Below are positions 1-64,000 of a DNA stretch of 64,000 nt, one piece after another; positions within the stretch are counted from its first letter, which is position 1, and every line of letters starts with the position of its first letter. The translations under genes were made by a program, and so were the position numbers. The stretch lies in NCBI GenBank assembly GCA_002722845.1, contig PBND01000040.1, positions 1 through 64,000 of the forward strand. The letters run 5' to 3'. The notes under the pieces are model-generated. The model had not been told where the DNA came from, did no database searches, and worked only from the letters and a program-made list of their open reading frames with translations. This DNA comes from Myxococcales bacterium. Lineage in GTDB: Bacteria; Myxococcota; UBA4151.

Positions 1-156
1 ATGAGTGAGATTGAACTTCAGGTGAATGGAGATGTTGTTTGCCTCAAGGACCAGACCGATTCGACGCTCTTGGGAGCGCGTCGAGACCGCCTTGGCCGCA
101 ACCAGAACTACTTGCCCAGAAGCTGGGCGAAGAGGGTCACGCCTGATTTCGTATGA
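1..156 (+). CDS. Small or 5'-truncated reading frame upstream of sbcD
   Basis: An open frame of 51 codons runs from an ATG at the first base of the window to a TGA at 154-156. It overlaps the ATG of the nuclease gene (153) in an ATGA arrangement, which usually signals translational coupling. The product is short and basic near the C-terminus (RRDRLGRNQN) and I do not recognise it. Because the ATG coincides with the window edge, this may be the 3' end of a longer gene rather than a complete small gene. No ribosome binding site can be judged. Confidence 0.45.
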   Translation: MSEIELQVNGDVVCLKDQTDSTLLGARRDRLGRNQNYLPRSWAKRVTPDFV

Positions 157-1460
157 GCCTGCGACTGCTTCTCGTTGGTGATATGCACCTGGGCAAACAG
201 CCTCGGTTGACGCCCAGCCTCCGGGCGCTCGGCGTGGAGGGCGCAACCATCTCACCGGCGGCGGCCTGGCGCCGGGCGGCGGAACTCGCTGAGGAGCATG
301 CTGTTCACGGCGTGCTCTGTGCCGGCGACCTAGTGAACCAGAAAGAGAACTGTTTTGAGGCTTTGGCCGAACTCATCGGCCCCCTCAAAGCGCTCCACCG
401 GGCCCAGATTCCCGTCTATGCGGTGGCTGGAAACCATGACGTGGAAGCCCTGCCGATGTTGGCCCAATGGACTGATGGCGCCGGTTTTCACCTGCTTGGT
501 GCCAATGGCCAATGGCAGGCGGTGGAACTCCATGGCGACGAAGGCGTCAAAGCTGAGCTTCTTGGCTGGAGCTTTCCCACCCAGGCCTATTACGAATCGC
601 CACTGCCAGGACTCCCAGATCGGTCCGATTTAAAGGTGCCGCGCATCGGTTTGCTCCATTGCGATCGGGATGGGCACTCCAGTCATGCACCCGTCCCCTC
701 TCGGGAACTGCTGGATGCCCCCGTCGACGCCTGGTTTTTGGGGCACATCCATATCCCTGATCGGGAGGGTTTAAGTCAGCCTCAACCCCTGGGCTATCTC
801 GGTTGCCTCAGCCCCATCCGCAGTAAGGAGTTCGGTTGGCATGGGCCCTGGCTTGCCACCTTGGATCAGGCCGGCACGTTCACTTTGGAGCCCCTCTCGT
901 GCAGCCCCCTTCGTCTCGAGCATGTCGACTGTGATTTGTCCGGCTTGTCCGGTACCCCCCAGCGCCTAGAGTCACTGCTTCAGGCGCGCACCCGGGAAGC
1001 CCTTGAGGCGGCCGACGAAAAGCTCGAACTCAAGGACGACCTCCGTGTGGTCCGGGTTCGGCTTCGCCTTGTGGGGGCAGTTGCTGACCCGCTCCAAATA
1101 GATCAAGTCATCGAGGCCGCAGACTACCATAACTTGAGCGTACCCATCGGTGGACGCAACTGGGTCGTCGACCGGCTGACCAATGAATGCCGGCGTCAAG
1201 TGGACCTGGAAGAGCTCAGTCGAGGGCATGACCCACCGGCCCACTTAGCCCAACAACAACTGCGGCTGGAAGCCGGCGACGATGAAGACCTCATCGACGC
1301 TTTTCGAGCCTTTCTACGCCAGAGCGAGCTCGGCACTGGGCGCTGGTCTCGGTGGCCTGAGCCCAGCGACGAAGCGATTCGCGCCTTGTTGCTACGACGG
1401 GGGGCTCGGCATTTGGCCCAACTCCTGGGCCAAAAGGAGGAGGTGCCCTTTGAAGCTTGA
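153..1460 (+). CDS. SbcD/YhaO-like metallophosphoesterase (DNA repair exonuclease subunit)
   Basis: A 435-residue calcineurin-like phosphoesterase of the Mre11/SbcD/YhaO group. Metal-binding motifs appear in order: GDMH (residues 9-12), the AGD motif near residue 51, GNHD near 94, a His in LLHCDRDGH, and GHIHIPD in the last motif. In this family the two-metal centre cuts DNA ends and hairpins together with an SbcC/Rad50-type ATPase. That partner follows directly: its probable TTG start (1450) lies inside the last codons of this gene. The C-terminal third (about 270-435) is less conserved and probably contacts the partner. The start ATG overlaps the upstream stop. Function is inferred from family membership; exact substrates are unknown. 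Confidence 0.85.
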   Translation: MSLRLLLVGDMHLGKQPRLTPSLRALGVEGATISPAAAWRRAAELAEEHAVHGVLCAGDLVNQKENCFEALAELIGPLKALHRAQIPVYAVAGNHDVEALPMLAQWTDGAGFHLLGANGQWQAVELHGDEGVKAELLGWSFPTQAYYESPLPGLPDRSDLKVPRIGLLHCDRDGHSSHAPVPSRELLDAPVDAWFLGHIHIPDREGLSQPQPLGYLGCLSPIRSKEFGWHGPWLATLDQAGTFTLEPLSCSPLRLEHVDCDLSGLSGTPQRLESLLQARTREALEAADEKLELKDDLRVVRVRLRLVGAVADPLQIDQVIEAADYHNLSVPIGGRNWVVDRLTNECRRQVDLEELSRGHDPPAHLAQQQLRLEAGDDEDLIDAFRAFLRQSELGTGRWSRWPEPSDEAIRALLLRRGARHLAQLLGQKEEVPFEA

Positions 1461-4400
1461 GCGCTTGCACCTCTGCCGAAGCGTCGGGCTTCCCGAAGGT
1501 TTAGATGCGATCGTTCCCGGTCCTGGCCTCAACCTGATCTTAGGGGCCAATGGTTCGGGAAAGTCGAGTCTGACCGCCGGCGTGCTTCAGGCCCTCTTCC
1601 ACGAGATTCGGGATGACCAACTGGTGATGAACATCAGTCTCGCCGGCGGTGTGGACCTGAGCCATGCCCACGGCAAGAGTCATTGGAATGGTCCGGTGCC
1701 CGCCTTGCCACCGACCCATTTCGCCAGCAGCTACCGCCTTGGGCTTTTGGATTTGGGGGAGGAAGGGGACTCAGAGGCCGATTTGGTCCGGCGGCTCAAG
1801 CGAGAGTTAGCTGGAGGCTACGATCTCCAATGTCTGTCTGAAGGACGCCGGGTGAAGCAGAGCCATGGTCGAAAGGCCTGGCTTGAGCGGCAGCGGGCGG
1901 AAAAGGAGCGGCAGCGGGCGCTGAATGGCTATGACGAGTTACAGCGGCGACAAAAAGGACTGGTCGGACTGCGGGAGGAGTTGCGTCTCGCCGAGCAGGG
2001 ACAAGGGCGATTGCAGGACCTTGGTCGGGCCAAGCAGCATTGTCAGCGCCGCGGGACCATCACCAAGGATGAGGGGATTCTCGCGGCAGCTCCCAGCGAT
2101 TGGCGGGAGATACCACTGGATGCTGTCGAACAGGTACAGAGTGCCGACGAGCAGTTGCTGGCCTTCGATGCGCGCCGCCGTGAATTATTGATCGAACTGG
2201 AAAGCAATGGGCGGGAGACCGAGGCCCTTGGTTTGACGGCACCCCTGAGCGAGGACGAATTGGTCGCCTGGCGTCGGCGAGCGAAGAAACTCGAAGGATG
2301 GGAGCGGGAACAGAGTGACCGCCATCGTCGCCGGGCCACCCTGCAACCGGCCATTGTGATTGAAGACCAGGGGCAATTACTGCCCAATATCGATGCCCTC
2401 GAAGCGAAAATCCTCCAGCGATCAGCCCTGATGCAGGACCTCCAAACCCTTGAACGCCAAGGAGGGAGCGAAGCCCCTGCTACGGCGAAGCTGCCCGAGT
2501 CGATTCATATCGGCCGGGAGTTGCTTGCCCAGTGGTTGCAGGTGGTTCGACCCCGGCAGCTGCCCGGTTGGTTGCTCTTCGTGTTGGCCTTGTTGCTGCT
2601 GATGGGCATGGTGGTGGGCCTTCAAGGGCAGTGGTTGGGCTACGGCGTTGCAGGCATCGCATGTCTTCTCCTCGTTTGGACCCAGCAGGAACCCAAGGAC
2701 AGCCGGGACCAACTCCAGCGTCGCTATGAGGACACGGGCTTGCCCCGGCCTGAATCCTGGGATCCCGGCGCGGTCGGCGAAGCCATGGAGCGTCTCAACG
2801 ATCAGGTCGCGGCCGACGATCAAGCCCGGGCTGAGGCTCAAATACGTTCTCAAAACGAGAAGGCTCGCCAGCAGGCTCTGCAGGGCCTGGAGGAGTTGAA
2901 TGGGGAATTGGCTGAGATCGCCCGCAGTCTCGGACTTCCTGAGGACGTATCGAGCATGGGCTTGAGGGAAGCGGTGGAAGCTCTGAAAGATCGCCGAGAC
3001 CTTGAGGAGTTGGAAGCCCTCATCGCGGTGGCTGATGATGAAGCGGACCAGCTGCGCAGCCAAGCCTTGGATGCACTGCAGTCCTACGGTTTGAGCGCAC
3101 CTGTGGATGGCCACGGACTTGAGGCTTTTGTCGAGAACCTGGGCAACCGCTGCCGGGAGTGTCGTCACCTTCACAAGGAGAGGTCACAGTTAGAGGATCG
3201 AGTGGCAGCCCACGATCGAGAACGGATCGAAATCGTCGCTCGCCGTGATGCGCTCCTTGGTGGCGGAGACTTGGTCGAGTTGGCGGCCCGGGTTCAGGTT
3301 TCCAAGGACGCTCACGAGGCGGAGATCCGCTTGGTTCGTGACCGGCAAGAACTCGCCCAGTTGGCCACACAGATCGAAGACCCCGAACTGTTAGCCTGCG
3401 ATCAGGAACTCTTGGCGGTCTTCACCCGTGAGAGCGAAGGGGCCCTAGAGAATATGAAGGTCCTCATGGACCAGATCAGCAAGACGGAGCAGGCCATTCT
3501 ACAGGCTCGGGAGCAGGCCCCGCTGCGCCAGGCGGACCAGGCCTTCGATGCGGCTCAGGAAGCCCTGGAGTCCGAGTATGACCTGGGCCTGGACTGTCTT
3601 GCCGATACCTTTCTCGCTCAGCAACTCCAGGCCGATTATGAATCCAAGTCATCGCCCCAACTCTTTGGTCGTGTGCGGCGCCGACTTGAGGCCTTTACCT
3701 TGGGACGATACGAGTTGGAGATACAAGGGAGCGAACTCAGAGCCATCGACCATAGCGGCTTGGGCAGCCAGGCCTTGAGCGAGCTCTCCCATGGCACTCG
3801 AGTCCAACTCTTGTTGGCGGCTCGCTTAGCCTTCATCGAAGAGCATGAGGACGGTGTCCTCCTGCCCCTCTTTCTCGACGAGGCACTCTCGATTTCAGAT
3901 CCGGAGCGCTTTGAGGCGGTGGCGAAGGTTCTGATGGACCTCGTCGCCGAGGGCCGCCAGGTCTTTTACTTGAGTTGTGATGGTGCGGATGCCCATCGAT
4001 GGCAGCGCACGGCAGAGAGTCTAGGCCAACCGGCCCCTGAGGTGATCAGGCTGGGGAAGATGGCGTCCTTGGTGACCTACGAGGAAGTGCCGGAGTTACA
4101 GGCCCCGGGTCGCGATGAGTCTGCCGAGGCCTATGGCCGCCGAATTGGGGTGCGAGACCTTGATCTCTGGTCGCCAGCCGAGTCTTTGGATCTGTTCTAC
4201 CTCCTCGAAGACCGATTGGATCTCGTGCACCGGCTTCGCCAAGCGCAGCAGCTACAACTAGGGCCTTACAGCCTGCTCCGGACCCGGGCCCGGAATCCAG
4301 CCCAATTGACTGACGACGACCTGCGTCAATTGGACCTTCGAGTTGCGCTCTTTCAGGACTTTCTTCGCCTCCAGCGCGTCGGCCGCGGGTCCCCGGTTCG

Positions 4401-4734
4401 CCGGGAGATGTTTGAAGATGAGCGCCTCAAACCTTCATCAAGAGCGCTCCTCGCAGATCTTCTGGATGCGGTCGACGGAGATGCTCAAGCGCTCATGCTC
4501 AAGGTGGAACAACGGCAGGGTGATGCCTTTCGACGTAAGCAAAGAAACCTGGCAGAAGTGCTCGCTCAGATCCTCGAGGAGCACGGTGCGCTGGATACCC
4601 GTCCGGTGATGGATGCGACCGAGCGGTTGGGTCAGTTGGTCGACCAACACGGGCAGCGGGTCGACTTGGACGTGATCGCGTGGCTCGATGGACTCTGGAG
4701 CCATCGGATCCGCGGGATCGAAGGGGAAGCATGA
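1450..4734 (+). CDS. SbcC/YhaN-like SMC-family ATPase with an extra C-terminal region
   Basis: Partner ATPase of the upstream nuclease. The likely start is a TTG at 1450 with a strong AAGGAGGAGG site just upstream, giving 1094 residues; a longer upstream frame exists but would read through sbcD. Walker A is GANGSGKSS (about 32-40). The middle is coiled-coil-rich and contains two adjacent hydrophobic segments (about 375-415), a feature of the YhaN branch rather than classical SbcC with a zinc hook. The signature region reads LSHGTRVQLLLAARLA and Walker B is PLFLDEAL (about 805-815). About 240 residues follow the ATPase head, which is longer than usual; this tail is charged and helical and I cannot assign it. 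Role inferred: DNA-end processing, perhaps at the membrane. Confidence 0.8.
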   Translation: MKLERLHLCRSVGLPEGLDAIVPGPGLNLILGANGSGKSSLTAGVLQALFHEIRDDQLVMNISLAGGVDLSHAHGKSHWNGPVPALPPTHFASSYRLGLLDLGEEGDSEADLVRRLKRELAGGYDLQCLSEGRRVKQSHGRKAWLERQRAEKERQRALNGYDELQRRQKGLVGLREELRLAEQGQGRLQDLGRAKQHCQRRGTITKDEGILAAAPSDWREIPLDAVEQVQSADEQLLAFDARRRELLIELESNGRETEALGLTAPLSEDELVAWRRRAKKLEGWEREQSDRHRRRATLQPAIVIEDQGQLLPNIDALEAKILQRSALMQDLQTLERQGGSEAPATAKLPESIHIGRELLAQWLQVVRPRQLPGWLLFVLALLLLMGMVVGLQGQWLGYGVAGIACLLLVWTQQEPKDSRDQLQRRYEDTGLPRPESWDPGAVGEAMERLNDQVAADDQARAEAQIRSQNEKARQQALQGLEELNGELAEIARSLGLPEDVSSMGLREAVEALKDRRDLEELEALIAVADDEADQLRSQALDALQSYGLSAPVDGHGLEAFVENLGNRCRECRHLHKERSQLEDRVAAHDRERIEIVARRDALLGGGDLVELAARVQVSKDAHEAEIRLVRDRQELAQLATQIEDPELLACDQELLAVFTRESEGALENMKVLMDQISKTEQAILQAREQAPLRQADQAFDAAQEALESEYDLGLDCLADTFLAQQLQADYESKSSPQLFGRVRRRLEAFTLGRYELEIQGSELRAIDHSGLGSQALSELSHGTRVQLLLAARLAFIEEHEDGVLLPLFLDEALSISDPERFEAVAKVLMDLVAEGRQVFYLSCDGADAHRWQRTAESLGQPAPEVIRLGKMASLVTYEEVPELQAPGRDESAEAYGRRIGVRDLDLWSPAESLDLFYLLEDRLDLVHRLRQAQQLQLGPYSLLRTRARNPAQLTDDDLRQLDLRVALFQDFLRLQRVGRGSPVRREMFEDERLKPSSRALLADLLDAVDGDAQALMLKVEQRQGDAFRRKQRNLAEVLAQILEEHGALDTRPVMDATERLGQLVDQHGQRVDLDVIAWLDGLWSHRIRGIEGEA

Positions 4735-4888
4735 TGGTCACGGTCATGATCTCGGAATTCGATTTGAAGGGGCTATCTCACCCCGATTCGAGTGGTTTGG
4801 GCCTTGTAAGGGATGGTCGGCGGCTGTGACGACTCTACAGGCCCAACCTGAACATGCTATGGAGCCAGAGCGACAGGGATGCTCAGTC

Positions 4889-5674
4889 ATGGGACGCGCA
4901 CTTGTTTTAGCCGCAATGCTGACGACGGGCTGCCACTCGGCCGTAGAGGCTCCTACCGACTTCGATGCTCTGCTCATCTTTCTCTTTGACCATTTTGACG
5001 ACGAAGAGCCCGATCACCTCATCGCGGGTGTGGAGAATCTGATGGCGTATGTTGATGGTCATCGCCTTGAACTGAAACAAGGTTACGTGGTGGACAACCT
5101 GACCCCAGCGGTTGTGGAGCGAATCGAAGGGGAGGAGCACGATTTAACCGACCTCCTGGGCGTGGCGTTCACCCACGACTTTCAGCATCCGCTGACCACC
5201 ATGATCGATGCTCAGGTTCGGGATGATCCGATGGTCTATTGGCCGGGGAAATACGACAAGTACGACAAGACCCCTGTCACGGATCGGGATTGCTTTTTGA
5301 CCAGTGATTGCCCGAGCTATGTTCAAGATACGGCGTCCATCAACAACCTCCCCCTCGGGCTGAAAGCCGATGTGGAATATCGAGCCGTCTATCGGTGGAT
5401 TGAAACCTCGGTGGGGCCAACCATGGTGCAGAGGAACCACCTCTTAAGGTTGGCCGAGTTCAACTGGGATTGGATCGAGATGAAGTTCCAGTACTATCTG
5501 GGGGTGCAGGTTCAGTTGGAGCCAAACTGCACAAATCGGACAGAAGCCTCCTGGATGTTGGCCAACATGGGAGATTCGCCCATCCCCGTCGATCTAGGCA
5601 TTCAGATGGCTCTCGATTCCATGCGCGGAAGTGCGGAAGCTTGGGACGTCTATCTCGAGACACGGGAAGAGTAG
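4889..5674 (+). CDS. Putative lipoprotein of unknown function
   Basis: The frame is open from 4688, but the ATG at 4889 starts a typical lipoprotein signal (MGRALVLAAMLTTGC, lipobox LTTGC), so I take this start: 261 residues. The mature part is acidic at first (FDHFDDEEPDH) and contains paired cysteines (DCFLTSDC), many Trp/Tyr residues and no domain I recognise. An ATG 30 bases earlier (4859) would add a short extension before the signal and is less likely. It lies between the nuclease/ATPase pair and the MMPL exporter gene, 44 bases before the latter, so it may be co-transcribed with the exporter and serve it in the envelope; that is inference from position only. Confidence 0.65.
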   Translation: MGRALVLAAMLTTGCHSAVEAPTDFDALLIFLFDHFDDEEPDHLIAGVENLMAYVDGHRLELKQGYVVDNLTPAVVERIEGEEHDLTDLLGVAFTHDFQHPLTTMIDAQVRDDPMVYWPGKYDKYDKTPVTDRDCFLTSDCPSYVQDTASINNLPLGLKADVEYRAVYRWIETSVGPTMVQRNHLLRLAEFNWDWIEMKFQYYLGVQVQLEPNCTNRTEASWMLANMGDSPIPVDLGIQMALDSMRGSAEAWDVYLETREE

Positions 5675-5718
5675 GAATACGTGTGCGTCGCCGCCGCTGA
5701 TCATCGGGCACCGTGCGG

Positions 5719-8241
5719 ATGAATAGAGCCCTTTCATGGTTGGCCCACCATGGTTGGAACCACCCTTGGCGAGTGCTTTCCATCTTGCTGCTGCCGACGC
5801 TGGTGCTTGGCTTCTTCGCGAGTCAACTTCGACTCGATGGTAGCCTGCTCGGTGCGGTCAACGACAATGACCCCCAGGTGGTTCGGCTCAAGCAGCTCAA
5901 AAAGCAATTCCCCGCCGGTGGCACCATGGCCTTGTTGGTGGAGGGGGGCACAGAAGCCCAGCGGCGGGCCGGTGTTCGACAGGCAGCGGAACAACTCGTC
6001 GAGCAGCCATCGGTACTTCAAGCAGCCTACCGCCTGGACGCGTTCATCGCCTATGGTCACGGCATTTTACTGATCAAAGACGAGACCTTCGAGCGATTGA
6101 AGCGCCGTTTGGAGGGATTGGCCTTCGTCCTCGAAGTCGCCCAGCATCCGGAGGCCCAGGAGACCCTCTCCACCCCCCAGGAGTCCAGTCCTGCGAAGGC
6201 GGAAGAGATGGTGGATCTGGCCGAAATGATTGCGGGTGATCTACCGTCGGGCTTGGTGGCCGAGGGGCTCTCGGACTTGCCCCTTCGAAGCGGCTGGTTC
6301 GCCAGTCCCGACGGACGCATCTACGTGCTGGACCTCCGGACCACTCTGGACCCCATCGCCGATGATGTTGGGGGCGCAGCCTTCGTACCCATCGACCAAG
6401 CTTTAGCGTCTGTCCGGCAAGCTTACCCCGACTTGACCTTTACCTTCGCTGGCATGGCTGCAACGGCCCACGAAGACCAGGCGAATGTCCTCAGTCAATT
6501 ATTACCTCTGTCCTCGATTTCGCTGCTCTTGGTTCTCTTTCTATTGAGTCGATTGAACCGAAGTATTTGGTCGGTTGGGCTCACCGGGTGCGCCCTCGCA
6601 GTCGCCTTGGTTTGGACCTTCGGTTTGGTGCACCTCGTCATCGGCTATGCCTCGGTGATGGCTGCCGGCTTTGCGATTCTCCTCTTCGGTTTGGGGATCG
6701 ACCACGCTGCCCATCTCCTGTTGCGCTTCGACCGGGAGCGCCGGGCAGGCTGCGATGGCGCCGAGGCAACGAGGAGGATGCTCGTTCAGACGGGCCGAGG
6801 GGTCCTTGTGGGTGGACTGACCACCGCGTTGGCCTTCGGCTTGATGGCCTTCATCGATTTTAAAGCGGCGGTCCATCTCGGGATCACCGCCTGTATGGGG
6901 ATGGTCGCGACGCTCATCACCGTGATGACGGTGTTGCCGGCCGGATTGCGTTTGACCGTGGCTAAACGCCAGGTACCGCCGGAGGCTGCGCCGGTGGCGG
7001 TCCTCGAAAAGATCACCCAGGCCAGCCTCGCCTCGCCGAAGTGGGTGATGGGCCTGAGTGCTTTCATGCTGCTCCTGGGCCTTGCAGCCTTTCCCCGCTT
7101 CGAGTTGGAGACTGATCTCGAAGCGGTGATGACCCAAGATCTGCCCTCGATGATCGCATTGCGCCGTTTGAAAGACCAGGCGGGGATCACCACCGAAGCG
7201 GTGCTTTCTGCGGCACCGGACCTCGCAACGGCGCGGGCCCGAGCTGAGCGCCTTGAAGCGTTGCCTCAGGTGGCCCGAGTCGAGGGTGTTCACCGACTGC
7301 TGCCCCCGAACCTCAAGGAGCGGGTGGCTCGAAACCAGGCGATGCTGCCCATCGTAGAGGCCTTTGAAGACCTGCGCATCGAGGGGGTAACGTCGGCCCA
7401 GTTTCGTCAGGTGACGGCGGCCTTGGAGCAGCGGATTGAAGCCTGGCCCGAAACGGGCGAGTGGCGGGCAGTGAAGGCTCGGGCCCGGGGCGTCCTGGAG
7501 CGGATTCGTGCCCAGGACCCCAAAGCGCTTCAAGCCCACTTGGTCGCTGCCCAAAATGCCCTCAAGCAGGGGCTGACCGATCCGGTGCTTCAACCGGAGG
7601 ACCTACCGGAGCCCTGGCGGTCTCGTTATCTGGGCGACGGCGAGTACCTGAGCCTTATCTTTCCCAAGGACGAACGTCTTGCCGCCGATTCGCTCAGCGA
7701 GTTCCGGGCTGCTGTGACCGCGGTCGACCCCCAGGCCGCTGGAGGCCTCTTCGTTGTCGACTACTTGCTGGTGGGGGGCGTGGAGCGAATGAAGGGCAGC
7801 CTGGGGCTCATCTTGCTCGTCTTGTTCGTGGTCCTCTTCTTGGATTTGCGGCGCCCCAAACAGGTCGCGGTCGCCTTGGTTCCTCTGCTTTGTGGTTCCA
7901 TTATCGGCCTCGGCGCCCTTCTTTGGCTGGGCCGGCCGATCACTTTGGTGATGTTGAGCGCATTCCCCCTCATCTTTGGCATTGGGATCGATGATGGCGT
8001 GCATCTGCTGCATGGGTGGAGAGAGGGGGGCGACATCAGCCGTTCGGTCAGTCAAATTGGCGCTGGCATCCTCTTTACATCCCTGTCGACAGCCCTCTCT
8101 TTTGGCGTGTTGCTTGGCCTTGACCACAACGGCTTCGAAGGGCTCGCCCTTCTCGTGATCATCGGGGTTGGAACCTGCTTTGTCGCTTCGATGACGCTGT
8201 TGCCCGTGTTGGCGAGTCGTTTTCTGGAGCCGCCGACGTGA
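5719..8241 (+). CDS. MMPL/HpnN-like RND-superfamily lipid exporter
   Basis: An 840-residue inner-membrane transporter with the internal duplication of the RND superfamily: each half has one transmembrane helix, a large periplasmic loop and a block of five helices. The two halves carry the related motifs FGLGIDHAAHLLLRF and FGIGIDDGVHLLHGW, where the Asp probably takes part in proton relay. The size and plan resemble HpnN/MMPL transporters, which move hopanoids, mycolate-type lipids and polyketide lipids, rather than tripartite drug pumps. The ATG at 5719 is preferred over a GTG six bases earlier because a GGG lies at suitable distance. It is followed after 46 bases by five coupled lipid-type biosynthetic genes, so it is the probable exporter of their product. 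Confidence 0.8.
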   Translation: MNRALSWLAHHGWNHPWRVLSILLLPTLVLGFFASQLRLDGSLLGAVNDNDPQVVRLKQLKKQFPAGGTMALLVEGGTEAQRRAGVRQAAEQLVEQPSVLQAAYRLDAFIAYGHGILLIKDETFERLKRRLEGLAFVLEVAQHPEAQETLSTPQESSPAKAEEMVDLAEMIAGDLPSGLVAEGLSDLPLRSGWFASPDGRIYVLDLRTTLDPIADDVGGAAFVPIDQALASVRQAYPDLTFTFAGMAATAHEDQANVLSQLLPLSSISLLLVLFLLSRLNRSIWSVGLTGCALAVALVWTFGLVHLVIGYASVMAAGFAILLFGLGIDHAAHLLLRFDRERRAGCDGAEATRRMLVQTGRGVLVGGLTTALAFGLMAFIDFKAAVHLGITACMGMVATLITVMTVLPAGLRLTVAKRQVPPEAAPVAVLEKITQASLASPKWVMGLSAFMLLLGLAAFPRFELETDLEAVMTQDLPSMIALRRLKDQAGITTEAVLSAAPDLATARARAERLEALPQVARVEGVHRLLPPNLKERVARNQAMLPIVEAFEDLRIEGVTSAQFRQVTAALEQRIEAWPETGEWRAVKARARGVLERIRAQDPKALQAHLVAAQNALKQGLTDPVLQPEDLPEPWRSRYLGDGEYLSLIFPKDERLAADSLSEFRAAVTAVDPQAAGGLFVVDYLLVGGVERMKGSLGLILLVLFVVLFLDLRRPKQVAVALVPLLCGSIIGLGALLWLGRPITLVMLSAFPLIFGIGIDDGVHLLHGWREGGDISRSVSQIGAGILFTSLSTALSFGVLLGLDHNGFEGLALLVIIGVGTCFVASMTLLPVLASRFLEPPT

Positions 8242-8287
8242 AACTTGGACCTCGCTCACAGCCGGGCCCGCACGGGGGTGCCCTTTA

Positions 8288-9079
8288 ATGCTGTGGGTCT
8301 GCCTGTGGTTCCTGTGGTTTGCCCTGGTGGGTGGGGCGGTCTCGATTACCTATCATCGGATGCTCGCCCACCGAGCGTTCCGGGCCCGCCCGTGGTTTCG
8401 CTATACACTGGTGGTCCTGGCCGCAACGGCAGGCCCGCCCATTCAATGGGCCAGCAATCACCGTCGACATCATCGGTATGTGGACCAGGAGGGTGATCCC
8501 CATTCACCGATCCAGGATGGTTTTTGGTGGGCCCACTGCGGGTGGTATTTGGGCCGGCGTGAGCCGTGGCTGTGCCTCCTCTTCGCCTTATCCGGGCCCT
8601 TCAGGCTGATCATCGATCCCTTTCTCTGGCCGTCCCTTGAGGCCATGGAACGGGTCCCACAGGATCTCGGCAAGGATCGGGGCCTGGTCTTCCTGTCCCA
8701 GCACTCGGTGCACCGCGGTATGATTTTGCTCCACCTTCTTCCTGTGGTCGGCTTTTGTTGGGCCTTGGGGTGGCCGGGGCTGTTGATTGCGTGGGCCAGC
8801 GCCGTCTTTTTCTACAATCTGGGCGATGGGGTGAACTCGTTCGGTCATCTCTATGGCGAGCGTGACCCCGCCAACGCCGGTGAGGCGCGAGACACCTGGT
8901 GGTTGGCCCTTTTGACTTTCGGCGAAGGTTGGCACGGTTTCCACCACGCCCATCCCCGGTCGCCCCGGATGGGACCCTTCGACTTCGGTTGGTGGGCGAT
9001 TTGGGTCTTTGATCGAATCGGCTTAATTGAAGCACGACGCCCCGAGCAGGGGCAGCAGGGGGAGCGACAGCATGCCTGA
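8288..9079 (+). CDS. Membrane fatty acid desaturase (acyl-CoA/acyl-lipid type)
   Basis: A 263-residue integral membrane desaturase. The three histidine boxes of the stearoyl-CoA-desaturase-like family are visible: HRMLAH (about residue 23), HRRHHRYVD (about 58) and HGFHHAHP (about 218), which bind the diiron centre that inserts a double bond into an acyl chain. Hydrophobic segments surround them. It has the short bacterial form without a fused cytochrome b5 or ferredoxin domain. It is the first of five genes whose stops and starts overlap, and the next gene starts inside its last codons. In this setting it may modify the acyl substrate or product of the adjacent ketosynthase rather than bulk phospholipid; this is inference. 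Confidence 0.85.
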   Translation: MLWVCLWFLWFALVGGAVSITYHRMLAHRAFRARPWFRYTLVVLAATAGPPIQWASNHRRHHRYVDQEGDPHSPIQDGFWWAHCGWYLGRREPWLCLLFALSGPFRLIIDPFLWPSLEAMERVPQDLGKDRGLVFLSQHSVHRGMILLHLLPVVGFCWALGWPGLLIAWASAVFFYNLGDGVNSFGHLYGERDPANAGEARDTWWLALLTFGEGWHGFHHAHPRSPRMGPFDFGWWAIWVFDRIGLIEARRPEQGQQGERQHA

Positions 9080-9653
9080 ACCTACCGAAAGCCAATTGGT
9101 TCTCTACCTCATCCTCTATGTGATCCTGCCCATCTGGACCATCGCCGGCACGGTGGACTGGTGGTGTCACCGAAGGACGAAGATCGAGGAGACCAGTGGC
9201 CTGAAAGAGAGCATCATCCACAGCATCATGGGCATTCAGGTGGGGCTCCCCATCCTCGCCTGCCTCATCTTCGAGGTGAACGTCCTCTTGATGCTCTTTT
9301 GTTTCTTCATCCTCATCACCCACGAGTACGTGGCCCATCAGGATATTGTTTGGGCGACGCCGAGACGGGAAATCTCCCACCTCGAAATCCATGCCCACAG
9401 TTATCTCTCGACCGTTCCCTTCTACCTCATCGGTCTGATCGTGGTTCGGCGCTGGGATACCTTTTTGAAGATGATCACCTTCGACTGGTCCGGCGAGATG
9501 AGTCTTGTCCTTCGCAGCGAACCCATTGGAGGCACGCCCTACTATTTGCCCTATTACTTAACCTTTGCTCTTTGCGTGGGCGTGGTTCCCTACGTTGAAG
9601 AGAACATTCGCTGCTGGAATTATCAGCGGCGCCAGCGAAAGGCTCAGGCATGA
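9072..9653 (+). CDS. His-rich multi-pass membrane protein, unknown function
   Basis: A 193-residue membrane protein starting at the ATG at 9072, preceded by GGGGGAG and overlapping the desaturase stop. There are about four or five hydrophobic segments (for example residues 9-25, 50-85, 115-135 and 160-178). Several histidines lie in patterns that recall a membrane diiron centre: CHRR (about 29), IIHS (about 46), HEYVAHQD (about 90-97) and SHLEIHAHS (about 109-117). I do not recognise the family. The histidine arrangement and its place between a desaturase and a ketosynthase suggest an oxidoreductase-like enzyme acting on a lipid, but it could equally be a structural membrane partner. The next gene overlaps it in an ATGA arrangement. 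Confidence 0.65.
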   Translation: MPEPTESQLVLYLILYVILPIWTIAGTVDWWCHRRTKIEETSGLKESIIHSIMGIQVGLPILACLIFEVNVLLMLFCFFILITHEYVAHQDIVWATPRREISHLEIHAHSYLSTVPFYLIGLIVVRRWDTFLKMITFDWSGEMSLVLRSEPIGGTPYYLPYYLTFALCVGVVPYVEENIRCWNYQRRQRKAQA

Positions 9654-10786
9654 GCGTCTATATCACCCAGACGGGGTCATACCTCCCCGGTGATCCGGTG
9701 GACAATGAACGGATCGAGACGGTCCTGGGATTTGTCCATGACAAGCCGAGCAAGCTCAAACGGCGGATCCTCAAATCCAACGGCATTCAGACCCGTCATT
9801 ATGCCATCGACGCGGCCCAGGAGACGCAGGTTCAAAATGAAGAGATGGCGGTGGCTGCCGGTCAATTGGCCTTGGAGCGATCTGGTCTCGAGCCCCAGGA
9901 CATTGGTTTGCTGAGCGTGGCGACGAGTCAGGGGGACTATGTTTTACCGGGGTTCGGCAGTCAGGTGCAGGCCGGTCTCGAGATTCCCCGGGTGGAGCTG
10001 GTCACCACCCATGGCATTTGCTCCTGTGCGATGATGGCTCTGAAGGCTGCGGTGAACGGGGTGAAAGTTGGTGACCAACAACAGGCGCTGGTCGTCTCCT
10101 CTGAATTGTCGAGTCGCTTACTCAAAAAGCAGCGCTACGAGGCGGCGATCGGCTCGATCGGCGCACAGAGAGGCTTGGATTTTAATGCAGAATTCCTGCG
10201 TTGGATGCTTTCGGATGGGGCCGGGGCCATCGTTCTTTCCGATCGGCCCCGGGCCAATCAACTGAGTTTTCGAGTCGACTGGATTCGATCCTTCTCCCAT
10301 GCGGACAGTTTTCCCGTTTGTATGAGCGTTGGTCACTCCGGCAAGGGGGAAGATGCCCCGAAGTCCTGGCAGGATTACAGCACCTATGGCGAGGCCGAGG
10401 CCGATGGTGCCCTGCTGATTCGCCAGGATGTCCGTCTGCTGGAAAATATCGTCAAGCTGGGGGTTGATGGCTTTCTGGGCCTCATCGAAGAAGGCACGGT
10501 GGTCGTCGACGAGATCGATCACTTCCTCTGCCATTACAGTTCCCATTATTTCCGTGGAAAAATCGTTGAGATGCTGACCAAAGCCGGGGCGATGGTGCCC
10601 GAAGAGCGCTGGTTCACGAATCTCTATGACAAGGGCAATACGGGCTGTGCGGCCATGTTCATTATGATCGATGAGTTTTTCCAGTCAGGTCGGGCGAAGC
10701 CTGGCGAGACCATCTTTTGCCATGTGCCCGAATCCGGGCGCTTTAATACGGTCTACATGCAACTGACCTGTGTGGAGGGCACATGA
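9650..10786 (+). CDS. StlD/DarB-like beta-ketoacyl synthase III
   Basis: A 378-residue thiolase-fold ketosynthase of the KAS III type. The N-terminal pattern (LKRRILKSNGIQTRHYAID, residues 36-54) resembles the StlD/DarB branch, whose members condense two acyl thioesters and cyclise them to cyclohexanediones or dialkylresorcinols. The probable catalytic Cys is C126 in GICSCAMMA, with a histidine in DHFLCHYSSH and an asparagine in KGNTGCA completing the triad. The usual DarA aromatase and dedicated ACP genes are not beside it; instead a diiron oxidase follows, coupled by ATGA. It is the central enzyme of the operon. OleA-type head-to-head condensation is the main alternative. Substrates cannot be read from sequence. 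Confidence 0.75.
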   Translation: MSVYITQTGSYLPGDPVDNERIETVLGFVHDKPSKLKRRILKSNGIQTRHYAIDAAQETQVQNEEMAVAAGQLALERSGLEPQDIGLLSVATSQGDYVLPGFGSQVQAGLEIPRVELVTTHGICSCAMMALKAAVNGVKVGDQQQALVVSSELSSRLLKKQRYEAAIGSIGAQRGLDFNAEFLRWMLSDGAGAIVLSDRPRANQLSFRVDWIRSFSHADSFPVCMSVGHSGKGEDAPKSWQDYSTYGEAEADGALLIRQDVRLLENIVKLGVDGFLGLIEEGTVVVDEIDHFLCHYSSHYFRGKIVEMLTKAGAMVPEERWFTNLYDKGNTGCAAMFIMIDEFFQSGRAKPGETIFCHVPESGRFNTVYMQLTCVEGT

Positions 10787-11487
10787 CCCAAGACGACCCG
10801 ATCGGTGGGCAGGAGGCCCTTCAACCCCTGGCCCAAGAAGCCTTGAGAGGCTTGTTGCGCACTTGGATGGAGTTTGAACGCAAGCTCGCAAAGGTGCCGG
10901 TGCTACGGCGCTTAGATACGGGCACCTTTTCCCAGTCGGATTATCAGCGTCTCCTTTTCAACCTGCGGGCCCAGGTGGTGGAAGGGGCCCGCTGGATCAC
11001 CCGAGCAGCCTCCAGTTTTGACCGGGACCATGCCGAGGTTCGTAGCATCGTGATCAGTCATGCCAAAGATGAGCATCGGGATTATGAGATCCTAGAGCAG
11101 GATTATGTCCGTGCCGGTGGCGAACTCGAGGCGATCCAGGCTGGCCAACGCAACATCGGCAGCGAAGCCTTGGCGGCCTTTCTCATGCACCGAGCCAGCC
11201 AACCCAACCCGGTGGATATGCTCGGGGCGATGTTCATCATCGAGGGCTTGGGCGAAAAGATGGCAGCCAGCTGGGCGGAACGTATCTGTGAATTGACCGG
11301 CCTACCTGAAGAGGCGACCACCTTTCTCCGTTACCACGGCGAAAATGACGAGAACCATATGGAGCGTTTCTACGTCATGCTGGACACGGTGGCGACCAGC
11401 CCGGAGCGGGTCGCAGCCATACAGAAAACAGCCAAGGTGGTGGCCCGCCTCTACGCATTACAACTGGAGGAGTTGGACAATGTCTGA
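10783..11487 (+). CDS. Haem-oxygenase-like diiron oxidase (HDO; TenA/UndA/CADD-like)
   Basis: A 234-residue all-helical protein with the metal ligands of the haem-oxygenase-like diiron oxidase group: E67 in VVEGAR, E97 and H98 in KDEHRDYE, E154 in IIEGLGEK, and an H-x3-D-x2-H motif (H185, D189, H192). Known members decarboxylate fatty acids to alkenes (UndA), N-oxygenate amines (SznF) or cleave C-C bonds (BesC, CADD); all use O2. Here it overlaps the ketosynthase stop by ATGA, so its substrate is probably the ketosynthase product or an acyl precursor. The family assignment is good from the ligand spacing; the reaction is not determined. Confidence 0.75.
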   Translation: MTQDDPIGGQEALQPLAQEALRGLLRTWMEFERKLAKVPVLRRLDTGTFSQSDYQRLLFNLRAQVVEGARWITRAASSFDRDHAEVRSIVISHAKDEHRDYEILEQDYVRAGGELEAIQAGQRNIGSEALAAFLMHRASQPNPVDMLGAMFIIEGLGEKMAASWAERICELTGLPEEATTFLRYHGENDENHMERFYVMLDTVATSPERVAAIQKTAKVVARLYALQLEELDNV

Positions 11488-12325
11488 GCGGAGTGCAGCC
11501 ACTCTTTATGAGGCTTTGCTCGCCGATGACAGCCATCCCATCGATCCGGTGGCCAAAAAATATTGGCTTCAGGACCTCCAGAACCCACTGCGCTTGAGTC
11601 TGCTGCCGCTGATGCGCATTGGCTGTACGCTGACGCTGCACACGGTCTACTTTTTGAAGCGATTGATCCCGATCCAGTTCCGGGCCCATCGGTTCCTGCA
11701 GTGGTTGATCTGCTTCTTCATGAAATACTTCGTTCGACCGGAGGCAAACATCCTCATCATTCGTCACTTTGCTGTCGAGTCGAACATCCTTAACCTGCTG
11801 ATCCGCAACTCGAAGGGCGGCGAGAACGTCCCCCTGGTGGACCTTTACCCCAGCATGATCCGGGACTTGATGGACGCCACATTTGTCGATCACGACCAAG
11901 GGGTTTTGATGACGTTTCGCGATCTGGGCAGTTGCCGAGATGAGGCCTGGCCGATGGCCGAAGCGTCCCTGGACTGGAGCGGATGGCGTGACTTTGAGGT
12001 CCAGTACGATACGTTCCACAAAAAATGGACTCAGTTTCTCGATTTTGAAACGGCTCATGAACTCTTCAAGACGACCTTTTGCCTCCTCTTGACCGCCCGA
12101 GAATATGAGGCGGCGATCAACTCCTTCCAATTCGATGAGTCGATGGCGCTGCGGATTGGCCGAATGATCGACGAGCCGAATCTGGTGGAGATGACCGCGA
12201 ACAAGTTCCCGCTGGTCTTGGTGAGCACCCGCAACTTAAGTCGGCGGTTTGTGCTTCATGGCATCTTTACGGAGCACCTACATGCTCATCTACAGGAGAT
12301 TAGAGTTCGCCATCACGGAAGGTAA
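11480..12325 (+). CDS. Conserved-looking protein of unknown function, last gene of the lipid operon
   Basis: The ATG at 11480 overlaps the stop of the diiron oxidase gene and gives 281 residues; a longer upstream frame is only open in the shadow of that gene. Residues about 40-65 and 75-90 are hydrophobic and amphipathic (LRLSLLPLMRIGCTLTLH, FLQWLICFFMKYF), suggesting membrane association. Several histidines and acidic residues follow (IIRHFAVESN, DATFVDHDQG). I do not recognise a family. Strict coupling to the ketosynthase and oxidase genes implies a role in the same pathway, perhaps as a transfer or assembly protein. After it comes a 130-base non-coding gap with a palindrome. Confidence 0.65.
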   Translation: MSERSAATLYEALLADDSHPIDPVAKKYWLQDLQNPLRLSLLPLMRIGCTLTLHTVYFLKRLIPIQFRAHRFLQWLICFFMKYFVRPEANILIIRHFAVESNILNLLIRNSKGGENVPLVDLYPSMIRDLMDATFVDHDQGVLMTFRDLGSCRDEAWPMAEASLDWSGWRDFEVQYDTFHKKWTQFLDFETAHELFKTTFCLLLTAREYEAAINSFQFDESMALRIGRMIDEPNLVEMTANKFPLVLVSTRNLSRRFVLHGIFTEHLHAHLQEIRVRHHGR

Positions 12326-12358
12326 TGCCGGTGGGGACCGACCCGTAACCGACTGCTA

Positions 12359-12375
12359 TAAGACTTAAAGTCTTA
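12359..12375. repeat. Perfect palindrome TAAGACTT-A-AAGTCTTA
   Basis: A 17-base perfect inverted repeat (8-base arms around a central A) lies in the gap after the lipid operon and 80 bases before the start of the next gene. Seven bases downstream is a second short inverted repeat, GGAGG-T-CCTCC (12382-12392). There is no T-run typical of an intrinsic terminator, so the first palindrome fits a dimeric regulator site, or a weak transcription stop; the sequence does not decide. Confidence 0.4.
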
Positions 12376-12454
12376 GTTGAGGGAGGTCCTCCTCGGGGCC
12401 TTGCAGTGTGAGGGATTCCTTCAGTACAGTTGGATGTCCAACCGGAGTAAAACC

Positions 12455-12991
12455 ATGCCTGAAGAACCGATGGAGCCCTTAAGAAATGATCCCAACAGCA
12501 CCTGCCATGACGAGACAGTCACCTGGCTTGCGAGCGGTGATCAACCCAATCCACTCACAACGATGGAGCGGGCCCGCCGGGAGCGACAATTAAGAAGATC
12601 CAGCGCATCGCCCCGGCCCGAACTCCTCGAGCAGGTTCGCCATGGGTTTCTCAGCTTTAATCCCCACGATGACGGGGAGATGGAGGCTGATGTCTTCCGG
12701 ATGGATGTCGCTGAGATCCGCGACCGACTCCCCGAATCGGTCCTCTCGTCTTTCGATCATTACCGGCATTTTGTGGAGGGGCATCGCTGGGGCTTTGTTC
12801 GCCTCTTGGCCCGCTACATGAACGAGGACCGGGTGCTGGTCGTGGCTGTTCGGGCCACCCATGGCGGCTATCTAGAAATCTTCGATGCTCACGGGATGCC
12901 CCTGCTTAGTGGCCGCAAGTTCCAAGATGAAGCCATTTGCTGGGATGGGGAGTTTGGTGCCTGTCGGGAGTCCGTCATTTACGACGACTGA
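12455..12991 (+). CDS. Hypothetical cytoplasmic protein
   Basis: The ATG at 12455 follows a GGAG (12444-12447) at good distance and gives 178 residues; upstream ATG codons in the same frame (12434) lack a clear ribosome binding site. No signal peptide and no membrane segment. The C-terminal two thirds alternate predicted strands and helices (RVLVVAVRATHGGYLEIFDAHGMPL), which suggests a small alpha/beta fold. I do not recognise it. It stands alone between the lipid operon and the convergent sensor kinase gene, with which it shares 13 bases at the 3' ends. Confidence 0.6.
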   Translation: MPEEPMEPLRNDPNSTCHDETVTWLASGDQPNPLTTMERARRERQLRRSSASPRPELLEQVRHGFLSFNPHDDGEMEADVFRMDVAEIRDRLPESVLSSFDHYRHFVEGHRWGFVRLLARYMNEDRVLVVAVRATHGGYLEIFDAHGMPLLSGRKFQDEAICWDGEFGACRESVIYDD

Positions 12992-14286
12992 GCTAAACCA
13001 GCCCCATCGGGAACTGACTCGGGGGCGACGGCTAGGCTCACAACAAACCTCGAACCTTGGGGCGCACGGTCTTCGAAGCGAACGCTGCCGTTCATGGCCT
13101 GGCAGAGGTGTTTGACAATGGCCAGGCCAAGTCCCGAGCCACCTCGGTCTCGACTTCGACCCCCATCCACCCGATAAAATCGTTCGAAGAGCCGGTCTTG
13201 ATGCCTCGCTTCGATGCCCTGGCCATCATCTTCGATCAGGATCTCGACGTGGTCACCCGCTGGCCGCGCGGCCACAAGGATGCTTTCACCACCGTACTTT
13301 AGGGCGTTGTCGATGAGATTGACGAGGACCTGTTCGAGGGCTTGGCGGTCAGCCAGAATGCGGAGGTCGCCGGCCTGCTCATGGCGAATCTTCGCGCCAC
13401 TTGCCTCGGAATGGGCCTGACAGAGCAAGAGGCTTCGTTCGATCTCCTGGTGGACATCGATCGGGCCGAGGGCCGCGCTGAATTGACCTGCTTCGAGACG
13501 GCTTAACTCCAAGAGACTTGCGATGAGTGAGCCAAGTCGTTCCGCATGGCGGTGAATCGCTTTCGCAAGGTCGAGGCTACGACCTTCAAGAGCCCCATGG
13601 GTCACGAGGACTTCGCTGCTCGATTGAATGACCGCAACAGGCGTCCTTAGCTCATGCTCGACGTTGGCGACGAAATCCTTTCGCCCCCGCTCCAGGCGCC
13701 GGGCCTCGGTAAGGTCCAGCACCACCAAGACCGCACCACCTTGTTGAAGGGGGCGGACACGGGCCAGGTGGTTGCGGCCGTCGGGGCGCTCGAACTCGGC
13801 CTCCCCCCCGTGCCCTTGAAGCGCCTGCCGAACAACCTCATGGAGTGCGGGAACCCGCAGGACTTCGATGAGTCTCAGCCCAAGACTGTCGCCTTGGCTA
13901 TCCAAAAGGCTCTGGCCGGCATCGTTACATGCATTGATTCGGCCTTGAGCATCCAGGCTGATCACCCCCTCTGCCATGCCTTCGAGGAGAACACCCAGCC
14001 GGTCCCGTTCTGCAGCGAGTCGGTCGATACGCCCGGCGAGTTTTTTCTGCCCGTCTCTGATGGCCCGAGACAGGAGATCCAACTGATCACTGCCCGTCGT
14101 CGTTTGCCCCTGGAAGGCCCAATCCGGATCGACCAGTTGCTGAAGGCGATGGCGCAAGAGCAGGCTGTGGAGAATGCTGGTGATCATCACGGCTGAGGTG
14201 ATCAAGGCGATGGTCTGGGACCAACCCGTGGTGAAAAAAGCCAGCGAGATCCCAAGGATCCCGATGACGCAACGCAGGATGTTCAT
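12979..14286 (-). CDS. phoR: PhoR-type sensor histidine kinase
   Basis: A 435-residue membrane kinase. Two hydrophobic segments at the N-terminus (about 5-20 and 24-44) with almost no periplasmic loop, then a PAS-like domain (about 95-195), a HisKA domain with the phospho-acceptor H211 in NVEHELRTP, and an HATPase domain with LVNLIDNALKYGG, IEDDGQGI and GGSGLGLAI. The short external loop plus PAS is the PhoR plan (phosphate signalling through the Pst/PhoU system), but no pst or phoU genes are in the window, so the stimulus is assigned by resemblance only. Its ATG overlaps the stop of the upstream response regulator by 4 bases, so the two are one operon. Confidence 0.75.
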   Translation of the reverse strand: MNILRCVIGILGISLAFFTTGWSQTIALITSAVMITSILHSLLLRHRLQQLVDPDWAFQGQTTTGSDQLDLLSRAIRDGQKKLAGRIDRLAAERDRLGVLLEGMAEGVISLDAQGRINACNDAGQSLLDSQGDSLGLRLIEVLRVPALHEVVRQALQGHGGEAEFERPDGRNHLARVRPLQQGGAVLVVLDLTEARRLERGRKDFVANVEHELRTPVAVIQSSSEVLVTHGALEGRSLDLAKAIHRHAERLGSLIASLLELSRLEAGQFSAALGPIDVHQEIERSLLLCQAHSEASGAKIRHEQAGDLRILADRQALEQVLVNLIDNALKYGGESILVAARPAGDHVEILIEDDGQGIEARHQDRLFERFYRVDGGRSRDRGGSGLGLAIVKHLCQAMNGSVRFEDRAPQGSRFVVSLAVAPESVPDGAGLAQSS

Positions 14287-14981
14287 GGGGTCTCTTGACT
14301 ACGGAAGCGGTAGCCGACGCCGCGAACCGTCTCGATATAGCTGCCGGCCGACCCCAGTTTTTCCCGCAGTCGTTTGATGTGGGTGTCGACGGTCCGGTCA
14401 CTGACAAATGTTTCCGTGCCCCAAACATCGTCGAGGAGGACCTCTCGACTTTGAACTCGGCCTCTGCGCTCAAGAAGGGTGACGAGGAGTTTGAACTCAA
14501 GAGCTGTGCAGGCCAGCTCTTGGTCATCGACCAACACCCGGTGTCCTGGGAGGTCGAGGACGAGACTGCCGAACTCAATGGCATCCTCCTGCTGAACCGA
14601 CGTTTCAGTCCGGAGGTTCGGTCGCCTTAAGAGAGCCCGTATGCGCAACTCCAATTCTCGCATTGCGAAGGGCTTCACGAGATAGTCATCGGCCCCCGCC
14701 TCAAACCCAACGACCCGGTCATAGGTTTCGCCTCGGGCCGTGAGCATGAGCACTGGGAGGTTTTGGTAACTTGGATCTCGCCGCAGTTGCCGACAGATTT
14801 CGAGGCCTGTGAGGTCTGGCAGCATCAGGTCCAAAATGACCAAGGCGAATGTTTCGTGCAGGAGCACGTCGAGTCCGGCCCGGCCTGTGGTTACGTGGGT
14901 CACCTGAAAGCCAACAGCCTCAAGACCAAGGACAACACCCTGGGCCAGATCCTCCTCGTCCTCCACAAGCAGAAGTTTCAT
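14283..14981 (-). CDS. phoB: PhoB/OmpR-family response regulator
   Basis: A 232-residue two-domain regulator. Receiver domain: acidic pair E7/D8, phospho-acceptor D51 in VILDLMLPD and the Lys in YLVKPF; then an OmpR-type winged-helix DNA-binding domain (FKLLVTLLERRGRVQSREVLLDDVWG, read in two parts here, and a TVDTHIKRLREKLG recognition region). The start at 14981 has GGAGG seven bases upstream on the coding strand; a longer frame to 15026 is unlikely. It is cognate to the following kinase. The 144-base gap to sufE on the other strand must hold divergent promoters; I could not identify them confidently. Confidence 0.8.
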   Translation of the reverse strand: MKLLLVEDEEDLAQGVVLGLEAVGFQVTHVTTGRAGLDVLLHETFALVILDLMLPDLTGLEICRQLRRDPSYQNLPVLMLTARGETYDRVVGFEAGADDYLVKPFAMRELELRIRALLRRPNLRTETSVQQEDAIEFGSLVLDLPGHRVLVDDQELACTALEFKLLVTLLERRGRVQSREVLLDDVWGTETFVSDRTVDTHIKRLREKLGSAGSYIETVRGVGYRFRSQETP

Positions 14982-15125
14982 GGAACCTCCGGAGCCGTCT
15001 CTAATGGACGGGACACTCCATGTCACATGCCTGCCATCTAATTGTTGCGATTCAAAGGCGACAGTGGGCGCGGCCTCGTTCGTTGAGCCCTTGACCGGAG
15101 GTCCTAGTTATTCCAATCCCCGGCC

Positions 15126-15533
15126 ATGGATTTAAGTGAACTTGAAGACAACATGGGGTGGCTGGAGTGGGAAGACCGCTATCGCTACCTCATCGAATTG
15201 GGTGAAGCCTTGGAGCCCATCGACGAGGTGGCTCGCTGTGAGGCCAACCGCGTTCAGGGCTGCATGAGTCAGGTCTGGCTGCAATTGGAGCCATCAGAAG
15301 GTCGCCTTCATTTTCGTGGCGACAGCGATTCAGCCATCGTTAAAGGGCTCGTCGCTGTCTTGCGAATTGCCTATTCGGGGCAATCTCCCCAGCAGATCCT
15401 CGATTTTGATCTGAAAGGGGCCTTTAGCCGCATGGGGCTCGATGAACACCTGAGCCCTAATCGTCGCAATGGGTTCTATTCGATGGTGGGTCTGATCCGA
15501 GGTCGGGCCCAGGGCATGTTACAACGAGTCTGA
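15126..15533 (+). CDS. sufE: SufE-family sulfur acceptor
   Basis: A 135-residue protein of normal SufE length. The catalytic Cys is in GCMSQVWL (about C51), which takes a persulfide from the desulfurase SufS and passes it to the Fe-S scaffold. The conserved core (AIVKGLVAVL...YSGQSP) and the C-terminal NRRNGFYSMV helix are present. No suf operon is adjacent, so it is an orphan gene, as often seen. It faces the GH3-type gene and overlaps its 3' end by 15 bases. Confidence 0.9.
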   Translation: MDLSELEDNMGWLEWEDRYRYLIELGEALEPIDEVARCEANRVQGCMSQVWLQLEPSEGRLHFRGDSDSAIVKGLVAVLRIAYSGQSPQQILDFDLKGAFSRMGLDEHLSPNRRNGFYSMVGLIRGRAQGMLQRV

Positions 15534-17168
15534 GCTTGTTTCAGGCCGGGTGGTTGAGCGCCCCTTCTTAAAGGCATGGTCCCAAATCGGACGCAGGTCC
15601 AAATAGTCCTGCTCTTCTCGCTCGGGCACGGAAAGCCCTTCTCGGCTCAAGGTCCGTTGATAGGTCTCCCAGCCATTTTTAACTTCGATGAGCTCGAGTT
15701 CGGCCAGCAGTCCATGTTCTCGAGCCGAGCGATACCCATCGATTTCCTGCAACTGGCGCTCCAGGCAGAACTGGAAGTCCGCTAAGTCTCCCTCATCGCC
15801 CCGTCGCTCCAGAAAGATGCGATACCGGGCTTTGGGGCCGGAGACCGGCGTGACCAAAAAGAACCGGGGTTTTAGGTTCGTCTCCCAGTGGGCCACCTCG
15901 ACGGCGCGACGGATTGCTGCTTCACCGACTTTCTCGCCAGCCAGATTGGCGGCCATATCCAGCCGGCCGAGAAACTCAATGCAAGGGGTTGCGCCGTGAA
16001 AGCCGACGCAGCGCACCGCATCTCGGAGGTGGTAGCGGGTGAGACCACCGGCGGTGGTCACGATGGGCGAATAGGTGCCACCGAGTCGTAGTTCATCCAC
16101 TAAGCAGGGCCGGGCGTCCGGGGCTTCAAGGTCTTGGAACTCTAGGAAATGACTCGTCACGGCCAGGACACTGCCGGTGCCGCTCCACAGTGGAAAGCTG
16201 ACAATACCCTCGGTCGCAATCAGTCCTTTTGCTTGAATTCGAGTGTTGGGAAACCAGGCCTTCAGGTTCGGTAGCAAGGCAGCCGATGGCCCCTCGCCAT
16301 AACAGGACAGCAGTTGGAGTCGTGGCCATAGGGCGCTTCCCACGAGATCCCCGGCCTCATCGAGCCCAGCCATGATCGCTGCCCGGCGGCTGGGCTTGAG
16401 GGTGTCGAGAAGGGGTTCGAGATTCTGCGCCAGTTCTTCCATCAGCGCGACCAAAAAGGTGGGATGCCAGATGGAGATAAAGCCCAAGTCCTCGCAGGCC
16501 AGAAGTTCCTGGATGGTCTGTTGGCGCCAGGCGCTTGGGTCGGCGATCCGACGAACTCGGCTGCGGACAGCGCGGGTGCGACGCAGGGCAAAACGGGCCA
16601 AGGGGCTAAAGAAGTCGGTATCGTCGTCCATACCGATAGGGATGCCGCCCGGTGTGCTCTCTCGCTGATGGGGCAGGGGCGCCATGCCCCAGTAACTACG
16701 GGTTCCCACCAGATCGGGACAACCGATGGACAACTCTCGAAGCCAGGGAGCGGTCGCCGCGGCAAACTCGCTAAAGAGACCGTCGGTATAAGGGATCAGT
16801 TTGATCTCTCCAGCGGCACCTCGGCTCCGCTCCATGAGTCGAACCGGCGCCCGGGTCAGGACACGTCGCTCCCCATTGGCGATTCGGTTGATCCATTCAG
16901 AAAAATCGTCATAGCTGCGGACCGGAACCCGATCCTGAAAAGCGGCAAACGAATCGATGCCATCCAGTTGGTGAGTTTTGGCAAAGGCTGTGTCACGACG
17001 GCCGGCCAGCAGAGAGCGCAAACGAGCCTCTTGGGCTTTGCGCGGTTTGTTGGCAGCCCGTTGAAATTGCCGCCATCGGCCACGCAGGCTCATCACGTAA
17101 GCATGGTGAATACCTTTAACGACCGGTTGAAACACGGCTCGACTCCCACGATCGATCGGGCCGAGCAT
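15519..17168 (-). CDS. GH3-family acyl-acid-amido synthetase-like protein
   Basis: A 549-residue protein of the GH3 (auxin-responsive) branch of the adenylate-forming superfamily. Members activate a carboxylic acid with ATP and join it to an amino acid or amine. The nucleotide motif region is ERSRGAAGEIKLIPYT (about 113-128), a variant of the usual SSGTT...K.IP pattern. A second motif is LGGTYSPIVTTAGGLTRYHLRD, given here as its two parts GTYSPIVTTAGG and LTRYHLRD. The C-terminal lid domain runs from about 410. Full length for the family. Bacterial members are poorly characterised and the acyl substrate is unknown. It is last in a minus-strand series after the two lectin-like lipoproteins, 43 bases after the second. 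Confidence 0.8.
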   Translation of the reverse strand: MLGPIDRGSRAVFQPVVKGIHHAYVMSLRGRWRQFQRAANKPRKAQEARLRSLLAGRRDTAFAKTHQLDGIDSFAAFQDRVPVRSYDDFSEWINRIANGERRVLTRAPVRLMERSRGAAGEIKLIPYTDGLFSEFAAATAPWLRELSIGCPDLVGTRSYWGMAPLPHQRESTPGGIPIGMDDDTDFFSPLARFALRRTRAVRSRVRRIADPSAWRQQTIQELLACEDLGFISIWHPTFLVALMEELAQNLEPLLDTLKPSRRAAIMAGLDEAGDLVGSALWPRLQLLSCYGEGPSAALLPNLKAWFPNTRIQAKGLIATEGIVSFPLWSGTGSVLAVTSHFLEFQDLEAPDARPCLVDELRLGGTYSPIVTTAGGLTRYHLRDAVRCVGFHGATPCIEFLGRLDMAANLAGEKVGEAAIRRAVEVAHWETNLKPRFFLVTPVSGPKARYRIFLERRGDEGDLADFQFCLERQLQEIDGYRSAREHGLLAELELIEVKNGWETYQRTLSREGLSVPEREEQDYLDLRPIWDHAFKKGRSTTRPETSSDSL

Positions 17169-17211
17169 AGGGGAAGAAGGGTCTCAAGGGCAAAGGGGGC
17201 GGGCAGACCCC

Positions 17212-19044
17212 TTATTGTGCGTCCTCGCAGATGATATGAAAGCGTTCGCTGCAACGCTTATCGTGTAAGACGCGGCCCGAGTTTTCCCGCAGACGGAAGC
17301 AGCGGCGACCGTTTTCGTCAGCGTAATAAAGAATGTCATCGCCAGCCCAATTGTTGATCCAAGTGGGCGGTGGGTTTCTCCCGACCCCATTTTCATCGAT
17401 GAGCCCGGTCCAAAAGTCCCAGCCCCAATCATCGTTCCTGCCGATCAGTTGCCGGATCGCATCCAGATCAGCATTGCTCTCAAACGAGATGAGGTCGGCG
17501 CCGGCATGGATCTCATCGCAGCGTTCCCTGGCCCCATCCCAATTGAACCGCTCGGTACAGTAAAAAGAGAGCCGGTTTCGTCCCTCGATCTCGACGCAGC
17601 GATCCGGTAGATCAAGCCCTTCAGATCGACAGTCTCGGTCACAGCCGTCCCCGTCGACCCGATTGCCGTCATCACAGGCCTCGACCCCGGCCTGCACGTG
17701 GCCATCGCCACAGCGAGCCTCTTGGCAGTCGTTCAAACAGGCATCCGCCTGGTTCTGGTTGCCGTCGTCACATTGCTCAACGCCGACATATTGTTGTCCG
17801 TCGCCACAACGAGCGAGATTACAATTGTTCAAGCAGCCATCATGATCGGCTTGATTGCCGTCGTCGCAGGCCTCCGCTTGAGGATTGCGGAAGCCATCTC
17901 CGCATCGATTGGCGACACAGTTGTTCAGGCAGGCGTCTTCTTGCGCTTGATTGCCATCGTCACAGGCCTCTCGGCCTTGCCAGGTGTGCCCATCACCACA
18001 GCGGGCCAACATGCAGTTGCTCAGGCAGCTGTCTCGGTCGTTTCGGTTGCCATCGTCGCAGGCCTCCTGTCCCACTTGAACAAAGCCGTCGCCGCAAACA
18101 GCGATCTGGCATTCGGGGGTGCAGGCATCTGTCCCGTCGTCGTTACCGTCGTCGCAGGCTTCCACCTCACCGTTGACGATTCCGTCGCCGCAAACGTTGC
18201 GAGTGCAGTCGTTGAGACAAGCATCCTCCTGAGTCTCGTTGCCGTCGTCACAGGCTTCGACATTTCGCTGCACAAAGCCATCACCACATGTTGCCCGCCG
18301 ACAGTCATTCAGGCAGTCATCGCCATTGTCTTGATTGCCGTCATCGCAGGGCTCGATGCCTTCCTGGACCTGCCCATCCCCACAGCCAGCGGAGGTGCAG
18401 TTGTTGAGACAGAGGTCGGTCTCAATCTCGTTGCCGTCATCACAAAGTTCGACGCCTTCATGGACAATACCGTCGCCGCAGCGAGCCAGCAGACAGTTCG
18501 TTAAGCAGTCATCGTTCATGACCGTATTGCCGTCATCGCATTCCTCGTGATCGGGGCTGCCGACCTCCAGATCGATTCGAGTGACACCATCCCCACAGAT
18601 TGCGCTGCGACAGTTGTTGAGGCAGTCATCGCCGTCGGTCTCGTTGCCGTCGTCACATTCCTCCGCACCATCGATACCCGCTTCGAGGTCGACTCGGGCG
18701 ACGCCGTCGCCGCATCGAGCGATCTTGCATGAGGTCGTACAGGCGTCATCGTTCTGCTCGTTGCCGTCGTCGCAGTCTTCGTCTGCCTTCTTTAAGCCAT
18801 CGCCACAGCGGGGTGGCTGGCAGCGCGTCGTGCATTCATCCTCGTTGTCTTGGTTGCCGTCATCGCACAGCTCATCCAGTTGAATGATTCCATCACCACA
18901 ACTCGCGTCGACACAGAGCCCCGAACGACACTGTTGGTTGGTGGCACAGGCCGGGCCATCATCGCACGGTTTGGCTCCATGGTAGGCGGCCGTGGGTGGG
19001 CAGCCAACGAGCAAGAGGAGCATCGGGGTTGCGAAACGCAGCAT
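17212..19044 (-). CDS. Lipoprotein with 13 Cys-rich (DUF4215-type) repeats and a C-type-lectin-like domain
   Basis: A 610-residue surface lipoprotein. The signal is MLRFATPMLLLLVGC, lipobox LVGC. After a short Cys-containing spacer come 13 repeats of about 32 residues (residues 49 to about 480), each of the form CGDG-x(5-14)-E-x-CDDGN-x5-D-x-C-x3-C. The C-terminal 125 residues form a C-type-lectin-like domain: cysteine pattern plus FWTGLIDENG, WAGDD and an FHIICEDA end, as in sugar- or protein-binding CTLDs. The Asp-rich repeats probably bind calcium and make a stiff stalk that displays the lectin head outside the cell. A close paralogue lies just upstream in the same direction, 72 bases away. 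Confidence 0.85.
   Translation of the reverse strand: MLRFATPMLLLLVGCPPTAAYHGAKPCDDGPACATNQQCRSGLCVDASCGDGIIQLDELCDDGNQDNEDECTTRCQPPRCGDGLKKADEDCDDGNEQNDDACTTSCKIARCGDGVARVDLEAGIDGAEECDDGNETDGDDCLNNCRSAICGDGVTRIDLEVGSPDHEECDDGNTVMNDDCLTNCLLARCGDGIVHEGVELCDDGNEIETDLCLNNCTSAGCGDGQVQEGIEPCDDGNQDNGDDCLNDCRRATCGDGFVQRNVEACDDGNETQEDACLNDCTRNVCGDGIVNGEVEACDDGNDDGTDACTPECQIAVCGDGFVQVGQEACDDGNRNDRDSCLSNCMLARCGDGHTWQGREACDDGNQAQEDACLNNCVANRCGDGFRNPQAEACDDGNQADHDGCLNNCNLARCGDGQQYVGVEQCDDGNQNQADACLNDCQEARCGDGHVQAGVEACDDGNRVDGDGCDRDCRSEGLDLPDRCVEIEGRNRLSFYCTERFNWDGARERCDEIHAGADLISFESNADLDAIRQLIGRNDDWGWDFWTGLIDENGVGRNPPPTWINNWAGDDILYYADENGRRCFRLRENSGRVLHDKRCSERFHIICEDAQ
17610..18900 (-). repeat. 13-unit coding tandem repeat, period about 96 bases
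   Basis: Coding repeat array of the lectin-like lipoprotein. The DNA period is about 96 bases (32 codons), with two longer units (3 and 4) that carry a seven-residue insertion. The units are diverged from each other in DNA, so this is an old array, not a recent slippage product. Confidence 0.85.
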
Positions 19045-19116
19045 GGCCGTGGGCTAACACATCTGAGCGGTTTGGTCAGCGTCAGAGGTCACAGCCGGAA
19101 CCCGTAGCCCATGATC

Positions 19117-20616
19117 TCAGCGCTCACAGAAGAAGGCCTTTGATTGTTCGCAGATCGCGTCGTTCCACCGACTCCCAGCGCCGGTCCAAAGGCAAGCACA
19201 ATCCTCTCTTTGCCGCCAGTTGTCTGGCTGCCCTGCGCCCCAGTTCTCATAGTCGGAATCTCGGCCCACCCATTCCCAGTCGCGTTCCTCGCCGCGATCG
19301 TTGTAGCCAATCCAGATCTCTCCGAGCTGCCAAACATAGCCGGCGAGGACGTCGTGGTCCGCTTGGTTATCGACGGTGACGAGATGGCCGCCCCAGTCCT
19401 GGCAAAAATCTTCTGCTGCGGGCCAGGACAACCGTCTACTGGAGCAGAGTAGGGTTTCCCTGCCCCGGTTTTCGAGGACCGAACAACCGTCTGGCGCCCC
19501 TTCCCGCTGGCAGTCTGCATCACAGCCATCGCCCGGGTCGCGATTGCCGTCATCGCAGGCTTCTTGGCCCTGCTGAACATGGCCATCGCCGCAGCGAGCC
19601 GGGGTGCAGTCGTTTAGGCAAGCATCCCCGTTGCTTTGGTTGCCGTCGTCGCATCCTTCCACGCCCACTTGGAGAAAACCATCTTGGCAACGAGCTGGTT
19701 GGCAGCGCGTCGTGCAGTCATCCTGGGGGTTGTCGTTGCCATCGTCGCAGGCCTCAGCCTCTGGATTCACGAGGCCGTCACCGCAGACGTTGAGTTCACA
19801 ATCGTTGCGGCAGGCGTCTGCGTCGCTGTCGTTGCCATCATCACAGGCCTCCTGACCGGAGTGCAGAACACCGTCACCGCAGCGGGCGAGAGCACAGTCG
19901 TTTAGGCAGTCGTCTTGGTTGTTTTGGTTGCCGTCATCGCAATCTTCGAGGCCCGCCTGGACGATCCCATCGCCACAGCCGGCCCACGTGCAGTCATCCA
20001 GGCATTGGTCGGTGGGGTCATCATTGCCATCGTCGCATTCTTCCTCGTCGGCCCAGTGGATGCCATCACCGCATCGGGCTGCGGTGCAATCGTTGAGACA
20101 GGCATCTTCTTGAACCGTGTTTCCATCGTCACAGGCCTCGACGCTGATCCACTGAATGCCATCGCCGCACTTGGCCGTCTGACAGGTGTTGAGGCAGGCA
20201 TCCGTGTCCTCGTTGTTGCCGTCGTCGCAGGCCTCCGCACCGTCCTGATCCAAGGGGATGTCGAGGCGCAGAATTCCGTCGCCACAAACCGCAAGCTGGC
20301 AGTTTGCGGTGCAGTCATCGCTGTCGATTTCATTACCGTCGTCGCAGGCCTCAGTGAGACCAACGAGGCCGTCGCCACAGCGGGGCGCTTGGCACAGGGT
20401 TGTGCAGTCATCATCGTTGTCCGAGTTGCCATCGTCACAACCTTCGTCCAGCTGGACGATTCCATCACCGCATTGGGCATCGACACACAGGCCTTCATTG
20501 CACTGTTGGTTCGGACCACAGTCGCTGGCTGCCTCGCAGGGCATGGCACCATAATAGACCGCCTCCGGTGGGCAGCCGATGAAAGCGAGGCAGATGATGG
20601 CAAAAGCAATTCGCAT
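19117..20616 (-). CDS. Lipoprotein with 10 Cys-rich repeats and a C-type-lectin-like domain
   Basis: A 499-residue paralogue of the next gene downstream. Signal MRIAFAIICLAFIGC with lipobox FIGC, then the same Cys-containing spacer (NQQCNEGLCVDAQ), ten repeats of CGDG...CDDGN...C...C type (the ninth starts CQDG), and a C-terminal C-type-lectin-like domain (about 377-499). This lectin domain is more canonical than that of its neighbour: IWIGYNDRGEE, the WVG element, ENWGAGQPDNW and SRWNDAICE, the last resembling the calcium-binding WND motif. It may therefore truly bind sugar. Its start lies only 10 bases after the stop of a broken threonine synthase gene, so transcription may come from that gene's promoter. 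Confidence 0.85.
   Translation of the reverse strand: MRIAFAIICLAFIGCPPEAVYYGAMPCEAASDCGPNQQCNEGLCVDAQCGDGIVQLDEGCDDGNSDNDDDCTTLCQAPRCGDGLVGLTEACDDGNEIDSDDCTANCQLAVCGDGILRLDIPLDQDGAEACDDGNNEDTDACLNTCQTAKCGDGIQWISVEACDDGNTVQEDACLNDCTAARCGDGIHWADEEECDDGNDDPTDQCLDDCTWAGCGDGIVQAGLEDCDDGNQNNQDDCLNDCALARCGDGVLHSGQEACDDGNDSDADACRNDCELNVCGDGLVNPEAEACDDGNDNPQDDCTTRCQPARCQDGFLQVGVEGCDDGNQSNGDACLNDCTPARCGDGHVQQGQEACDDGNRDPGDGCDADCQREGAPDGCSVLENRGRETLLCSSRRLSWPAAEDFCQDWGGHLVTVDNQADHDVLAGYVWQLGEIWIGYNDRGEERDWEWVGRDSDYENWGAGQPDNWRQREDCACLWTGAGSRWNDAICEQSKAFFCER
19500..20472 (-). repeat. 10-unit coding tandem repeat, period about 96 bases
   Basis: Coding array of the second lectin-like lipoprotein, same unit type and period as the array at 17610-18900. 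Unit three carries the same kind of seven-residue insertion as units three and four of the paralogue, which supports descent from a common duplicated gene. Confidence 0.85.
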
Positions 20617-20625
20617 GGTAGCAAC

Positions 20626-21093
20626 TTAGCAGGTTTGGTCATCGGCCCCCAGGCGAAGCACCTGGAGAATCTGGTTGGGATCGGAGGCACAGTTGATTCG
20701 CGCTGCGCCACTGGCCTTGGCCATGACCACAGCCAGGGCACTGGCCCGATCCTTTAAGCTGGCCGAGGGGTTTCGACCATCGTCTTTGATAAAGACGTCC
20801 TCGACGTCGATGGCTTCGGCCAGTCGGGGGGCCTGGGACAGCAGGCTGCCACCCACCTTGAGGCTGGGCAGTTCTGCACCCTCCGGGAGCGGTAGCAGCT
20901 CTCGATAGCGCCACATGTCGAAGGGGCGACCTGCTAGGTTTTCAGCACATGCTAAGCTGCTCTGGGGCTTGAGGTCGACCTCCATTCGAACCCGAGGCCC
21001 ACAGCGGGGGCAGATCCATTGGCCTGGGTCATTCCAGGTCTCCTGGCAACCGATACAGCGCAGTCGTTGGACGTTCTCAGGAAGGGCATTCAT
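20626..21093 (-). pseudogene. thrC: Truncated threonine synthase (thrC) remnant
   Basis: The 155-residue frame matches only the N-terminal third of a PLP-dependent threonine synthase of the archaeal type. A zinc-ribbon-like start (CIGCQETW...CPRCG) is followed by the early domain and the PLP-lysine motif in IKDDGRNPSASLKDRASAL. At ARINCAS, where the family continues with a T-G-N-A phosphate loop and about 250 more residues, the frame instead runs into 18 unrelated residues and a TAA. All of the PLP-binding loop and the C-terminal domain are missing, so the product cannot be an active threonine synthase. A 3' deletion joined to the upstream region of the lipoprotein gene is the simplest explanation. 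It might survive as an expressed fragment. Confidence 0.7.
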
Positions 21094-21243
21094 GATCGGC
21101 CTTGTAGCCTCACAGTTGGCATTTTGCCTACGGCAAGTTTGACGCTGCCCGACGTGAGTTGGCCTGAGCGGTCGCCGGGGCCCATTACAGAGTCAGCTTG
21201 CATTGGCGCAGATATCCGGTTCAATGCGTCCCGTGGAGGCTTC

Positions 21244-22275
21244 ATGCTCAATCGATTCGCCGCCCTTTTCTTCCTGCTGGCCGTCATCGGCTGTCCCGAC
21301 CCGGTGGCGCCAGTCGACTGTGACGGTCACGCCCTTGGGACGTCGTTCCCCGCGGCCGACGGTTGCAACACCTGTACCTGTGAGGCCAACGGCGCGGCTT
21401 GTACAGAGATGGCTTGCGAGGATTTAGACGCTGGCTCCGCACCTGTCGATGCCGGTGCGGGGGATGCCGGTGAGGGTGAGGAAGATGGAGGCCCTGCGGT
21501 TCCAGATGCCGGTGGTGTTTCGGACAGCGGAGCCGTGGTGGAAGATGCTGGGGCTCCTCAAGCCGACGCTGGGGCGCCTCAAGCCGACGCTGGGGTTGTG
21601 GAACCTCAGGCCTGTGGCACTCGAGGTGCGAGCCCTTGTCCGGCGGGGACATTCTGCCAGCATCCCATCGAAGCGAACTGTGGACGGGGCGATCAAGCGG
21701 GGGTGTGCATACCCATACCTGAGGGTTGCAATCGTCTTCTTCGACCGGTCTGTGGCTGTGATGATGAGACCTATGCCAACGCCTGTGAGGCCGCTCGAGC
21801 TAGCGTTTCGGTCGCTGCTGAAGGTGCCTGTGATGACGGGTGCCAGGACAACGGTGACTGCGGCCGGGCCCAGTACTGTGCTCGTCCCATGGCTCAATGC
21901 GGTGCGGTGGGAGCATGTGAGGTACGCCCTCAGGCTTGTGCTGAAATCTACGATCCCGTTTGTGGTTGTGACGGCGAGACCTATGGCAACGCCTGCGCCG
22001 CCGCGTCAGAGGGCGTCAATGTGGCTGCTGATGGTACCTGCGAAGAGGGCGGGGCCGGTGGTGATGTCTGTGATATGGAGAGGCCTTGCAGCGATGCGTT
22101 CTACTGCGACCGACCCGACGGTCAGTGTGAGGCAGAAGGTACGTGTGTGGTCAGACCGGAACTTTGCAATCGGATGATGCAGCCCGTGTGTGGCTGTGAT
22201 GGCCAGAACTATACGAATCCATGCGTCGCTCGGTCGGGTGGGACCTCGGTAAACTACGCCGGAGACTGTAGGTAG
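21244..22275 (+). CDS. Lipoprotein with three Kazal-like domains
   Basis: A 343-residue lipoprotein with start ATG at 21244 after GGAGG. Signal MLNRFAALFFLLAVIGC, lipobox VIGC. A small Cys-rich domain (about 23-60) is followed by an Asp/Ala/Gly linker that contains two identical AGAPQAD units. Then come three Kazal-like modules, each with the pattern C-x-P-VCGCD-x-TY-x-N-x-C (VCGCDDETYANAC, VCGCDGETYGNAC, VCGCDGQNYTNPC), each preceded by a short Cys-rich segment (QYCARPMAQCG and similar). Kazal domains inhibit serine proteases or act as binding modules; which applies here is unknown. The next gene begins one base after the stop. Confidence 0.85.
   Translation: MLNRFAALFFLLAVIGCPDPVAPVDCDGHALGTSFPAADGCNTCTCEANGAACTEMACEDLDAGSAPVDAGAGDAGEGEEDGGPAVPDAGGVSDSGAVVEDAGAPQADAGAPQADAGVVEPQACGTRGASPCPAGTFCQHPIEANCGRGDQAGVCIPIPEGCNRLLRPVCGCDDETYANACEAARASVSVAAEGACDDGCQDNGDCGRAQYCARPMAQCGAVGACEVRPQACAEIYDPVCGCDGETYGNACAAASEGVNVAADGTCEEGGAGGDVCDMERPCSDAFYCDRPDGQCEAEGTCVVRPELCNRMMQPVCGCDGQNYTNPCVARSGGTSVNYAGDCR
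21547..21588 (+). repeat. Two-copy 21-base tandem repeat in the lipoprotein linker
   Basis: Two nearly identical 21-base units, one base different, each encoding AGAPQAD in the flexible linker of the Kazal-type lipoprotein. The near identity points to a recent duplication. Confidence 0.8.
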
Positions 22276-22276
22276 G

Positions 22277-23842
22277 TTGAAGCAAAAGCACTTCATTGAC
22301 CTCTCAAAAGGGGTCACGCCGCTGGTCGTCCTGGCCTGCATGTTTGTCTACAATGCTTGGGACAATCCGACAGCGTGGGCCTATCTGGCGACCCATGGGA
22401 CCTACGGGGTTCTTTGGGTTCTCAAGTCGCAGATTTTTCCTGACAAGAGTTGGGAGGCGCCCTGCGGAATCGGTTACGGTCTCGTTATTTTGGGGGGGCT
22501 TGCGCTCTACTGGGGAACCCCATGGATGATCTGCGCGTGGCAGATCGAAGCGCCACTTTGGTTCCTTAGCCTCTGTGTTGCCATCTTCGGCATCGGCGTG
22601 TTCCTGCATTTTGCCGCCGACATGCAAAAAGACGCCACGCTGAAGCTGAAGAGGGGTCTCATCACCGACGGTTTGTTCGCACGCACCCGAAACCCAAATT
22701 ACCTGGGTGAGTTGCTGATTTACGGCAGCTTCTCGGCCTTGGCCATGCACTGGTACCCCTTTGTCGTGTTGGCCGTGTTCATGGCGGTGATTTGGGTGCC
22801 CAATATGTTGAAGAAGGATAAGAGTATCTCGCGGCATGAGGGCTGGGCGGCCTACAAGGCGAGAACCGGTCTGTTGTTCCCGAAGATTTCCGGAGGAACC
22901 TACATGGCTTCGCTCGGTATCTTTTTGATGGGTGTCGGATTGGTAGACGTCCTCGGAAGTTGGAATGGCTTTGATCTTTGGCGCGGCGTGATCGGTTGGC
23001 GCAGTATGCCGGACGCGCTTTGGCAGTTTTCGGGCTACGTTGAGTTGGGAATCGGCTATATGCTGCTGCGGATGGCCGGCGGCGGCGATGAAGCGGAGGA
23101 GGCTCCGGTTGAGTCTGAGGGGGCCGCCAATCGGGCCGAGACGCTGGTGATGCTGCTTGGCACCCTCTTGGTCGCCTGTCCTTCACAGGTCACCCCCCCC
23201 GCCGAGGTCCCCGCGGCCGATGCCTCTACGCCATGCGCTGATGGGGCCTGTCCCGATGGCGGCCAACTGGACGCGGGAGCCCAAGTCGCGGACGCAGGTC
23301 AGTCCGTGGACACCACCCCTTGCGGTGAGGGGGGAACCTATTGCCCGGAGGACCAGTATTGCCATGTGGGTTGGAGTACCTGTGGCGAAGAGCCGGAGTT
23401 GGGAACGTGCCGCTTTCGAGGGGAGTTTTGCGATGAGCACCCAGACCCAGTCTGTGGTTGCGACGGATTGACCTACACCAATCAGTGCCAGGCCCGGCTC
23501 GCCGGGGTGAACCTGAACCGGGGCGGCCCCTGTGAAGCCCGTCTGTGCGAGGTCGGTGACCGGGGCAACACGTGTCCTGATCGGATGTACTGCAGGGTGC
23601 CCGATTATCAATGCGGTCGCTCTGGCTATTGCGCTGAGGTACCGACGGAATGTCACCCTGATGAGGGCTTGGGGCCCGTCTGTGGGTGCAACGGCGTTGG
23701 TTATCGCACGCTATGCGAACTGAGGATGACCGGCACCGGCTTTCGGCAACTCGGTGACTGCGAGGAGCTTCGCTGTGATTCCGATGCCGACTGTGCGGAG
23801 GGCCAAACCTGCGAGCGAGGTCGCTGTGTGGGCGAGGAGTGA
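22277..23842 (+). CDS. ICMT-like membrane methyltransferase fused to a Kazal-type secreted region
   Basis: A single 521-codon frame from a TTG at 22277. Residues 1-275 form a multi-pass membrane protein resembling isoprenylcysteine/phospholipid methyltransferases and DUF1295-like proteins. The signature is GLFARTRNPNYLGELLIYG (about 136-154), which binds S-adenosylmethionine and the lipid-proximal substrate, followed by YKARTGLLFPK. From about residue 290 the sequence becomes a lipoprotein-like segment (LVMLLGTLLVACPSQ), an Asp/Ala linker and two Kazal-like modules (VCGCDGLTYTNQC and VCGCNGVGYRTLC). This could be a true fusion or two proteins, the second translated from an internal start near 23150 (ATG), with the lipobox LLVAC. 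The hydrophobic segment would place the Kazal part outside. Confidence 0.65.
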   Translation: MKQKHFIDLSKGVTPLVVLACMFVYNAWDNPTAWAYLATHGTYGVLWVLKSQIFPDKSWEAPCGIGYGLVILGGLALYWGTPWMICAWQIEAPLWFLSLCVAIFGIGVFLHFAADMQKDATLKLKRGLITDGLFARTRNPNYLGELLIYGSFSALAMHWYPFVVLAVFMAVIWVPNMLKKDKSISRHEGWAAYKARTGLLFPKISGGTYMASLGIFLMGVGLVDVLGSWNGFDLWRGVIGWRSMPDALWQFSGYVELGIGYMLLRMAGGGDEAEEAPVESEGAANRAETLVMLLGTLLVACPSQVTPPAEVPAADASTPCADGACPDGGQLDAGAQVADAGQSVDTTPCGEGGTYCPEDQYCHVGWSTCGEEPELGTCRFRGEFCDEHPDPVCGCDGLTYTNQCQARLAGVNLNRGGPCEARLCEVGDRGNTCPDRMYCRVPDYQCGRSGYCAEVPTECHPDEGLGPVCGCNGVGYRTLCELRMTGTGFRQLGDCEELRCDSDADCAEGQTCERGRCVGEE

Positions 23843-23845
23843 GTC

Positions 23846-24901
23846 CTAGCTTCGTATGGGGCGTTGTCCCCAGGTGATGGTCCAAAGCAGTAGGTAGACG
23901 GTGAGAACCGCAGCCAGCCTGTCCCACCAGGGCATCGCTGGACCTTTTAGAATCAGCACGATGAGCGAGAGGCTGAGCCCAGCAAAGACGATCTGAATCA
24001 AGCGGGTCAAAAGGGGGCTCGACTCCGTATCGAACTTCACTTGGTCGTCAGGGCTTTGGGGCCAGGCCTCGGGCCTTGCCTCGCCCTGCCCGCGCCACTC
24101 GGGGGGCGCAAACCAAACGTAGAGCTTCTCCGACCAACGAGGCAGGCTTCGACAACGCTGCCAAAGTTCAACCCAGTAATGGCAGTTCGCCCAAAAGGGG
24201 TTGTAGCTTCGTAGCGGTTTCGTGATGCCGAAGACGACCGGTTCGTCTTCCTCTTCGAAGGTGCCATAGAGCCGGTCCCAGGTGATCAGGAAACCGGCGT
24301 AGTTCTTGTCGATATACCGGCCGTTGATCCCGTGGTGAACCCGGTGGTGGCTGGGGGTATTGAGGACCTTTTCCAGGGGGCCGAGTTTGCCCACGAGCTC
24401 GGTGTGAATCCAGAACTGGTAGAGGGTGTTGAGGGCGTAGACGATCCCAAAGACAAAGACATCAAAGCCGAGGAAAGCCAGGGGGAGATAAAAGGGCCAA
24501 CTGGTGATGTGGGTGATCAGGGCCTGGCGGAGTGCGACGGCGAGATTGTAGTCCTCACTTTGATGGTGAACCACGTGGGCGGCCCACATGAAGTTCACCC
24601 GGTGACTGGCCCGATGCCACCAGTAATATTGATGGTCGATGATCAGGTAGGCGAGGAGAAAGACAGGCAGGGATCGACCCATCTCGACCAAGCCGTATTG
24701 CCCCTGAAACCAAGCATAGGCGGCGAGGAGTGGGGCTTGGCTAAACAAGAGGAAGAGCTGCTGTGAAATACCGCAACTCAGATCAGAGATCGCATCGAAC
24801 AAGCGGTAGACCCGCTGCCCTTTCACCCGGGCCCAGACCAGCTCAGCCGCGATCAGAATCATGAAGATCGGGATGGCAGCAGCAACGAGGCGAGTGTCCA
24901 T
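23846..24901 (-). CDS. Sterol desaturase / fatty acid hydroxylase family protein
   Basis: A 351-residue membrane diiron enzyme. The histidine boxes are IDHQYYWWHRASHR (about 88-101), HVVHHQSEDYN (about 109-119) and HHRVHHG (about 185-191), as in the C5-sterol desaturase/fatty acid hydroxylase superfamily. Hydrophobic segments lie at both ends; the C-terminal 60 residues contain two more. Bacterial relatives hydroxylate fatty acids, carotenoids, sterols or ether lipids; the substrate cannot be told here. It converges on the methyltransferase fusion gene with three bases between stops and follows the amidohydrolase gene by nine bases, so it may be co-transcribed with it. Confidence 0.85.
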   Translation of the reverse strand: MDTRLVAAAIPIFMILIAAELVWARVKGQRVYRLFDAISDLSCGISQQLFLLFSQAPLLAAYAWFQGQYGLVEMGRSLPVFLLAYLIIDHQYYWWHRASHRVNFMWAAHVVHHQSEDYNLAVALRQALITHITSWPFYLPLAFLGFDVFVFGIVYALNTLYQFWIHTELVGKLGPLEKVLNTPSHHRVHHGINGRYIDKNYAGFLITWDRLYGTFEEEDEPVVFGITKPLRSYNPFWANCHYWVELWQRCRSLPRWSEKLYVWFAPPEWRGQGEARPEAWPQSPDDQVKFDTESSPLLTRLIQIVFAGLSLSLIVLILKGPAMPWWDRLAAVLTVYLLLWTITWGQRPIRS

Positions 24902-24910
24902 GTCTAGAAC

Positions 24911-27490
24911 CTAGGGTGCGACGACCAAGTCATCCCCATCCCGGGGCAGGATCTTGCGATGACCGAAGCTGAAGTGGGCCAGTCCCGTGAGGGAGACAAA
25001 GCGGGTGCCGACCTCTCGGGCAAAGAAGTCCCCTTCTTCGAGCTCTGGAAAGATAAAGTCATCGACCCAAAGGCCTTCGAGAATGGCGAACTGGCCGTAA
25101 TCATTGTCCGGGCCGTCGGGGTTGGCGTTCACGATCTCCACGTCTTCGACAGTCACGAGGACGCCCTCCCATTGTTCTGCGGTTTCCGCATCGTCGGCGA
25201 GGTCGGCCGCTTGAAGCACTTCGGGCGCGGGCAGGTCGGCCGTTTGTGGGTGAATGGTCACGATGGGTGAGACCAACTCGGTGAGGGTGTGGTATTCGAG
25301 TAATTCGCCTTGCACGCTCACGACCTGGCCCCGGGCGAGACCTTCGGGGAGTGCCTCTCGACTGTAGATCAGAATGCCGGAGTAAGGGCCTGTTCCTTGT
25401 TGGATCCAGAACCCGCGCCCGGGCTCGACCTCGGTCACCACGGCCTCTTCCACCATCACGTCGGAGCCCTCTTCGACTTCGCCCCGCTGCAGAGCCTGAA
25501 TGGTCACGGTGGGCGCGGGGCAGCGCAGTTCACCGGGGTTCGATGCTTCGGGGCATTCGTCGCAAGCGTCGCCGTGTCCGTCCTCATCACCGTCGGCCTG
25601 ATCGGCATTCGGCACGCTTACACAGTTGTCTTCGTCGTCAGCGATGGTGTCGCCATCTCGATCACGGATACCGGTGCATTCGGTCACATCGGGCTCAAAG
25701 GGGCAGGGGTCGCAGGCATCTCCCAAGCCATCGCCGTCGCTGTCCGGTTGCAGGCCCTCATCGAGGGGACGAATCGGGTTAAAGAGCGAGGAGCAATTGT
25801 CCTCGGCATCGGGGATACCGTCGCCATCTTGGTCGCCGTCGTTGATTTGGCCTGTGTAGGCATTGGAGTCACCGTAGCGGTCTTCTTCCCGGCGTAAGGG
25901 TTCGCAGGTGGGCTCATCGGTGGGCACACCGCAATGAACAAGGCCGTAGTCAAGGCTTGATGCCAGCTCGTCGTAGCTCCAGTTCGTTTCTTGGCGGGCG
26001 CAGACCCGATAGGCTTTGCCGCAGATCTGAACAGGGTCGCAGTTGTCGGCAATGGCGCTCATGATCTCAGCCCGGCCCGAGAGTCTCACCCCCCCTCGAA
26101 GTACCAGCAATACATCTTCCGGTTGGGCCGAAATGACCCGGCCGTAGGGGTTGTTACGGGGCCCCGCAAAGATCGCGATGTCCCCACGCAAGCCAACCTT
26201 CAAGTCGCCGATTTCGTCCTCGGCCCGAAAGACACGAGCCGCATCGACAGTGGCCATACGCCATAGACCGTAATCGCCGATCCGATTGCCCAGATAGCGC
26301 TCATCGAAGGCCTCGGCGCAGCGCAATTCCCGGAGCATCGAAATGGAGCCAGAGTCGACCCAGTCGGTACCGAGAGCGACGGGCACACCGCTCGCGAGGG
26401 CCAGGCCGATGGAAGCCGTGTCCCCGTAGAGGCTAATGTTACTCCGAGGGGACCAAATGAGGCCCATTTGCAGTCGGTACATGGTCTGGAAATCATCGGC
26501 AGTCAGACCGACGCCATGGATGATCGCCGCGCCATCGAGGGCATTGGCCGCCCCCTCTCTACCATTAGTGAGGCAGAGGAACTCGTTGCGTGCTTCCGCA
26601 TCGATCCCCTCAGCCACATGGGGCACATAGACTGAGTCCCCCCGGTTCTCTCGTAGTTTACGATACGCGCTGCTGTTGGCGTCGGCCACGGCCACATAAC
26701 CACAGCCATCGGTCCGTTGGTCGCCACTGGCATCACCCAGGGGAAAGGTGGCGTAAGTGGCCGCCGCTTGGTCCATGCCCTCCCGTTGGTTGCCCCGATC
26801 CAAGTTTCGGAGAAAGCCATCGGCACCGCCGGAGCCATTGAGACTGGTTGTGCCGCCGAGGACGAAGCGAAGCTCAGCGGCAGCCATGGCCTGTTGACTG
26901 GCGCCTCCGCCCGATGGCGAGACTCGGGGATGGCCCCGCTTGCCCCGCCGCCAGTCGTGGCGATGGCGCCAACGAAGATCCGGATCGACACCATCGTCCG
27001 CTGCTCGCCATGGATGCCCATTGGCGAAGCCGATGTGTTCGTGGGCGTTGATCAGGCCGGGACTGATGCTCGCCTGGGGGCAGTGGATGCGCGTTGCGGC
27101 ATCATCGTTACAATCACAACCCACGCAGGTGATTTCACCGTCTTCGACGATGACGGAGCCATTGGAGAGCACGGTGCCATCGGCCTGGAGTACATCGCCG
27201 CTGAGCCACAGGGTGTCGTTTCCGGATGCGATGCCACAAGGGGCCCCGGTTTCCGGCTCCGGCCCCGTATTTCCTTCGCATTGCTGAGGTGTGACGGGGT
27301 CGTCTTCGCCCCGGTTTGCTGGGGCACCGGTATCCACCGGCGTGCCGGCATCTGCAGCTTCACCACCGGCATCGGCCTGCGAGCCTACATCTTCGGCCGG
27401 TGTCGCAGGGCCTGCATCCACGCCGCCGTCATCGATCCGGGGGCATGCACAGAGGAAAAGAAGGGTGATGAGCGAAGCTTTCGAGTTCAC
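24911..27490 (-). CDS. Amidohydrolase lipoprotein with thrombospondin type 3 repeats and an OB-like C-terminal domain
   Basis: An 859-residue lipoprotein. The GTG at 27490 with GGGAG upstream gives the signal MNSKASLITLLFLCAC; a longer frame adds residues before the signal and is unlikely. After a D/A/G linker (to about 65) comes an amidohydrolase TIM barrel (about 92-560). It has metal ligands H150 and H152 in NAHEHIGF, His in VPHVAEG, His in IIHGVGL and Asp in ALGTDWVDSG. Three or four TSP3 calcium-binding repeats follow (DQDGDGIPDAEDNC, DSDGDGLGDACD, DRDGDTIADDEDNC). Then an OB-like domain resembles the one in YhcR-type nucleases (GFWIQQGTGPYSGILIY). It probably hydrolyses a small amide or cyclic substrate at the cell surface. 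The combination of domains is unusual. Confidence 0.8.
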   Translation of the reverse strand: MNSKASLITLLFLCACPRIDDGGVDAGPATPAEDVGSQADAGGEAADAGTPVDTGAPANRGEDDPVTPQQCEGNTGPEPETGAPCGIASGNDTLWLSGDVLQADGTVLSNGSVIVEDGEITCVGCDCNDDAATRIHCPQASISPGLINAHEHIGFANGHPWRAADDGVDPDLRWRHRHDWRRGKRGHPRVSPSGGGASQQAMAAAELRFVLGGTTSLNGSGGADGFLRNLDRGNQREGMDQAAATYATFPLGDASGDQRTDGCGYVAVADANSSAYRKLRENRGDSVYVPHVAEGIDAEARNEFLCLTNGREGAANALDGAAIIHGVGLTADDFQTMYRLQMGLIWSPRSNISLYGDTASIGLALASGVPVALGTDWVDSGSISMLRELRCAEAFDERYLGNRIGDYGLWRMATVDAARVFRAEDEIGDLKVGLRGDIAIFAGPRNNPYGRVISAQPEDVLLVLRGGVRLSGRAEIMSAIADNCDPVQICGKAYRVCARQETNWSYDELASSLDYGLVHCGVPTDEPTCEPLRREEDRYGDSNAYTGQINDGDQDGDGIPDAEDNCSSLFNPIRPLDEGLQPDSDGDGLGDACDPCPFEPDVTECTGIRDRDGDTIADDEDNCVSVPNADQADGDEDGHGDACDECPEASNPGELRCPAPTVTIQALQRGEVEEGSDVMVEEAVVTEVEPGRGFWIQQGTGPYSGILIYSREALPEGLARGQVVSVQGELLEYHTLTELVSPIVTIHPQTADLPAPEVLQAADLADDAETAEQWEGVLVTVEDVEIVNANPDGPDNDYGQFAILEGLWVDDFIFPELEEGDFFAREVGTRFVSLTGLAHFSFGHRKILPRDGDDLVVAP

Positions 27491-27571
27491 GTGTAGACTC
27501 CCTTGCGGGGGCTGTTTTACCTGCGTTGCCAGGAAGTGCCAGGCCAAGCACGCCGCCTTCGGTCGTTTAGC

Positions 27572-28000
27572 CTAGGGCGATCGGCTACCGATCACGGTGC
27601 CTTCGCCGACGCAGTTATCCCCCTCGACCTCTACACGGCCGGAACCCCCGCCGTTGTCGGAAGTGGTGAGATCGAAGGTCATGGTGAAGCCGTCCTGGCG
27701 TTCGTGGGTGACTTGCAGCCGGCAATAGGGGCCCTGGGCTTCGGAGGTCATGGACAGCGTCTGCATCTCACCGGGGCGCTCCAGAAAGATACCGCCGCCA
27801 ACGATCTGTTTGACAAAAAAGTCATCACTGCGAGGAAGATCGGCTTCATCGCAATCACCCCCCGTCCAATCGAGGGAGAGTTGCCAATGGGCCGACTCGT
27901 AGCAGGGGTCATCGACCGGCGCTGGGGCTTCACCACTGGGGCAAGCGCCCAGAGCCAGAAGAAGACCCAGCGCGAGGTGTGGGTGTCGGTACAGCATCAT
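27572..28000 (-). CDS. Small putative lipoprotein, unknown function
   Basis: A 142-residue lipoprotein: signal [20 protein letters not shown], lipobox ALGAC. The mature part has four or five cysteines and predicted beta strands (CRLQVTHERQDGFTMTFDL; GSGRVEVEGDNCVGEG), so a small disulfide-bonded beta domain is likely. Not recognised. Its start overlaps the stop of the large Cys-repeat lipoprotein by 4 bases, so both are made from one mRNA and may work together at the surface. Confidence 0.65.
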   Translation of the reverse strand: MMLYRHPHLALGLLLALGACPSGEAPAPVDDPCYESAHWQLSLDWTGGDCDEADLPRSDDFFVKQIVGGGIFLERPGEMQTLSMTSEAQGPYCRLQVTHERQDGFTMTFDLTTSDNGGGSGRVEVEGDNCVGEGTVIGSRSP

Positions 28001-30459
28001 GGCGTCTGGTCCACATTGTGGGGTGGTTCGCGCACAAAAATCTCCAGTCCGCCGCTTTGTTGCCAGCGGGGTTGGCCAACGTTGGCATTCGATTTGGAGG
28101 CGAAGGAGCCGTCGTCGCTAAATCGAGAACTGGAAATACAAAGGGCCGATTTGGGCCCAACCCAGGTCAGCGGTCGGACGGCAGATTCTAGAGTGTCGCT
28201 ACAGCTACCGTAACAGCCGATACAAAGATCGGCGTCGATAGGCTGGGAATTGATCACTTCACCATCCCGGCCCGGCGGCACCCGAAGTTCGAGGACCTTG
28301 CGCTTTGCCACCATGAGCCAGGGCTGGAAGCCTTGATTGGGTAGCGTGCCGGAGACCAGGGTGAGTAGCCCCGCATCCCGGCGCATGAAGCGCCATTTGT
28401 TGTTCTGGTTGAATTCATCGACGTTGGGGCGCCGGAAGATGCCATCGATTCTGCCTTGGTCGTCGACTTGGCTCGTCGGGTCCTCGGCCAGATCCACCGT
28501 CTGCCGGGTCCGAGTTCCTGGTTCGAAGACGCCGCCGTTGATGTAGACGACAAATTCCGGGACGCCAGAGCCAGAGTCTTCGGTCTCTTGAAAGAATTTG
28601 ATGAGGGCGTCACCGGAGCGCTGGTTCAGCGGACGAAGGCCCGAGCAGGTTTCAAAGAAGTGCCTTGGAACATTGCCGTCGGCCCGCACCTTGGCGCATT
28701 CCGTCCAGCCACCGGTCCGGCCCCCGGCCGTCACGTCGAAGTCGCAGTAGACTTGGCGAGTTCGCAGGATATAGCGATCCTGATTGCCCCGGGCCGGTAC
28801 GAGTCGACGGGTATTGATGTAATAGAAACCGCTCTCAAGGGCATCGTCGTAGACTTGTTGTAGCGCCAGGCAGCTCGGCGCGGCCTTCGCCTCGGTGGAC
28901 CCATCGGGATAGGCCCTGCATACGGCGTTACCATCGGCATCATCGAACTGGGAACAGGGCGTCAGGTCCTGACGTGCTTCGACCGCGTCGTCCCCATCCC
29001 CCCGATTCGGTTCTAGGTAGGTGCCGTTATTGGGTCCATCATCGCAAGGCTCGTAACCCGGTTGGCCAGCGGCAAGGTCGAGACGAGTGATCCCATCACC
29101 ACATTGAGCGGGGCTGCATTCGTTGGTGCAGGCATCTTCGTCGGTGTCGTTGCCATCATCACAGGCTTCATGGTTGGGATCATCTTCGTTGAGGATGTCG
29201 CGACGAACGACCCCATCGCCACAACTGGCGAGCACGCAATTGTTCAGGCAAGCGTCGGCGTCGTTCCCGTCGCCATCATCACAACTTTCGGCACCCTCCT
29301 CGCCGATCGCGATGTCTGTTCTGACAAGACCATCGCCGCAGCGGGCAGCGAGGCAAACACCACAGCGCCCGTCCGCATCGTCGCGACATGCATCGGGCAA
29401 GCAGATACAACGGTCGCTGCTGTCGAGGTTGCCATCGTCGCAGGCTTCAAAGCCCACGTTGATGCAGCGACCCATGTCGCCAGCCGTGATCACGCAGACC
29501 TCGTTTTCGCCGCAGCTTTCTGTCGTTCGGCAGGGAGCTTCCGAGCCGATGGTGATATCATATCGCTGTTGTCCATCCCCAGCCGTATTGAGCCGACAGG
29601 TTGCGAGGCACCCATCCTCGTTGGATTCGTTGCCATCGTCGCAGGCCTCGCCGTTCACATCATCTTCGGGGAGGTCACGCCGCTGGATGCCATCACCACA
29701 GCGGGCTCGACGGCAATCGATGCATGCGTCATCCTCGACCCCATTGGAGTCATCGCATTCTTCCACGCCCGTGCGCGGGATCCCGTCACCACAACGAGCG
29801 ACGATGCACTCATTCGTGCAACTGTCATTGTCACTGTCGTTGCCGTCATCGCACCGCTCTTCGACGGCATAGATGACCCCGTCGCCGCAGGCGGCCGGGA
29901 TACAACTGTTGCGGCACGCGTCCGATTCGACCGTATTGCCATCGTCGCACTGTTCGACGCCGGTCCAAACGACTCCATCACCGCAACTGGCCTCGTCACA
30001 GTTGTTGAGGCACTCATCTTGGTCATCATCGTTGCCGTCATCACATGCTTCGCCGTCTTGTCGGTGCCCATCGCCACATTGGGCGACCTGACAGACGGTC
30101 GTGCAGTTGTCCTCGTTGTCGTCGTTGCCATCGTCGCAGTCTTCGACGCCGGTCCAAACGACGCCATCACCACATCGGGCCGTGGTGCAGCTGTTGGTAC
30201 AAGCATCCGTTGAGACCTGATTGTTGTCGTCACACTCTTCACTGTCTGTTCGCAGGAAGCCATCGCCACAGCGAGCTTCTTGGCAGGTGGCGAGGCAGGC
30301 ATCGAATTCGTTGTTGTTGCCATCATCGCAGGGCTCCCCGGGCTCAACGATGCCATTGCCGCAGACGGCGACGCCCTCCGTCGGGGTCGTGTCTACGAGG
30401 GTCGGCAGCGGACTGGTACAGCCCGTGGTCACAAAAAGCAGGAGTCCCCATCGCTTCAT
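27997..30459 (-). CDS. Large lipoprotein with about 12 Cys-rich repeats and a fibrinogen-like C-terminal region
   Basis: An 820-residue surface lipoprotein; the start at 30459 has AGGAGG nine bases upstream. Signal [14 protein letters not shown]. About 12 DUF4215-type repeats (residues 33 to about 480) follow; one (about 295-375) is strongly diverged and contains an extra Cys-rich insertion ([13 protein letters not shown]). The C-terminal part begins with [10 protein letters not shown], then [10 protein letters not shown] and [19 protein letters not shown]. That arrangement recalls the start of fibrinogen-like domains (C-x-D...GGW), though the later landmarks are weak. It probably displays a binding domain on an Asp-rich stalk. 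It is coupled by 4-base overlaps to threonine aldolase upstream and the small lipoprotein downstream. Confidence 0.8.
29020..30363 (-). repeat. About 12-unit coding Cys-rich repeat array
   Basis: Coding repeat region of the large lipoprotein, same CGDG...CDDGN unit as the two lectin-like lipoproteins but with more variable unit length (about 29 to 80 codons). The array leaves a long open frame on the opposite strand that is a by-product of the repeats, not a gene. Confidence 0.8.
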
Positions 30460-31523
30460 GCGACGGCCTCCTGATGGGCCAAAGTCTGGAAGGCCTGGAT
30501 GCTCTGCTCCAGGTCCCCATCGTCGACGTCCCGGTGGGTCACCGCCCGATAACGCCCATGCCCGCCGGTGATCAGAACTCCCTGCTTTTGGAGGGCGACC
30601 ACGAACGCGTTTTCACCGGCCTCGTTGTGGTGATCGAGGGGATGGTCTGGGGCAAGGTCGAAGTAAACCAAGTTGGTTTGGACGCCGTCGAGGTCGACCT
30701 GCAGTCCCGGGATCTCGGCGATGGCCTCGGCCAATCGACGGGCCCGCTTGTGGTCTTTCGCTAAGCCATCCACGTGATGGTCGAGTGCGTAGATGCCGGC
30801 GGCGGCGACGACGCCGGCTTGACGCATGCCACCGCCATACATCTTGCGGAAGCGGTAGGCTCTTTGAATCAAGGCATTGGAGCCAGCGAGGACGCTCCCT
30901 AAGGGGGCGCCGAGCCCCTTGGAAAGGCAGATGGACACCGTGGTAAAAGGCGCTGCGAGTTCCGCGGCAGACCGCTCCGAGGCAACAGCGGCATTCATCA
31001 AGCGGGCCCCATCGAGATGCATCGGAATCCCCCGGGCCTGAGCGAGGGCTGCCACCTTGAGGACATGGGCTTGGTCGAGCACCCGGCCGCCGCGGGCATT
31101 GTGGGTGTTCTCCATGCAGATCAGTCGGGTGTTGGCGAAATGGGGGTCATCGGTTTGGTGAATCTCTGACGCCAAGGCCGCGAGTGGAAGGTGCCCGGTG
31201 GCCGAATCGAGGGTTCGGATGGTGAGGCCCGCGAGGGCGGCGGCCCCGCCACTTTCGTAGTTGTAGATGTGGCAGCCCCGGTGGGCGATGATCTCATCGC
31301 CGGCCTGGGTGTGGGCCCTGAGGGCTAGTTGATTCGCCATCGTGCCCGTCGGAACGTACAATGCCGCCTCTTTTTTGAGCAAGGCTGCGACCTGCTCCTG
31401 CAAGCGGATCACGGTGGGATCGTCACCGAACACATCATCGCCAAGGGGGGCGGCCATCATGGCGTCACGCATCCCCGGCGACGGTTGGGTCACGGTATCA
31501 CTGCGTAGGTCGATCGGCTTCAC
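30456..31523 (-). CDS. ltaE: Low-specificity threonine aldolase (beta-eliminating lyase family)
   Basis: A 355-residue PLP enzyme that splits L-threonine or L-allo-threonine into glycine and acetaldehyde. The start [18 protein letters not shown] is typical of the family, as are [20 protein letters not shown], the Asp in [11 protein letters not shown], and the PLP lysine in [14 protein letters not shown] (about K200). It starts with GTG at 31523 after GGAGCGAGGA. Full length. Its linkage by 4-base overlap to the Cys-repeat lipoprotein is unexpected for a metabolic gene. The 122-base gap to the divergent thioredoxin-like lipoprotein gene should hold both promoters; none stands out. Confidence 0.88.
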
Positions 31524-31645
31524 GGTCCTCGCTCCATCCTATCCTGAACTCAGTGTGGCGCTTCAGGCGTAGCCTGGCAATGGCCTGCTGGCTTTGCGGC
31601 CCCGGAAAAACCGGGTAACCTGCTCGGGCTTAGGGGAGTCATACC

Positions 31646-32689
31646 ATGCGAAAGTGGGTTGTTTTGTTCGCTGTGCCCGTGATGGGCTTCGGTTGTGGTC
31701 CTGCAATGGACGCCGAGAATATCAGTCTCGGTGACGATGTGGATTGGGGGGCTCGGAACGCAGCCTGGGAGGTTGACGCCTGTGCGGACTTTCAGGGGGA
31801 TGGCACGAACCTGCAGGAAGCCTGCTCTTCTGATGATTCCTGGTCCATGGAGGACAAGAACGTCCATAGTCCGACGGTAGGGCAACAGCTTCGCCCGGAC
31901 ACCTTGGGTAAGGTCAGTCTCTGGGCGTACTACTGGGCGAACTGCGGGACTTGCGTTCAACAACTGGCCTTCTTGCAGGTTCTGAAAGATGAACTCACCA
32001 GTCAGGGCTACGACGTGGAGATCGTCGGGGTGGCCTACCGCAGCGCGGACATCGGTCAACTCGGTGCCTCGCCCCGAGCAGCCAGTGGTGCTTGCCAGGG
32101 CGCACGGTCCGGTTACGCTTCCTGTGTTCAGGGCGAAAATGACATGATTAAACTGACCATTCCGGTGGTTTTGGATCCAGGCAGGGTGTCTGAAATGCAT
32201 GCTGTGAATCGGGGCGACTGGTTTGTGTATCGCCCCGACGGCAGGCTTCACAAATACATCAGCAGCGAGCACACCGATGAGATGTTCGCCAATCCGGACG
32301 GTTCGTTTAATGGGCACCTGACCATGCAGGAGAATTGGAATTACCTCATCGACCAACTGAAAACGGCAGCGATGGCACCTTATGGTGGCAAGGAACCCTG
32401 CTCAGCCCAACACGAATGCGGCGATCCCGATCAGTGGTGCCAGTTCCCCGATGGGCAGTGCGGTGGCCAAGGTGCCTGTGTGACGACCCTGCTCCCGGCG
32501 CGGGCCAATCAGAGTGTCGGTTCAGTGAGCTCGATCTGTGGCACCGATGTGACACCCCAGTGGGTTTGCAGTTGTGACGGCTACAGCTATCGGTCCCGGT
32601 GCCTCGCCGAGGCCTACCGCCAGACAGGCAGCGATGCGACAACTCAGTCCGGTAACATTTCTCACCTCGGAAAGTGTGAAGGCGATTGA
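31646..32689 (+). CDS. Thioredoxin-like (TlpA-type) lipoprotein with C-terminal Kazal-like module
   Basis: A 347-residue lipoprotein (signal MRKWVVLFAVPVMGFGC). Residues about 70-235 form a TlpA/thioredoxin-like domain with the redox motif NCGTC in WAYYWANCGTCVQQLAFL and a late GDWFVYRPDGRLHKYI strand pair. Two long Cys-containing insertions occur. The C-terminal 100 residues are Cys-rich and end in a Kazal-like module (VCSCDGYSYRSRC). TlpA-like proteins reduce or shuffle disulfides outside the cytoplasm; a partner with many disulfides, such as the Cys-repeat lipoproteins nearby, would be a sensible substrate, but this is inference. Confidence 0.75.
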   Translation: MRKWVVLFAVPVMGFGCGPAMDAENISLGDDVDWGARNAAWEVDACADFQGDGTNLQEACSSDDSWSMEDKNVHSPTVGQQLRPDTLGKVSLWAYYWANCGTCVQQLAFLQVLKDELTSQGYDVEIVGVAYRSADIGQLGASPRAASGACQGARSGYASCVQGENDMIKLTIPVVLDPGRVSEMHAVNRGDWFVYRPDGRLHKYISSEHTDEMFANPDGSFNGHLTMQENWNYLIDQLKTAAMAPYGGKEPCSAQHECGDPDQWCQFPDGQCGGQGACVTTLLPARANQSVGSVSSICGTDVTPQWVCSCDGYSYRSRCLAEAYRQTGSDATTQSGNISHLGKCEGD

Positions 32690-33162
32690 ATTATAAACTA
32701 ATGGTGTGCGCCCTCGTCGTTGGCCTGACAGCCTGCGCCGGTTGGGATGAGTCGAAACAGATGAAAGACCTCTCGGACGACGAGAAACAGGCTATCTGTT
32801 CTTTTCAATACGCGGCTCTTGGCGGTGCGCCGACGAATGCGATCTGCACGGCTGTGGAGGATGGTCAGCAAGCGCCTGTTCTCATCAGCCAGGGGGAAGC
32901 AGCCGATGCTGAAGCCGAATGCTTGGCCGACGACTCTGGAACCCGTTGGGTGGATTGCCGCACTGCCGATTACGTGGCCTGTTTGAATGCCGTCGACGAA
33001 GCGGGGGATCTGTGTGCGACTCAAACCGCGGCCGCGTGCACGGCCTGGGCCGACTGTGTTGCCAATGCCCGTTCCGGTGGTCGCAGCGGTGGTTGTGAGG
33101 TCGATCGGGATTGCGACCGCGGTCAAATTTGTTCCGACGCACGCTGTGTCGCCGAAGAGTAG
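32686..33162 (+). CDS. Small Cys-rich lipoprotein, unknown function
   Basis: A 158-residue lipoprotein with likely TTG start at 32686 that overlaps the previous stop and follows GAAGG; an ATG at 32701 is the alternative but would lose the positive N-terminus (MNYKLMVCALVVGLTAC). The mature protein has about ten cysteines, including a C-terminal EGF-like or Dickkopf-like small motif (CEVDRDCDRGQICSDARC). The same motif ends the ICMT-Kazal fusion. No further homology recognised. It is coupled to the thioredoxin-like lipoprotein and is a plausible substrate of it. Confidence 0.65.
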   Translation: MNYKLMVCALVVGLTACAGWDESKQMKDLSDDEKQAICSFQYAALGGAPTNAICTAVEDGQQAPVLISQGEAADAEAECLADDSGTRWVDCRTADYVACLNAVDEAGDLCATQTAAACTAWADCVANARSGGRSGGCEVDRDCDRGQICSDARCVAEE

Positions 33163-33172
33163 AGGCCCTCAG

Positions 33173-35422
33173 TTAAGGGGCCGAGTCCAGAGACTGGCGT
33201 AGCTGGCTCTGAAGGGCTTTGGGGTCGGCACCGCCCCGGGCAGCTCGCATGCAGGCGCCCATAAAGAAGCCAAAGAGTTGCTTTTCGCCGCTTCGGTAAC
33301 GGTCCCGTTCCGCGGGGTGTTGGTCGATGACTTCACCGATTAATGCCTCAAGGTCGAGGCTGGTCTGTTCGGCCAGTCCGAGGGCTTTAGCGGCGGCCTT
33401 GGGCCCGCAGTTTTCCTTGAGCATGGTCTCGAGCACAACACTGCGTTGGTTTCGTTGTAGACCCTTCTGATCTTCCATTTCCAGGAGCTCGGTGATCTGC
33501 TGAATCGGGGGGCGCTGGTCTCCGGATAGGTCGTTCAGGATGAGGCTGGCGAGGGGCCGAGGGTCCGCACCGGCGTTCAGGCCGCTTTGGAAGTAAGCGT
33601 CTGTCGCTTCGTCTCGGGTCAGCCGCTCGGCATCCTGCAAGGGCAGGCCCAAGCGTTCCTGCAATTCGGTCATGCGAGTTTGCAGGGCTTCACTTCGCTC
33701 AGCGGGCTGGACCCGGGTCTGCGAGCTTGAGGCTGGCTTTGCTTGCGCTTTAGGCTGGGCCGGCTGGGGGGTTGTTTGTTTCTTCGTCCAGCCGTCTCTT
33801 AATTCAACGATCCGGACGAAGATCGGCTGACCGGACGGGCTGGTTTGCTCGTCCTTCATGAAATAGCCTTGGCGCTCGAACTGGAAGCGGGTCCCTGGAT
33901 CAGAGGCCCCAAGCCAGGGCTCCATGCGTGCCCCTTCGATGGTGCGCAGACTGTCTGGATTCAGCTCATCCAGCCAATCAACGCCATCGGTCGTGCCGGG
34001 TTGCGGACTGCGGAAGAGTCGGTCCACCAAGTGCAGCTCCACTGGCAGACTGTGGGGCGTACTCAACCAGTGAATCGTCCCCTTGGGTCTGGCCTCATCA
34101 TCGCTCAGGAGGCTGCAATCGAGGCCAGAAACCTCACCGTCTTCGGACCGTCTCACTTGGTCGCAGCGGATCACGCCTCCGTGGCGAAGCCGCACAACGC
34201 CGCCCGGCGTGAGTCGCTTAAAGCCTTTCGGTGGGGTTTCTTCGAAGTCGGAGCGATCGATCAGAAGTTCCCGACTGAGCGGAAGGGGCCGCGTGCCCTC
34301 TCGGGGGACATCGTGGGGCCAGAGGTCCGCGTCAAGCCACCGGACTTCGTCTTCGGGAAGATTCGTCAGCGTCACCGGGAGCGGATCCTGGACGACCAAG
34401 ACCCGAGCTGCTTCATGATTTAACGTCTCACGGATATGAAAATCCAACAGGGCCGGACTGGTGAGCGCGTTCGACTTCGTCACACCTACATCCAGACAGA
34501 AACGTTGAATCGCCTCAGGGGGCACCCCGCGACGCCGTAGACCGGCCAAAGTCGGCATGCGGGGGTCGTCCCAGCCGCTGACTTCTCCTTGTTCGACCAA
34601 CTGTAAAAGCCAGCGCTTGCTCATCACCGTATGGCTCAGATCCAGTCGGCTCATCTCGTACTGGTGGGGGCGATAGGGCACGGGAAGGTTGTCGAGGAAC
34701 CAGTCATAAAGGGCCCGGTTGTTGTCGAACTCAAGAGTGCAGACGCTGTGCGTGATGCCCTCAATCGCGTCCTCAAGGCAGTGCGCGTAGTCGTACATGG
34801 GGTAGATGCACCAGGCATCGCCCGTGCGGTGGTGAGGGGCTTTACGGATGCGGTAGATCAGGGGATCTCGCATGAGGATATTCGGGTGGGCCATATCGAT
34901 TTTTGCCCGCAGCACCATGGCGCCGTCCTCGAAATCGCCAGCTCGCATGGCTTCAAGGAGCCGGCGACTTTCGGCCCCAGGGCGGTCTCGATAGGGACTC
35001 GGTGTGCCTGGCTCCTGCGCACTGCCTCGGTTGGCGCGGATCGCTTCCACATCTTGCTCATCCACATAGGCTTTCCCCGCATCGATCAGATGCAAGGCCC
35101 AGGCATAAAACTGCTCGAAGTAGTCGGAGGCGAAACGGACCTCGCCATCCCAGGTAAAGCCAAGCCATCGAATGTCCGCCTGAATGGACTCAACGTACTC
35201 CGTGTCTTCTGTGGTCGGGTTGGTGTCATCGAAGCGGAGATTGCATTTGCCGCCGTATTGGGCGGCCAGACCAAAGTTCAAGCAGATGGACTTCGCGTGG
35301 CCGATATGGAGGTAGCCGTTGGGTTCCGGAGGAAACCGCGTGTGCACCCTTCCCCCGTGCTTGTCGGCAGCTAGATCCCCATCGATGATCTCGGTGACGA
35401 AGTTTTTAAGGCGGTCGCTCAC
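33173..35422 (-). CDS. glnS: Glutaminyl-tRNA synthetase with C-terminal GatB/YqeY-type domain
   Basis: A 749-residue class I aminoacyl-tRNA synthetase: RFPPEPNGYLHIGHAKSI (HIGH motif at about residue 38) and VMSKRWL (KMSKS-type) mark the catalytic core. Anticodon-binding beta-barrels extend to about 555. After an Ala/Gln-rich linker (about 560-585) there is a helical GatB/YqeY domain (about 590-745), which increases tRNA affinity in Deinococcus GlnRS. It starts at a GTG with AGGAG upstream. It charges tRNA-Gln directly, so the organism need not rely on transamidation for glutamine. It lies 55 bases downstream of the metalloprotease gene on the same strand. Confidence 0.9.
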   Translation of the reverse strand: MSDRLKNFVTEIIDGDLAADKHGGRVHTRFPPEPNGYLHIGHAKSICLNFGLAAQYGGKCNLRFDDTNPTTEDTEYVESIQADIRWLGFTWDGEVRFASDYFEQFYAWALHLIDAGKAYVDEQDVEAIRANRGSAQEPGTPSPYRDRPGAESRRLLEAMRAGDFEDGAMVLRAKIDMAHPNILMRDPLIYRIRKAPHHRTGDAWCIYPMYDYAHCLEDAIEGITHSVCTLEFDNNRALYDWFLDNLPVPYRPHQYEMSRLDLSHTVMSKRWLLQLVEQGEVSGWDDPRMPTLAGLRRRGVPPEAIQRFCLDVGVTKSNALTSPALLDFHIRETLNHEAARVLVVQDPLPVTLTNLPEDEVRWLDADLWPHDVPREGTRPLPLSRELLIDRSDFEETPPKGFKRLTPGGVVRLRHGGVIRCDQVRRSEDGEVSGLDCSLLSDDEARPKGTIHWLSTPHSLPVELHLVDRLFRSPQPGTTDGVDWLDELNPDSLRTIEGARMEPWLGASDPGTRFQFERQGYFMKDEQTSPSGQPIFVRIVELRDGWTKKQTTPQPAQPKAQAKPASSSQTRVQPAERSEALQTRMTELQERLGLPLQDAERLTRDEATDAYFQSGLNAGADPRPLASLILNDLSGDQRPPIQQITELLEMEDQKGLQRNQRSVVLETMLKENCGPKAAAKALGLAEQTSLDLEALIGEVIDQHPAERDRYRSGEKQLFGFFMGACMRAARGGADPKALQSQLRQSLDSAP

Positions 35423-35477
35423 GGGCTCAACTCCTGGCCTGTCTTAGGGCAGGGAGCCGGGGGTTTCCAGAGCGGAG

Positions 35478-36653
35478 TCATCGTCCTGTGCGCAGGTCTT
35501 TGAGATGCTGTTGGGTCTGGAAAAAGGTCAAAACCTTCGGTGCGATCCGGCGCACGGCCGCAGGATCGGTACGGGCCAAAGCGAAAGCTTCGGCAAATCG
35601 CTCGTCGAGGGATAGGCCCGCATATCGGGTGACAGGTAGGGCGCCGGCCGTTTGCTGTTCAAAACGGGAGCGTACCGGCCCCATATGCCGGTCCGCTTTG
35701 GCTTGGGCCCGGGCCTGGTTGTAGCTGGCGATCCGTTGGGAGACGGATTGGACATGGGCCCGTAAACGCTCGGCATCCTCTTGCCGTAACGTGGGGTCTT
35801 TCTGGTCGACCCGACGGTTATAAGCGTCGGTGGCGGCGTTTGCTTCGCGGCGCAGGCGCTCAATGATCCGCTCCTCCTTGTCCAGGGCGCAACTGGTCGA
35901 CTTGTAGGCAGCGTTTGCGATGGCATGACCGATTTCGTGTAGGAGCCCGTATTCGGCCATCGAGATGGGTGCTTCGGGGTCACCGGTAAAGACACTTGGC
36001 CGACCCTCAAAAAGGGTATCGAAGACGCGGACGTGGCTACGACAACCCTTGGAAACATGAAGGGCTGCGTTGTGGGCTCCTTGTTCACCCACACGGTGGC
36101 GAACGAAGGAGAGATTGCTGATGAGTCGGCGTTCGCCTTCGGTCAGGCGAGCCAAGGCTGAGTGCAGGAGGGCCCGCTCTTTCGCTGACCATGCTCGGTC
36201 CCCGTCGACGGCGACCGGTTGCCGGGCACCCGTAAGGTGACGGTGTTGAAACGAATGCCTTTGTCGGGGGTTGTAGATCAGGACGATCCGGTCATCCGGC
36301 TCGTGGAGAATCGTGGCGAAGTGTGGTGGGGATTTCGGCCGGGATCGGGGGATGACGAGATCGGCCTCACTCCCCCTTTGGTCCCGTTTGAGGGCGATAT
36401 AGAGTGCGATCAGTCCAGGTCGCGGCAGGCCGGCCAGGCGCTGGCTGTCGAGGCTGACGACACGGTTCGTGCTCGTGGTGCGCCAGTATAGTCTCTGGCC
36501 CGCCTTCGACTTCTCGATGGCTGCGAGCAATGTCTTGATGCTTGCGTCCTGGTGCCCTTGGAGTTCGATTTTGGTGCGCTCGTAAAATGGTTCGGCACCC
36601 AGTGGTGTGCCCAGGAGGAGGGCAAACAGACTGGGGATTGAGCACATGGCCAT
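35478..36653 (-). CDS. Secreted gluzincin-like metalloprotease (HExxH)
   Basis: A 391-residue protein with a short hydrophobic N-terminus (MAMCSIPSLFALLLGTPLGA) that probably is a signal peptide. The zinc-binding motif is LLHEIGHAIA (about 226-235). A candidate third ligand is the Glu in LDERFAEAFAL (about 355-365), spaced far downstream as in lethal-factor-like or ATLF-type gluzincins. A helical, charged region lies between them. Substrate unknown. It follows the RND pump gene by 23 bases on the same strand and may be part of the efflux operon by read-through. The alternative is a neutral peptidase unrelated to the pump. Confidence 0.65.
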   Translation of the reverse strand: MAMCSIPSLFALLLGTPLGAEPFYERTKIELQGHQDASIKTLLAAIEKSKAGQRLYWRTTSTNRVVSLDSQRLAGLPRPGLIALYIALKRDQRGSEADLVIPRSRPKSPPHFATILHEPDDRIVLIYNPRQRHSFQHRHLTGARQPVAVDGDRAWSAKERALLHSALARLTEGERRLISNLSFVRHRVGEQGAHNAALHVSKGCRSHVRVFDTLFEGRPSVFTGDPEAPISMAEYGLLHEIGHAIANAAYKSTSCALDKEERIIERLRREANAATDAYNRRVDQKDPTLRQEDAERLRAHVQSVSQRIASYNQARAQAKADRHMGPVRSRFEQQTAGALPVTRYAGLSLDERFAEAFALARTDPAAVRRIAPKVLTFFQTQQHLKDLRTGR

Positions 36654-36676
36654 GGTGGGAGCATCCCGATCTGCGA

Positions 36677-39600
36677 TTAGGCCTCGAGGGGTTCTAGGGG
36701 CGCTTCGGCGGGGCTTGTCTCATCGGTGGCCCCCTGACCAAGCATGGCCTTTATATCTTCGATGACGAGGTAACAGCAGGGCACGATCGTCAGGATGAAA
36801 ATGGTTGCGAAAGCGACGCCAAAGGCGAGACTCACGGCCATCGGGATCAAGAACCGAGCCTGAAGGCTGGTTTCAGTGATCATTGGCGCCAGCCCGAAGA
36901 AGGTGGTGAGGCTGGTCAAAAGGATCGGCCGGAATCGGCGCACCGCACCGACCGTTGCCGCGTGGCCAAGGGTATGCCCCTCTTTTCGATAGTCATTGAT
37001 AAAGGCGACCAGGACCAGTGAGTCATTCACCACCACACCGGTCACCGCCAACAGGCCCATCATGGAGAGGATGGTGAGGGGCATGCCAAGGAGTGCATGA
37101 CCCCAGACCGCACCGAGGATACCGAAGGGAATGGCGCTCATCACCGCGAAGGGTTGGAAGTAGGACTTAAAGGGAATCGCCACCAAGACATAGATGCACA
37201 ACAGCGCAAAGAGAAAGCCGGTAAAGAGGGACGACATCGACTCATTGTGCTCCTTGCGTTCCCCACCAAAGCGATAGTTGAGGCCAGGGACATCGGCGAG
37301 GATGGCCGGAAGAATCTTTTCACGCAGGGCCTTGTTCACCGTTTGGGGGTCTGTCAGCGCGTCATCGACCTTGGCTTCGACGGTGAGGGTCCGCTTGCTG
37401 TCGACCCGTCGAACGGCTTTCGCCGAGCCGGCCATGGTGATCTCCGCCGCGTCCCCTAGACGCATCTCACCGCCGGTCGGCGTGCGGATCATCAGGGCTT
37501 CGAGATCAGCGAGATGACTGCGTTGCTCCCGTGGCAACGTCACCATCACTCGGACTTCATCTCGCCCAACTTGTTGGCGTTGGGCCTCCATGCCAAAGAA
37601 GGCGCCTCGGACCTGCATGGCTAAATCCCGCTCGGTAAGGCCTAGAGAACGGGCGCCAGGCTTCAAGGAGATATTGAGCTCGGGTTTGCCCACATCGCGG
37701 CCATCTTCGATATCGACCACACCGGCCAGGCCTTTGAGTTCGGTTGCGAGAAGATCGCTCGCTCGCTCTAATTCACCGCGGTCCGTATGGGCAAACTCAA
37801 CGGAGATGGCGGCGCCGAACTGGGGGCCGATATTGCTGCGGAAGTCGATCACATTGAGGCCGGCGGGCTCACCGATCGAGGCTCGCCAGCGGGCCTCGAA
37901 CTCTTTCATTGAGAAGCTGCGGGCTTCACCGGGGACAAACTTCAGTCGGGCCGAGGCGAGGTGGGCGGCTGCGGAAGAGATATCCACGCCGGGACGCTCT
38001 CGTAAACTCGAGCCCATGCGCGCATACACGCCGATCAATGGGCTTTTCGGAGGGCAGTCGGGACCATCGCAGGCCGCTGTATTTTGCCAAAGGGGGTCCT
38101 CAGCCTGTAGTTCTGCAGCGATCGCCTTCGCCTGGGTCATCACGTGTTCCAGAACCGCTTCTGTTTGTTTCGGTGATACACCCTCGATCATCTCGATGTT
38201 CGCATCGATGCGATCTGCTTCGATCTCACTAAAGAACTTGAACTTGATATGCCCACCGGCCACCGCAGCGCCGGTTAACACCAGACAACTGATCGCCAAG
38301 GCGATGGTGAGGTAGCGTTGCCGGGTGCACCAGCCGATCAGAGGCTGGAGGAAGTTGGCGAGAAACCATTGCAAGCCGCCGTCCACTTTGCCCTGCACCC
38401 AGCGAAAGGGCGCAAGCCAGGCCCGTTCGGGAAACTCATGACTCAAGTGTGCGGGCAAGATGAACAAAGACTCGACCAGGGACATCGCCAAAACAGCGAT
38501 CACGACGATGGGAATGACGTTCATGAATCGCCCCATCATCCCGCCCATGAAAAGCAGGGGAGCGAACGCTGCCATCGTGGTTAGAATCGAGAATGTGACC
38601 GGGTGCCCCACCTGCCGAGCCCCGACGATGGCAGCTTTCAGTGGTGGGTGGCCTTGTTTCCTTAACTCAAAGATATTTTCTCCGACCACGATGGCGTCAT
38701 CGACGACCATGCCGAGGACGAGGATAAAGGCGAAGAGGCTGATCATATTGATCGTACCTCCGGCCGCGGGCAGGATCAGTAAAGAACCGAGGAAGCTAAT
38801 TGGGATGCCGAGGGTGACCCAGAAGGCGAGGCGGACTTCGAGAAAGAGACCGAGGACGACGAGGACGAGCACCAGCCCAAGCCAGGCGTTTCGCATCAGC
38901 AGATCCAAGCGCTCATCAAGCATCTTGGACCAGTCCCGAAGGATATCGAGATTCATGCCCGGCGGCAGCCGGTCGATTAAGGCGCTGCGATAGTCTTTGA
39001 CCGCACTGGCGACGGAGCGTGGCGTCTGTTTACCCACCCGCTCGATGTTGAGAATCACGGCCGGTTTACCGTTGTATGTGGAGTAGCTGTCGATCTCCTT
39101 AAAGCCTTCCCGAATCTCAGCGATATCGCCCAGTCGAAGACGACTACCGTTGACGCCGGAGGTGAGGGTCACATTGGCAAACTCATCTCGGGTAAAGCGC
39201 TGCTCTTTGGTCCGAATCAAAATGTCACCGCTGCGGGTTTTTAGTGAACCACCGGGCATGTCTAAAGATGCTGAGCGCAGTGCCTGAGCGACCATTGGGA
39301 GGGTGAGCCGGTGCTCTCTCAGGGTTTCTCGGGAGATTTCGACGGTCGTTTGCAGAGGCCGCGTGCCGGAGATTTTGACGTTCGTGACCTCGGAGAGGCC
39401 AGTCAGTTCATCCCGGATCATTTCCGCTCGCTCTCGAAGGCTCTTCTCGCTGGCATCACCCCAAAGCACGAGACTGATCGCCTGGTGGCGAGCTGAGAGG
39501 AGACTGACCATGGGTCTCTCGACGTTCGCTGGAAAGGAGGAGATTCGATCGACCGCTGACTTCACATCGGCAAGGACCCGGTCCTTTGGCGCATTGGCGA

Positions 39601-39922
39601 GCAACTCGAGCACGGTGAGTGCCGAGCTTTCATTGGCTGTGCAATTGACCCGCTTGATGCCATCAACATCTCGAACGGCCTCTTCGACCCGCAGACAGAT
39701 CGCTTGCTCTGTCTCCTCAGGGCTCGCGCCCGGATAAGGGACGGTGATAAAGAGAAAATCCAAGTCGAAGTCTGGGAAGACCGTCTGCTTGATGTTGCCA
39801 GCCATCAAGGCGCCGCCTGCGAGCAAGCAGATCATGAGCAGATTCGCAACCACCGGGTTGCGGGCCATCCACGACATTGGGCCTGGCTCGACCCCTTCCA
39901 AATCCTGTTCTGGCTCAGTCAT
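36677..39922 (-). CDS. RND (HAE/AcrB-like) efflux pump inner-membrane subunit
   Basis: A 1081-residue tripartite-type RND permease: one N-terminal helix (NPVVANLLMICLLAGGALMA), large periplasmic loops after TM1 and TM7, and 12 helices. It has the conserved GMVVDDAIVVGENIFE segment in TM4 with the Asp pair of the proton relay. The start of the second half shows YLTIALAISCLVL and GVVVNDSLVLVAFIND in TM10. It belongs to the broad heavy-metal/drug/AcrB group, closer by eye to MdtB/MexF-like than to CusA. With the adaptor and outer-membrane channel encoded upstream it forms a complete export system. The substrate is not evident. Confidence 0.9.
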   Translation of the reverse strand: MTEPEQDLEGVEPGPMSWMARNPVVANLLMICLLAGGALMAGNIKQTVFPDFDLDFLFITVPYPGASPEETEQAICLRVEEAVRDVDGIKRVNCTANESSALTVLELLANAPKDRVLADVKSAVDRISSFPANVERPMVSLLSARHQAISLVLWGDASEKSLRERAEMIRDELTGLSEVTNVKISGTRPLQTTVEISRETLREHRLTLPMVAQALRSASLDMPGGSLKTRSGDILIRTKEQRFTRDEFANVTLTSGVNGSRLRLGDIAEIREGFKEIDSYSTYNGKPAVILNIERVGKQTPRSVASAVKDYRSALIDRLPPGMNLDILRDWSKMLDERLDLLMRNAWLGLVLVLVVLGLFLEVRLAFWVTLGIPISFLGSLLILPAAGGTINMISLFAFILVLGMVVDDAIVVGENIFELRKQGHPPLKAAIVGARQVGHPVTFSILTTMAAFAPLLFMGGMMGRFMNVIPIVVIAVLAMSLVESLFILPAHLSHEFPERAWLAPFRWVQGKVDGGLQWFLANFLQPLIGWCTRQRYLTIALAISCLVLTGAAVAGGHIKFKFFSEIEADRIDANIEMIEGVSPKQTEAVLEHVMTQAKAIAAELQAEDPLWQNTAACDGPDCPPKSPLIGVYARMGSSLRERPGVDISSAAAHLASARLKFVPGEARSFSMKEFEARWRASIGEPAGLNVIDFRSNIGPQFGAAISVEFAHTDRGELERASDLLATELKGLAGVVDIEDGRDVGKPELNISLKPGARSLGLTERDLAMQVRGAFFGMEAQRQQVGRDEVRVMVTLPREQRSHLADLEALMIRTPTGGEMRLGDAAEITMAGSAKAVRRVDSKRTLTVEAKVDDALTDPQTVNKALREKILPAILADVPGLNYRFGGERKEHNESMSSLFTGFLFALLCIYVLVAIPFKSYFQPFAVMSAIPFGILGAVWGHALLGMPLTILSMMGLLAVTGVVVNDSLVLVAFINDYRKEGHTLGHAATVGAVRRFRPILLTSLTTFFGLAPMITETSLQARFLIPMAVSLAFGVAFATIFILTIVPCCYLVIEDIKAMLGQGATDETSPAEAPLEPLEA

Positions 39923-39924
39923 GG

Positions 39925-41091
39925 CTAGTCCGTACTCCCGGATTCTTCGCTTCGCATCGTTCGGGTGCCAATGGCCTTGATCAGCATACCCTCTACCAGG
40001 CCGCGGACTTTGCTCACCACGACCGAATCGCCATCCTGGAGGTCGCCCGCAATCAGCACACGTTTGGGTTCTCGATGGACCAATTGAACCTGGCGAGTGA
40101 CCAACCGGTCGCCTTTCATCAAGTACACCGTATCGTCATTTTGCAGCGCTTCGGCCGGGACTTCGATCACGTCCTTGATCAGCTGCCCTTGAATCTCCAC
40201 GTGGACAAATGCGCCGAATGGTAACTCGGCACCCACACCATTTTCGGGCTGGATGATGACTTGGGACATCCGACCCACTCTGTCGAGTTCGCCGAGGACC
40301 CGGACGAGGCGGGCATCGATGACATGGGGCTTGGCTCCGACTTGAAAACGCAGGCTAGACTTTCGGCCCACGAGGTCCTCGCCGAGTTTTGCCAATTCCT
40401 CTCGGGCCAATGACACGGTGATCTCCGCTTCTCGGACCGGCAACAGACTTGCCAGAGGCCGACCGGGACCAACCAAGTCCCCCCGGCTGACTTGACGGGT
40501 CTGAATCACCGCATCGAGGGGCGCCTTGAGTTGACAGCGCTCCAGGGCGAGGGTCGCCAGTTGGACGTTGGCTTTGGCCGACTGAAGGGCTGCTTCTGCC
40601 GCTCGGAGCTGGGGGAGTTGTAACACCAGTTCTGAGGCCGTCTTGCCGGGGTGGGCGATGGCCCACTCGGATTTTGCCGTTTCGTGCCGGGCTTGGGCCA
40701 ATGCCACCTGAGATTGGGCCGAGGCTACGCCTGCCACCGCTTGGGAAAGGCGTGCTTGGTAGTCTCGCTCGTCGATTTTGACGAGGAGTTCACCGGCTTT
40801 CACGCTGGCACCTCGGCGCAGTTTCGGGCTCAGCCAAACCACTTGGCCTGTGGCCTGAGCGGTCAATTGAGCAACTGAAATCGGCGCAATGGTCCCTTGG
40901 CCGTGAATCGTTGGCTGAAAATCTTGTCGTTTCGCCTGTGCGGTGATGACTGGGGTCGCCTGCTCACCCTTCGACTCTTTCTTCGGTGGGGGTGGGCGCC
41001 GCCCGATCACGGCTCCGGCACCGCCAACCAGTGCGAAGATCCCGATGATCAGTGCAATGGTGCCGACGACTTTTTTTCGACTCGAACTCAT
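39925..41091 (-). CDS. RND periplasmic adaptor (membrane fusion protein)
   Basis: A 388-residue adaptor with one N-terminal membrane anchor (about 8-29), a Pro/Lys-rich linker, a lipoyl-like hybrid domain (GQVVWLSPKLRRGASVKAGE), a coiled-coil hairpin (about 110-185), a second lipoyl half (LKAPLDAVIQTRQVSRGDLV) and beta-barrel domains. The start ATG has AGGAGG seven bases upstream and overlaps the OMF stop by 4 bases; the pump gene begins two bases after its stop. It joins the pump to the outer-membrane channel. Confidence 0.9.
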   Translation of the reverse strand: MSSSRKKVVGTIALIIGIFALVGGAGAVIGRRPPPPKKESKGEQATPVITAQAKRQDFQPTIHGQGTIAPISVAQLTAQATGQVVWLSPKLRRGASVKAGELLVKIDERDYQARLSQAVAGVASAQSQVALAQARHETAKSEWAIAHPGKTASELVLQLPQLRAAEAALQSAKANVQLATLALERCQLKAPLDAVIQTRQVSRGDLVGPGRPLASLLPVREAEITVSLAREELAKLGEDLVGRKSSLRFQVGAKPHVIDARLVRVLGELDRVGRMSQVIIQPENGVGAELPFGAFVHVEIQGQLIKDVIEVPAEALQNDDTVYLMKGDRLVTRQVQLVHREPKRVLIAGDLQDGDSVVVSKVRGLVEGMLIKAIGTRTMRSEESGSTD

Positions 41092-42575
41092 TGTCGACCT
41101 CCTTTGGGAGAGGAAACCGGCCCTGCGATTGCGCGCATTAACGTGACCCGGTGACTCACCAGTTGCCGTCGTGCACTGATGAGGGATCGCGTGACCTGAT
41201 TGAGGCTTAATTCCGCCTGAAGATAGGACTGATAACCGATCAGACCGTCCCCGTAGCGAGCGAGGGCCAGGTCGCGGGTTGCGCGGACGGCCTTCGCCTG
41301 GGCTTCGAGGCGTTTGATATAGGCCCTTTGACTGTTTTCGGCAGCCATTGCGTTGCTCATTTCAACGACCGCCTCCACGACGGTCTTACGGTAGCGGAGC
41401 GCCAGGGCTCGATATCCGGCCTGGGCGGTCTCGATTTGAGCCTTCACTCGCCCCCCTGAGAAAAGGGGGACGCTTAGCGCACCACCGATATTCCAAGCCA
41501 TTTGTTCCCCAGGGTTATCGAAGATGTTGCGCAGGTCATCACCGATGGCCTCTCCCAGATCGGCCAACTCCACGCCTGTTGGGCTGTTCGGTGCGATGCC
41601 CAGGCCCGCATTGGCTTGAATCCGTAGGCTCGGGTATCGGGCGACGAGGGCCTCTCCGAGCCGGTGGTCAGCGCTGCGTAAGCGGGATACGGCCGCAGCC
41701 ACATCCGGCCGCCGGAGAATGAGTTCAGCAGAAAGTCCATCTGCCGGGAGCGCTTCCGGGACCGGAAAGTCCAGTCGCAGCCCGAGGGCACCGGGAACCG
41801 TTCGGGTTTCGCCTTGCAACGCAGCCAACTGCAAGGCTGCTGATGCAAGTCGGTTCTTGAGTAGGGGAACCTGTGCATGGGTGGTGGCGATCAGTTGTTC
41901 CTGCTGATGGACGGCGAGAAGGTCACCGAGCCCTTTTTGGTGTCGGTTTTGGAGCAGCGCCAGCTGCTTCTCTTGGAGTTCGAGGGATACTTCTAACTGT
42001 TTGAGTTGGGCCCGAGCCTCAATGGCTGCCAGGTAGAGTTCGACGGTTCGGCCCGCGAGCAGCAAAGCCGTGGTTTGCCGGTCTGCTTGTGCCGCCATGA
42101 GATCCGCTTCAGCCGCTGCCTTGCCGTGGCGAAGACGTCCGAAGAGATCCGCTTCGTAGGCCAAGCTAAACTGGCTGGTCAGGGAGACGGCGTAGGGGTC
42201 CTCAGGCTGAGCCGGGGGCTCGAAGCCTGGGATCGGCGGCAGATTGAACTCCATGACCTGCCCCGGTTGAAAGTTACCGTTCACCGCAAGGTTTACCTGG
42301 GGGAGCATGCCTGCGCGACGAAGCCGGACCAGGGCCCGTTGTTGGTTCAACTGCTGGTCGATGGCATGCAGGTCTAGGTTCGTTGCGAGCACGGCTTTGA
42401 CGGTGCTGTTGAGCTTGGGATCACCAAGGCTTTCCCACCAGGCCACCGGTTGGAGGGACTTTGATGGGCCGATCGCAGGGGCCTTAAGGTCGGCAACGGG
42501 TGGTATGGGTCGGGGGCCGTGGAGGACACAGCCTGATCCGGCCAGGGCCAATAGAGCGGTTGCGAGGAGCCTCAT
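41088..42575 (-). CDS. Outer-membrane factor (TolC/OprM-NodT family lipoprotein)
   Basis: A 495-residue channel of the NodT/OprM branch with a lipoprotein signal (MRLLATALLALAGSGC). The tandem repeat of two helical hairpins typical of the family is visible (YAVSLTSQFSLAYEADLFG in the first half; AWNIGGALSVPLFSGGRVK in the second). The conserved RRPDVAAAVSRLRSAD and LVARYPSLRI segments are present. It completes the tripartite pump and is the first structural gene after the regulator, which it overlaps by 4 bases. Confidence 0.9.
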   Translation of the reverse strand: MRLLATALLALAGSGCVLHGPRPIPPVADLKAPAIGPSKSLQPVAWWESLGDPKLNSTVKAVLATNLDLHAIDQQLNQQRALVRLRRAGMLPQVNLAVNGNFQPGQVMEFNLPPIPGFEPPAQPEDPYAVSLTSQFSLAYEADLFGRLRHGKAAAEADLMAAQADRQTTALLLAGRTVELYLAAIEARAQLKQLEVSLELQEKQLALLQNRHQKGLGDLLAVHQQEQLIATTHAQVPLLKNRLASAALQLAALQGETRTVPGALGLRLDFPVPEALPADGLSAELILRRPDVAAAVSRLRSADHRLGEALVARYPSLRIQANAGLGIAPNSPTGVELADLGEAIGDDLRNIFDNPGEQMAWNIGGALSVPLFSGGRVKAQIETAQAGYRALALRYRKTVVEAVVEMSNAMAAENSQRAYIKRLEAQAKAVRATRDLALARYGDGLIGYQSYLQAELSLNQVTRSLISARRQLVSHRVTLMRAIAGPVSSPKGGRQ

Positions 42576-43177
42576 GATGCCTCGGGCTGACGAAGAAGGG
42601 CGATCAACGTCTCGGTAAGTTCGGTGGAGGTTGGTGCGAAAGGAAGCCTGTCCGTAAAGCTACTTCGAGCAACAAAGATGATGTGGCGCATGGTGGCCAT
42701 GACGATGGGGGCCAGTTCTTCGGGGCTAAGATCCTGTCGAATCGTCCCCTCCTCTTGACCCTCCATCAGCGTTTGTAACGTACGTTCTCGGCCGGCCATC
42801 ATCGTCGACATGATACGTACGAGGGCCTCTTGGGGGAGGACGTGGGCGATCTGGGTCGAGAACATGAAACTGCAGAGTCCGGGAATTTCATAACTGGCCT
42901 CACTAATTCGCAGCAGTCTGCCCCGGAGGCGCTCGGTTGCCGAAGCCTCGGGTTCCGGTGCCATGATAACCGTTTGCATGTGGGAGGTCAGCAGGTGGAC
43001 ACAGGTTGAAAGGATTTCATCCTTCGATTTAAAGTGACGGAAGAGAGCCCCGGTCGTGAAGCCAAGTTGTTCAGCTAAGGCCGACGTGGTGAGCCCTTGC
43101 GGTCCGACTTTGTCGATGAGCGCGAGGGCCGCGTAGGCGATGTCCAGTTGGCGTGATGTGAGTTTTTCTTCAGGCAT
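42572..43177 (-). CDS. TetR-family repressor of the efflux operon
   Basis: A 201-residue TetR regulator. The N-terminal helix-turn-helix reads GLTTSALAEQLGFTTGALFRHFKSKDEIL (about 27-55, shown here only to mark it: TTSALAEQLG and TTGALFRHF are the key helices). The ligand-binding domain follows. The ATG at 43177 is the start: an apparent longer frame begins at a TTG that is really the -35 box of the promoter. The gene is the first of a coupled operon with the pump it presumably controls, and two candidate operators lie in its promoter region, so autoregulation is likely. Confidence 0.88.
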   Translation of the reverse strand: MPEEKLTSRQLDIAYAALALIDKVGPQGLTTSALAEQLGFTTGALFRHFKSKDEILSTCVHLLTSHMQTVIMAPEPEASATERLRGRLLRISEASYEIPGLCSFMFSTQIAHVLPQEALVRIMSTMMAGRERTLQTLMEGQEEGTIRQDLSPEELAPIVMATMRHIIFVARSSFTDRLPFAPTSTELTETLIALLRQPEAS

Positions 43178-43184
43178 GGCTAGA

Positions 43185-43213
43185 CTTATAAGTAAGTAGT
43201 TACTTACGGTCAA
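43185..43213 (-). promoter_or_regulatory. Sigma70-type promoter of the TetR/efflux operon, probably leaderless
   Basis: On the minus strand there is a -35 TTGACC (43213-43208), exactly 17 bases of spacer, and a -10 TATAAG (43190-43185). Only seven bases separate the -10 from the A of the TetR ATG (43177), so transcription should begin at or next to the start codon, giving a leaderless mRNA. The candidate operator fills the spacer. Confidence 0.7.
43192..43207. promoter_or_regulatory. Candidate TetR operator 1 (in promoter spacer)
   Basis: Inverted repeat GTAAGTA-GT-TACTTAC with perfect 7-base arms, located between the -35 and -10 boxes. Binding there would block RNA polymerase. TetR-family dimers usually bind palindromes of about this size. 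Confidence 0.65.
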
Positions 43214-43221
43214 GTCGCTGC

Positions 43222-43237
43222 GTAAGTAAGTGCTTAC
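43222..43237. promoter_or_regulatory. Candidate TetR operator 2 (upstream of -35)
   Basis: GTAAGTA-AG-TGCTTAC, the same site as operator 1 with one arm mismatch. The two site centres are exactly 30 bases apart (about three helical turns), so two dimers would sit on the same face of the DNA. Confidence 0.6.
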
Positions 43238-43431
43238 GTACTATTGCGTTTCTTTCCTGGTTGTCGGTCATTTTGGTTGTTTTGATCGATTTTCGGGTTT
43301 ATTTTAGCAGGGAATCGAAAAAATCAACACTAAAGGTTCCGGTCCAGTGGAAACAGCTTGGATCTATGCTTTCGCATCTTGCCCCGTGAGAAGGCCTCGC
43401 TTCCAAGGAGACTTTGGCTTAACAGCGCGGC

Positions 43432-44109
43432 ATGGTGGATCGATTTTCCGGACCCGCACCCCGTGGCGTGAAGGTTGCCGCTCTGGTTTTAGGCATCACC
43501 TGTCTCATCGGCATGGGGGGCCTTGGCCTCTTCTATTCTCTCGATCACGAGATCGAAAAAGAGATCAGTGCCGGTGAGCAAAGCAGTCGTGGTACATTGT
43601 TTTCATCCTATCCGGACCTCATGTGGCGGCTCCTGATGCAGCGGAAATTTCCCAAAGACTATGGCCCCGGGGCCGGTTTAGCCCGGGGGCAAGGAAGCCT
43701 TTGTGAGTTTTTCATCGAGCGTCATTTGGATCGAGCGTCCAGTCCTTGGATCGGTTGGTTGGCGAAGCCCTTCAGTGAACACCTCGTCACAACATACATC
43801 GAAAAGCGCCGACTTATGTTGTTCTTCGCGAATGATTGGGACGGTCCGCCCCGTGGCCTGGACCATCAATCGATCAAGCGCTTTGGAAAGGCGCCGACAG
43901 ACCTCGATGCCCGACAGGTCGTCACCTTGGTTTTGATGGCCACCGGTACTCCAGAGTCGAAGTTGGTCGGCGAGACCAATACGACCTACGACCAGCTTGT
44001 TCGCGGCTGCCAGCATCTCGCGGCATCCCTCGATCGGCCCCGATACTGCGAGGCGTTGTTACGAGGCGCAGGTGCTAGCTCGGTCCCCAGCGAGTCAGAA
44101 TCCCCATAA
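43432..44109 (+). CDS. Degenerate GT51 transglycosylase-like membrane protein
   Basis: A 225-residue protein with one N-terminal membrane anchor (about 13-38). Its periplasmic part follows the order of motifs 2-5 of penicillin-binding-protein glycosyltransferases: GQGSLCEFFIERHLD in place of GGSTITQQLAKN, EKRRLMLFFAND in place of the KxEILExYLN motif, and HQSIKRFGKAPTDLDARQVVTLVLM in place of the yFGK...L-x-EAA-x-LA segment (quoted as IKRFGKAPTDLDARQV). Catalytic motif 1 (EDxxFxxHxG) is not visible, so it is probably inactive: a structural or regulatory relative, or a decayed gene. It stands alone, converges with the hybrid kinase gene and overlaps it by 35 bases. Assignment by motif order only. 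Confidence 0.5.
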   Translation: MVDRFSGPAPRGVKVAALVLGITCLIGMGGLGLFYSLDHEIEKEISAGEQSSRGTLFSSYPDLMWRLLMQRKFPKDYGPGAGLARGQGSLCEFFIERHLDRASSPWIGWLAKPFSEHLVTTYIEKRRLMLFFANDWDGPPRGLDHQSIKRFGKAPTDLDARQVVTLVLMATGTPESKLVGETNTTYDQLVRGCQHLAASLDRPRYCEALLRGAGASSVPSESESP

Positions 44110-45742
44110 GCTGATCTCGTGTGAAGGGCTTGGCCAGATAATCGTCCATTCCCGCGGCTAAGCAGCGTTCTCGGTCCCCTTTGATGACTTGGGCAGTGAG
44201 CGCGACGATCGGTGGCCTTTGCTCTTCTGGGAGCTCGTCTCTGATTTTTTGCGTTGCCTCCAGACCATCCATCTCCGGCATGCGGCAATCCATGAGGACG
44301 AGGTCAAAGGACTTCTGCTTGACCAAATCCACGGCTTCCAGGCCGTTGCCCGCAATGGTGACGGTGCAGCCCAAGCCCTCCAGCATGATCCGCGCAACTT
44401 TCTGGGTCAGGGTGTGGTCTTCGGCCACAAGGACTTCGAGCGGCTGGAGTGCGGGGACTTGTTGCGTGAGGGCCGGAGCCATACGGACAGAAGGCTCGGT
44501 CGAGCGCAGCAAGGGGAGTTCAAACCAAAAGCGGCTGCCTCGGCCAGCCTCACTCTCAAGCCCGATTCGACCTTCCATCGCTTCGACAAGCCGTTTGTTG
44601 ATCGCCAAGCCGAGGCCACTGCCGGATGCAGTAGGGTCCAACTGGCCGAATTCGGAAAACAGCGAGCCCTGATCACTCAAGGGAACGCCGTGGCCAGTGT
44701 CACCCACCTCGAAGAGCAGAGAGATCTCCTCGCCGTTCTCGTCGGCGACAGCGACCCGCAAATGAATGCCGCCCACGCTCGTAAACTTGAAGGCATTGGT
44801 CAGGAAGTTGTGTAGTACCTGCCGGATGCGGCCTGGATCACCTCGAACCCAGCGAGGTACATCGGATTCGATCTCGCACTTCCAGTTCAACTCTTCTCGG
44901 AACGCTCGGTCTTGGTAGAGGTGGTCGACCTGCTTGATCAACTTGGGCAGTTCAAAGGCGCGAGGCTGTATGAGTAGTTCCCCCGCTTCGACCTGGGAGA
45001 GGTCGATAATGTCGTTAATGATGTGGATAAGGCTAGACTGGGTTTGTTTGAGGGTCTCGACATACATCCGTGGTGTCGCCGGTAGATCCGAGTCGCTGAG
45101 GGCTTCTGTGAGCCCGATAATACCGGTCATCGGGGTGCGGAGCTCGTGGCTCGCCCGGGCGAGAAAGCGACTTTTTGCCGTATTTGCCCGCTGGGCTTCG
45201 TTTCGTGCCGAATCCAAATTATGGATGATTTTGTCATTGGCCTGCATGAGCCCGCTGACCAGAAGGGTTATCACCCACAGCAAGGCGATCAGAGAGGCGG
45301 AGACAATGTTTGGGTCAACCCCCGGCTGCTTGATCGGAGAGATTTCGTTGAGGACGAGGAGCAGGACCGTGCTGACGCCTCCCCAGACGATGGCGCTTCG
45401 AATTCCGATCAAGATCGCTGCCAATATGGGGACGATGATGATCCAGAACGGGATCCCGCCGCGGCCAAAGTAGAGCCGGGAGAAACCGATGGCGACGATG
45501 GCGAGGATGCACAGCAGGTGGGCTGGCAGTTTCGAGTTGGGCAGTTGCCGGCTGATGACGATGGTACCAATGCCGACGAGGGAGAGCAGGGCGACGACGA
45601 ACCCTGCTTGATTGCCCTGGAGTAAATCGATCCCAGCAAAGAGGATCCCGACAAAGCAACAAGCGAGCCCGTAACGCTGAAAGGTTGTCGATCTCGTGCT
45701 GGGTGCAGTCATTGGTATCGGCGTGTCGCTTAGCTCGTCCAC
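44075..45742 (-). CDS. Hybrid sensor histidine kinase with receiver domain
   Basis: A 555-residue protein: about six hydrophobic segments in the first 165 residues (a membrane sensor without large external loops), a HisKA domain with H199 in ASHELRTPMTG, and an HATPase domain (FLTNAFKFTSVG, EVGDTGHGVP, GSGLGLAINKRL). A C-terminal receiver (about 428-550) has phospho-acceptor Asp in LVLMDCRMPEMDG and Lys in YLAKPF. Likely acts through a phosphorelay to an Hpt protein not found in this window. GTG at 45742 is the longest sensible start; ATG at 45712 is possible. It is the last gene of the ispE-aminotransferase-kinase series, eight bases after the aminotransferase. Confidence 0.82.
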   Translation of the reverse strand: MDELSDTPIPMTAPSTRSTTFQRYGLACCFVGILFAGIDLLQGNQAGFVVALLSLVGIGTIVISRQLPNSKLPAHLLCILAIVAIGFSRLYFGRGGIPFWIIIVPILAAILIGIRSAIVWGGVSTVLLLVLNEISPIKQPGVDPNIVSASLIALLWVITLLVSGLMQANDKIIHNLDSARNEAQRANTAKSRFLARASHELRTPMTGIIGLTEALSDSDLPATPRMYVETLKQTQSSLIHIINDIIDLSQVEAGELLIQPRAFELPKLIKQVDHLYQDRAFREELNWKCEIESDVPRWVRGDPGRIRQVLHNFLTNAFKFTSVGGIHLRVAVADENGEEISLLFEVGDTGHGVPLSDQGSLFSEFGQLDPTASGSGLGLAINKRLVEAMEGRIGLESEAGRGSRFWFELPLLRSTEPSVRMAPALTQQVPALQPLEVLVAEDHTLTQKVARIMLEGLGCTVTIAGNGLEAVDLVKQKSFDLVLMDCRMPEMDGLEATQKIRDELPEEQRPPIVALTAQVIKGDRERCLAAGMDDYLAKPFTRDQLMGILTRWGPS

Positions 45743-45750
45743 GGTGGGTT

Positions 45751-47082
45751 CTAAGTTGAATGGCTAGGGTGCATCTCATCCGTGATCTTGAGCGCTTCGT
45801 CAAACGCGGCAAGGGCAGTTGCGATCTCCTCTTCAGAGATCACCAGAGGGGGCGTGATCATGACATGACTCCAACGGATAGCGGTGTAAATGCCGCGCTC
45901 AAGCAACAGGCTTTTGAAGCGCTCCATTAAAGGGTGCGTCCCATTAAAGGGTGCGATCGGTGTGCCTTTCCCATCCCGACCTAAATCCATCATGGCCAAC
46001 AGGCCACGGCAGCGAAAAGACGCCAGCGAAGGATGTCTTCCTTTGAGTTCGGTCAGTCCTTTGATGAGGACCGTTTCCAACTCACGGGCCCGAGACATTA
46101 GGTCTTCCTCTTCAAGGACTTTGAGTGTGGCGTCGGCCGCCACTAAACACATGGGGTGACTGTTGTAGGTTAGGCCACCGGGGTAGGGGTTTTGGTCAAA
46201 GCGATCTGCGATGGTGCGGCTCATTCCGACAACGCCCAAGGGGGCATGTCCTCCTGTGATGCCCTTCGCCAAGGTGACGAGATCGGGAACGACGCCCTCG
46301 TGTTCCGCGGCGAGGAAACGCCCGGTTCGGCCAGCGCCGCACAGAACCTCATCAAGGACCAGCAATATCCCCCGGCGGTCGAGCATGGCTTTAAGCCGGC
46401 GGAGATAGTCCGGTGTTGGGGGGGGCTCTGCCCCATTGATACCGGTCATCGTTTCCATAAAGAAGGCGGCGATCTGATCCGCACCCTCAGCATCGATCAC
46501 TTCTTCAAGATAACGAAGATGGGCCCCTGTGATGGCTTCTGGGTCTTCAGCAAACCGAAAGCTATAAGGCTTCGGGTCGAGAACTTTCACAAAGCCGGGA
46601 GGACCGGGTTCCCCGGGCCAGCGCCTTGGGTCCCCCGTCAGTTGCAAGGCGCCAGCCGTGGCACCGTGATAACTCCGATAGCGGCTCAGGATTTTATGCC
46701 GGCCTGTGACCGCCCGAGCGATGCGTATGGCGTTCTCGTTGGCGTCGGCTCCCCCCAGAGTGAAGAGAAAGGTATCGAGGTTACCAGGACAGAGGCGGGC
46801 GAGGCGTTGTCCAAGCCTGGCTCGAATCTCCGTGGCGAAAGCCGGCGCAGCATAGGGGAGGGTATCGAGTTGGGCCTTCATGGCCGCGACCACCTCAGGG
46901 TGTTGATGACCAAGGCTTGCCGACATGCTCTGGGCCACGAGATCTAAATAGGTTTTGCCATTACTGCATCGAAAGGTCGCGCCCCTTGAAGAAACCATCG
47001 TCAAAGGCTGAACGCGCCCCTGAGCGCTCCACGTAAAGAGCGTGTGGCGTTGGCAATCTTCTGCGATCTGGTCAGCGGTCAC
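45751..47082 (-). CDS. Class III PLP-dependent aminotransferase
   Basis: A 443-residue omega-amino-acid-type transaminase. Family landmarks are YLDLVAQSMSASLGHQHPEV near the N-terminus, GGADANENAIRIARAVTGR (substrate/PLP phosphate region), YRSYHGATAGA, the Asp in LLVLDEVLCGAGRTG, and the PLP lysine in LAKGITGGHAPLG (about K285). By eye it is closest to taurine:pyruvate or beta-alanine:pyruvate-type enzymes; the amine donor is not determined. It lies 16 bases after ispE and 8 bases before the kinase gene, so all three are probably co-transcribed although their functions do not obviously match. Confidence 0.82.
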   Translation of the reverse strand: MTADQIAEDCQRHTLFTWSAQGRVQPLTMVSSRGATFRCSNGKTYLDLVAQSMSASLGHQHPEVVAAMKAQLDTLPYAAPAFATEIRARLGQRLARLCPGNLDTFLFTLGGADANENAIRIARAVTGRHKILSRYRSYHGATAGALQLTGDPRRWPGEPGPPGFVKVLDPKPYSFRFAEDPEAITGAHLRYLEEVIDAEGADQIAAFFMETMTGINGAEPPPTPDYLRRLKAMLDRRGILLVLDEVLCGAGRTGRFLAAEHEGVVPDLVTLAKGITGGHAPLGVVGMSRTIADRFDQNPYPGGLTYNSHPMCLVAADATLKVLEEEDLMSRARELETVLIKGLTELKGRHPSLASFRCRGLLAMMDLGRDGKGTPIAPFNGTHPLMERFKSLLLERGIYTAIRWSHVMITPPLVISEEEIATALAAFDEALKITDEMHPSHST

Positions 47083-47098
47083 AATCTACCCCCGGCCT

Positions 47099-47995
47099 TC
47101 ATGCACGAAGCGAAAGCGCATTGGGAAGCCCTGTCACCCTGTCGCTACCCGGGAAACGCCCCATCACTTTGACAGACTGATTGGGATAGGGCGCGTTTTT
47201 GGCCACCTGCTGAGGCAGATCGCTTCCTGCACTGAGCCCGATCACCGTACTGCCGGAGCCACACAAAAGAGGGCAGAGCCCGGCGCCTTCAAGGTAATCA
47301 AGGCACTTCGCAACGGCCGGGCTACGTCGGCGGACAGGCTCGGTAAAGCTGTTGTGGACCTGGCGAAGGGCGCCCTGGGCATCGCCGCGCGCCATCGCCT
47401 GGATCAGAGTAGAGAGCTCTCCTGTCCCGGTGGCGTCTTCGGCCAGTCCATCCTCATCGAGCCAGCCGTAGGCAGTGGGCGTCGCTATGGGTTCACCTGG
47501 AAAGAGAAGGAGGCCGCAGAGTTTCAAATCCGGGGCCTGGATTAAGCGAAGTCGCTCGCCGCGACCTTGGGCGAGGCAGGATTGACCCGCGAGAAAAAAA
47601 GGCACGTCTGAACCGAGTTGGGCTGCCAGATCCAAAAGGACGGGAAAGGGGGTATTCAGCCCCCAGAAGGCATCCATGGCCAAAAGGGCCGCCGCAGCGT
47701 TTGATGAACCACCGCCGAGACCACCGCCTGCTGGGATCCGTTTGCGAACCCGGATGCGAGCGCCCGGTAGGTTTCGCCCGGCCTGCAAGGCCAGCGCCGC
47801 GCGACCGGTGAGGTCGTCGGAAAGCCCAAGGCCGGTATCACTCACGAGGGTCAACTCCGGTGCGGACTCGACTTCAAGATGATCTGCTAGGTCGAGGCCC
47901 ACCATGACCGTATCGAGATCGTGAAATCCGTCGGGACGCTCACCACGCGTGCGTAGGTAGAGGTTGATTTTTGCGGGGGCTGCTCGTTGGATCAT
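47099..47995 (-). CDS. ispE: 4-diphosphocytidyl-2-C-methyl-D-erythritol kinase
   Basis: A 298-residue GHMP kinase of the MEP isoprenoid pathway, phosphorylating the 2-hydroxyl of CDP-methylerythritol. The start MIQRAAPAKINLYLRTRGER is typical, and the ATP loop PAGGGLGGGSSNAAA (about 88-102) and the C-terminal PLLCGSGSTVIGLS motif are present. The ATG at 47995 fits the family; upstream extension is not conserved in style. Full length. It indicates that the organism makes isoprenoids by the MEP route. It is divergent from the RlmI-like methyltransferase gene. Confidence 0.9.
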   Translation of the reverse strand: MIQRAAPAKINLYLRTRGERPDGFHDLDTVMVGLDLADHLEVESAPELTLVSDTGLGLSDDLTGRAALALQAGRNLPGARIRVRKRIPAGGGLGGGSSNAAAALLAMDAFWGLNTPFPVLLDLAAQLGSDVPFFLAGQSCLAQGRGERLRLIQAPDLKLCGLLLFPGEPIATPTAYGWLDEDGLAEDATGTGELSTLIQAMARGDAQGALRQVHNSFTEPVRRRSPAVAKCLDYLEGAGLCPLLCGSGSTVIGLSAGSDLPQQVAKNAPYPNQSVKVMGRFPGSDRVTGLPNALSLRA

Positions 47996-48058
47996 AAGCT
48001 GGCATCGACCTCGGCTAGAGGCCTTGAACATGTCCTGGCCTCGGGTCAAGGCAGTGTC

Positions 48059-48964
48059 ATGGTATTGATGGAAAAACTAGCTGCTGCTTGGGCCCGCCGT
48101 GAGTCACTCCACGGGGATTCGAACACGACGGCCTACCGGCTCTTCCATGGTCATGGTGAAGGCGACTCTGCACTCAATGTGGATCGGTTTGGGGAGGCCC
48201 TTGTTCTTTGGCTTCGGCGTCCGGAGATGGTGGACCTGTCTGCGGTCACCGCGTTTTATCAAGCCCGACTTGGCCCGGAGGTTATCGTGGTGAAAGAAGG
48301 GGCTCGAGATCCAGGCCGACTACTTCTTGGCTCTGAACCGGAAGCTCCGCTGATTGTGACGGAGGACGGTCTGTCCTACGCGGTGGATCTACTCGCAGCC
48401 CAAAATGCCGGCTTCTTCCTGGATGCTCGACCTGCTCGGCAATGGCTTCGATGCAACAGCCAAGACCGTAGAATAGCCAACCTTTTTGCCTATACGGGGA
48501 GCCTTGGAGTGGCGGCTCGTGCAGGGGGGGCGCGCTCGATTGAACACGTTGATCTTCAATCGGGTCAACTCAAGCGGGCGCGGTTGAACCATCACATCAA
48601 TGCCCAGCCTGTAGACGACCGTGACTTTCAGGCGATGGAGGTGGGTCGCTGGTTACGCATCGCGGTGAAAAAGGGACGCCGGTTCGATGGCTTGATTTTG
48701 GACCCTCCGCCTCGAACGCCCCACGGTCGAGCCCGCTTTCGTCGAGAAAGCCTCTACCGATGGGGGGCGCAAGCGCTGAACTCCGGTGGCTGGATGCTGA
48801 TCTTCTTCAATCGTCGGGGCGCCGATCGGGAGGCAGAAGGACGAGCCTTTCTCGAGTCAGTAGACCTTCCTATGGAGCAGATCTGGCAGGGGACGAGCGG
48901 CGTGGACTTTCCGGAGGAAGCCCCCGGCGACCGGCTTAGCTTGGTGGCCTATGCACGACCTTGA
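48059..48964 (+). CDS. RlmI-like class I SAM-dependent methyltransferase
   Basis: About 301 residues from the ATG at 48059 (preceded by a weak AAGG); a TTG at 47987 would add 24 residues but would overlap the divergent ispE start. The fold shows the RlmI/RlmK-type linker NVDRFGEALVLWL, then the Rossmann methyltransferase with VLNLF-type motif I (IANLFAYTGSLGVAA), an acidic motif II (IEHVDLQSGQ) and the NPPF-like catalytic motif LILDPPPRTPHG. RlmI methylates C1962 of 23S rRNA. The N-terminal PUA domain of RlmI is missing or very short here, so the RNA target may differ. Confidence 0.72.
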   Translation: MVLMEKLAAAWARRESLHGDSNTTAYRLFHGHGEGDSALNVDRFGEALVLWLRRPEMVDLSAVTAFYQARLGPEVIVVKEGARDPGRLLLGSEPEAPLIVTEDGLSYAVDLLAAQNAGFFLDARPARQWLRCNSQDRRIANLFAYTGSLGVAARAGGARSIEHVDLQSGQLKRARLNHHINAQPVDDRDFQAMEVGRWLRIAVKKGRRFDGLILDPPPRTPHGRARFRRESLYRWGAQALNSGGWMLIFFNRRGADREAEGRAFLESVDLPMEQIWQGTSGVDFPEEAPGDRLSLVAYARP

Positions 48965-49034
48965 ACCCGGCCCCTCGTGCGGGCGCGACAAAAAACAGGC
49001 GGGCTGATCACGGCGGTCCTATGATGGCCGGGAG

Positions 49035-49736
49035 ATGAACCGCCCCATGCGACCATTTAGTTTCTTCCTCTGCCTAGCGAGTGCTTGCGGAACCGCTGGG
49101 CCGGTGGACTCCAGGCCCGCCTGGCATGCCGAGGTCGCAGGGGGCAGTGACTGCCAACGTTGGCAACGGCGAGCGACGGAGGAAAAGCCAGAGAGTCGCT
49201 GGCACCAAAGGGCCTTATGGCGATGGTGTCGCTGCCAATTGGAGGCAAACCAGGACCCGTCCGAGCCGCTACTGCGGATGGCTTCTTTGGGAAGCGAAGC
49301 AGGCTATTTGAGTGATGGCATCGCAGAAGCGCTTGCCGACGAGGGATTGAGCTTGTCGCTGCGGCGACGACTTGCAGGACAACTCGAGGGAGAGCTCACG
49401 GGGGAACCGGCCGCCGCACTCGCTTGGGGTCGGGCGATGATGGAGCCCGAGGCGTCAAGAACATCAGCACTGCGGGCAGTCATTCGTTTGGACACCCACG
49501 GTTGGAGAGGGCGCCATGCCCGGGCCTTGCTCGCTGAGAAAGCCCCGCCGGAAGAGGCAGCGGCTTTGCTTGAGGCGGCCCTTGAGCCCCACCCGAGCGT
49601 CCTGGCCAGTCTGGGCCATTCGGAGTTTGGCGGTAGCCTCAGGGCAGCTCAGCGATGGCTTGAACTCTGCGAGAAGCATCCGACCCTCCGTTGCAAGAAG
49701 CGGGCGGCCAAGCGGCTCTCGGAGTTATCCCGATGA
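49035..49736 (+). CDS. Putative helical lipoprotein coupled to the MCE transporter
   Basis: A 233-residue protein with a short lipoprotein signal (MNRPMRPFSFFLCLASAC). The mature part is Ala/Leu/Glu-rich and looks like a set of helical hairpins (TPR- or HEAT-like) with several Trp and Cys residues in the first part (WHQRALWRWCRCQ). No family recognised. Its stop overlaps the ATG of the first transporter ATPase (ATGA), so it is translated with the MCE system and is a candidate periplasmic or outer-membrane accessory, comparable in position, not in sequence, to MlaC or MlaA. Confidence 0.6.
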   Translation: MNRPMRPFSFFLCLASACGTAGPVDSRPAWHAEVAGGSDCQRWQRRATEEKPESRWHQRALWRWCRCQLEANQDPSEPLLRMASLGSEAGYLSDGIAEALADEGLSLSLRRRLAGQLEGELTGEPAAALAWGRAMMEPEASRTSALRAVIRLDTHGWRGRHARALLAEKAPPEEAAALLEAALEPHPSVLASLGHSEFGGSLRAAQRWLELCEKHPTLRCKKRAAKRLSELSR

Positions 49737-50431
49737 TCCAATTCGATGAGATCACGATCGGTCCGATTCGCAACTTGAGCCTGCGCTTAGAGCGCGGACT
49801 CGTTTATGGCCTGTTGGGCCCCTCCCAATCGGGAAAATCGAATTTGTTGTGGTGCCTTGCGGGCCTCCTGCCACCGGAGCAAGGCACCGTGGATGTCTTT
49901 GGCCGGCGGCTCTATAGTGGTGATGCGGCTGATCACCTGGCCCACCGCGCAGATGTTGGCGTGGTCTTTGATCAGCCGGCCATTTTGCCGGAACTTACAA
50001 CCCTTGAGAATGTTCGCTTGCCCCTGGATTTGCGCGGCGTTGAAACGGATGTCGGCGACGAGCGAGCCCGCTATTTGTTGGACCGCATGGGGCTCAAAGA
50101 GGCCGAAGGGAAGCGCCCCAGCGAGCTCTCTGGGGGCATGCTCACCCGGCTGCAAGTGGCTCGAGCTCTTGCCGCCCGCCCGGCCCTCCTCCTCTTTGAT
50201 GGCCCGACCGCTGGCCTGGATCCCGTGACGGCTGCCCGTTTGCTGAAATTGCTCCGGGAATGCGTCAACGAAAGTCAGGCCACCGGCTTCGTGACGAGCC
50301 ACGACCTCACCGGCGCCATGGCAGCCTGTGATGCTATTTTGCTGGTGAGCAAGGGGCACTTGCGCGGCCCCTTGCCACCGGAACTTGCCGGCGACGTACA
50401 GCGGTTTCATCAGGGGGAAGAGCCGTGGTAG
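49733..50431 (+). CDS. MlaF-like ABC ATPase A, lacking the catalytic glutamate
   Basis: A 232-residue nucleotide-binding subunit. Walker A GPSQSGKS (29-36), intact signature LSGGM (132-136), Walker B LLLFD ending at D156, and the switch H190. The residue after D156 is Gly157 (codon GGC at 50201) where almost all ABC ATPases have the catalytic Glu. It is thus a degenerate NBD by itself, but it supplies a good signature motif to its partner. It is paired by operon structure with ATPase B at 51878, two permeases and an MCE protein. The start at 49733 overlaps the lipoprotein stop. Confidence 0.85.
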   Translation: MIQFDEITIGPIRNLSLRLERGLVYGLLGPSQSGKSNLLWCLAGLLPPEQGTVDVFGRRLYSGDAADHLAHRADVGVVFDQPAILPELTTLENVRLPLDLRGVETDVGDERARYLLDRMGLKEAEGKRPSELSGGMLTRLQVARALAARPALLLFDGPTAGLDPVTAARLLKLLRECVNESQATGFVTSHDLTGAMAACDAILLVSKGHLRGPLPPELAGDVQRFHQGEEPW

Positions 50432-51174
50432 CGCGGGTGCTGAAAACCTTGGCCCGACCTTGGGACTGGGCGATGGAGCCGCTGGCCTTATTGCGGAGCT
50501 GCCTGACGGTTCGTCCCGATTTTCGAGCCACACTCTCCCAACTGGAGCACTTCGGTTATCGGTCCATGGGGATTGTGGCGACGGCAGGTTTGGCCGTCGG
50601 CGGGATTGTGGCCGTCCATACCGGGGGTTATGTACGAGACTACTCAGCCGGTGACCTTGCCGGCTGGGCCGTTGGCTATGCCACCTTGCGGGAGATCGGC
50701 CCCCTGCTCACGGGACTGTTGCTTGCTGGCCGCGTCGGCGCCATGAATGCGGCCGAGCTCGCAGACATGAAGGCCCGGGACCAAATCCTGGGCTTGGAGG
50801 CGCTGGGTCTTAATCCGGTTCCTTTGGTGATTGGGCCACGGGTGTGGGCGGCTTTCGTCGCCGGTATCCTGCTTTACAGTTTGGCCGCGTTGTGCGCGCT
50901 GACGACCGCGGTGCTGGGTGTGGCGCTAAGCGGTGGTCTCAATCTCCAGCCCTTCTTGATTTCGCTGCATACAGGGACACCGGTCGCCTACTTGCTCATC
51001 GGTCAGTTCAAGGCCGGTGTCTTCGCCTTGGTGGTGGCCTTGTGGTCGACGAAAGAAGGCCTGAAAGCGTCCGCTGGGGGAGCTGAGGTCGGCAGGGCGG
51101 TGAACAACGCGGCCGTCGGCAGCGCCGTGGGAATTGTGGTGGCCAACTTCTTCCTCACCTTGGTGCTGCCGTGA
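50425..51174 (+). CDS. MlaE-family permease A
   Basis: A 249-residue inner-membrane permease of the MlaE (DUF140) family, start GTG at 50425 after AGGGGGA. Conserved LREIGPLLTGLLLAGRVGAM and the cytoplasmic coupling segment AAELADMKARDQI...LEALGLNPVPLVIGPRVWA are close to the consensus. About five membrane segments. It overlaps ATPase A and permease B genes. It probably forms a heterodimer with permease B at the centre of the lipid transporter. Confidence 0.88.
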   Translation: MVARVLKTLARPWDWAMEPLALLRSCLTVRPDFRATLSQLEHFGYRSMGIVATAGLAVGGIVAVHTGGYVRDYSAGDLAGWAVGYATLREIGPLLTGLLLAGRVGAMNAAELADMKARDQILGLEALGLNPVPLVIGPRVWAAFVAGILLYSLAALCALTTAVLGVALSGGLNLQPFLISLHTGTPVAYLLIGQFKAGVFALVVALWSTKEGLKASAGGAEVGRAVNNAAVGSAVGIVVANFFLTLVLP

Positions 51175-51881
51175 CGACCTCGCCTCGGACCGGTGTTCGC
51201 CCGCCCTGGCTCGCGGGTCAGGCTTGGCTACACCTCGACCATATGTCCGTCGGCAGTTTGCCCCTGATATTGATCACTTTGGGACTCACAGGTGTTGCTT
51301 TTGCCCGGGAGGGCGCCGTGCAGGCGCTGCGCATCATTGGTACCGCCGAAGTGCTCGGACCCCAGTTTCTCGAACTCGCCGTCGCAGAGCTCGGACCGAT
51401 CATTACAGGCTTGATGCTGACCGTCCGTGTCGGTTCTGGAATCGCTGCTGAGATCGGCAACCTGACAGTCAGTCACGCAACGGTTGCCTATCGGACCTTC
51501 GGGGGGCGACCGTTACGGGATCTGGTGATGCCTCGGGTCTGGGCCGGTGCGGCCGGGTGTATGATTTTAGTGCCCATCGGGACGGCGAGTTTCGTCCTAA
51601 GTGGCACCGCTGCCGTTTGGTTTTGGTTTGATGTTCCGCCTCAAGAGTTTCTCTTCCTACGTGGCCTCGAACCGGTCACTGTGGCGGCATCCGTCGCCAA
51701 GAGTCTGGGATTTGGTGCGGCGATTCCGTTCATCGCAGCCCGGGCCGGCTTGCGCGCTCGAGGTGGCTCGGGGGCGGTTGGTGAGGCGGCGGCGGTGGCC
51801 GTGGTCCAAGGCACCATCGCAGTCCTATTTATCGATCTTCTCATCTCAACAGCGATGGTCGCCGCTCGGGGCATGCTATGA
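51171..51881 (+). CDS. MlaE-family permease B, diverged
   Basis: A 236-residue MlaE-family permease, GTG start overlapping the previous stop (GTGA). It keeps ELGPIITGLMLTVRVGSGIAAEIG, but the coupling segment (NLTVSHATVAYRTFGGRPLRD) departs from the family consensus seen in permease A (M-K-x-x-x-x-I-x-x-LEALG). The C-terminal helices are conserved in type. The sequence difference from permease A is large, so these are not recent duplicates. A heterodimeric membrane core is the natural reading. Confidence 0.85.
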   Translation: MTTSPRTGVRPPWLAGQAWLHLDHMSVGSLPLILITLGLTGVAFAREGAVQALRIIGTAEVLGPQFLELAVAELGPIITGLMLTVRVGSGIAAEIGNLTVSHATVAYRTFGGRPLRDLVMPRVWAGAAGCMILVPIGTASFVLSGTAAVWFWFDVPPQEFLFLRGLEPVTVAASVAKSLGFGAAIPFIAARAGLRARGGSGAVGEAAAVAVVQGTIAVLFIDLLISTAMVAARGML

Positions 51882-52624
51882 CCCAGCCCATCCGTGTGAC
51901 GAATCTTTCCAAGGCCTTTGGTGATCAAGTCGTACTCGACGGCATCGACCTTCACGTGGACCATGGCGAGATCCTCTATGTTGTCGGGCCTTCCGGCACT
52001 GGAAAGTCTGTTCTGAGTCGCTGTGTGCTTGGATTGATGGCGCCAGATGGTGGTCAGATCGAATTGGATGGTCGGCCGATCCCTGAGTTTGGTGCGCCGG
52101 AATGGCTCTCTGTTCGGCGCCGGGTTGCGATGGTGGTGCAGTTCCCCGCGTTGCTCGAAGAACGATCTGTGGTGGAAAACATCGCGCTGGCCGCCCGCTA
52201 TGGCCGGGGACTGCGGGCAGTCCAGGCCGATCGTATGGCTCTTGATTTGATGGAGCGACTGCAAATTCGTCATCTGGCCTTCACAGACCCTGGGGATCTC
52301 GGGCCCGGTCTCGCCAAGGCGGTTGCCCTCGCCCGGGCCTTGGCCGTGGGGGCGAGCACACTTGTTCTCGACGAACCGACCACGGGGCTCGACCCGATTC
52401 AGGCGAAGGTGGTCGATGAAGCCATTGTCGAGGTGGTCCGCAGCGCTGGGTTAGCCTGCCTGGTCATCAGTCACGATTTGGAAGGGATGCAGAAAGTCGC
52501 AGACCGGGCCCTCATGCTGTATCAAGGCAAAGTCCACGTCGCGGGGACGCCCGCGAGCTTGGCGTCGGAGCCAGACCCTGTCTGGCAACAGTTCTTGAGG
52601 GGTGAAGCGGAGGGCCCCCTTTAA
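51878..52624 (+). CDS. MlaF-like ABC ATPase B, with degenerate signature motif
   Basis: A 248-residue ATPase. Walker A GPSGTGKS (37-44), Q-loop Q88, Walker B LVLDEP with the catalytic E166, and switch H199 are all intact. The signature, normally LSGGQ/M, reads LGPGL (141-145): the Ser that contacts the gamma-phosphate is Gly and the second Gly is Pro. Together with ATPase A the defects are complementary: A contributes a working signature to B's catalytic site, and B's bad signature faces A's dead Walker B. Start overlaps permease B stop (ATGA). Confidence 0.85.
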   Translation: MTQPIRVTNLSKAFGDQVVLDGIDLHVDHGEILYVVGPSGTGKSVLSRCVLGLMAPDGGQIELDGRPIPEFGAPEWLSVRRRVAMVVQFPALLEERSVVENIALAARYGRGLRAVQADRMALDLMERLQIRHLAFTDPGDLGPGLAKAVALARALAVGASTLVLDEPTTGLDPIQAKVVDEAIVEVVRSAGLACLVISHDLEGMQKVADRALMLYQGKVHVAGTPASLASEPDPVWQQFLRGEAEGPL

Positions 52625-53685
52625 TGGCGAACCTTGTCACACGGCTAAGGGTTGCGGTGCTCGCATTGTTGAGCCTCGTTCTCTTTCTTGGCCTGCTTGC
52701 CTACTTGGCCGACTGGCTGCCGGATCGCGGTCATTCGGTTCACGTACGGTTTAGCCAGGCGGGGCCCCTCCATGGTGGAGCCCGGGTCCGCTTGGCCGGG
52801 CAGACCATCGGCCGAGTCCGGACCGTACGGCTGTTAACGGCCGAAGAACGGGCCTCTGCTCAAGGTCACCTCCTCCAGGTGGAGTTGAGAATCCTGCCCG
52901 AGTTCGCCCACCTCGTAACGGAGCGAAGCCGTTTCCTCGTCACCACACGGGGGGTGCTCGGTGAGCATTATGTGGAGGTCGTCCCCGGCCCGCCCGGCGC
53001 GGACCTCCTCCAAGCAGACTCCGTGGTTTCCGGCGAAGACCTTCCCCGGACAGACCTCGTCCTTGCTCAGGTGCAGCGCCTGGTGAACCAGGTTATCGAA
53101 GTGTTCGAATCGGATCCTGATTCGGCCCGCAGTCTTTTGCGCAACACGGCGAGCCTGATCGGACGGATGGATACGTGGTTCGACCGAAACGGGGGCGAGA
53201 TGGACCGACTGGTTCGAGGGCTCTCCGATGCGAGCGAAGGCCTGGCCGCCGGCGTGGGCGACGGCCAAGCCATGGCCAACGCAGTGCGGCAGTTGACTCG
53301 GGCGAGCGAAATCCTGAGTCGGGACCTTCCGCCTGCTACCGACGGGATCGTCCGGGCCGCGGATGGTTTGGCCGGGACACTGACAACGGTTCAATCAGCA
53401 GCCACGGGCATCGAAGGTGCGGTGGTTGAGGTGTCGACGGCAGCGGGCGATATCCAGCGTTTTCTGGGTAAAGACGGCGATGCCAGCCGTGCTCTCGAGG
53501 CCATCGTCGAGGTGGTGCCCACCGTGACCCGAGTGGTGAATGACTTGGGCGTGGTGGTGGCTTCACTGAAGAATGGTGAAGGGCTCGCAGGGGCCTTGCT
53601 GAAAGACCCAGAACCCCTCGAGGATTTCAAGGAGTTGCTCCACGAACTACGGGCCCAGCCATGGAAACTCGTCTGGAAGCGCTAG
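52624..53685 (+). CDS. MCE-domain lipid-binding protein (MlaD-like)
   Basis: A 353-residue protein with one N-terminal membrane helix (about 10-30), an MCE domain (about 38-118; VRFSQAGPLHGGARVRLAG...IGRV, TTRGVLGEHYVEV) and a long helical C-terminal region rich in Ala, Val and Thr (about 140-335), longer than in E. coli MlaD. In this family six copies form a ring under the permease and the tail can make a tube or needle through which lipid moves between membranes. Start overlaps the ATPase B stop (TAATG). Only one MCE gene is present. Confidence 0.88.
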   Translation: MANLVTRLRVAVLALLSLVLFLGLLAYLADWLPDRGHSVHVRFSQAGPLHGGARVRLAGQTIGRVRTVRLLTAEERASAQGHLLQVELRILPEFAHLVTERSRFLVTTRGVLGEHYVEVVPGPPGADLLQADSVVSGEDLPRTDLVLAQVQRLVNQVIEVFESDPDSARSLLRNTASLIGRMDTWFDRNGGEMDRLVRGLSDASEGLAAGVGDGQAMANAVRQLTRASEILSRDLPPATDGIVRAADGLAGTLTTVQSAATGIEGAVVEVSTAAGDIQRFLGKDGDASRALEAIVEVVPTVTRVVNDLGVVVASLKNGEGLAGALLKDPEPLEDFKELLHELRAQPWKLVWKR

Positions 53686-54446
53686 TCACCTGGCCCACGG
53701 AGCGGGTTTTTCCCGAACGCCGTGAGCAGCGCGATGACCCCGTTGTGGTGGAGGAACCGCTGAGCATCTTTCTGCAGGGGGAGCCCTGGACAGTGACGAT
53801 GCGCAGCCCTGGACACGATGAGGCCTTGGCCTTGGGCTTACTCTACAGCGAGGGGCTGATCCTTTCCCCCGATGATGTCGTTGGCATGGAGATCGATGGC
53901 GGTCTGCGAATCCGCTTGCGAGAGAAGCCCGATCTCAGCGCCCATCAGTACGCCCTTTGGCGAAGCTCTGCCTGTGGTCTGTGTGGGGCGCAGAGCATCG
54001 AGCAATTGGCCCAGCGCTGGTCCCCGGTACGCCACCGAACCCCGGCCCAGGAGCGGGAGTTGATGCATGCCCCGGAGCATTTGCAGGCCCGCCAGAAGAT
54101 CTTCCAACTCACGGGGGGCATCCATGGCGCAAGCCTGGCTCGGGTCGGGGAGTCGTCGCCCCTGGCCGTGGCCGAGGATGTCGGTCGGCATAATGCAGTC
54201 GATAAATTGCTTGGTTTGGCGCTGGTCAAGGGCTGGGTGAATGAACCGGGCTTGATTCTCTCGGTGACCAGCCGTGTTGGTTTTGAAATTGCAGCGAAGG
54301 CTTGGGCCCTGGGTTGTGAATATCTGGTCGCCGTTGGGGCGCCCACAAGCCTTGCCCTGGAAACCGCTGTGCGGGCTGAAATCACCGTAGCTGGTTTTGC
54401 TACGGGGGACCGTCTCAATCTCTACTGCGGCCGGGAACGCCTTTAG
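53661..54446 (+). CDS. fdhD: FdhD-type sulfurtransferase for molybdenum enzymes
   Basis: A 261-residue FdhD homologue, which moves sulfur from a desulfurase to the Mo cofactor of formate dehydrogenases. The Cys pair is in SACGLCG (about 107-113), and the family motifs TGGIHGA, EDVGRHNAVDKLLG, SRVGFE and GAPTSLA are present. It overlaps the MCE gene by 25 bases. No formate dehydrogenase or Mo-cofactor genes lie nearby except a MOSC-domain protein 2.8 kb downstream. Full length. Confidence 0.88.
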   Translation: METRLEALVTWPTERVFPERREQRDDPVVVEEPLSIFLQGEPWTVTMRSPGHDEALALGLLYSEGLILSPDDVVGMEIDGGLRIRLREKPDLSAHQYALWRSSACGLCGAQSIEQLAQRWSPVRHRTPAQERELMHAPEHLQARQKIFQLTGGIHGASLARVGESSPLAVAEDVGRHNAVDKLLGLALVKGWVNEPGLILSVTSRVGFEIAAKAWALGCEYLVAVGAPTSLALETAVRAEITVAGFATGDRLNLYCGRERL

Positions 54447-54448
54447 CC

Positions 54449-55867
54449 ATGCGCTTTACGGTCCGAACTCGAATCGCCCTGGACCTCTTTGCCGCGGTCG
54501 CCTTGTCCATGGTGATCGTTGTGATCGGGACGCTCTTTATCGGGCGACAGGTGCTGTGGGAGAACGCGCAGATTCAAACCGACCGCCTGGCCAGTACCCT
54601 TGCCGCACAAATCGCCGCCCAGCGAGTCCCTGGCCAATTGCTTTCGAGTGCGGGCAATCGGGCGCGCCTCGGTGTCTTGCTCGCACCGGCAGTGTTTGAG
54701 GGTAACGAGGTGGAACTGAGCGTCCGGGACCGGTTCGGTCAGGAGGTTTGGCGCCTCCAGGGGAGCCTTGGGCCTCGCCCGATCGTGATCAAGAAGCCCG
54801 TGCCCGGCGGCGGCATGCTGAAGGTGCGGCTGTCGACCAACCTCACGAATCTCACCTTGGACAAGCTGACCCGAACCCTCTTGCTGCTTTCCCTGGGCAA
54901 CGTGGTTCTTGTGACCCTCCTGGCTTGGTGGTTGCTCAACCGAAGTGTTGCCGCACCCGTCGGTCGACTCATCAACGCGGTGGAGCAACTCCAGTCTGAA
55001 GCCGACGAGTTTCCCACCCTGCCAGGGATGGGAACCGAATTGGTCGCCCTACAGACGGCGATCGAGCGTATGCGTTTTCGCATGGAACTGGCCCGCGGGG
55101 AGCTGGAGCGTCGACACATCGAACTGCAACAGGCCCACGATGATCTGCTGACGGCCCAGAAGGTGGCCGAGCGGGCCGAACACCTCGCCGGAGTTGGTCG
55201 CCTGGCCGCGGGCATCGCCCACGAAGTCGGTAATCCGCTAGCCGCCCTTGTCGGCTTCGTCCAACTCCTTTCCAGTGAGCGCATCCCTGAGTCGAAGAAA
55301 CAAGAGGTCCACGAGCGGCTTGAACGGGAGCTCAACCGCATCGGTGAGATCATTGGTCGATTGCTGGCCTATGCCCGGCCCGCCCGGGAAGCGATGGGTC
55401 CGGTAGATGTCGCCGAAAGTGTTCGCTCGGCCGCAGAACTGGTCCGAGCAGACCGGGTGTACCGGACGGTCGATCTCGAGTTAGCGCTGGATGACAAGAC
55501 CGGACCGGTGACGGCTGAGCCGAATGCACTGCGGCAGGTTCTGGTGAATCTCCTGCTCAATGCGGCTGAAGCCATGGAGTCAATGGAACGAGGAAGGGTG
55601 CGGGTGACGATCCGTCCGGAGCGGCGCCACCTTCTCCTGATCGTGGAGGATTCGGGTCCTGGCATCCCGTCGGAAATTCGTAGCGAAATCTTCGAGCCCT
55701 TCTTTACGACACGGGAGGTGGGCAAGGGGACTGGACTCGGGCTATCCGTCTGTCACGGACTGGTTCGTGGTTGGGGTGGTGATATTCGGGTAGATGGCAG
55801 TGAGTTAGGCGGTGCGCGCTTTGAAGTCGAGTTACGCTATAACACCGAAGCTCGGGAGGCCTCATGA
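54449..55867 (+). CDS. NtrB/PilS-like sensor histidine kinase
   Basis: A 472-residue membrane kinase: TM1 (about 13-31), a periplasmic domain of about 110 residues, TM2 (about 143-163), HAMP (about 164-215) and a HisKA domain with H258 in GIAHEVGNPLAAL, the sequence style of kinases that act on sigma54 regulators. The HATPase domain has LLLNAAEAM, VEDSGPGIP and GTGLGLSVCHG. It overlaps the next gene by 4 bases. The genes that follow (prepilin peptidase, pilin with a sigma54 promoter) make PilS the most likely role. It differs from classical PilS in having only two TM segments, so the name is kept open. Confidence 0.78.
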   Translation: MRFTVRTRIALDLFAAVALSMVIVVIGTLFIGRQVLWENAQIQTDRLASTLAAQIAAQRVPGQLLSSAGNRARLGVLLAPAVFEGNEVELSVRDRFGQEVWRLQGSLGPRPIVIKKPVPGGGMLKVRLSTNLTNLTLDKLTRTLLLLSLGNVVLVTLLAWWLLNRSVAAPVGRLINAVEQLQSEADEFPTLPGMGTELVALQTAIERMRFRMELARGELERRHIELQQAHDDLLTAQKVAERAEHLAGVGRLAAGIAHEVGNPLAALVGFVQLLSSERIPESKKQEVHERLERELNRIGEIIGRLLAYARPAREAMGPVDVAESVRSAAELVRADRVYRTVDLELALDDKTGPVTAEPNALRQVLVNLLLNAAEAMESMERGRVRVTIRPERRHLLLIVEDSGPGIPSEIRSEIFEPFFTTREVGKGTGLGLSVCHGLVRGWGGDIRVDGSELGGARFEVELRYNTEAREAS

Positions 55868-57261
55868 GTGAAGACCATGGATTGGGCTGTGTTCTCGTCG
55901 TCGATGACGAGGAGAGCCTCCGCCACCTTTTGGTTCTGGCGCTCGATGGCTTCGGAATCAAAGTGGAAACGGCTGCCGATGGCATGGAAGGCCTTGAGCG
56001 CTACCAACCGGAACGCCATCAGGTCGTCTTGACCGACATGCGAATGCCGCGACTCGATGGTCTCGGCTTCACCCGTCGACTGCTCAAAAAGGATCCGGAG
56101 GCCATCGTCGTCGTGATGAGTGCCTATGGCGACCTCTCCCTGGCCCTTCAAGCCCTCGATGTGGGTGCTGTGGATTATCTGAACAAGCCTTTCCAGCCCG
56201 ACGAGTTGCAACTGCGACTGACGGTGGCTTTGGAGCGGTGGCGTCTCTCTAGCGAGAACAAGCGGCTCCGGCGTTTGGTGGAGAAAAAGAGTGGATTCGA
56301 TTCGGTCGTCGCCGCGTCTGAGTCGATGCGGGTCATCCGCCAAAACCTTGAGCGAGCTGCACCGCACCGGTCCTCGGTCCTTTTTTTGGGGGAGTCGGGC
56401 ACCGGAAAGGAGGTCCTTGCGCGGGCGGTTCATGAGGCTTCCGATCGGGCCGCCAAACCCTTTGTTCCAGTGAACTGTGGCGCCATCTCCGAGCACCTGC
56501 TCGAGAGTGAGTTCTTCGGCCACGTGAAGGGCGCCTTCACCGATGCTAATCGGGACCGCAAAGGCCTCTTCGATGAGGCCGATGGGGGAACCCTCTTTCT
56601 CGATGAGGTGGGCGAGCTCCCGATGGCCCTGCAGGTGAAGCTGTTGCGAGCCTTAGAAGAGGGGAAGATCCGTCCAGTGGGGGCCAGTCTAGAGCACAGT
56701 GTGGACATTAGAGTGCTGTGCGCGACCAATCGAGACCTCATGGCGATGGTCGCTGATGGGACCTTCCGCCAGGATCTTTTGTACCGACTGAATGTGTTCA
56801 CCATCGAGATTCCGCCGCTGCGGGAACGGCTCGAGGATTTGGAGTTGCTGGTGGCCTCCCAACTCGGGGAACTCGCCCTTGCAAGCAAGCGTCGAAGCCT
56901 TCGACTAAACGATGAGGTCTGGGAACTGTTTCGAACCCATCCCTGGCCCGGCAACATTCGCCAGATGCAGAATGTCTTAGAAGCGGCCGCGGTGATTTGC
57001 TCAGGGGACGTGATTGAACTTGAGCACGTGCCGCCCATGTTTGTCCGTGAAGCGACCGGTGCAGCGCTTGTCGACGAGATCAGTCTTGGTTCCGTAGACG
57101 AGATTGGTCTGAGCGTACCCCTGGCAATCCAGCGCATCGAAAAGGTGTTTATCGAACGGGCCCTTGCGCGCACGTCCGGGAACAAGACGAAGGCAGCCAA
57201 GATTCTCGAGATCTCGCCTCGGGCGCTGCACTACAAGATTCGAGACTATGACATCAGTTGA
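55864..57261 (+). CDS. NtrC-family sigma54 response regulator, PilR candidate
   Basis: A 465-residue regulator. Receiver domain with D58 in VVLTDMRMP and Lys in YLNKPF; AAA+ domain with Walker A GESGTGKE (about 176-183), the sigma54-contact loop GAFTDA (usually GAFTGA), Walker B LFLDEVGE and the arginine region RQDLLYRLNVF; C-terminal Fis-type HTH (NKTKAAKILEISPRALHYKI). It should activate sigma54 promoters when phosphorylated by the upstream kinase. A matching promoter lies before pilA 3.8 kb downstream. GAFTDA is a known natural variant and does not by itself imply loss of function. Confidence 0.85.
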   Translation: MSEDHGLGCVLVVDDEESLRHLLVLALDGFGIKVETAADGMEGLERYQPERHQVVLTDMRMPRLDGLGFTRRLLKKDPEAIVVVMSAYGDLSLALQALDVGAVDYLNKPFQPDELQLRLTVALERWRLSSENKRLRRLVEKKSGFDSVVAASESMRVIRQNLERAAPHRSSVLFLGESGTGKEVLARAVHEASDRAAKPFVPVNCGAISEHLLESEFFGHVKGAFTDANRDRKGLFDEADGGTLFLDEVGELPMALQVKLLRALEEGKIRPVGASLEHSVDIRVLCATNRDLMAMVADGTFRQDLLYRLNVFTIEIPPLRERLEDLELLVASQLGELALASKRRSLRLNDEVWELFRTHPWPGNIRQMQNVLEAAAVICSGDVIELEHVPPMFVREATGAALVDEISLGSVDEIGLSVPLAIQRIEKVFIERALARTSGNKTKAAKILEISPRALHYKIRDYDIS

Positions 57262-57778
57262 TAGGGCCTCTCCTTCTTTTGCCGCGCTGGAGGAGGCCTG
57301 GTCCGCCCAGGATGGGGCCCGGACCGGGGCCATTGAGCTCTTGGTCGCTCGTCTTGGTGGTGGGGATCATCGCTGCCTAACCGAGGCAGAGCTCTGCCCT
57401 GAACGGGGGCTTATCGGTGATCGCTGGGAACGGGGGGAGCAGCCGAGTTTGGGGCGGCAAATCACCCTCATGGACGTGCGCGTGGCTCAGTTGGTCTGTG
57501 CGGGTAAAGAAATGCATCTTTCCGGTGACAACTTGTTGGTCGATCTAGATTTGAGTGAGGTGGCCTTGCCGGTGGGGAGTGACTTGCGGGTTGGGTCGGT
57601 CTGTTTGCGTGTGACTCAGGAGCCCCATCGAGGCTGTAAGATCTTTGCTGCGCGCTTTGGCTTGGACGCGCTCAAGTGGGTCAATTGGCGGGCCCATCGG
57701 CCGCGGCGCCTTCGAGGGGTGAACTGTCAGGTGATCACTGGTGGGACGGTTGAGATCGGCGATTGTCTTCGCCGCTAG
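57248..57778 (+). CDS. MOSC-domain protein
   Basis: A 176-residue stand-alone MOSC protein, ATG at 57248 inside the end of the regulator gene. Motifs: LCPERGLIGDRW (about 47-58), RQITLMDVRVAQ, LSGDNLLVDLDLS, and the Cys in HRGCKIFAARFG (about 134), the probable sulfur carrier. MOSC domains handle sulfur or amine transfer for the molybdenum cofactor. It is short but in the normal range for single-domain members. Together with fdhD it hints at molybdoenzymes elsewhere in the genome. Confidence 0.8.
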   Translation: MTSVDRASPSFAALEEAWSAQDGARTGAIELLVARLGGGDHRCLTEAELCPERGLIGDRWERGEQPSLGRQITLMDVRVAQLVCAGKEMHLSGDNLLVDLDLSEVALPVGSDLRVGSVCLRVTQEPHRGCKIFAARFGLDALKWVNWRAHRPRRLRGVNCQVITGGTVEIGDCLRR

Positions 57779-57793
57779 GGGCCTGTTGGTAGA

Positions 57794-58672
57794 TCAGATC
57801 AAACGGGCAACGAAATCTAGATAGGCATCGGTCAAGGCATCGCCACCGAGTTGCATCTCGAGGGCAGCCAAGACGAGGAAGAGGCCCATCGGCACGTGGC
57901 GCTCACTTGGAGCCCAGCCATCCTCGTGCTCGACGTCATGGTCCCCAACGCCTCCCCGGTGGCGCAGCAAGGCCCAAATTAGCATGCCCTGGATCCCCGT
58001 GAGAAGGAGCACAAGGGGGATCGACGCTGGCCCCAAAAGGATCACGATCGCAGCAAAAAGTGGCGCATCGCCCCCACCCATGGCCTCTTCGCCAACGACG
58101 CTGCTGGCGACGTAGCCGATCAGCCATAGGAGCCCGAAAGCTCCGATGCCCGCACACAGGGCCCAAAGCGGCCCCTGCCAGAGCGAATCGCCAGCTTCAT
58201 AGGCTTTGGCCACCTGGCTAAGCAAACCGGTCACCGCCAAGGCTAAGGTCATGCGCGTATCGATGAGAAAACTGTCGTGATCGATCCCCGCGATGGCGAT
58301 CATGATGGAGGCTGCGACGAAGTGGCTGAGGGCGAAGGGGCCCAGGCCGTAGCGGTAAACAAGCCCGGCTGCGAAGAGTCCCACCGCTAACTCGATGGCC
58401 GCGTAGCGAAAGCTAAAGGGTGCTTTGCAATGGCGGCACTTGCCCAGGAGCACAAACCAACTGACGACGGGAAGATTGTCATACCAGGCGATCGGCTGTT
58501 CGCAGCTCGGACAGGCCGAGCCCGGATGAACGACGCTCTTTCCCGCGGGCAATCGGTAGATCACCACGTTCAAGAAGGACCCGATACAACTTCCGAAGAG
58601 ATAGGCGGATGTCAGAACGAAGGTGGTCCACCAGGGCACCAACGCCAGTTCATTGTGCAGGGGGTCCCCCAT
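57794..58672 (-). CDS. pilD: Type IV prepilin peptidase / N-methyltransferase
   Basis: About 292 residues from ATG 58672. An inner-membrane aspartic protease that cuts the prepilin leader and methylates the new N-terminus. N-terminal GSCIGSFLNVVIYRLP, zinc-binding CPSC...CRHC pairs (about 40-43 and 65-68), catalytic Asp in IDHDSFLIDT (about 148) and second Asp in MGGGDAPLFAAI. Its first bases overlap the end of the TPR membrane protein gene, so the two are coupled. It converges with the MOSC gene (15 bases between stops). PilA, its expected substrate, is encoded 2.4 kb away. Confidence 0.88.
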   Translation of the reverse strand: MGDPLHNELALVPWWTTFVLTSAYLFGSCIGSFLNVVIYRLPAGKSVVHPGSACPSCEQPIAWYDNLPVVSWFVLLGKCRHCKAPFSFRYAAIELAVGLFAAGLVYRYGLGPFALSHFVAASIMIAIAGIDHDSFLIDTRMTLALAVTGLLSQVAKAYEAGDSLWQGPLWALCAGIGAFGLLWLIGYVASSVVGEEAMGGGDAPLFAAIVILLGPASIPLVLLLTGIQGMLIWALLRHRGGVGDHDVEHEDGWAPSERHVPMGLFLVLAALEMQLGGDALTDAYLDFVARLI

Positions 58673-60839
58673 CCTGCTGGGCCGGGCCCGCATCCGTACT
58701 TGGGACAAGGGGCTCAATCTTCGCTTCAGGCAACGGCGTCCCTGGCTTCACCCGTCGGGTCAAAGTGTCAACGAGGCGGCGCACTTCCGCGAGCTTGACC
58801 AGACCTGAATCCAAAGACAGCGCCCGGTCCAGATAGGCCTTCGCAAGGGGCGCGTTCCCATCGTCGGTGAGGATGGTGTAGGCCAAGTTCATCCAAGCCT
58901 TCGCATGTTTGGGGTCCTGACGCAGCACAGCCTCCCAGAGTGGTCTGGCTTCTCGCTGGCGGTCTCGGCGGTAGGTGGCGATCCCCTTCGCATCCGTATT
59001 CGTCGGGATGGGTAGGTTCTGGATCAAATAGGCCAGCGCCGCTTTCAGGTCTGGGTGCTTGTCCAGTGGGGGCGGCAGGGTTTCGAGGAGTTGGCGTGAC
59101 TCGGCAAATCGCTGTCGTCCGGCAGCCTCCTCGCCTTCCATCATCAAACCGCGGGCGATGGCCTGAAGGGCCTTGTCCAAATGCAGATAACCATCGGGAT
59201 GGTCCGGCGCACATCGAATGGCATCCCGCAACTTTCGAGGAACGGCATCGATGAGACCCGCTTGTCCTAGGGTTGTGGATTGCCTCATGAGCAGATCGCG
59301 CCGGTATTCCCGCCGCTCTGGCGTCTCCACACTGCAGCCGTCGACCCATTGTAAATACTGCGGTTGATCCCGGCTGACGGCAGCCAAGGCATCGGCATAT
59401 TTTTCGTTGTCCGGCGCGAGTTGAGTGGCCTTTTGCAGTGCTTGTAACGCGATCTCGAAGTCTTGGGCCGATGGCAACCGGAACGCTTCGCTCATCATCC
59501 AGTGAGCTTCCGCTTCGATCTCGGTGGGAATTCCTATGGGCTGGTCATTGGCCCGACGCGCCTCGATTTCATCGAAGAGGTTATCGAGCACTTCGAGGCC
59601 GCGCACCGCTGCGAGTTGGGAGATGTTGCCACTCTCGAGTCGGCGGGGGTGGGTCTGGAAGTAAAGCGTGGCTCGGGCGAGGCCGTAGCGAGCGCCGGCT
59701 GAACCTTCTTCTCGAGCCCGTTGGGCCCGCCAGAAGGTGAGCCCGTTTTCGAAGGCGGGAAGCTGCTGGACCGTGGCCGCGAGGGGCAGCATTGCGGCGA
59801 AAAACCCCAAGGGGACCGCCCGGGCGAAGACGTGCCCGAGGGGGGGCTGAACGTTCGCATCTGGTTCTGGACCTTGGATCAGGCCGGACAGGAGCCAGCC
59901 AGCGAAGGCCGCAATGACCAGGAGGAGTGGTACACCGTAACCGAGATCGGGGCGGGCCTCGCCGCTGATGGGTGTCAGTCCCGGCAGAAGCGGTGCAAGA
60001 GCGAGCAATGGCCAGGCCCTTTGTAGCGGCGCCGCGGTCAACGAGCCGAATTTTGCCAGGCCTAGGACCGCGCCGGTGAGGACACAATAACTCCCCGCGA
60101 GAAACAGGCTGCGTCCACCGGTATCGATGCGCTCCCAGGCCACCAGGGAGGACCAGTCAAGGGCGCCTCCCACCTGCCAGCCTTTGACCAGGCTCAGTAC
60201 GCTGTGTCCGGCGAGGGGTAAGGTGCGGCTGGGGTCAGGACCGAGCAAGGCCGCATAGACGACGAAGAGAACACCGCTGCCGATGAGGAGAGGGCGGGAA
60301 GCCGTGGTCCCAAAGAGGCGGTGAAAGAATGGGCTGAGCAGACCGACGGGGTGACAAAGTCCGGCCACCAAGCCGAGGCCTGTGGCCCGGTGGGAATGGT
60401 CCGCTTGCACAACGGAGAGCAGGCCGAGGGTCATCGCCAGGGCGAGGCCTGTATGGTCGAGGGGGGCGACCACCGCGATCGCCAGCGGATGGCAACAGTA
60501 AACGAGCCCGGCGAGCCCGGCCCCCGCGGGATGAAGGCCCTGACGACTGATCAGTAAACAGATCAGGCCAGCTGCTGTGGCGTGCAGGCCAAGCTGCAGG
60601 CCTCGCAGTAGACCCGGTACCTGGACCTGCAGCCCGTTGGGACCTGTCATATTCTCGAAGAATGATTGGATCAGTGCGGCCAGAGGAAAGCGGAAGTCTG
60701 CACCCATCTCGACGAAGCGATCGAGACCCAAGATGAAGCGGGGCTCGGTTCGAAGAAAGAAGTAGCTTCCGAGAAGGAGTAGTCCCGGGAGGACGGCAGC
60801 AGCGAGAGAGAGCGAGTTGATCTTTTTCAATGATGTCAC
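58650..60839 (-). CDS. Polytopic membrane protein with TPR tail
   Basis: A 729-residue protein from a GTG at 60839. About ten membrane segments in the first 390 residues (GT-C-like or O-antigen-polymerase-like layout) and a C-terminal cytoplasmic or periplasmic region with several TPR units (about 400-690; KALQAIARGLMMEGEEAAGR and WMNLAYTILTDDGNAPLAKA). Proteins of this plan often sit beside pilin genes in myxobacteria-like genomes and may glycosylate or assemble envelope components; this is inference. It is divergent from pilA and is followed by the prepilin peptidase gene. Confidence 0.7.
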   Translation of the reverse strand: MTSLKKINSLSLAAAVLPGLLLLGSYFFLRTEPRFILGLDRFVEMGADFRFPLAALIQSFFENMTGPNGLQVQVPGLLRGLQLGLHATAAGLICLLISRQGLHPAGAGLAGLVYCCHPLAIAVVAPLDHTGLALAMTLGLLSVVQADHSHRATGLGLVAGLCHPVGLLSPFFHRLFGTTASRPLLIGSGVLFVVYAALLGPDPSRTLPLAGHSVLSLVKGWQVGGALDWSSLVAWERIDTGGRSLFLAGSYCVLTGAVLGLAKFGSLTAAPLQRAWPLLALAPLLPGLTPISGEARPDLGYGVPLLLVIAAFAGWLLSGLIQGPEPDANVQPPLGHVFARAVPLGFFAAMLPLAATVQQLPAFENGLTFWRAQRAREEGSAGARYGLARATLYFQTHPRRLESGNISQLAAVRGLEVLDNLFDEIEARRANDQPIGIPTEIEAEAHWMMSEAFRLPSAQDFEIALQALQKATQLAPDNEKYADALAAVSRDQPQYLQWVDGCSVETPERREYRRDLLMRQSTTLGQAGLIDAVPRKLRDAIRCAPDHPDGYLHLDKALQAIARGLMMEGEEAAGRQRFAESRQLLETLPPPLDKHPDLKAALAYLIQNLPIPTNTDAKGIATYRRDRQREARPLWEAVLRQDPKHAKAWMNLAYTILTDDGNAPLAKAYLDRALSLDSGLVKLAEVRRLVDTLTRRVKPGTPLPEAKIEPLVPSTDAGPAQQDGGPPAQ

Positions 60840-61146
60840 CCTGGCCTTCGCTGGCTACCTCAGCCAGCCCACCTGGCTCAAGACTGGAGAAAAGTTTTTT
60901 GAAAGTTAAAGGTCAATAGTTACAGTCTGTCCATGCTCGATGATGGTGACGCCAAAGATTGTCTAAATGGCTACCTAAAAAGTGTCGCATCGAGTGCGGG
61001 TGGGAGATCGAAAATACCGTAACGTACTGAAATAACAACAAGGGCTAGATCTGGCACGCTCGTTGCTTATCCTAGCCGTGGAACCGAGCTATGGTGGCTC
61101 AAATGGTCATATCAAAGGCGTCCAGCCAGTCCGGAGGAAGAGGACA
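60840..61146 (+). promoter_or_regulatory. Divergent intergenic region holding the pilA regulatory sequences
   Basis: The 307-base gap contains no open frame of note. It holds a sigma54 promoter (61052-61068), and three (C/G/T)TGTC elements at 60927-60931, 60959-60963 and 60982-60986, about 70-125 bases upstream of the promoter. CTGTC/GTGTC repeats are the reported PilR-binding motif in Pseudomonas, so these may be the activator sites. The region is more AT-rich than the genes around it. Confidence 0.55.
61052..61068 (+). promoter_or_regulatory. Sigma54 promoter of pilA
   Basis: TGGCAC-N5-TTGCTT matches the -24/-12 consensus (TGGCAC-N5-TTGCW) without a mismatch. Transcription should begin near 61080, about 65 bases before the pilA ATG, using an NtrC-type activator such as the regulator encoded at 55864. 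Confidence 0.88.
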
Positions 61147-61638
61147 ATGAAGAAAAAGGGCTTTACCCTGATCGAGCTGATGATCGTGGTCGCGATTATC
61201 GGTATTCTAGCAATGATCGCGATCCCGAACTTTATTAAGTTCCAGTGTCGCGCCAAGCAGTCTGAGGCGAAGAGTAACCTCAAGGCGCTGTTCCAAGCTC
61301 AGAAGAGCTTCATGTCGGAGCACGATGAGTATGCTTCGCTTGCACGGGTCGGCTTCGCACCTGAGCCTGGTAACCGCTACACCTACTGCAACGCAGCCAA
61401 CGATTGCCGTGCTTGCGAAGACGGTAGCAACATTACCGGCGGCAAGAACTTCTGCAACGGCGTGACCGCAACGCAGGTGGGTTGTACCCCTGGACCGTCT
61501 CATACCGGTACCAACGAAGCGACGGATCAATTTACGTCGTGTGCGACGGGTAACATTGATAACGACGGGCGAGACATCGACGCCTGGCGTATGAATGACT
61601 CCAACTCGCTCATCAACGACGATAACGACTGCCAGTAA
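61147..61638 (+). CDS. pilA: Type IV major pilin (PilA-like)
   Basis: A 163-residue prepilin: leader MKKKG, then FTLIELMIVVAIIGILAMIA with the conserved Glu at mature position 5. The cleavage site is Gly5-Phe6. A helical stalk continues to about residue 55 and a globular head follows with six or more cysteines (YCNAANDCRACEDG, KNFCNG, VGCTPG, a C-terminal NDDNDCQ) that probably form the D-loop disulfides. The ATG has GGAGGAAG ten bases upstream; the longer frame to 61063 includes the sigma54 promoter and is not real. Regulated by sigma54 as judged from the promoter. Confidence 0.92.
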   Translation: MKKKGFTLIELMIVVAIIGILAMIAIPNFIKFQCRAKQSEAKSNLKALFQAQKSFMSEHDEYASLARVGFAPEPGNRYTYCNAANDCRACEDGSNITGGKNFCNGVTATQVGCTPGPSHTGTNEATDQFTSCATGNIDNDGRDIDAWRMNDSNSLINDDNDCQ

Positions 61639-61650
61639 GTCGGAATCGTG

Positions 61651-61717
61651 AGTTGACCTTCGGGTCAACTGAGCTTGTGAATCCCCGGCCTTCAGGGCTG
61701 GGGATTTGCTTTTTTTG
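61651..61717 (+). terminator. Tandem hairpins ending the pilA transcript
   Basis: First hairpin: AGTTGACC and GGTCAACT arms around a TTCG loop (61651-61670), a very stable UUCG tetraloop stem of 8 base pairs. Second hairpin: AATCCCC/GGGGATT arms with a GCC-TTCA-GGGC core (61680-61706) followed by a T-rich run (61710-61716), a standard intrinsic terminator. Confidence 0.82.
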
Positions 61718-61753
61718 CCAAAGGGCCGATGGCAGAAAGGGGTGGTGTGCACG

Positions 61754-63589
61754 ATGAATGCCTTGCTCGGTTTTGCCTTGCTGTTGCCATTGCTCACCTT
61801 GAATGTTTCGGCGGTTCAGGGCGGGGCCCTGGTGGTCGTTGCGTGGCTCGTCGCCCTCTGGGCTCGCCCGGGCGCGTCCGCGGCCAGAGGACTTCCGATC
61901 CCGGTCATTCCATTGCTTGCCCTGTGGCTCTTGATGGCCTTCGATAGTTCTGGGGTGCGAGACCCCTGGTCGGCCAGTTGGTGGGTCTTGTCATGGTCCT
62001 CCGCCGCGCTCGCTGGCCTTTATCTGTGGCGACAGCCTGAAGCGTTAAGCTTCATCCAACGGATGTTCGCCGGACTCGGGGTCTTCTTAGGCAGCTTGAA
62101 TGTGATGGTTTTCGTCGCAGCGGGTGAGCGTAGTACCGTTGTCTTCAACAACCCGAATATTCTGGCCGGCTGGCTGCTTGGAAGTGCCTGGTGCAGCCTT
62201 GCGCTGGCTCGGCCCTGGCAGCGATCTGCGGCCTTCGGTGTTCAGGTTCTTGGGCTCGCCTGCACGGGATCGCGAGCTGCCCTTATCAGTCTCGGCCTGA
62301 CCGCGTCGATCTACGTGGTCATTCGTGGCGGAAAGTGGCTTCGACGAGCGGCCCCGGTCCTTGCCGTTTTGTTGTTCCTATCCCCTCCGGTCCAAGGGCG
62401 CCTCGCCCGTCTTGCTGATGACCCCACCGCATTCGGCCGGCCCGCCTGGTGGGGTATTGCGATGCAGTTGCATCGGGATGAACCCGGTGGCCTGGGTACC
62501 CGCCAGTTCGGCTGGCATGCCATGACCTATCGCCCGGCTTTCGAGGGGGCTCCGGTCTACCGGTATCTAAAGGGAGCACCTGGGGAGTCCGCCCACAGCG
62601 AATGGGTTCAATTGCTCGTCGACCATGGCTGGGGTGGCCCGCTCTTGTTCCTTTTGGCCTTGGGCTTGGCCTTGCGCCGGGGACACCGAAGTATTTTAGC
62701 CTACGGGCTGTTCGCGTTGACCTTTCATGCCGTGCTCGATGGTACGTTCCAGTCGGAAGCGATACGAATCCTCTTCCTTTTGTTCTTCGTAGCCCTCTGT
62801 CTGGAACCCGAGGGGCGAGCCATTCGGCTGCCATCATGGATGGCTGTTGTTTCCCTTCTCCTAATTTCATTGCCCGCCCTCGCCAGCCTACAGCCCGGCA
62901 TCGCCGCCTGGCTTTGCCGAGATGGTACGGCATCTTTCCAAGAGGCCCGGGCCTTGCCCAACGGGCGGCAACAAAAACAAATGGCGGCCCAAGCCGCAAA
63001 GCGCTTTCGCCAGGCTGCTCAGATCGACCCTCGGCGTGCTCGTTATCCAGCCCGGCTTGCTGCCCTGCTCGCCTGGCAGTATGAGCAGGGCCACGTTGGC
63101 CAGGATGCGGCCTTGGAGGCTCAGGTGCAGGCGATGGACTTAGCCCCCTTTCGGCCCCACCGCCTACGCCAGGCCGCCAACCTTTACCGGGACCTCGGCC
63201 GCCATGAGACCGCCTTGAAACTGAGGCGACGGATTGTGGAGATCGAGCCGCGACAGGCCGTCGATCGCATGGAACTCGCCCGGAACCTCCTCCGCTTAGA
63301 GCGGCGCCCTGAAGCGCTCCGAGAGATGCTTGTCGCCCTGCGGCTAGAGCCTCGGTACCGGCGCGCTTGGCTTGATTATGGCGCCACGCTGGAGGCGGAA
63401 AGTGAAGGGGCCGGGCGCCAGGCACTGAGCCGTGCTGCCGCCCTCGCTGCAAGCTTTCGAAAGATCTATTGTGACGATGCAAGTCGGGATTGCTTGCGTC
63501 ATAGCCAGTCGGTGATGAGTCGGCTGGAGCAACGCATGGCCGGCGACTTTATCAACGAGTCGGATCCCCAGATTGAGGGGCTGCAGTGA
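61754..63589 (+). CDS. O-antigen-ligase/Wzy-like membrane protein with TPR tail
   Basis: A 611-residue protein from the ATG at 61754. The first 400 residues contain about ten or eleven membrane segments and an O-antigen ligase/polymerase-like loop (HSEWVQLLVDHGWGGPLLF, about 282-300, preceded by an Arg/Gly-rich periplasmic stretch). The C-terminal 200 residues are TPR-like (RRARYPARLAALLAWQYEQG; LYRDLGRHETALKLRRRIVE). Near pilin genes such proteins can be pilin oligosaccharyltransferases (PilO/TfpO type), so pilin glycosylation is a fair guess, alongside lipopolysaccharide or exopolysaccharide work. The next gene overlaps its stop (GTGA). Confidence 0.72.
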   Translation: MNALLGFALLLPLLTLNVSAVQGGALVVVAWLVALWARPGASAARGLPIPVIPLLALWLLMAFDSSGVRDPWSASWWVLSWSSAALAGLYLWRQPEALSFIQRMFAGLGVFLGSLNVMVFVAAGERSTVVFNNPNILAGWLLGSAWCSLALARPWQRSAAFGVQVLGLACTGSRAALISLGLTASIYVVIRGGKWLRRAAPVLAVLLFLSPPVQGRLARLADDPTAFGRPAWWGIAMQLHRDEPGGLGTRQFGWHAMTYRPAFEGAPVYRYLKGAPGESAHSEWVQLLVDHGWGGPLLFLLALGLALRRGHRSILAYGLFALTFHAVLDGTFQSEAIRILFLLFFVALCLEPEGRAIRLPSWMAVVSLLLISLPALASLQPGIAAWLCRDGTASFQEARALPNGRQQKQMAAQAAKRFRQAAQIDPRRARYPARLAALLAWQYEQGHVGQDAALEAQVQAMDLAPFRPHRLRQAANLYRDLGRHETALKLRRRIVEIEPRQAVDRMELARNLLRLERRPEALREMLVALRLEPRYRRAWLDYGATLEAESEGAGRQALSRAAALAASFRKIYCDDASRDCLRHSQSVMSRLEQRMAGDFINESDPQIEGLQ

Positions 63590-64000
63590 AGCGTCTCATT
63601 TGGATTCTTCCCCTGTTGGCTCTGGGCGGTGCGACCTTATCCTTGCACGGTCACCTCGATGCCTTGGAAGCCCAACGAACGACGGAGGTTGGCTGGACGC
63701 CCCCGCCGTCCCTGACCACCTTGAAAGTGAGTTCGATGGGTTATGAGCACATGGCATCGGATTTTATGTGGCTCCAAGCCCTTCAATATTACGGTGCCCA
63801 TGAACAAAACAAACCCGACGGATTTTTCCGTCTGCTCGTGCCCATTCTGAAAACAGTAGTCGGTCTCGATCCATCCTTTGAGTACGCCTATCGCTTTGGT
63901 GGTGTCTCTGCTGTCGGTCCCCAGGGTGAGAATGTTGATTTAGCCAATGAGTTGCTTGCCATAGGTGCGCAACACCGACCCGATTCCTGGCGAATTCCCT
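63586..64000 (+). CDS. Start of a gene for a TPR-like membrane-anchored protein (cut by window end)
   Basis: From a GTG at 63586 an open frame runs to the window edge (138 codons). N-terminal hydrophobic anchor (WILPLLALGGATLSLHG), then SMGYEHMASDFMWLQALQYY and LLVPILKTVVGLDPSFEYAY. This W-x-x-A-x-x-Y-Y pattern with a following helix pair is seen in small TPR-like proteins beside type IV pilin genes. Incomplete; function unknown. The start overlaps the stop of the O-antigen-ligase-like gene. Confidence 0.65.
   Translation, partial: MKRLIWILPLLALGGATLSLHGHLDALEAQRTTEVGWTPPPSLTTLKVSSMGYEHMASDFMWLQALQYYGAHEQNKPDGFFRLLVPILKTVVGLDPSFEYAYRFGGVSAVGPQGENVDLANELLAIGAQHRPDSWRIP

Follow-up and report, generated by a model that had tools for sequence, protein, structure and literature searches.

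The region described here lies in a 64,000-nucleotide stretch of a Myxococcales bacterium contig (PBND01000040.1), referred to below as the window, and holds six genes, all on the forward strand. The first encodes an 842 aa MMPL/RND-type membrane protein (PF03176, 78.7 bits) and runs from 5713 (GTG) or 5719 (ATG) to 8241. Its stop codon is separated by 46 bp from the ATG of a membrane fatty acid desaturase (FA_desaturase, PF00487, 67.8 bits) at 8288–9079. This is followed by a His-rich membrane protein of 193 aa at 9072–9653, here called HIS, which belongs to no Pfam or NCBIfam family; a StlD/DarB-like ketosynthase (KS) at 9650–10786 (PF08541/PF08545; NCBIfam NF005293, 391 bits); a heme-oxygenase-like dimetal oxidase (HDO) at 10783–11487 (Haem_oxygenas_2, PF14518, 43 bits); and a DUF6999 protein at 11480–12325 (PF22523, 300 bits). 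An earlier note on this DNA described the five genes from 8288 to 12325 as overlapping end to start with the MMPL gene upstream, and this is borne out, successive genes sharing 8, 4, 4 and 8 bp where they meet between 9072 and 11487. The same note listed the last gene as an unknown protein of the operon; the gene is indeed present, but it has a family, DUF6999, and its role as the third core component was missed. No small gene was found between the operon genes at a minimum length of 60 aa, a DarC-type ACP being sought at the locus only. A promoter and terminator scan returned fewer matches than shuffled sequences did and was uninformative.

Distribution of the core and accessory genes

A single scan of GTDB species genomes confirmed 477 relatives of DUF6999 in hundreds of species, with carriers including Achromobacter, Variovorax, Paenibacillus and Myxococcus. 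We examined 80 DUF6999 loci from GTDB species genomes of six phyla, all distinct but weighted toward Achromobacter and Variovorax, and found KS, HDO and DUF6999 together in 75, a recurrence which puts the arrangement in the window beyond chance. The DUF6999 gene lies 3′ of KS-HDO in 75/80 loci, and KS and HDO form a single ORF in 73 of the 80, a count that depends on a codon-trained gene caller. Among 195 Myxococcota genomes, HDO (E ≤ 1e-20) was detected in 19, and DUF6999 was also present in all 19; three genomes had DUF6999 without HDO and 173 had neither (Fisher p 1.4e-23, uncorrected for kinship). The window's HIS-KS-HDO-DUF6999 order was also observed in Pseudoalteromonas THAF3 and in another gammaproteobacterial genome. 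Two exceptions were seen: a 98% complete genome (G187) has KS and DUF6999 with HDO absent at E ≤ 0.001 and a P450 gene nearby, and a gammaproteobacterial genome (G286) has DUF6999 without such a KS, adjoining a transposase-like gene. Judged from these neighbourhoods, KS, HDO and DUF6999 are a core that is conserved as a unit, and they almost certainly represent a conserved pathway.

Flanking genes were counted in a set of 106 loci, and because some contigs are present twice in this set via different collections, the counts are not independent. A desaturase of either kind was found in 60 of these loci and a fatty acid hydroxylase in 59, making such genes the commonest accessories of the core on the basis of gene content. 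At six loci (L028, L029, L032, L035, L037 and L040) the desaturase adjoining KS-HDO-DUF6999 is 38–43% identical to that of the window. HIS adjoins the core in 6/106 loci. Thirteen HIS homologues share invariant D29, H33, E39, H50, H84, D91, E105, H107, H109 and E177; no PDB sequence match was found for HIS, and its homologues have scattered weak Pfam matches, the best being Hao_C (0.00056 in 6/13). The desaturase and HIS of the window are both accessory and not part of the core.

The upstream gene had been proposed to encode an HpnN/MMPL-like exporter taking part in the pathway, and neither the HpnN assignment nor the role in export was supported. Its product resembles MMPL/RND lipid transporters, but it scores 270 bits on the HpnN model TIGR03480 against a cut-off of 752 (164 against 1100 on NF052374) and is therefore not HpnN. 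A homologue of it (E ≤ 1e-6) occurs beside the core at only one of the 106 loci, the window itself; a weak MMPL match at another locus (L041, E 5e-6) is in convergent orientation. As it is not conserved with the core, we dropped it as the product exporter, and it probably lies outside the conserved pathway.

The ketosynthase and the absence of DarA

The KS is 39–45% identical to DarB-like proteins and has the same Cys-His-Asn triad, with C124, H295 and N330 aligning with C146, H322 and N357 of StlD and kept in 90/90 KS sequences. Its best PDB match is StlD (5gk0, 253 bits). In the tree, the FabH rows split off with 100/100 support on a branch of 4.49, which rules out a housekeeping FabH and agrees with the relationship to StlD/DarB put forward previously. 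The same tree contains a 23-row StlD/DarB clade (100/100) that holds StlD and the DarA-associated DarB proteins and leaves out the window KS together with every KS adjacent to HDO or DUF6999. Profile scores were also examined: the 391 bits of the window KS on NF005293 (StlD/DarB) fall below the cut-off of 450, which was exceeded in none of 18 KS-HDO genomes, while the cut-off of 550 for NF053539 was reached in 0/369 genomes, DarB genomes included, and is non-discriminating. In 53 columns of the alignment, conservation reaches 90% or more among the DarB-like/StlD rows and among the HDO-type rows alike, and one position discriminates between the groups, being F102 in the window KS and His in DarB/StlD. 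Because of this substitution and the placement outside the clade, the substrates of the KS may differ from those of StlD/DarB. OleA-type head-to-head condensation was considered and provisionally set aside.

A DarA homologue adjoins 19 of 20 DarB genes. In a genome-wide search of 23 KS-HDO genomes, consisting of the window genome (G000, 70% complete) and 22 others, no DarA homologue was found, whereas the same query was positive in 5/5 DarB controls. This supports the earlier observation that DarA is missing with HDO in its place. Conversely, neither HDO nor DUF6999 was found in wide neighbourhoods around 8/8 DarB genes. The window type differs from the DarA-DarB(-DarC) system in being without DarA, in having HDO fused or adjacent and DUF6999 alongside, and in adding membrane desaturase, hydroxylase or HIS genes. 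Literature searches, whose scope took in few subscription papers, found no paper on the KS-HDO-DUF6999 gene set or a described pathway with this exact gene order, and none pairing the term "iron-containing redox enzyme" with a ketosynthase.

The oxidase, DUF6999 and a proposed pathway

The AF2 model of HDO (pLDDT 93.2) matched 3dde with a Z of 26.0 (1.9 Å over 217 residues), CtCADD with 24.4–25.2 (1.8–1.9 Å over 207–209 residues), HrmI with 21.7 and UndA with 20. By this predicted structure the oxidase has the seven-helix heme-oxygenase (HDO) fold, the type already suggested for it; phmmer gave no match from the window HDO to UndA, CADD or SznF, the sequence being too distant. Residues H93, E97, D100, E128, E154, H185, D189 and H192 are invariant in 91/91 sequences and in 28/28 of a second alignment. 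The ligand list in the earlier note was partly correct, as it included the invariant E97, E154, H185, D189 and H192, but it also included E67 and H98, positions that vary (E/D/Q and H/Q, respectively), and left out H93 and D100. Compared with the 3H/3C ligand pattern that HDOs carry on three core helices, the putative ligands E154, H185, D189 and H192 in the second half would match those of CADD, UndA, HrmI, FlcD and 3dde. In the first half, on the first of these helices, the putative ligands form an invariant H93-x3-E97-x2-D100 motif, whereas the known enzymes have Glu and then His; 3dde, the nearest PDB relative, has H, E and H at the motif positions. Since this motif differs, UndA-like reactivity is not assured. 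The window-type HDO also differs from the known enzymes in being mostly fused to a ketosynthase.

The invariant residues of DUF6999 in 37 sequences are R95, H96, N110, H138, D139, D188, D219, E220, H260 and E265. Its AF2 model (pLDDT 81) had no Foldseek match at E ≤ 0.001, which is not proof of a new fold, and its best VIA match (Z 5.0), to GPCRs, tells nothing about a helical protein. The DUF6999 profile matched no PDB sequence, no further Pfam family hinted at a function, and no paper on DUF6999 was found in the literature searches.

We read these genes, with some reserve, as one version of a widespread lipid pathway with a KS, HDO and DUF6999 core that would proceed by acyl condensation and then oxidation by HDO. 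The conserved core, the fusion, the absence of DarA and the accessory genes are read from sequence, and we infer the pathway chemistry and its steps from the protein families. By analogy with StlD/DarB, the KS would join two acyl thioesters into a 2,5-dialkyl-cyclohexane-1,3-dione, 4-carboxylated in the case of DarB, whose products are given as 4-carboxy-2,5-dialkylcyclohexane-1,3-diones in PMC5515871; we lean slightly toward a dione-type condensation. HDO would oxidise the KS product with O2, and it quite likely does act on that product. As most loci encode KS and HDO in a single chain, the condensation followed by an O2-dependent step that had been predicted for this operon is well motivated, but the core is wider than predicted, including DUF6999, and the desaturase is only accessory. 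The most economical chemistry would be an oxidative decarboxylation of the 4-carboxy-dione like that of UndA, described as an HDO fatty acid decarboxylase in PMC13108848. This would introduce a ring double bond and could yield a lipid of the dialkylresorcinol type, or one oxidised further, with no need for the flavin-type aromatase DarA, although we consider it rather doubtful that oxidative decarboxylation/aromatisation is the HDO step. DUF6999 may act on the same intermediate or product, and the desaturase and HIS here (FA_hydroxylase in other subtypes) would act within the membrane to alter the alkyl chains. A bolder and speculative proposal is that these loci define an acyl-condensing class of lipid pathway in its own right, present in at least six phyla, where a diiron oxidase built into the KS, with a permuted ligand motif, would convert a β-keto-acid to an aromatic or oxidised lipid by one-step O2-dependent oxidative decarboxylation and DUF6999 would complete the product.

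It is possible, if not especially probable, that the KS instead makes a linear or other cyclic product (a β-diketone, α-pyrone or ketone) that HDO desaturates, hydroxylates or cleaves to give a non-resorcinol lipid. The position of the KS outside the StlD/DarB clade and its His-to-Phe change are consistent with this, as is the permuted ligand motif of HDO, a group whose reactions range over N-oxygenation, C–C cleavage, desaturation and alkyne formation (PMC13108848), and a pyrone-forming KS-like enzyme, PpyS, does exist (PMC4414361). The many residues common to StlD/DarB and not to FabH argue the other way, suggesting a common pocket architecture. An ordinary dialkylresorcinol cluster with its aromatase encoded elsewhere in the genome would agree with the "StlD/DarB family" name in NCBIfam, whose cut-off the KS does not reach, and with the antiSMASH resorcinol calls in Achromobacter mucicolens, with DarB as core gene (PMC9045304), and Variovorax paradoxus (PMC9872631). 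The KS-HDO-DUF6999 system itself is probably among the loci that antiSMASH labels resorcinol in these two genera. The tree placement and the DarA search, which a very divergent aromatase could escape, make such a cluster improbable, and a DarABC cluster was dropped for want of DarA. It is more improbable still that HDO is an iron- or ROS-handling or protective domain joined to the KS by chance, a role that would recall the HDO-like DtpC of Acinetobacter baumannii, which limits oxidative stress in dried cells (PMC13232832); the recurrent fusion, the invariant putative ligands, and the DUF6999 and lipid-modifying enzymes alongside point to biosynthesis.

On the reading of condensation followed by oxidation, the natural KS-HDO fusion links a predicted O2-activating diiron-type domain to acyl condensation, so that the substrate of an uncharacterised HDO becomes guessable and testable. 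DUF6999 and the unnamed HIS family gain a biochemical context, and clusters labelled resorcinol by antiSMASH probably include KS-HDO loci missing the aromatase.

The gene set in the window and its wider core

The earlier note described an operon of ketosynthase, diiron oxidase, desaturase, His-rich membrane protein, unknown protein and MMPL exporter, and this gene set turned out to be real and larger than thought, with a widespread core. The forward strand of the window carries genes for an MMPL/RND-type membrane protein (MMPL, 5713-8241), a desaturase (FA_desaturase, 8288-9079), a His-rich membrane protein of an unnamed family (HIS, 9072-9653), a StlD/DarB-like ketosynthase (KS, 9650-10786), a heme-oxygenase-like dimetal oxidase (HDO, 10783-11487) and a PF22523 protein (DUF6999, 11480-12325). 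The last five do overlap end to start as claimed, by 8, 4, 4 and 8 bp successively.

A DUF6999 alignment was scanned against one genome per GTDB species; 477 relatives were confirmed and 80 kept with their flanks. Using tblastn, the order KS, HDO, DUF6999 on one strand was found in 75 of the 80 loci, a set heavy in Achromobacter and Variovorax whose counts are not independent. Three of the five exceptions (L062, L065, L115) end at a contig edge, and the genomes of the other two, both Variovorax (L118, L127), each hold a 638-aa KS-HDO frame elsewhere. The DUF6999 genes of these two loci are accompanied by FA_hydroxylase, with KS-HDO not nearby. Among the 80 loci are some from Myxococcota, Beta- and Gammaproteobacteria and Paenibacillus/Cohnella (Bacillota), and from one MAG each of Bryobacter (Acidobacteriota), a planctomycete and Chlorobiales. 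A codon-trained gene caller gave KS and HDO as a single ORF in 73/80 loci; the two are separate genes in the window, L038, L039, L149, L216, L217 and L068. Among 195 Myxococcota genomes HDO occurs in 19 and DUF6999 in 22, including all 19 with HDO; the three with DUF6999 without HDO are fragments (G084, G137) and G187. The core of the gene set is KS-HDO-DUF6999, and the window carries an unfused subtype of this widespread core, which is undescribed in the literature searched, no account of it having turned up in the search listings.

In G187, KS and DUF6999 are present (L041, contig C361, 9389-13124) and a whole-genome search at E ≤ 0.001 shows no HDO; next to KS, in divergent orientation, is a P450 gene (PF00067), and an MMPL gene converges on DUF6999. 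This single case fits an interchangeable O2-dependent step. At L231 (G286:C54:52000-70000, 7889-9912), DUF6999 (310 bits) has neither KS nor HDO with it; the adjacent ORF resembles an IS3-type transposase from its sequence, and the DUF6999 gene is probably a remnant. At L232 (G264:C95, 1299-2349), a KS C-terminal fragment with an internal stop codon precedes a DUF6999 gene split in two, and the locus has the look of a degraded copy.

Downstream of DUF6999 in the window are a 204-aa gene without family (12377-12991) and, on the opposite strand, a sensor histidine kinase whose neighbour reads as its putative response regulator. Further on, this 2.68 Mb, 70% complete bacterial genome encodes a GH3-family protein (15519-17168; PF03321, 106 bits); this family is known chiefly from plant acyl-amido synthetases. 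Two neighbouring proteins (17212-20616) are built of many CGDG/ACDDGN-type Cys-rich repeats, and their C-terminal part looks lectin-like. One protein (22277-23842) has a DUF1295/PEMT-like membrane domain as well as Kazal-type inhibitor domains, and a Glutamyl/glutaminyl-tRNA synthetase (33173-35422) has a GatB/YqeY domain at its C-terminus.

A ketosynthase without DarA

The closest solved relative of the KS is StlD (5gk0, 253 bits), and C124, H295 and N330 are kept in 90/90 KS sequences. In a 63-row tree, StlD shares one clade (100/100) with 20 DarB-like proteins and with two KSs from Bacteroidales plasmids; all HDO/DUF6999-linked KSs lie outside it. FabH lies far from the KS group, confirming that this KS is not a housekeeping FabH. 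In the FabH-rooted tree the HDO-type KSs form a paraphyletic group with respect to the DarB clade, and because support is modest (80/38, 94/96, 90/89) we claim no direction of evolution between them. One alignment position splits the groups, being Phe in the HDO type (F102 in the window) and His in DarB/StlD.

The gene for DarA, the aromatase of the dialkylresorcinol pathway, is beside DarB in 19/20 DarB loci, the remaining locus being at a contig end. A search that was positive in 5/5 DarB genomes found a DarA homologue in 0/23 KS-HDO genomes, window genome included, which upholds the earlier claim that DarA is lacking with this KS. A StlD/DarB-like KS outside both clades was seen on a plasmid of Streptomyces sp. 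NBC_00008 (L156, 5703-13027), accompanied by a DarA-like gene (32%), two ACPs and FAD monooxygenase, P450, FabF and SCP2 genes.

Excerpts of published work place antiSMASH 'resorcinol' regions in Achromobacter mucicolens, with DarB as core gene (PMC9045304), and in Variovorax paradoxus (PMC9872631). In each of the Achromobacter/Variovorax genomes sampled here (G199, G205) the HDO-linked KS is the sole StlD/DarB-like one, other KS matches are of FabH strength, and no DarA was found, so the labels probably mean the KS-HDO-DUF6999 system.

The oxidase, DUF6999 and accessory proteins

The HDO fold proposed for the oxidase was borne out by its AF2 model (pLDDT 93), which matches 3dde (Z 26.0, 1.9 Å, 217 residues), CtCADD (Z 24.4-25.2), HrmI (21.7), and FlcD and UndA (about 20). 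PDB 3bjd also matches (Z 20.2, about equal to FlcD at 20.1), and its deposited name, 'putative 3-oxoacyl-(acyl-carrier-protein) synthase', looks wrong. Most HDO members, as excerpted from PMC13108848, draw three His and three carboxylate ligands from their three core helices. The invariant potential ligands here are H93, E97, D100, E154, H185, D189 and H192. First-helix ligands are E81 and H88 in CADD, and E101 and H104 in UndA. On alignment, D100 appears to occupy the His position of the first helix, with H93 two turns earlier and E97 between; the corresponding residues of 3dde are H, E, H, whereas those of HDO are H, E, D, and we treat the latter as a putative permuted ligand motif.

The DUF6999 model is all-helical (pLDDT 81), and structure searches found no fold match for it. 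Invariant residues are R95, H96, N110, H138, D139, D188, D219, E220, H260 and E265. The protein is no less constant a member of the set than the KS, which makes it a likely pathway enzyme.

Accessory genes were counted over 106 loci, some contigs being included twice: desaturase in 60, FA_hydroxylase (PF04116) in 59, HIS in 6 and MMPL in 1, the window. HIS and FA_hydroxylase never occur in one locus (0/106), which hints that HIS takes the place of FA_hydroxylase. With invariant H33, H50, H84, H107, H109 and acidic residues, HIS may resemble a membrane metal enzyme. Pseudoalteromonas sp. THAF3 has the order HIS-KS-HDO-DUF6999 (annotated hypothetical, beta-ketoacyl-ACP synthase III, iron-containing redox enzyme and hypothetical), with 53%, 60% and 61% identity to the window for HIS, KS and HDO, and a gammaproteobacterial genome (G514) has all four at 52, 64, 60 and 44%. 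Because both carry the same four genes, the window arrangement is a distinct subtype and not a one-off. HIS-family proteins also occur in Myxococcaceae (L142-L148, 34-37% identity), six of these loci having no KS, HDO or DUF6999 nearby within the stretches read. In Paenibacillus loci, unlike those of betaproteobacteria, neighbour clustering gave no family common to most, and the core seems to stand alone.

A possible route to resorcinols

DarB forms 4-carboxy-2,5-dialkylcyclohexane-1,3-diones and StlD a related dione (excerpt of PMC5515871, citing Fuchs 2013 and Mori 2016), and the dialkylresorcinol route runs via dione intermediates (excerpt of PMC4414361). By analogy, the 4-carboxy dione could undergo an UndA-like oxidative decarboxylation that creates a ring double bond, after which tautomerisation would give the resorcinol, and this step may stand in for DarA.

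Follow-up and report, generated by a model that had tools for sequence, protein, structure and literature searches.

A myxobacterial MCE-transporter operon with two ATPases of complementary motif loss and two MlaE-family permeases

The operon and its products

The window analysed here, a 64,000-nucleotide stretch of DNA on contig C40, comes from a 2.68 Mb draft genome in 92 contigs that is about 70% complete and that its related genomes assign to the phylum Myxococcota. At 49733-53685 of its forward (+) strand, on which all features given below lie, five genes follow one another in the order ATPase A, permease pA, permease pB, ATPase B, and MCE protein M, with successive overlaps of 7, 4, 4, and 1 bp (A/pA, pA/pB, pB/B, B/M) and with all five frames open. 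Pfam assigns A and B to ABC_tran, pA and pB to MlaE, and M to MlaD/MCE. The preliminary description, made from the sequence alone, had claimed two ATPases and two MlaE permeases in one operon, with all genes overlapping their neighbors, and both claims held (the former by Pfam, gene order, and open frames), with a further 4-bp overlap upstream of A. The gene responsible for this upstream overlap (49035..49736) possibly encodes an accessory lipoprotein with a lipobox-like LASAC sequence; it has no Pfam match, and its only relative was found in G001, the nearest relative that carries the locus (E 7e-15), with none conserved beyond. In the operon and its neighboring genes, to which this search was confined, Pfam detected no STAS domain (MlaB).

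ATPase A (49733..50431; 232 aa) matches as a generic ABC ATPase (ABC_tran, E 3.5e-26) of MCE type, with an impaired Walker B motif and Q-loop. Its Walker A motif, read as GPSQSGKS (49817..49840), is intact, such that ATP binding is expected, and so is its signature, LSGGM (50126..50140), the Met form of which is typical of Mla/TGD (MCE) ATPases (PMC7367683). In the Walker B motif LLFDGP (50189..50206) the catalytic Glu is replaced by Gly157, and by alignment the Q-loop region VFDQPAI (49964..49984) carries an Asp at the position of the Gln, while the H-loop TSHDL (50294..50308) retains the His, as it does in the family of the window. ATPase B (51878..52624; 248 aa) is MlaF-like, its top NCBIfam match being MlaF at 149.5 bits, which is below the cut-off of that model, with a match to MlaF in the PDB at 2.8e-41. 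Its catalytic parts are intact, namely Walker A GPSGTGKS (51986..52009), the Q-loop VVQFPAL with the Gln kept, Walker B LVLDEP with the catalytic Glu166 (52361..52378), and the H-loop ISHDL (52466..52480), and its signature is degenerate, with LGPGL in place of LSGG[MQ] (52298..52312). The earlier claims that A lacks the catalytic Glu (Gly157 after D156) but has LSGGM, and that B has E166 but an LGPGL signature, were both upheld; the changed Gln position in the Q-loop of A had been overlooked.

Both permeases start with GTG and belong to the MlaE family, pA (50425..51174; 249 aa) with an E-value of 8.7e-48 and pB (51171..51881; 236 aa) with one of 9e-38 against PF02405, both above its cut-off. 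In the permease tree the pA proteins fall into one clade and the pB proteins into another (SH-aLRT 99 each), the internal order of the two being similar. The structure model of pB (pLDDT 91) shows the MlaE fold, with query TM-scores of 0.73-0.86 against MlaE and YrbE1A/B. By motif reading and alignment, its coupling segment, AEIGNLTVSHATVAYRTFGG (51447..51506), departs from the EQxDAL consensus. Among the loci read, this unusual form, SHATVAYRTFGG, is limited to the window and its closest relative, and most other pB proteins retain EQxxAL. The departure from consensus noted in the preliminary description is thus real in the window but confined to its family, and the odd segment was rejected as a general trait of the design.

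The last gene encodes MCE protein M (52624..53685; 353 aa; PF02470, E 1.1e-12), which has one TM helix, one MCE domain, and a long helical tail ending in DFKELLHELRAQPWKLVWKR; the alignment of the MCE proteins shows a conserved C-terminal motif, DLKxLxxDLRKHPWKxLWKD. The model of M consists of a helix at residues 2-30, an MCE fold, and long helices, the helical part being uncertain (pLDDT about 35-76 per block), and its best Foldseek matches are Mce1 chains and MlaD.

Complementary motif loss across Myxococcota

The survey was limited to Myxococcota, with other phyla outside its scope. When the phylum was searched with a pB profile, 93 of 195 genomes, representing 37 of 90 genera, matched strongly, and A-pA-pB-B-M is the gene order in many families, from that of the window to Myxococcus (M. 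xanthus being among the species with the transporter), Pyxidicoccus, Corallococcus, and Archangium. A search of plasmids returned only one weak match, which was cyanobacterial. In G001 all five genes of the operon are present, at 51-66% identity each (57% for A), and the same Asp-Gly in A and LGPG in B are seen there.

For motif reading, each ATPase was aligned to a reference alignment, and only distinct sequences were counted. The sorting into A and B relied on profiles built from these families; where the genes are linked, their position gives the same assignment. Many of the counted sequences come from Myxococcaceae and Archangiaceae; 13 family-level groups are represented for A and 15 for B. 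Among 63 distinct A proteins, Walker A, the Walker B Asp, and SGG, always followed by Met, are present without exception. The catalytic Glu is absent from 58 of them and the H-loop His from 60, and the five that keep the Glu all lack the His, such that the two never occur together (0/63). The 62 distinct B proteins present the reverse picture, with Walker A, the Q-loop Gln, and the catalytic Glu in 62/62 and the H-loop His in 61 (the remaining sequence being truncated there), and with SGG in none, its place being taken by LGPG, VGPG, LGAG, LSAG, or similar. Homologues restoring both Glu and His in A, or LSGG in B, would have refuted the pattern, and none was found (0/63 and 0/62).

Two sets of ATPases served as controls. 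All motifs are intact in 14/14 canonical MlaF-type ATPases of Myxococcota. The second set consisted of the best matches to the A profile in 25 genomes picked for having no strong pB match, which gave 30 ATPases; 28 of the 29 canonical ones are intact, one of canonical type (in G010) lacks both Glu and His, and one, in G018, is an A-type ATPase in a genome without a strong pB-type match. The two sets share one gene, from G015. In a tree built without the motif columns, B forms one clade (support 99) near canonical MlaF, and the A proteins group together with weak support (68). Borne out by 63 distinct A proteins and 62 distinct B proteins, the complementary pattern is far beyond chance.

A local decay or an assembly error would be one rival explanation, and it finds some support in the draft state of the genome, with its 92 contigs and roughly 70% completeness. 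Against it stand the recurrence of the same pattern in the 63 and 62 distinct proteins throughout the phylum, the absence of frame breaks, and the low dN/dS of A, which together exclude it, whether as decay, frameshift, or sequence error. For nine close pairs, dN/dS of A amounts to 0.04-0.40, which is within the range of the other four genes of the operon; A is therefore not decaying, and no relaxed selection is seen.

Unlinked partners and exceptions

Some loci appear to lack A or B. In five genomes of one clade (G024, G029, G033, G037, G040) the locus reads pA-pB-B-M, and A-type ATPases are encoded elsewhere (L104-L108), with [LI]SGGM intact and the H-loop His replaced by Asn. Both A and B lie away from the locus in G133 and G134 (L111, L112, L168, L169), as does B in G079 and G011 (L170, L171), in each case with the same losses, and a candidate A with a His-to-Thr replacement was found in G006 (L179). 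In G039 the locus reaches the end of the contig and is hence uninformative on A. As counter-examples, such loci are thus mostly explained by unlinked genes or contig ends, and the fact that the losses stay complementary even between unlinked genes points to selection acting on A and B as a pair.

The case that remains is G003, a genome of 100% completeness in which the locus reads pA-pB-B-M, B has an LGPGQ signature, and no A was found in the genome, so that it is conceivable that B works there without A. This bears on a second rival explanation, in which a B:B homodimer with two weak signatures is the working ATPase and A is an accessory or regulatory protein outside the catalytic dimer. In its favor are G003 itself, as a complete genome with B accompanied by pA-pB-M, and the separate location of the A gene in several families. 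Arguing against it, LSGGM or ISGGM and Walker A are kept in 63/63 A proteins, which would be needless for a mere regulator, the proper signature would be missing at both sites of a B:B dimer, and most lineages have A within the locus at its usual place. On balance, this explanation is considered unlikely.

A third rival, which appears less likely still, envisages that the operon encodes a pair of transporters, A2 on pA2 and B2 on pB2, with the MCE protein common to both. The order A-pA-pB-B would permit two such cognate pairs. However, both sites would be impaired in each homodimer, there is only a single MCE gene, pA and pB are adjacent wherever the locus is complete, and the solved state of Mce1 contains a permease heterodimer. 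Separate homodimers, the second outcome that would have refuted the preliminary description, are therefore improbable, since A:A would be without the parts for hydrolysis and B:B without a proper signature, in each case at both sites, but they are not excluded.

Proposed mode of work and relation to known transporters

The reading that best accounts for these data, and to which a probability of approximately 0.82 is assigned, is that of an MlaFEDB/Mce1-like (type VIII ABC) MCE lipid transporter, in which an obligate A:B ATPase heterodimer sits on a pA:pB permease pair, hydrolysing ATP at one of its sites and holding it at the other. Gene content, motifs, conservation, clades, co-occurrence, and selection are shown; the assembly, its stoichiometry, the division of labor between the two sites, and the lipid substrate are inferred. 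In particular, the physical A:B heterodimer with hydrolysis at one site only is inferred from sequence and from knowledge of other ABC transporters, there being no purified or modelled complex. The earlier claim that a head-to-tail dimer would have one complete and one dead site is supported to the same extent, i.e., by the motifs, with the heterodimer itself remaining an inference.

In the proposed model, site 1 would be formed by Walker A, the Q-loop, the catalytic Glu, and the H-loop of B facing the LSGGM of A, and would thus be complete and hydrolyse ATP. Site 2 would be formed by Walker A of A facing the LGPG-type signature of B, and would bind ATP without having the catalytic parts. It is predicted to stay ATP-bound through successive cycles and to clamp the dimer, as has been proposed for the degenerate sites of type I exporters (PMC7756269). 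Since Walker A and the Walker B Asp never vary in A (63/63), the impaired site probably still binds ATP, again as inferred from sequence. As a few A proteins keep the Glu (5/63) or the His (3/63), slow hydrolysis at the silent site cannot be ruled out. The A:B motor would be placed beneath the pA:pB permease heterodimer, with a putative stoichiometry A:pA:pB:B:M of 1:1:1:1:6, in which six copies of the single MCE protein M would make up the ring in the periplasm and its helical needle. With every stroke, one ATP would be consumed and a lipid moved between the pocket of the permeases and the tunnel of the MCE ring, and the asymmetry of the permeases could suit a substrate that is itself asymmetric, as has been proposed for YrbE1AB (PMC9882608). 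The direction and stroke of MCE transporters are disputed.

The transporter shares with type VIII (MlaFEDB-like) systems the MlaE permeases, an MCE protein with an N-terminal TM helix, and an MlaF-like ATPase; the single homodimeric ATPase of the solved members is not matched, there being two ATPases with complementary losses, whose oligomer is inferred. Compared with MlaFEDB of E. coli, P. aeruginosa, and A. baumannii, the MlaE fold, the MlaF-like B, the MlaD-type MCE domain, and the LSGGM of A are alike. There, however, MlaF and MlaE are homodimers working with MlaB, whereas here both would be heteromeric, and the operon has no MlaB gene. Mycobacterial Mce1 (YrbE1A/YrbE1B, MceG, Mce1A-F; PDB 8FED/8FEE/8FEF) resembles the proposed assembly in its permease heterodimer of MlaE fold and in its MCE ring with a helical needle, and the models of M and pB match it. 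Its ATPase, however, is a homodimer of MceG, and its six MCE proteins all differ (PMC9882608), where the present operon has two specialised ATPases and one MCE protein. The minimal MlaEFD of the Veillonella type likewise has a long MCE protein and neither MlaA nor MlaB in the operon (PMC10665443), but only one ATPase and one permease, and its MlaD ends in a beta-barrel that is absent from the model of M.

A parallel for the ATPases lies outside the MCE family. In degenerate-site heterodimers the Glu is changed to Asp, the H-loop is often changed, and the signature of the partner is altered (PMC7756269). In TM287/288, TAP, TmrAB, and BmrCD one NBD is without the Glu, often also without the His, and its partner has an altered signature, which leaves one complete and one silent site (PMC7756269). 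The corresponding traits, a replaced Glu in A and an altered signature in B, are present here. Membership in the heterodimeric type I exporters was nevertheless rejected, though the proposed working mode is alike: in those exporters a single chain carries TMD and NBD, while in this operon the NBDs are encoded as proteins of their own and the permeases are of MlaE fold.

In the MCE transporters whose structures have been solved, the ATPase is a homodimer (PMC7367683, PMC9882608), and the surveys of MCE systems (PMC5561183, PMC10665443) neither describe asymmetric ATPases nor mention myxobacteria by name. In the open-licence literature searched, asymmetric ATPases were not found in any MCE system, nor was a myxobacterial system of this kind, and a description elsewhere is possible. 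The earlier claim that no MCE system of this build was known therefore held, within that literature, for the asymmetric ATPases; it failed for the paired permeases, the novelty of which was rejected given that Mce1 has YrbE1A/YrbE1B (PMC9882608). The ATPase pair thus likely represents a layout known from other pump families that, as far as that literature goes, is apparently new in MCE transporters. A bolder reading, also deemed probable, is that an MCE class spread throughout Myxococcota independently evolved an obligate asymmetric ATPase heterodimer on a permease heterodimer, as the first in the type VIII/MCE family, and kept it even where A and B became unlinked.

Degenerate ATP sites have been well studied in type I exporters, and what they are for is a matter of debate. 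In Myxococcota the same solution recurs with a permease of unrelated fold; it is conserved across the phylum, and the genetically tractable Myxococcus xanthus is among the species that have it. Since each ATPase has a gene of its own, the sites can be changed one at a time, which makes the role of the silent site directly testable, and the built-in left-right asymmetry of the MCE transporter would allow its two sides to be labelled separately.

With regard to the outer membrane, MlaA (PF04333) was found in 0/10 genomes, the E. coli control being positive. MlaC (PF05494) is encoded in 8/10 genomes, always away from the locus, and was not found in the window genome, which is only about 70% complete. 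Both observations make it likely that the outer-membrane partners of the transporter differ from those of E. coli.

Genes flanking the operon

In the window, the start of the ATPase A gene is overlapped by 4 bp by a lipoprotein-like gene (LASAC; 49035-49736), which gave no Pfam match and a relative of which was found in only one other genome, the nearest relative carrying the operon (G001). At the opposite end lies fdhD (53661-54446), encoding a formate dehydrogenase accessory sulfurtransferase, which shares 25 bp with the MCE gene if read from its first start codon; either co-transcription with the MCE gene or a later start of fdhD is possible.

In 7 of 18 diverse related loci (L072, L074, L076, L081, L082, L092 and L153; e.g. 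L076:2120-3820), a UbiB/AarF-type ABC1 atypical kinase gene is positioned directly upstream of ATPase A, with a PF03109 match in all three tested. Since this kinase family is generally linked to lipid and quinone handling, the kinase might be a partner of the transporter. Downstream of the MCE gene, a MaoC/HadAB-like dehydratase gene pair is present in four loci (L066, 7928-9000; L067; L074; L080), which hints at a fatty-acyl substrate.

Unusual loci with two permeases

The locus L079 of genome G003 retains both permeases, ATPase B and the MCE protein (pA-pB-B-M), with a degenerate B signature, LGPGQ; no A-type ATPase was found in this complete genome. Another locus, L135 (BNCN01000004.1), from a record titled Comamonas sp. 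KCTC 72670, is Myxococcus-like and shares the layout of the window's operon; its genome appears to be mislabelled.

Other MCE-type ATPases

An orphan MlaF-type ATPase of genome G010 (L210:7072-7878), without an MCE permease nearby, has an intact LSGGM, with the catalytic Glu replaced by Asp and the H-loop His by Pro; it could represent an independent case. The window's own genome carries a separate MCE locus (L102, contig C18 of G000) with one permease and one ATPase, the latter reading DELTTGLDP, with Pro replaced by Leu after the Glu.
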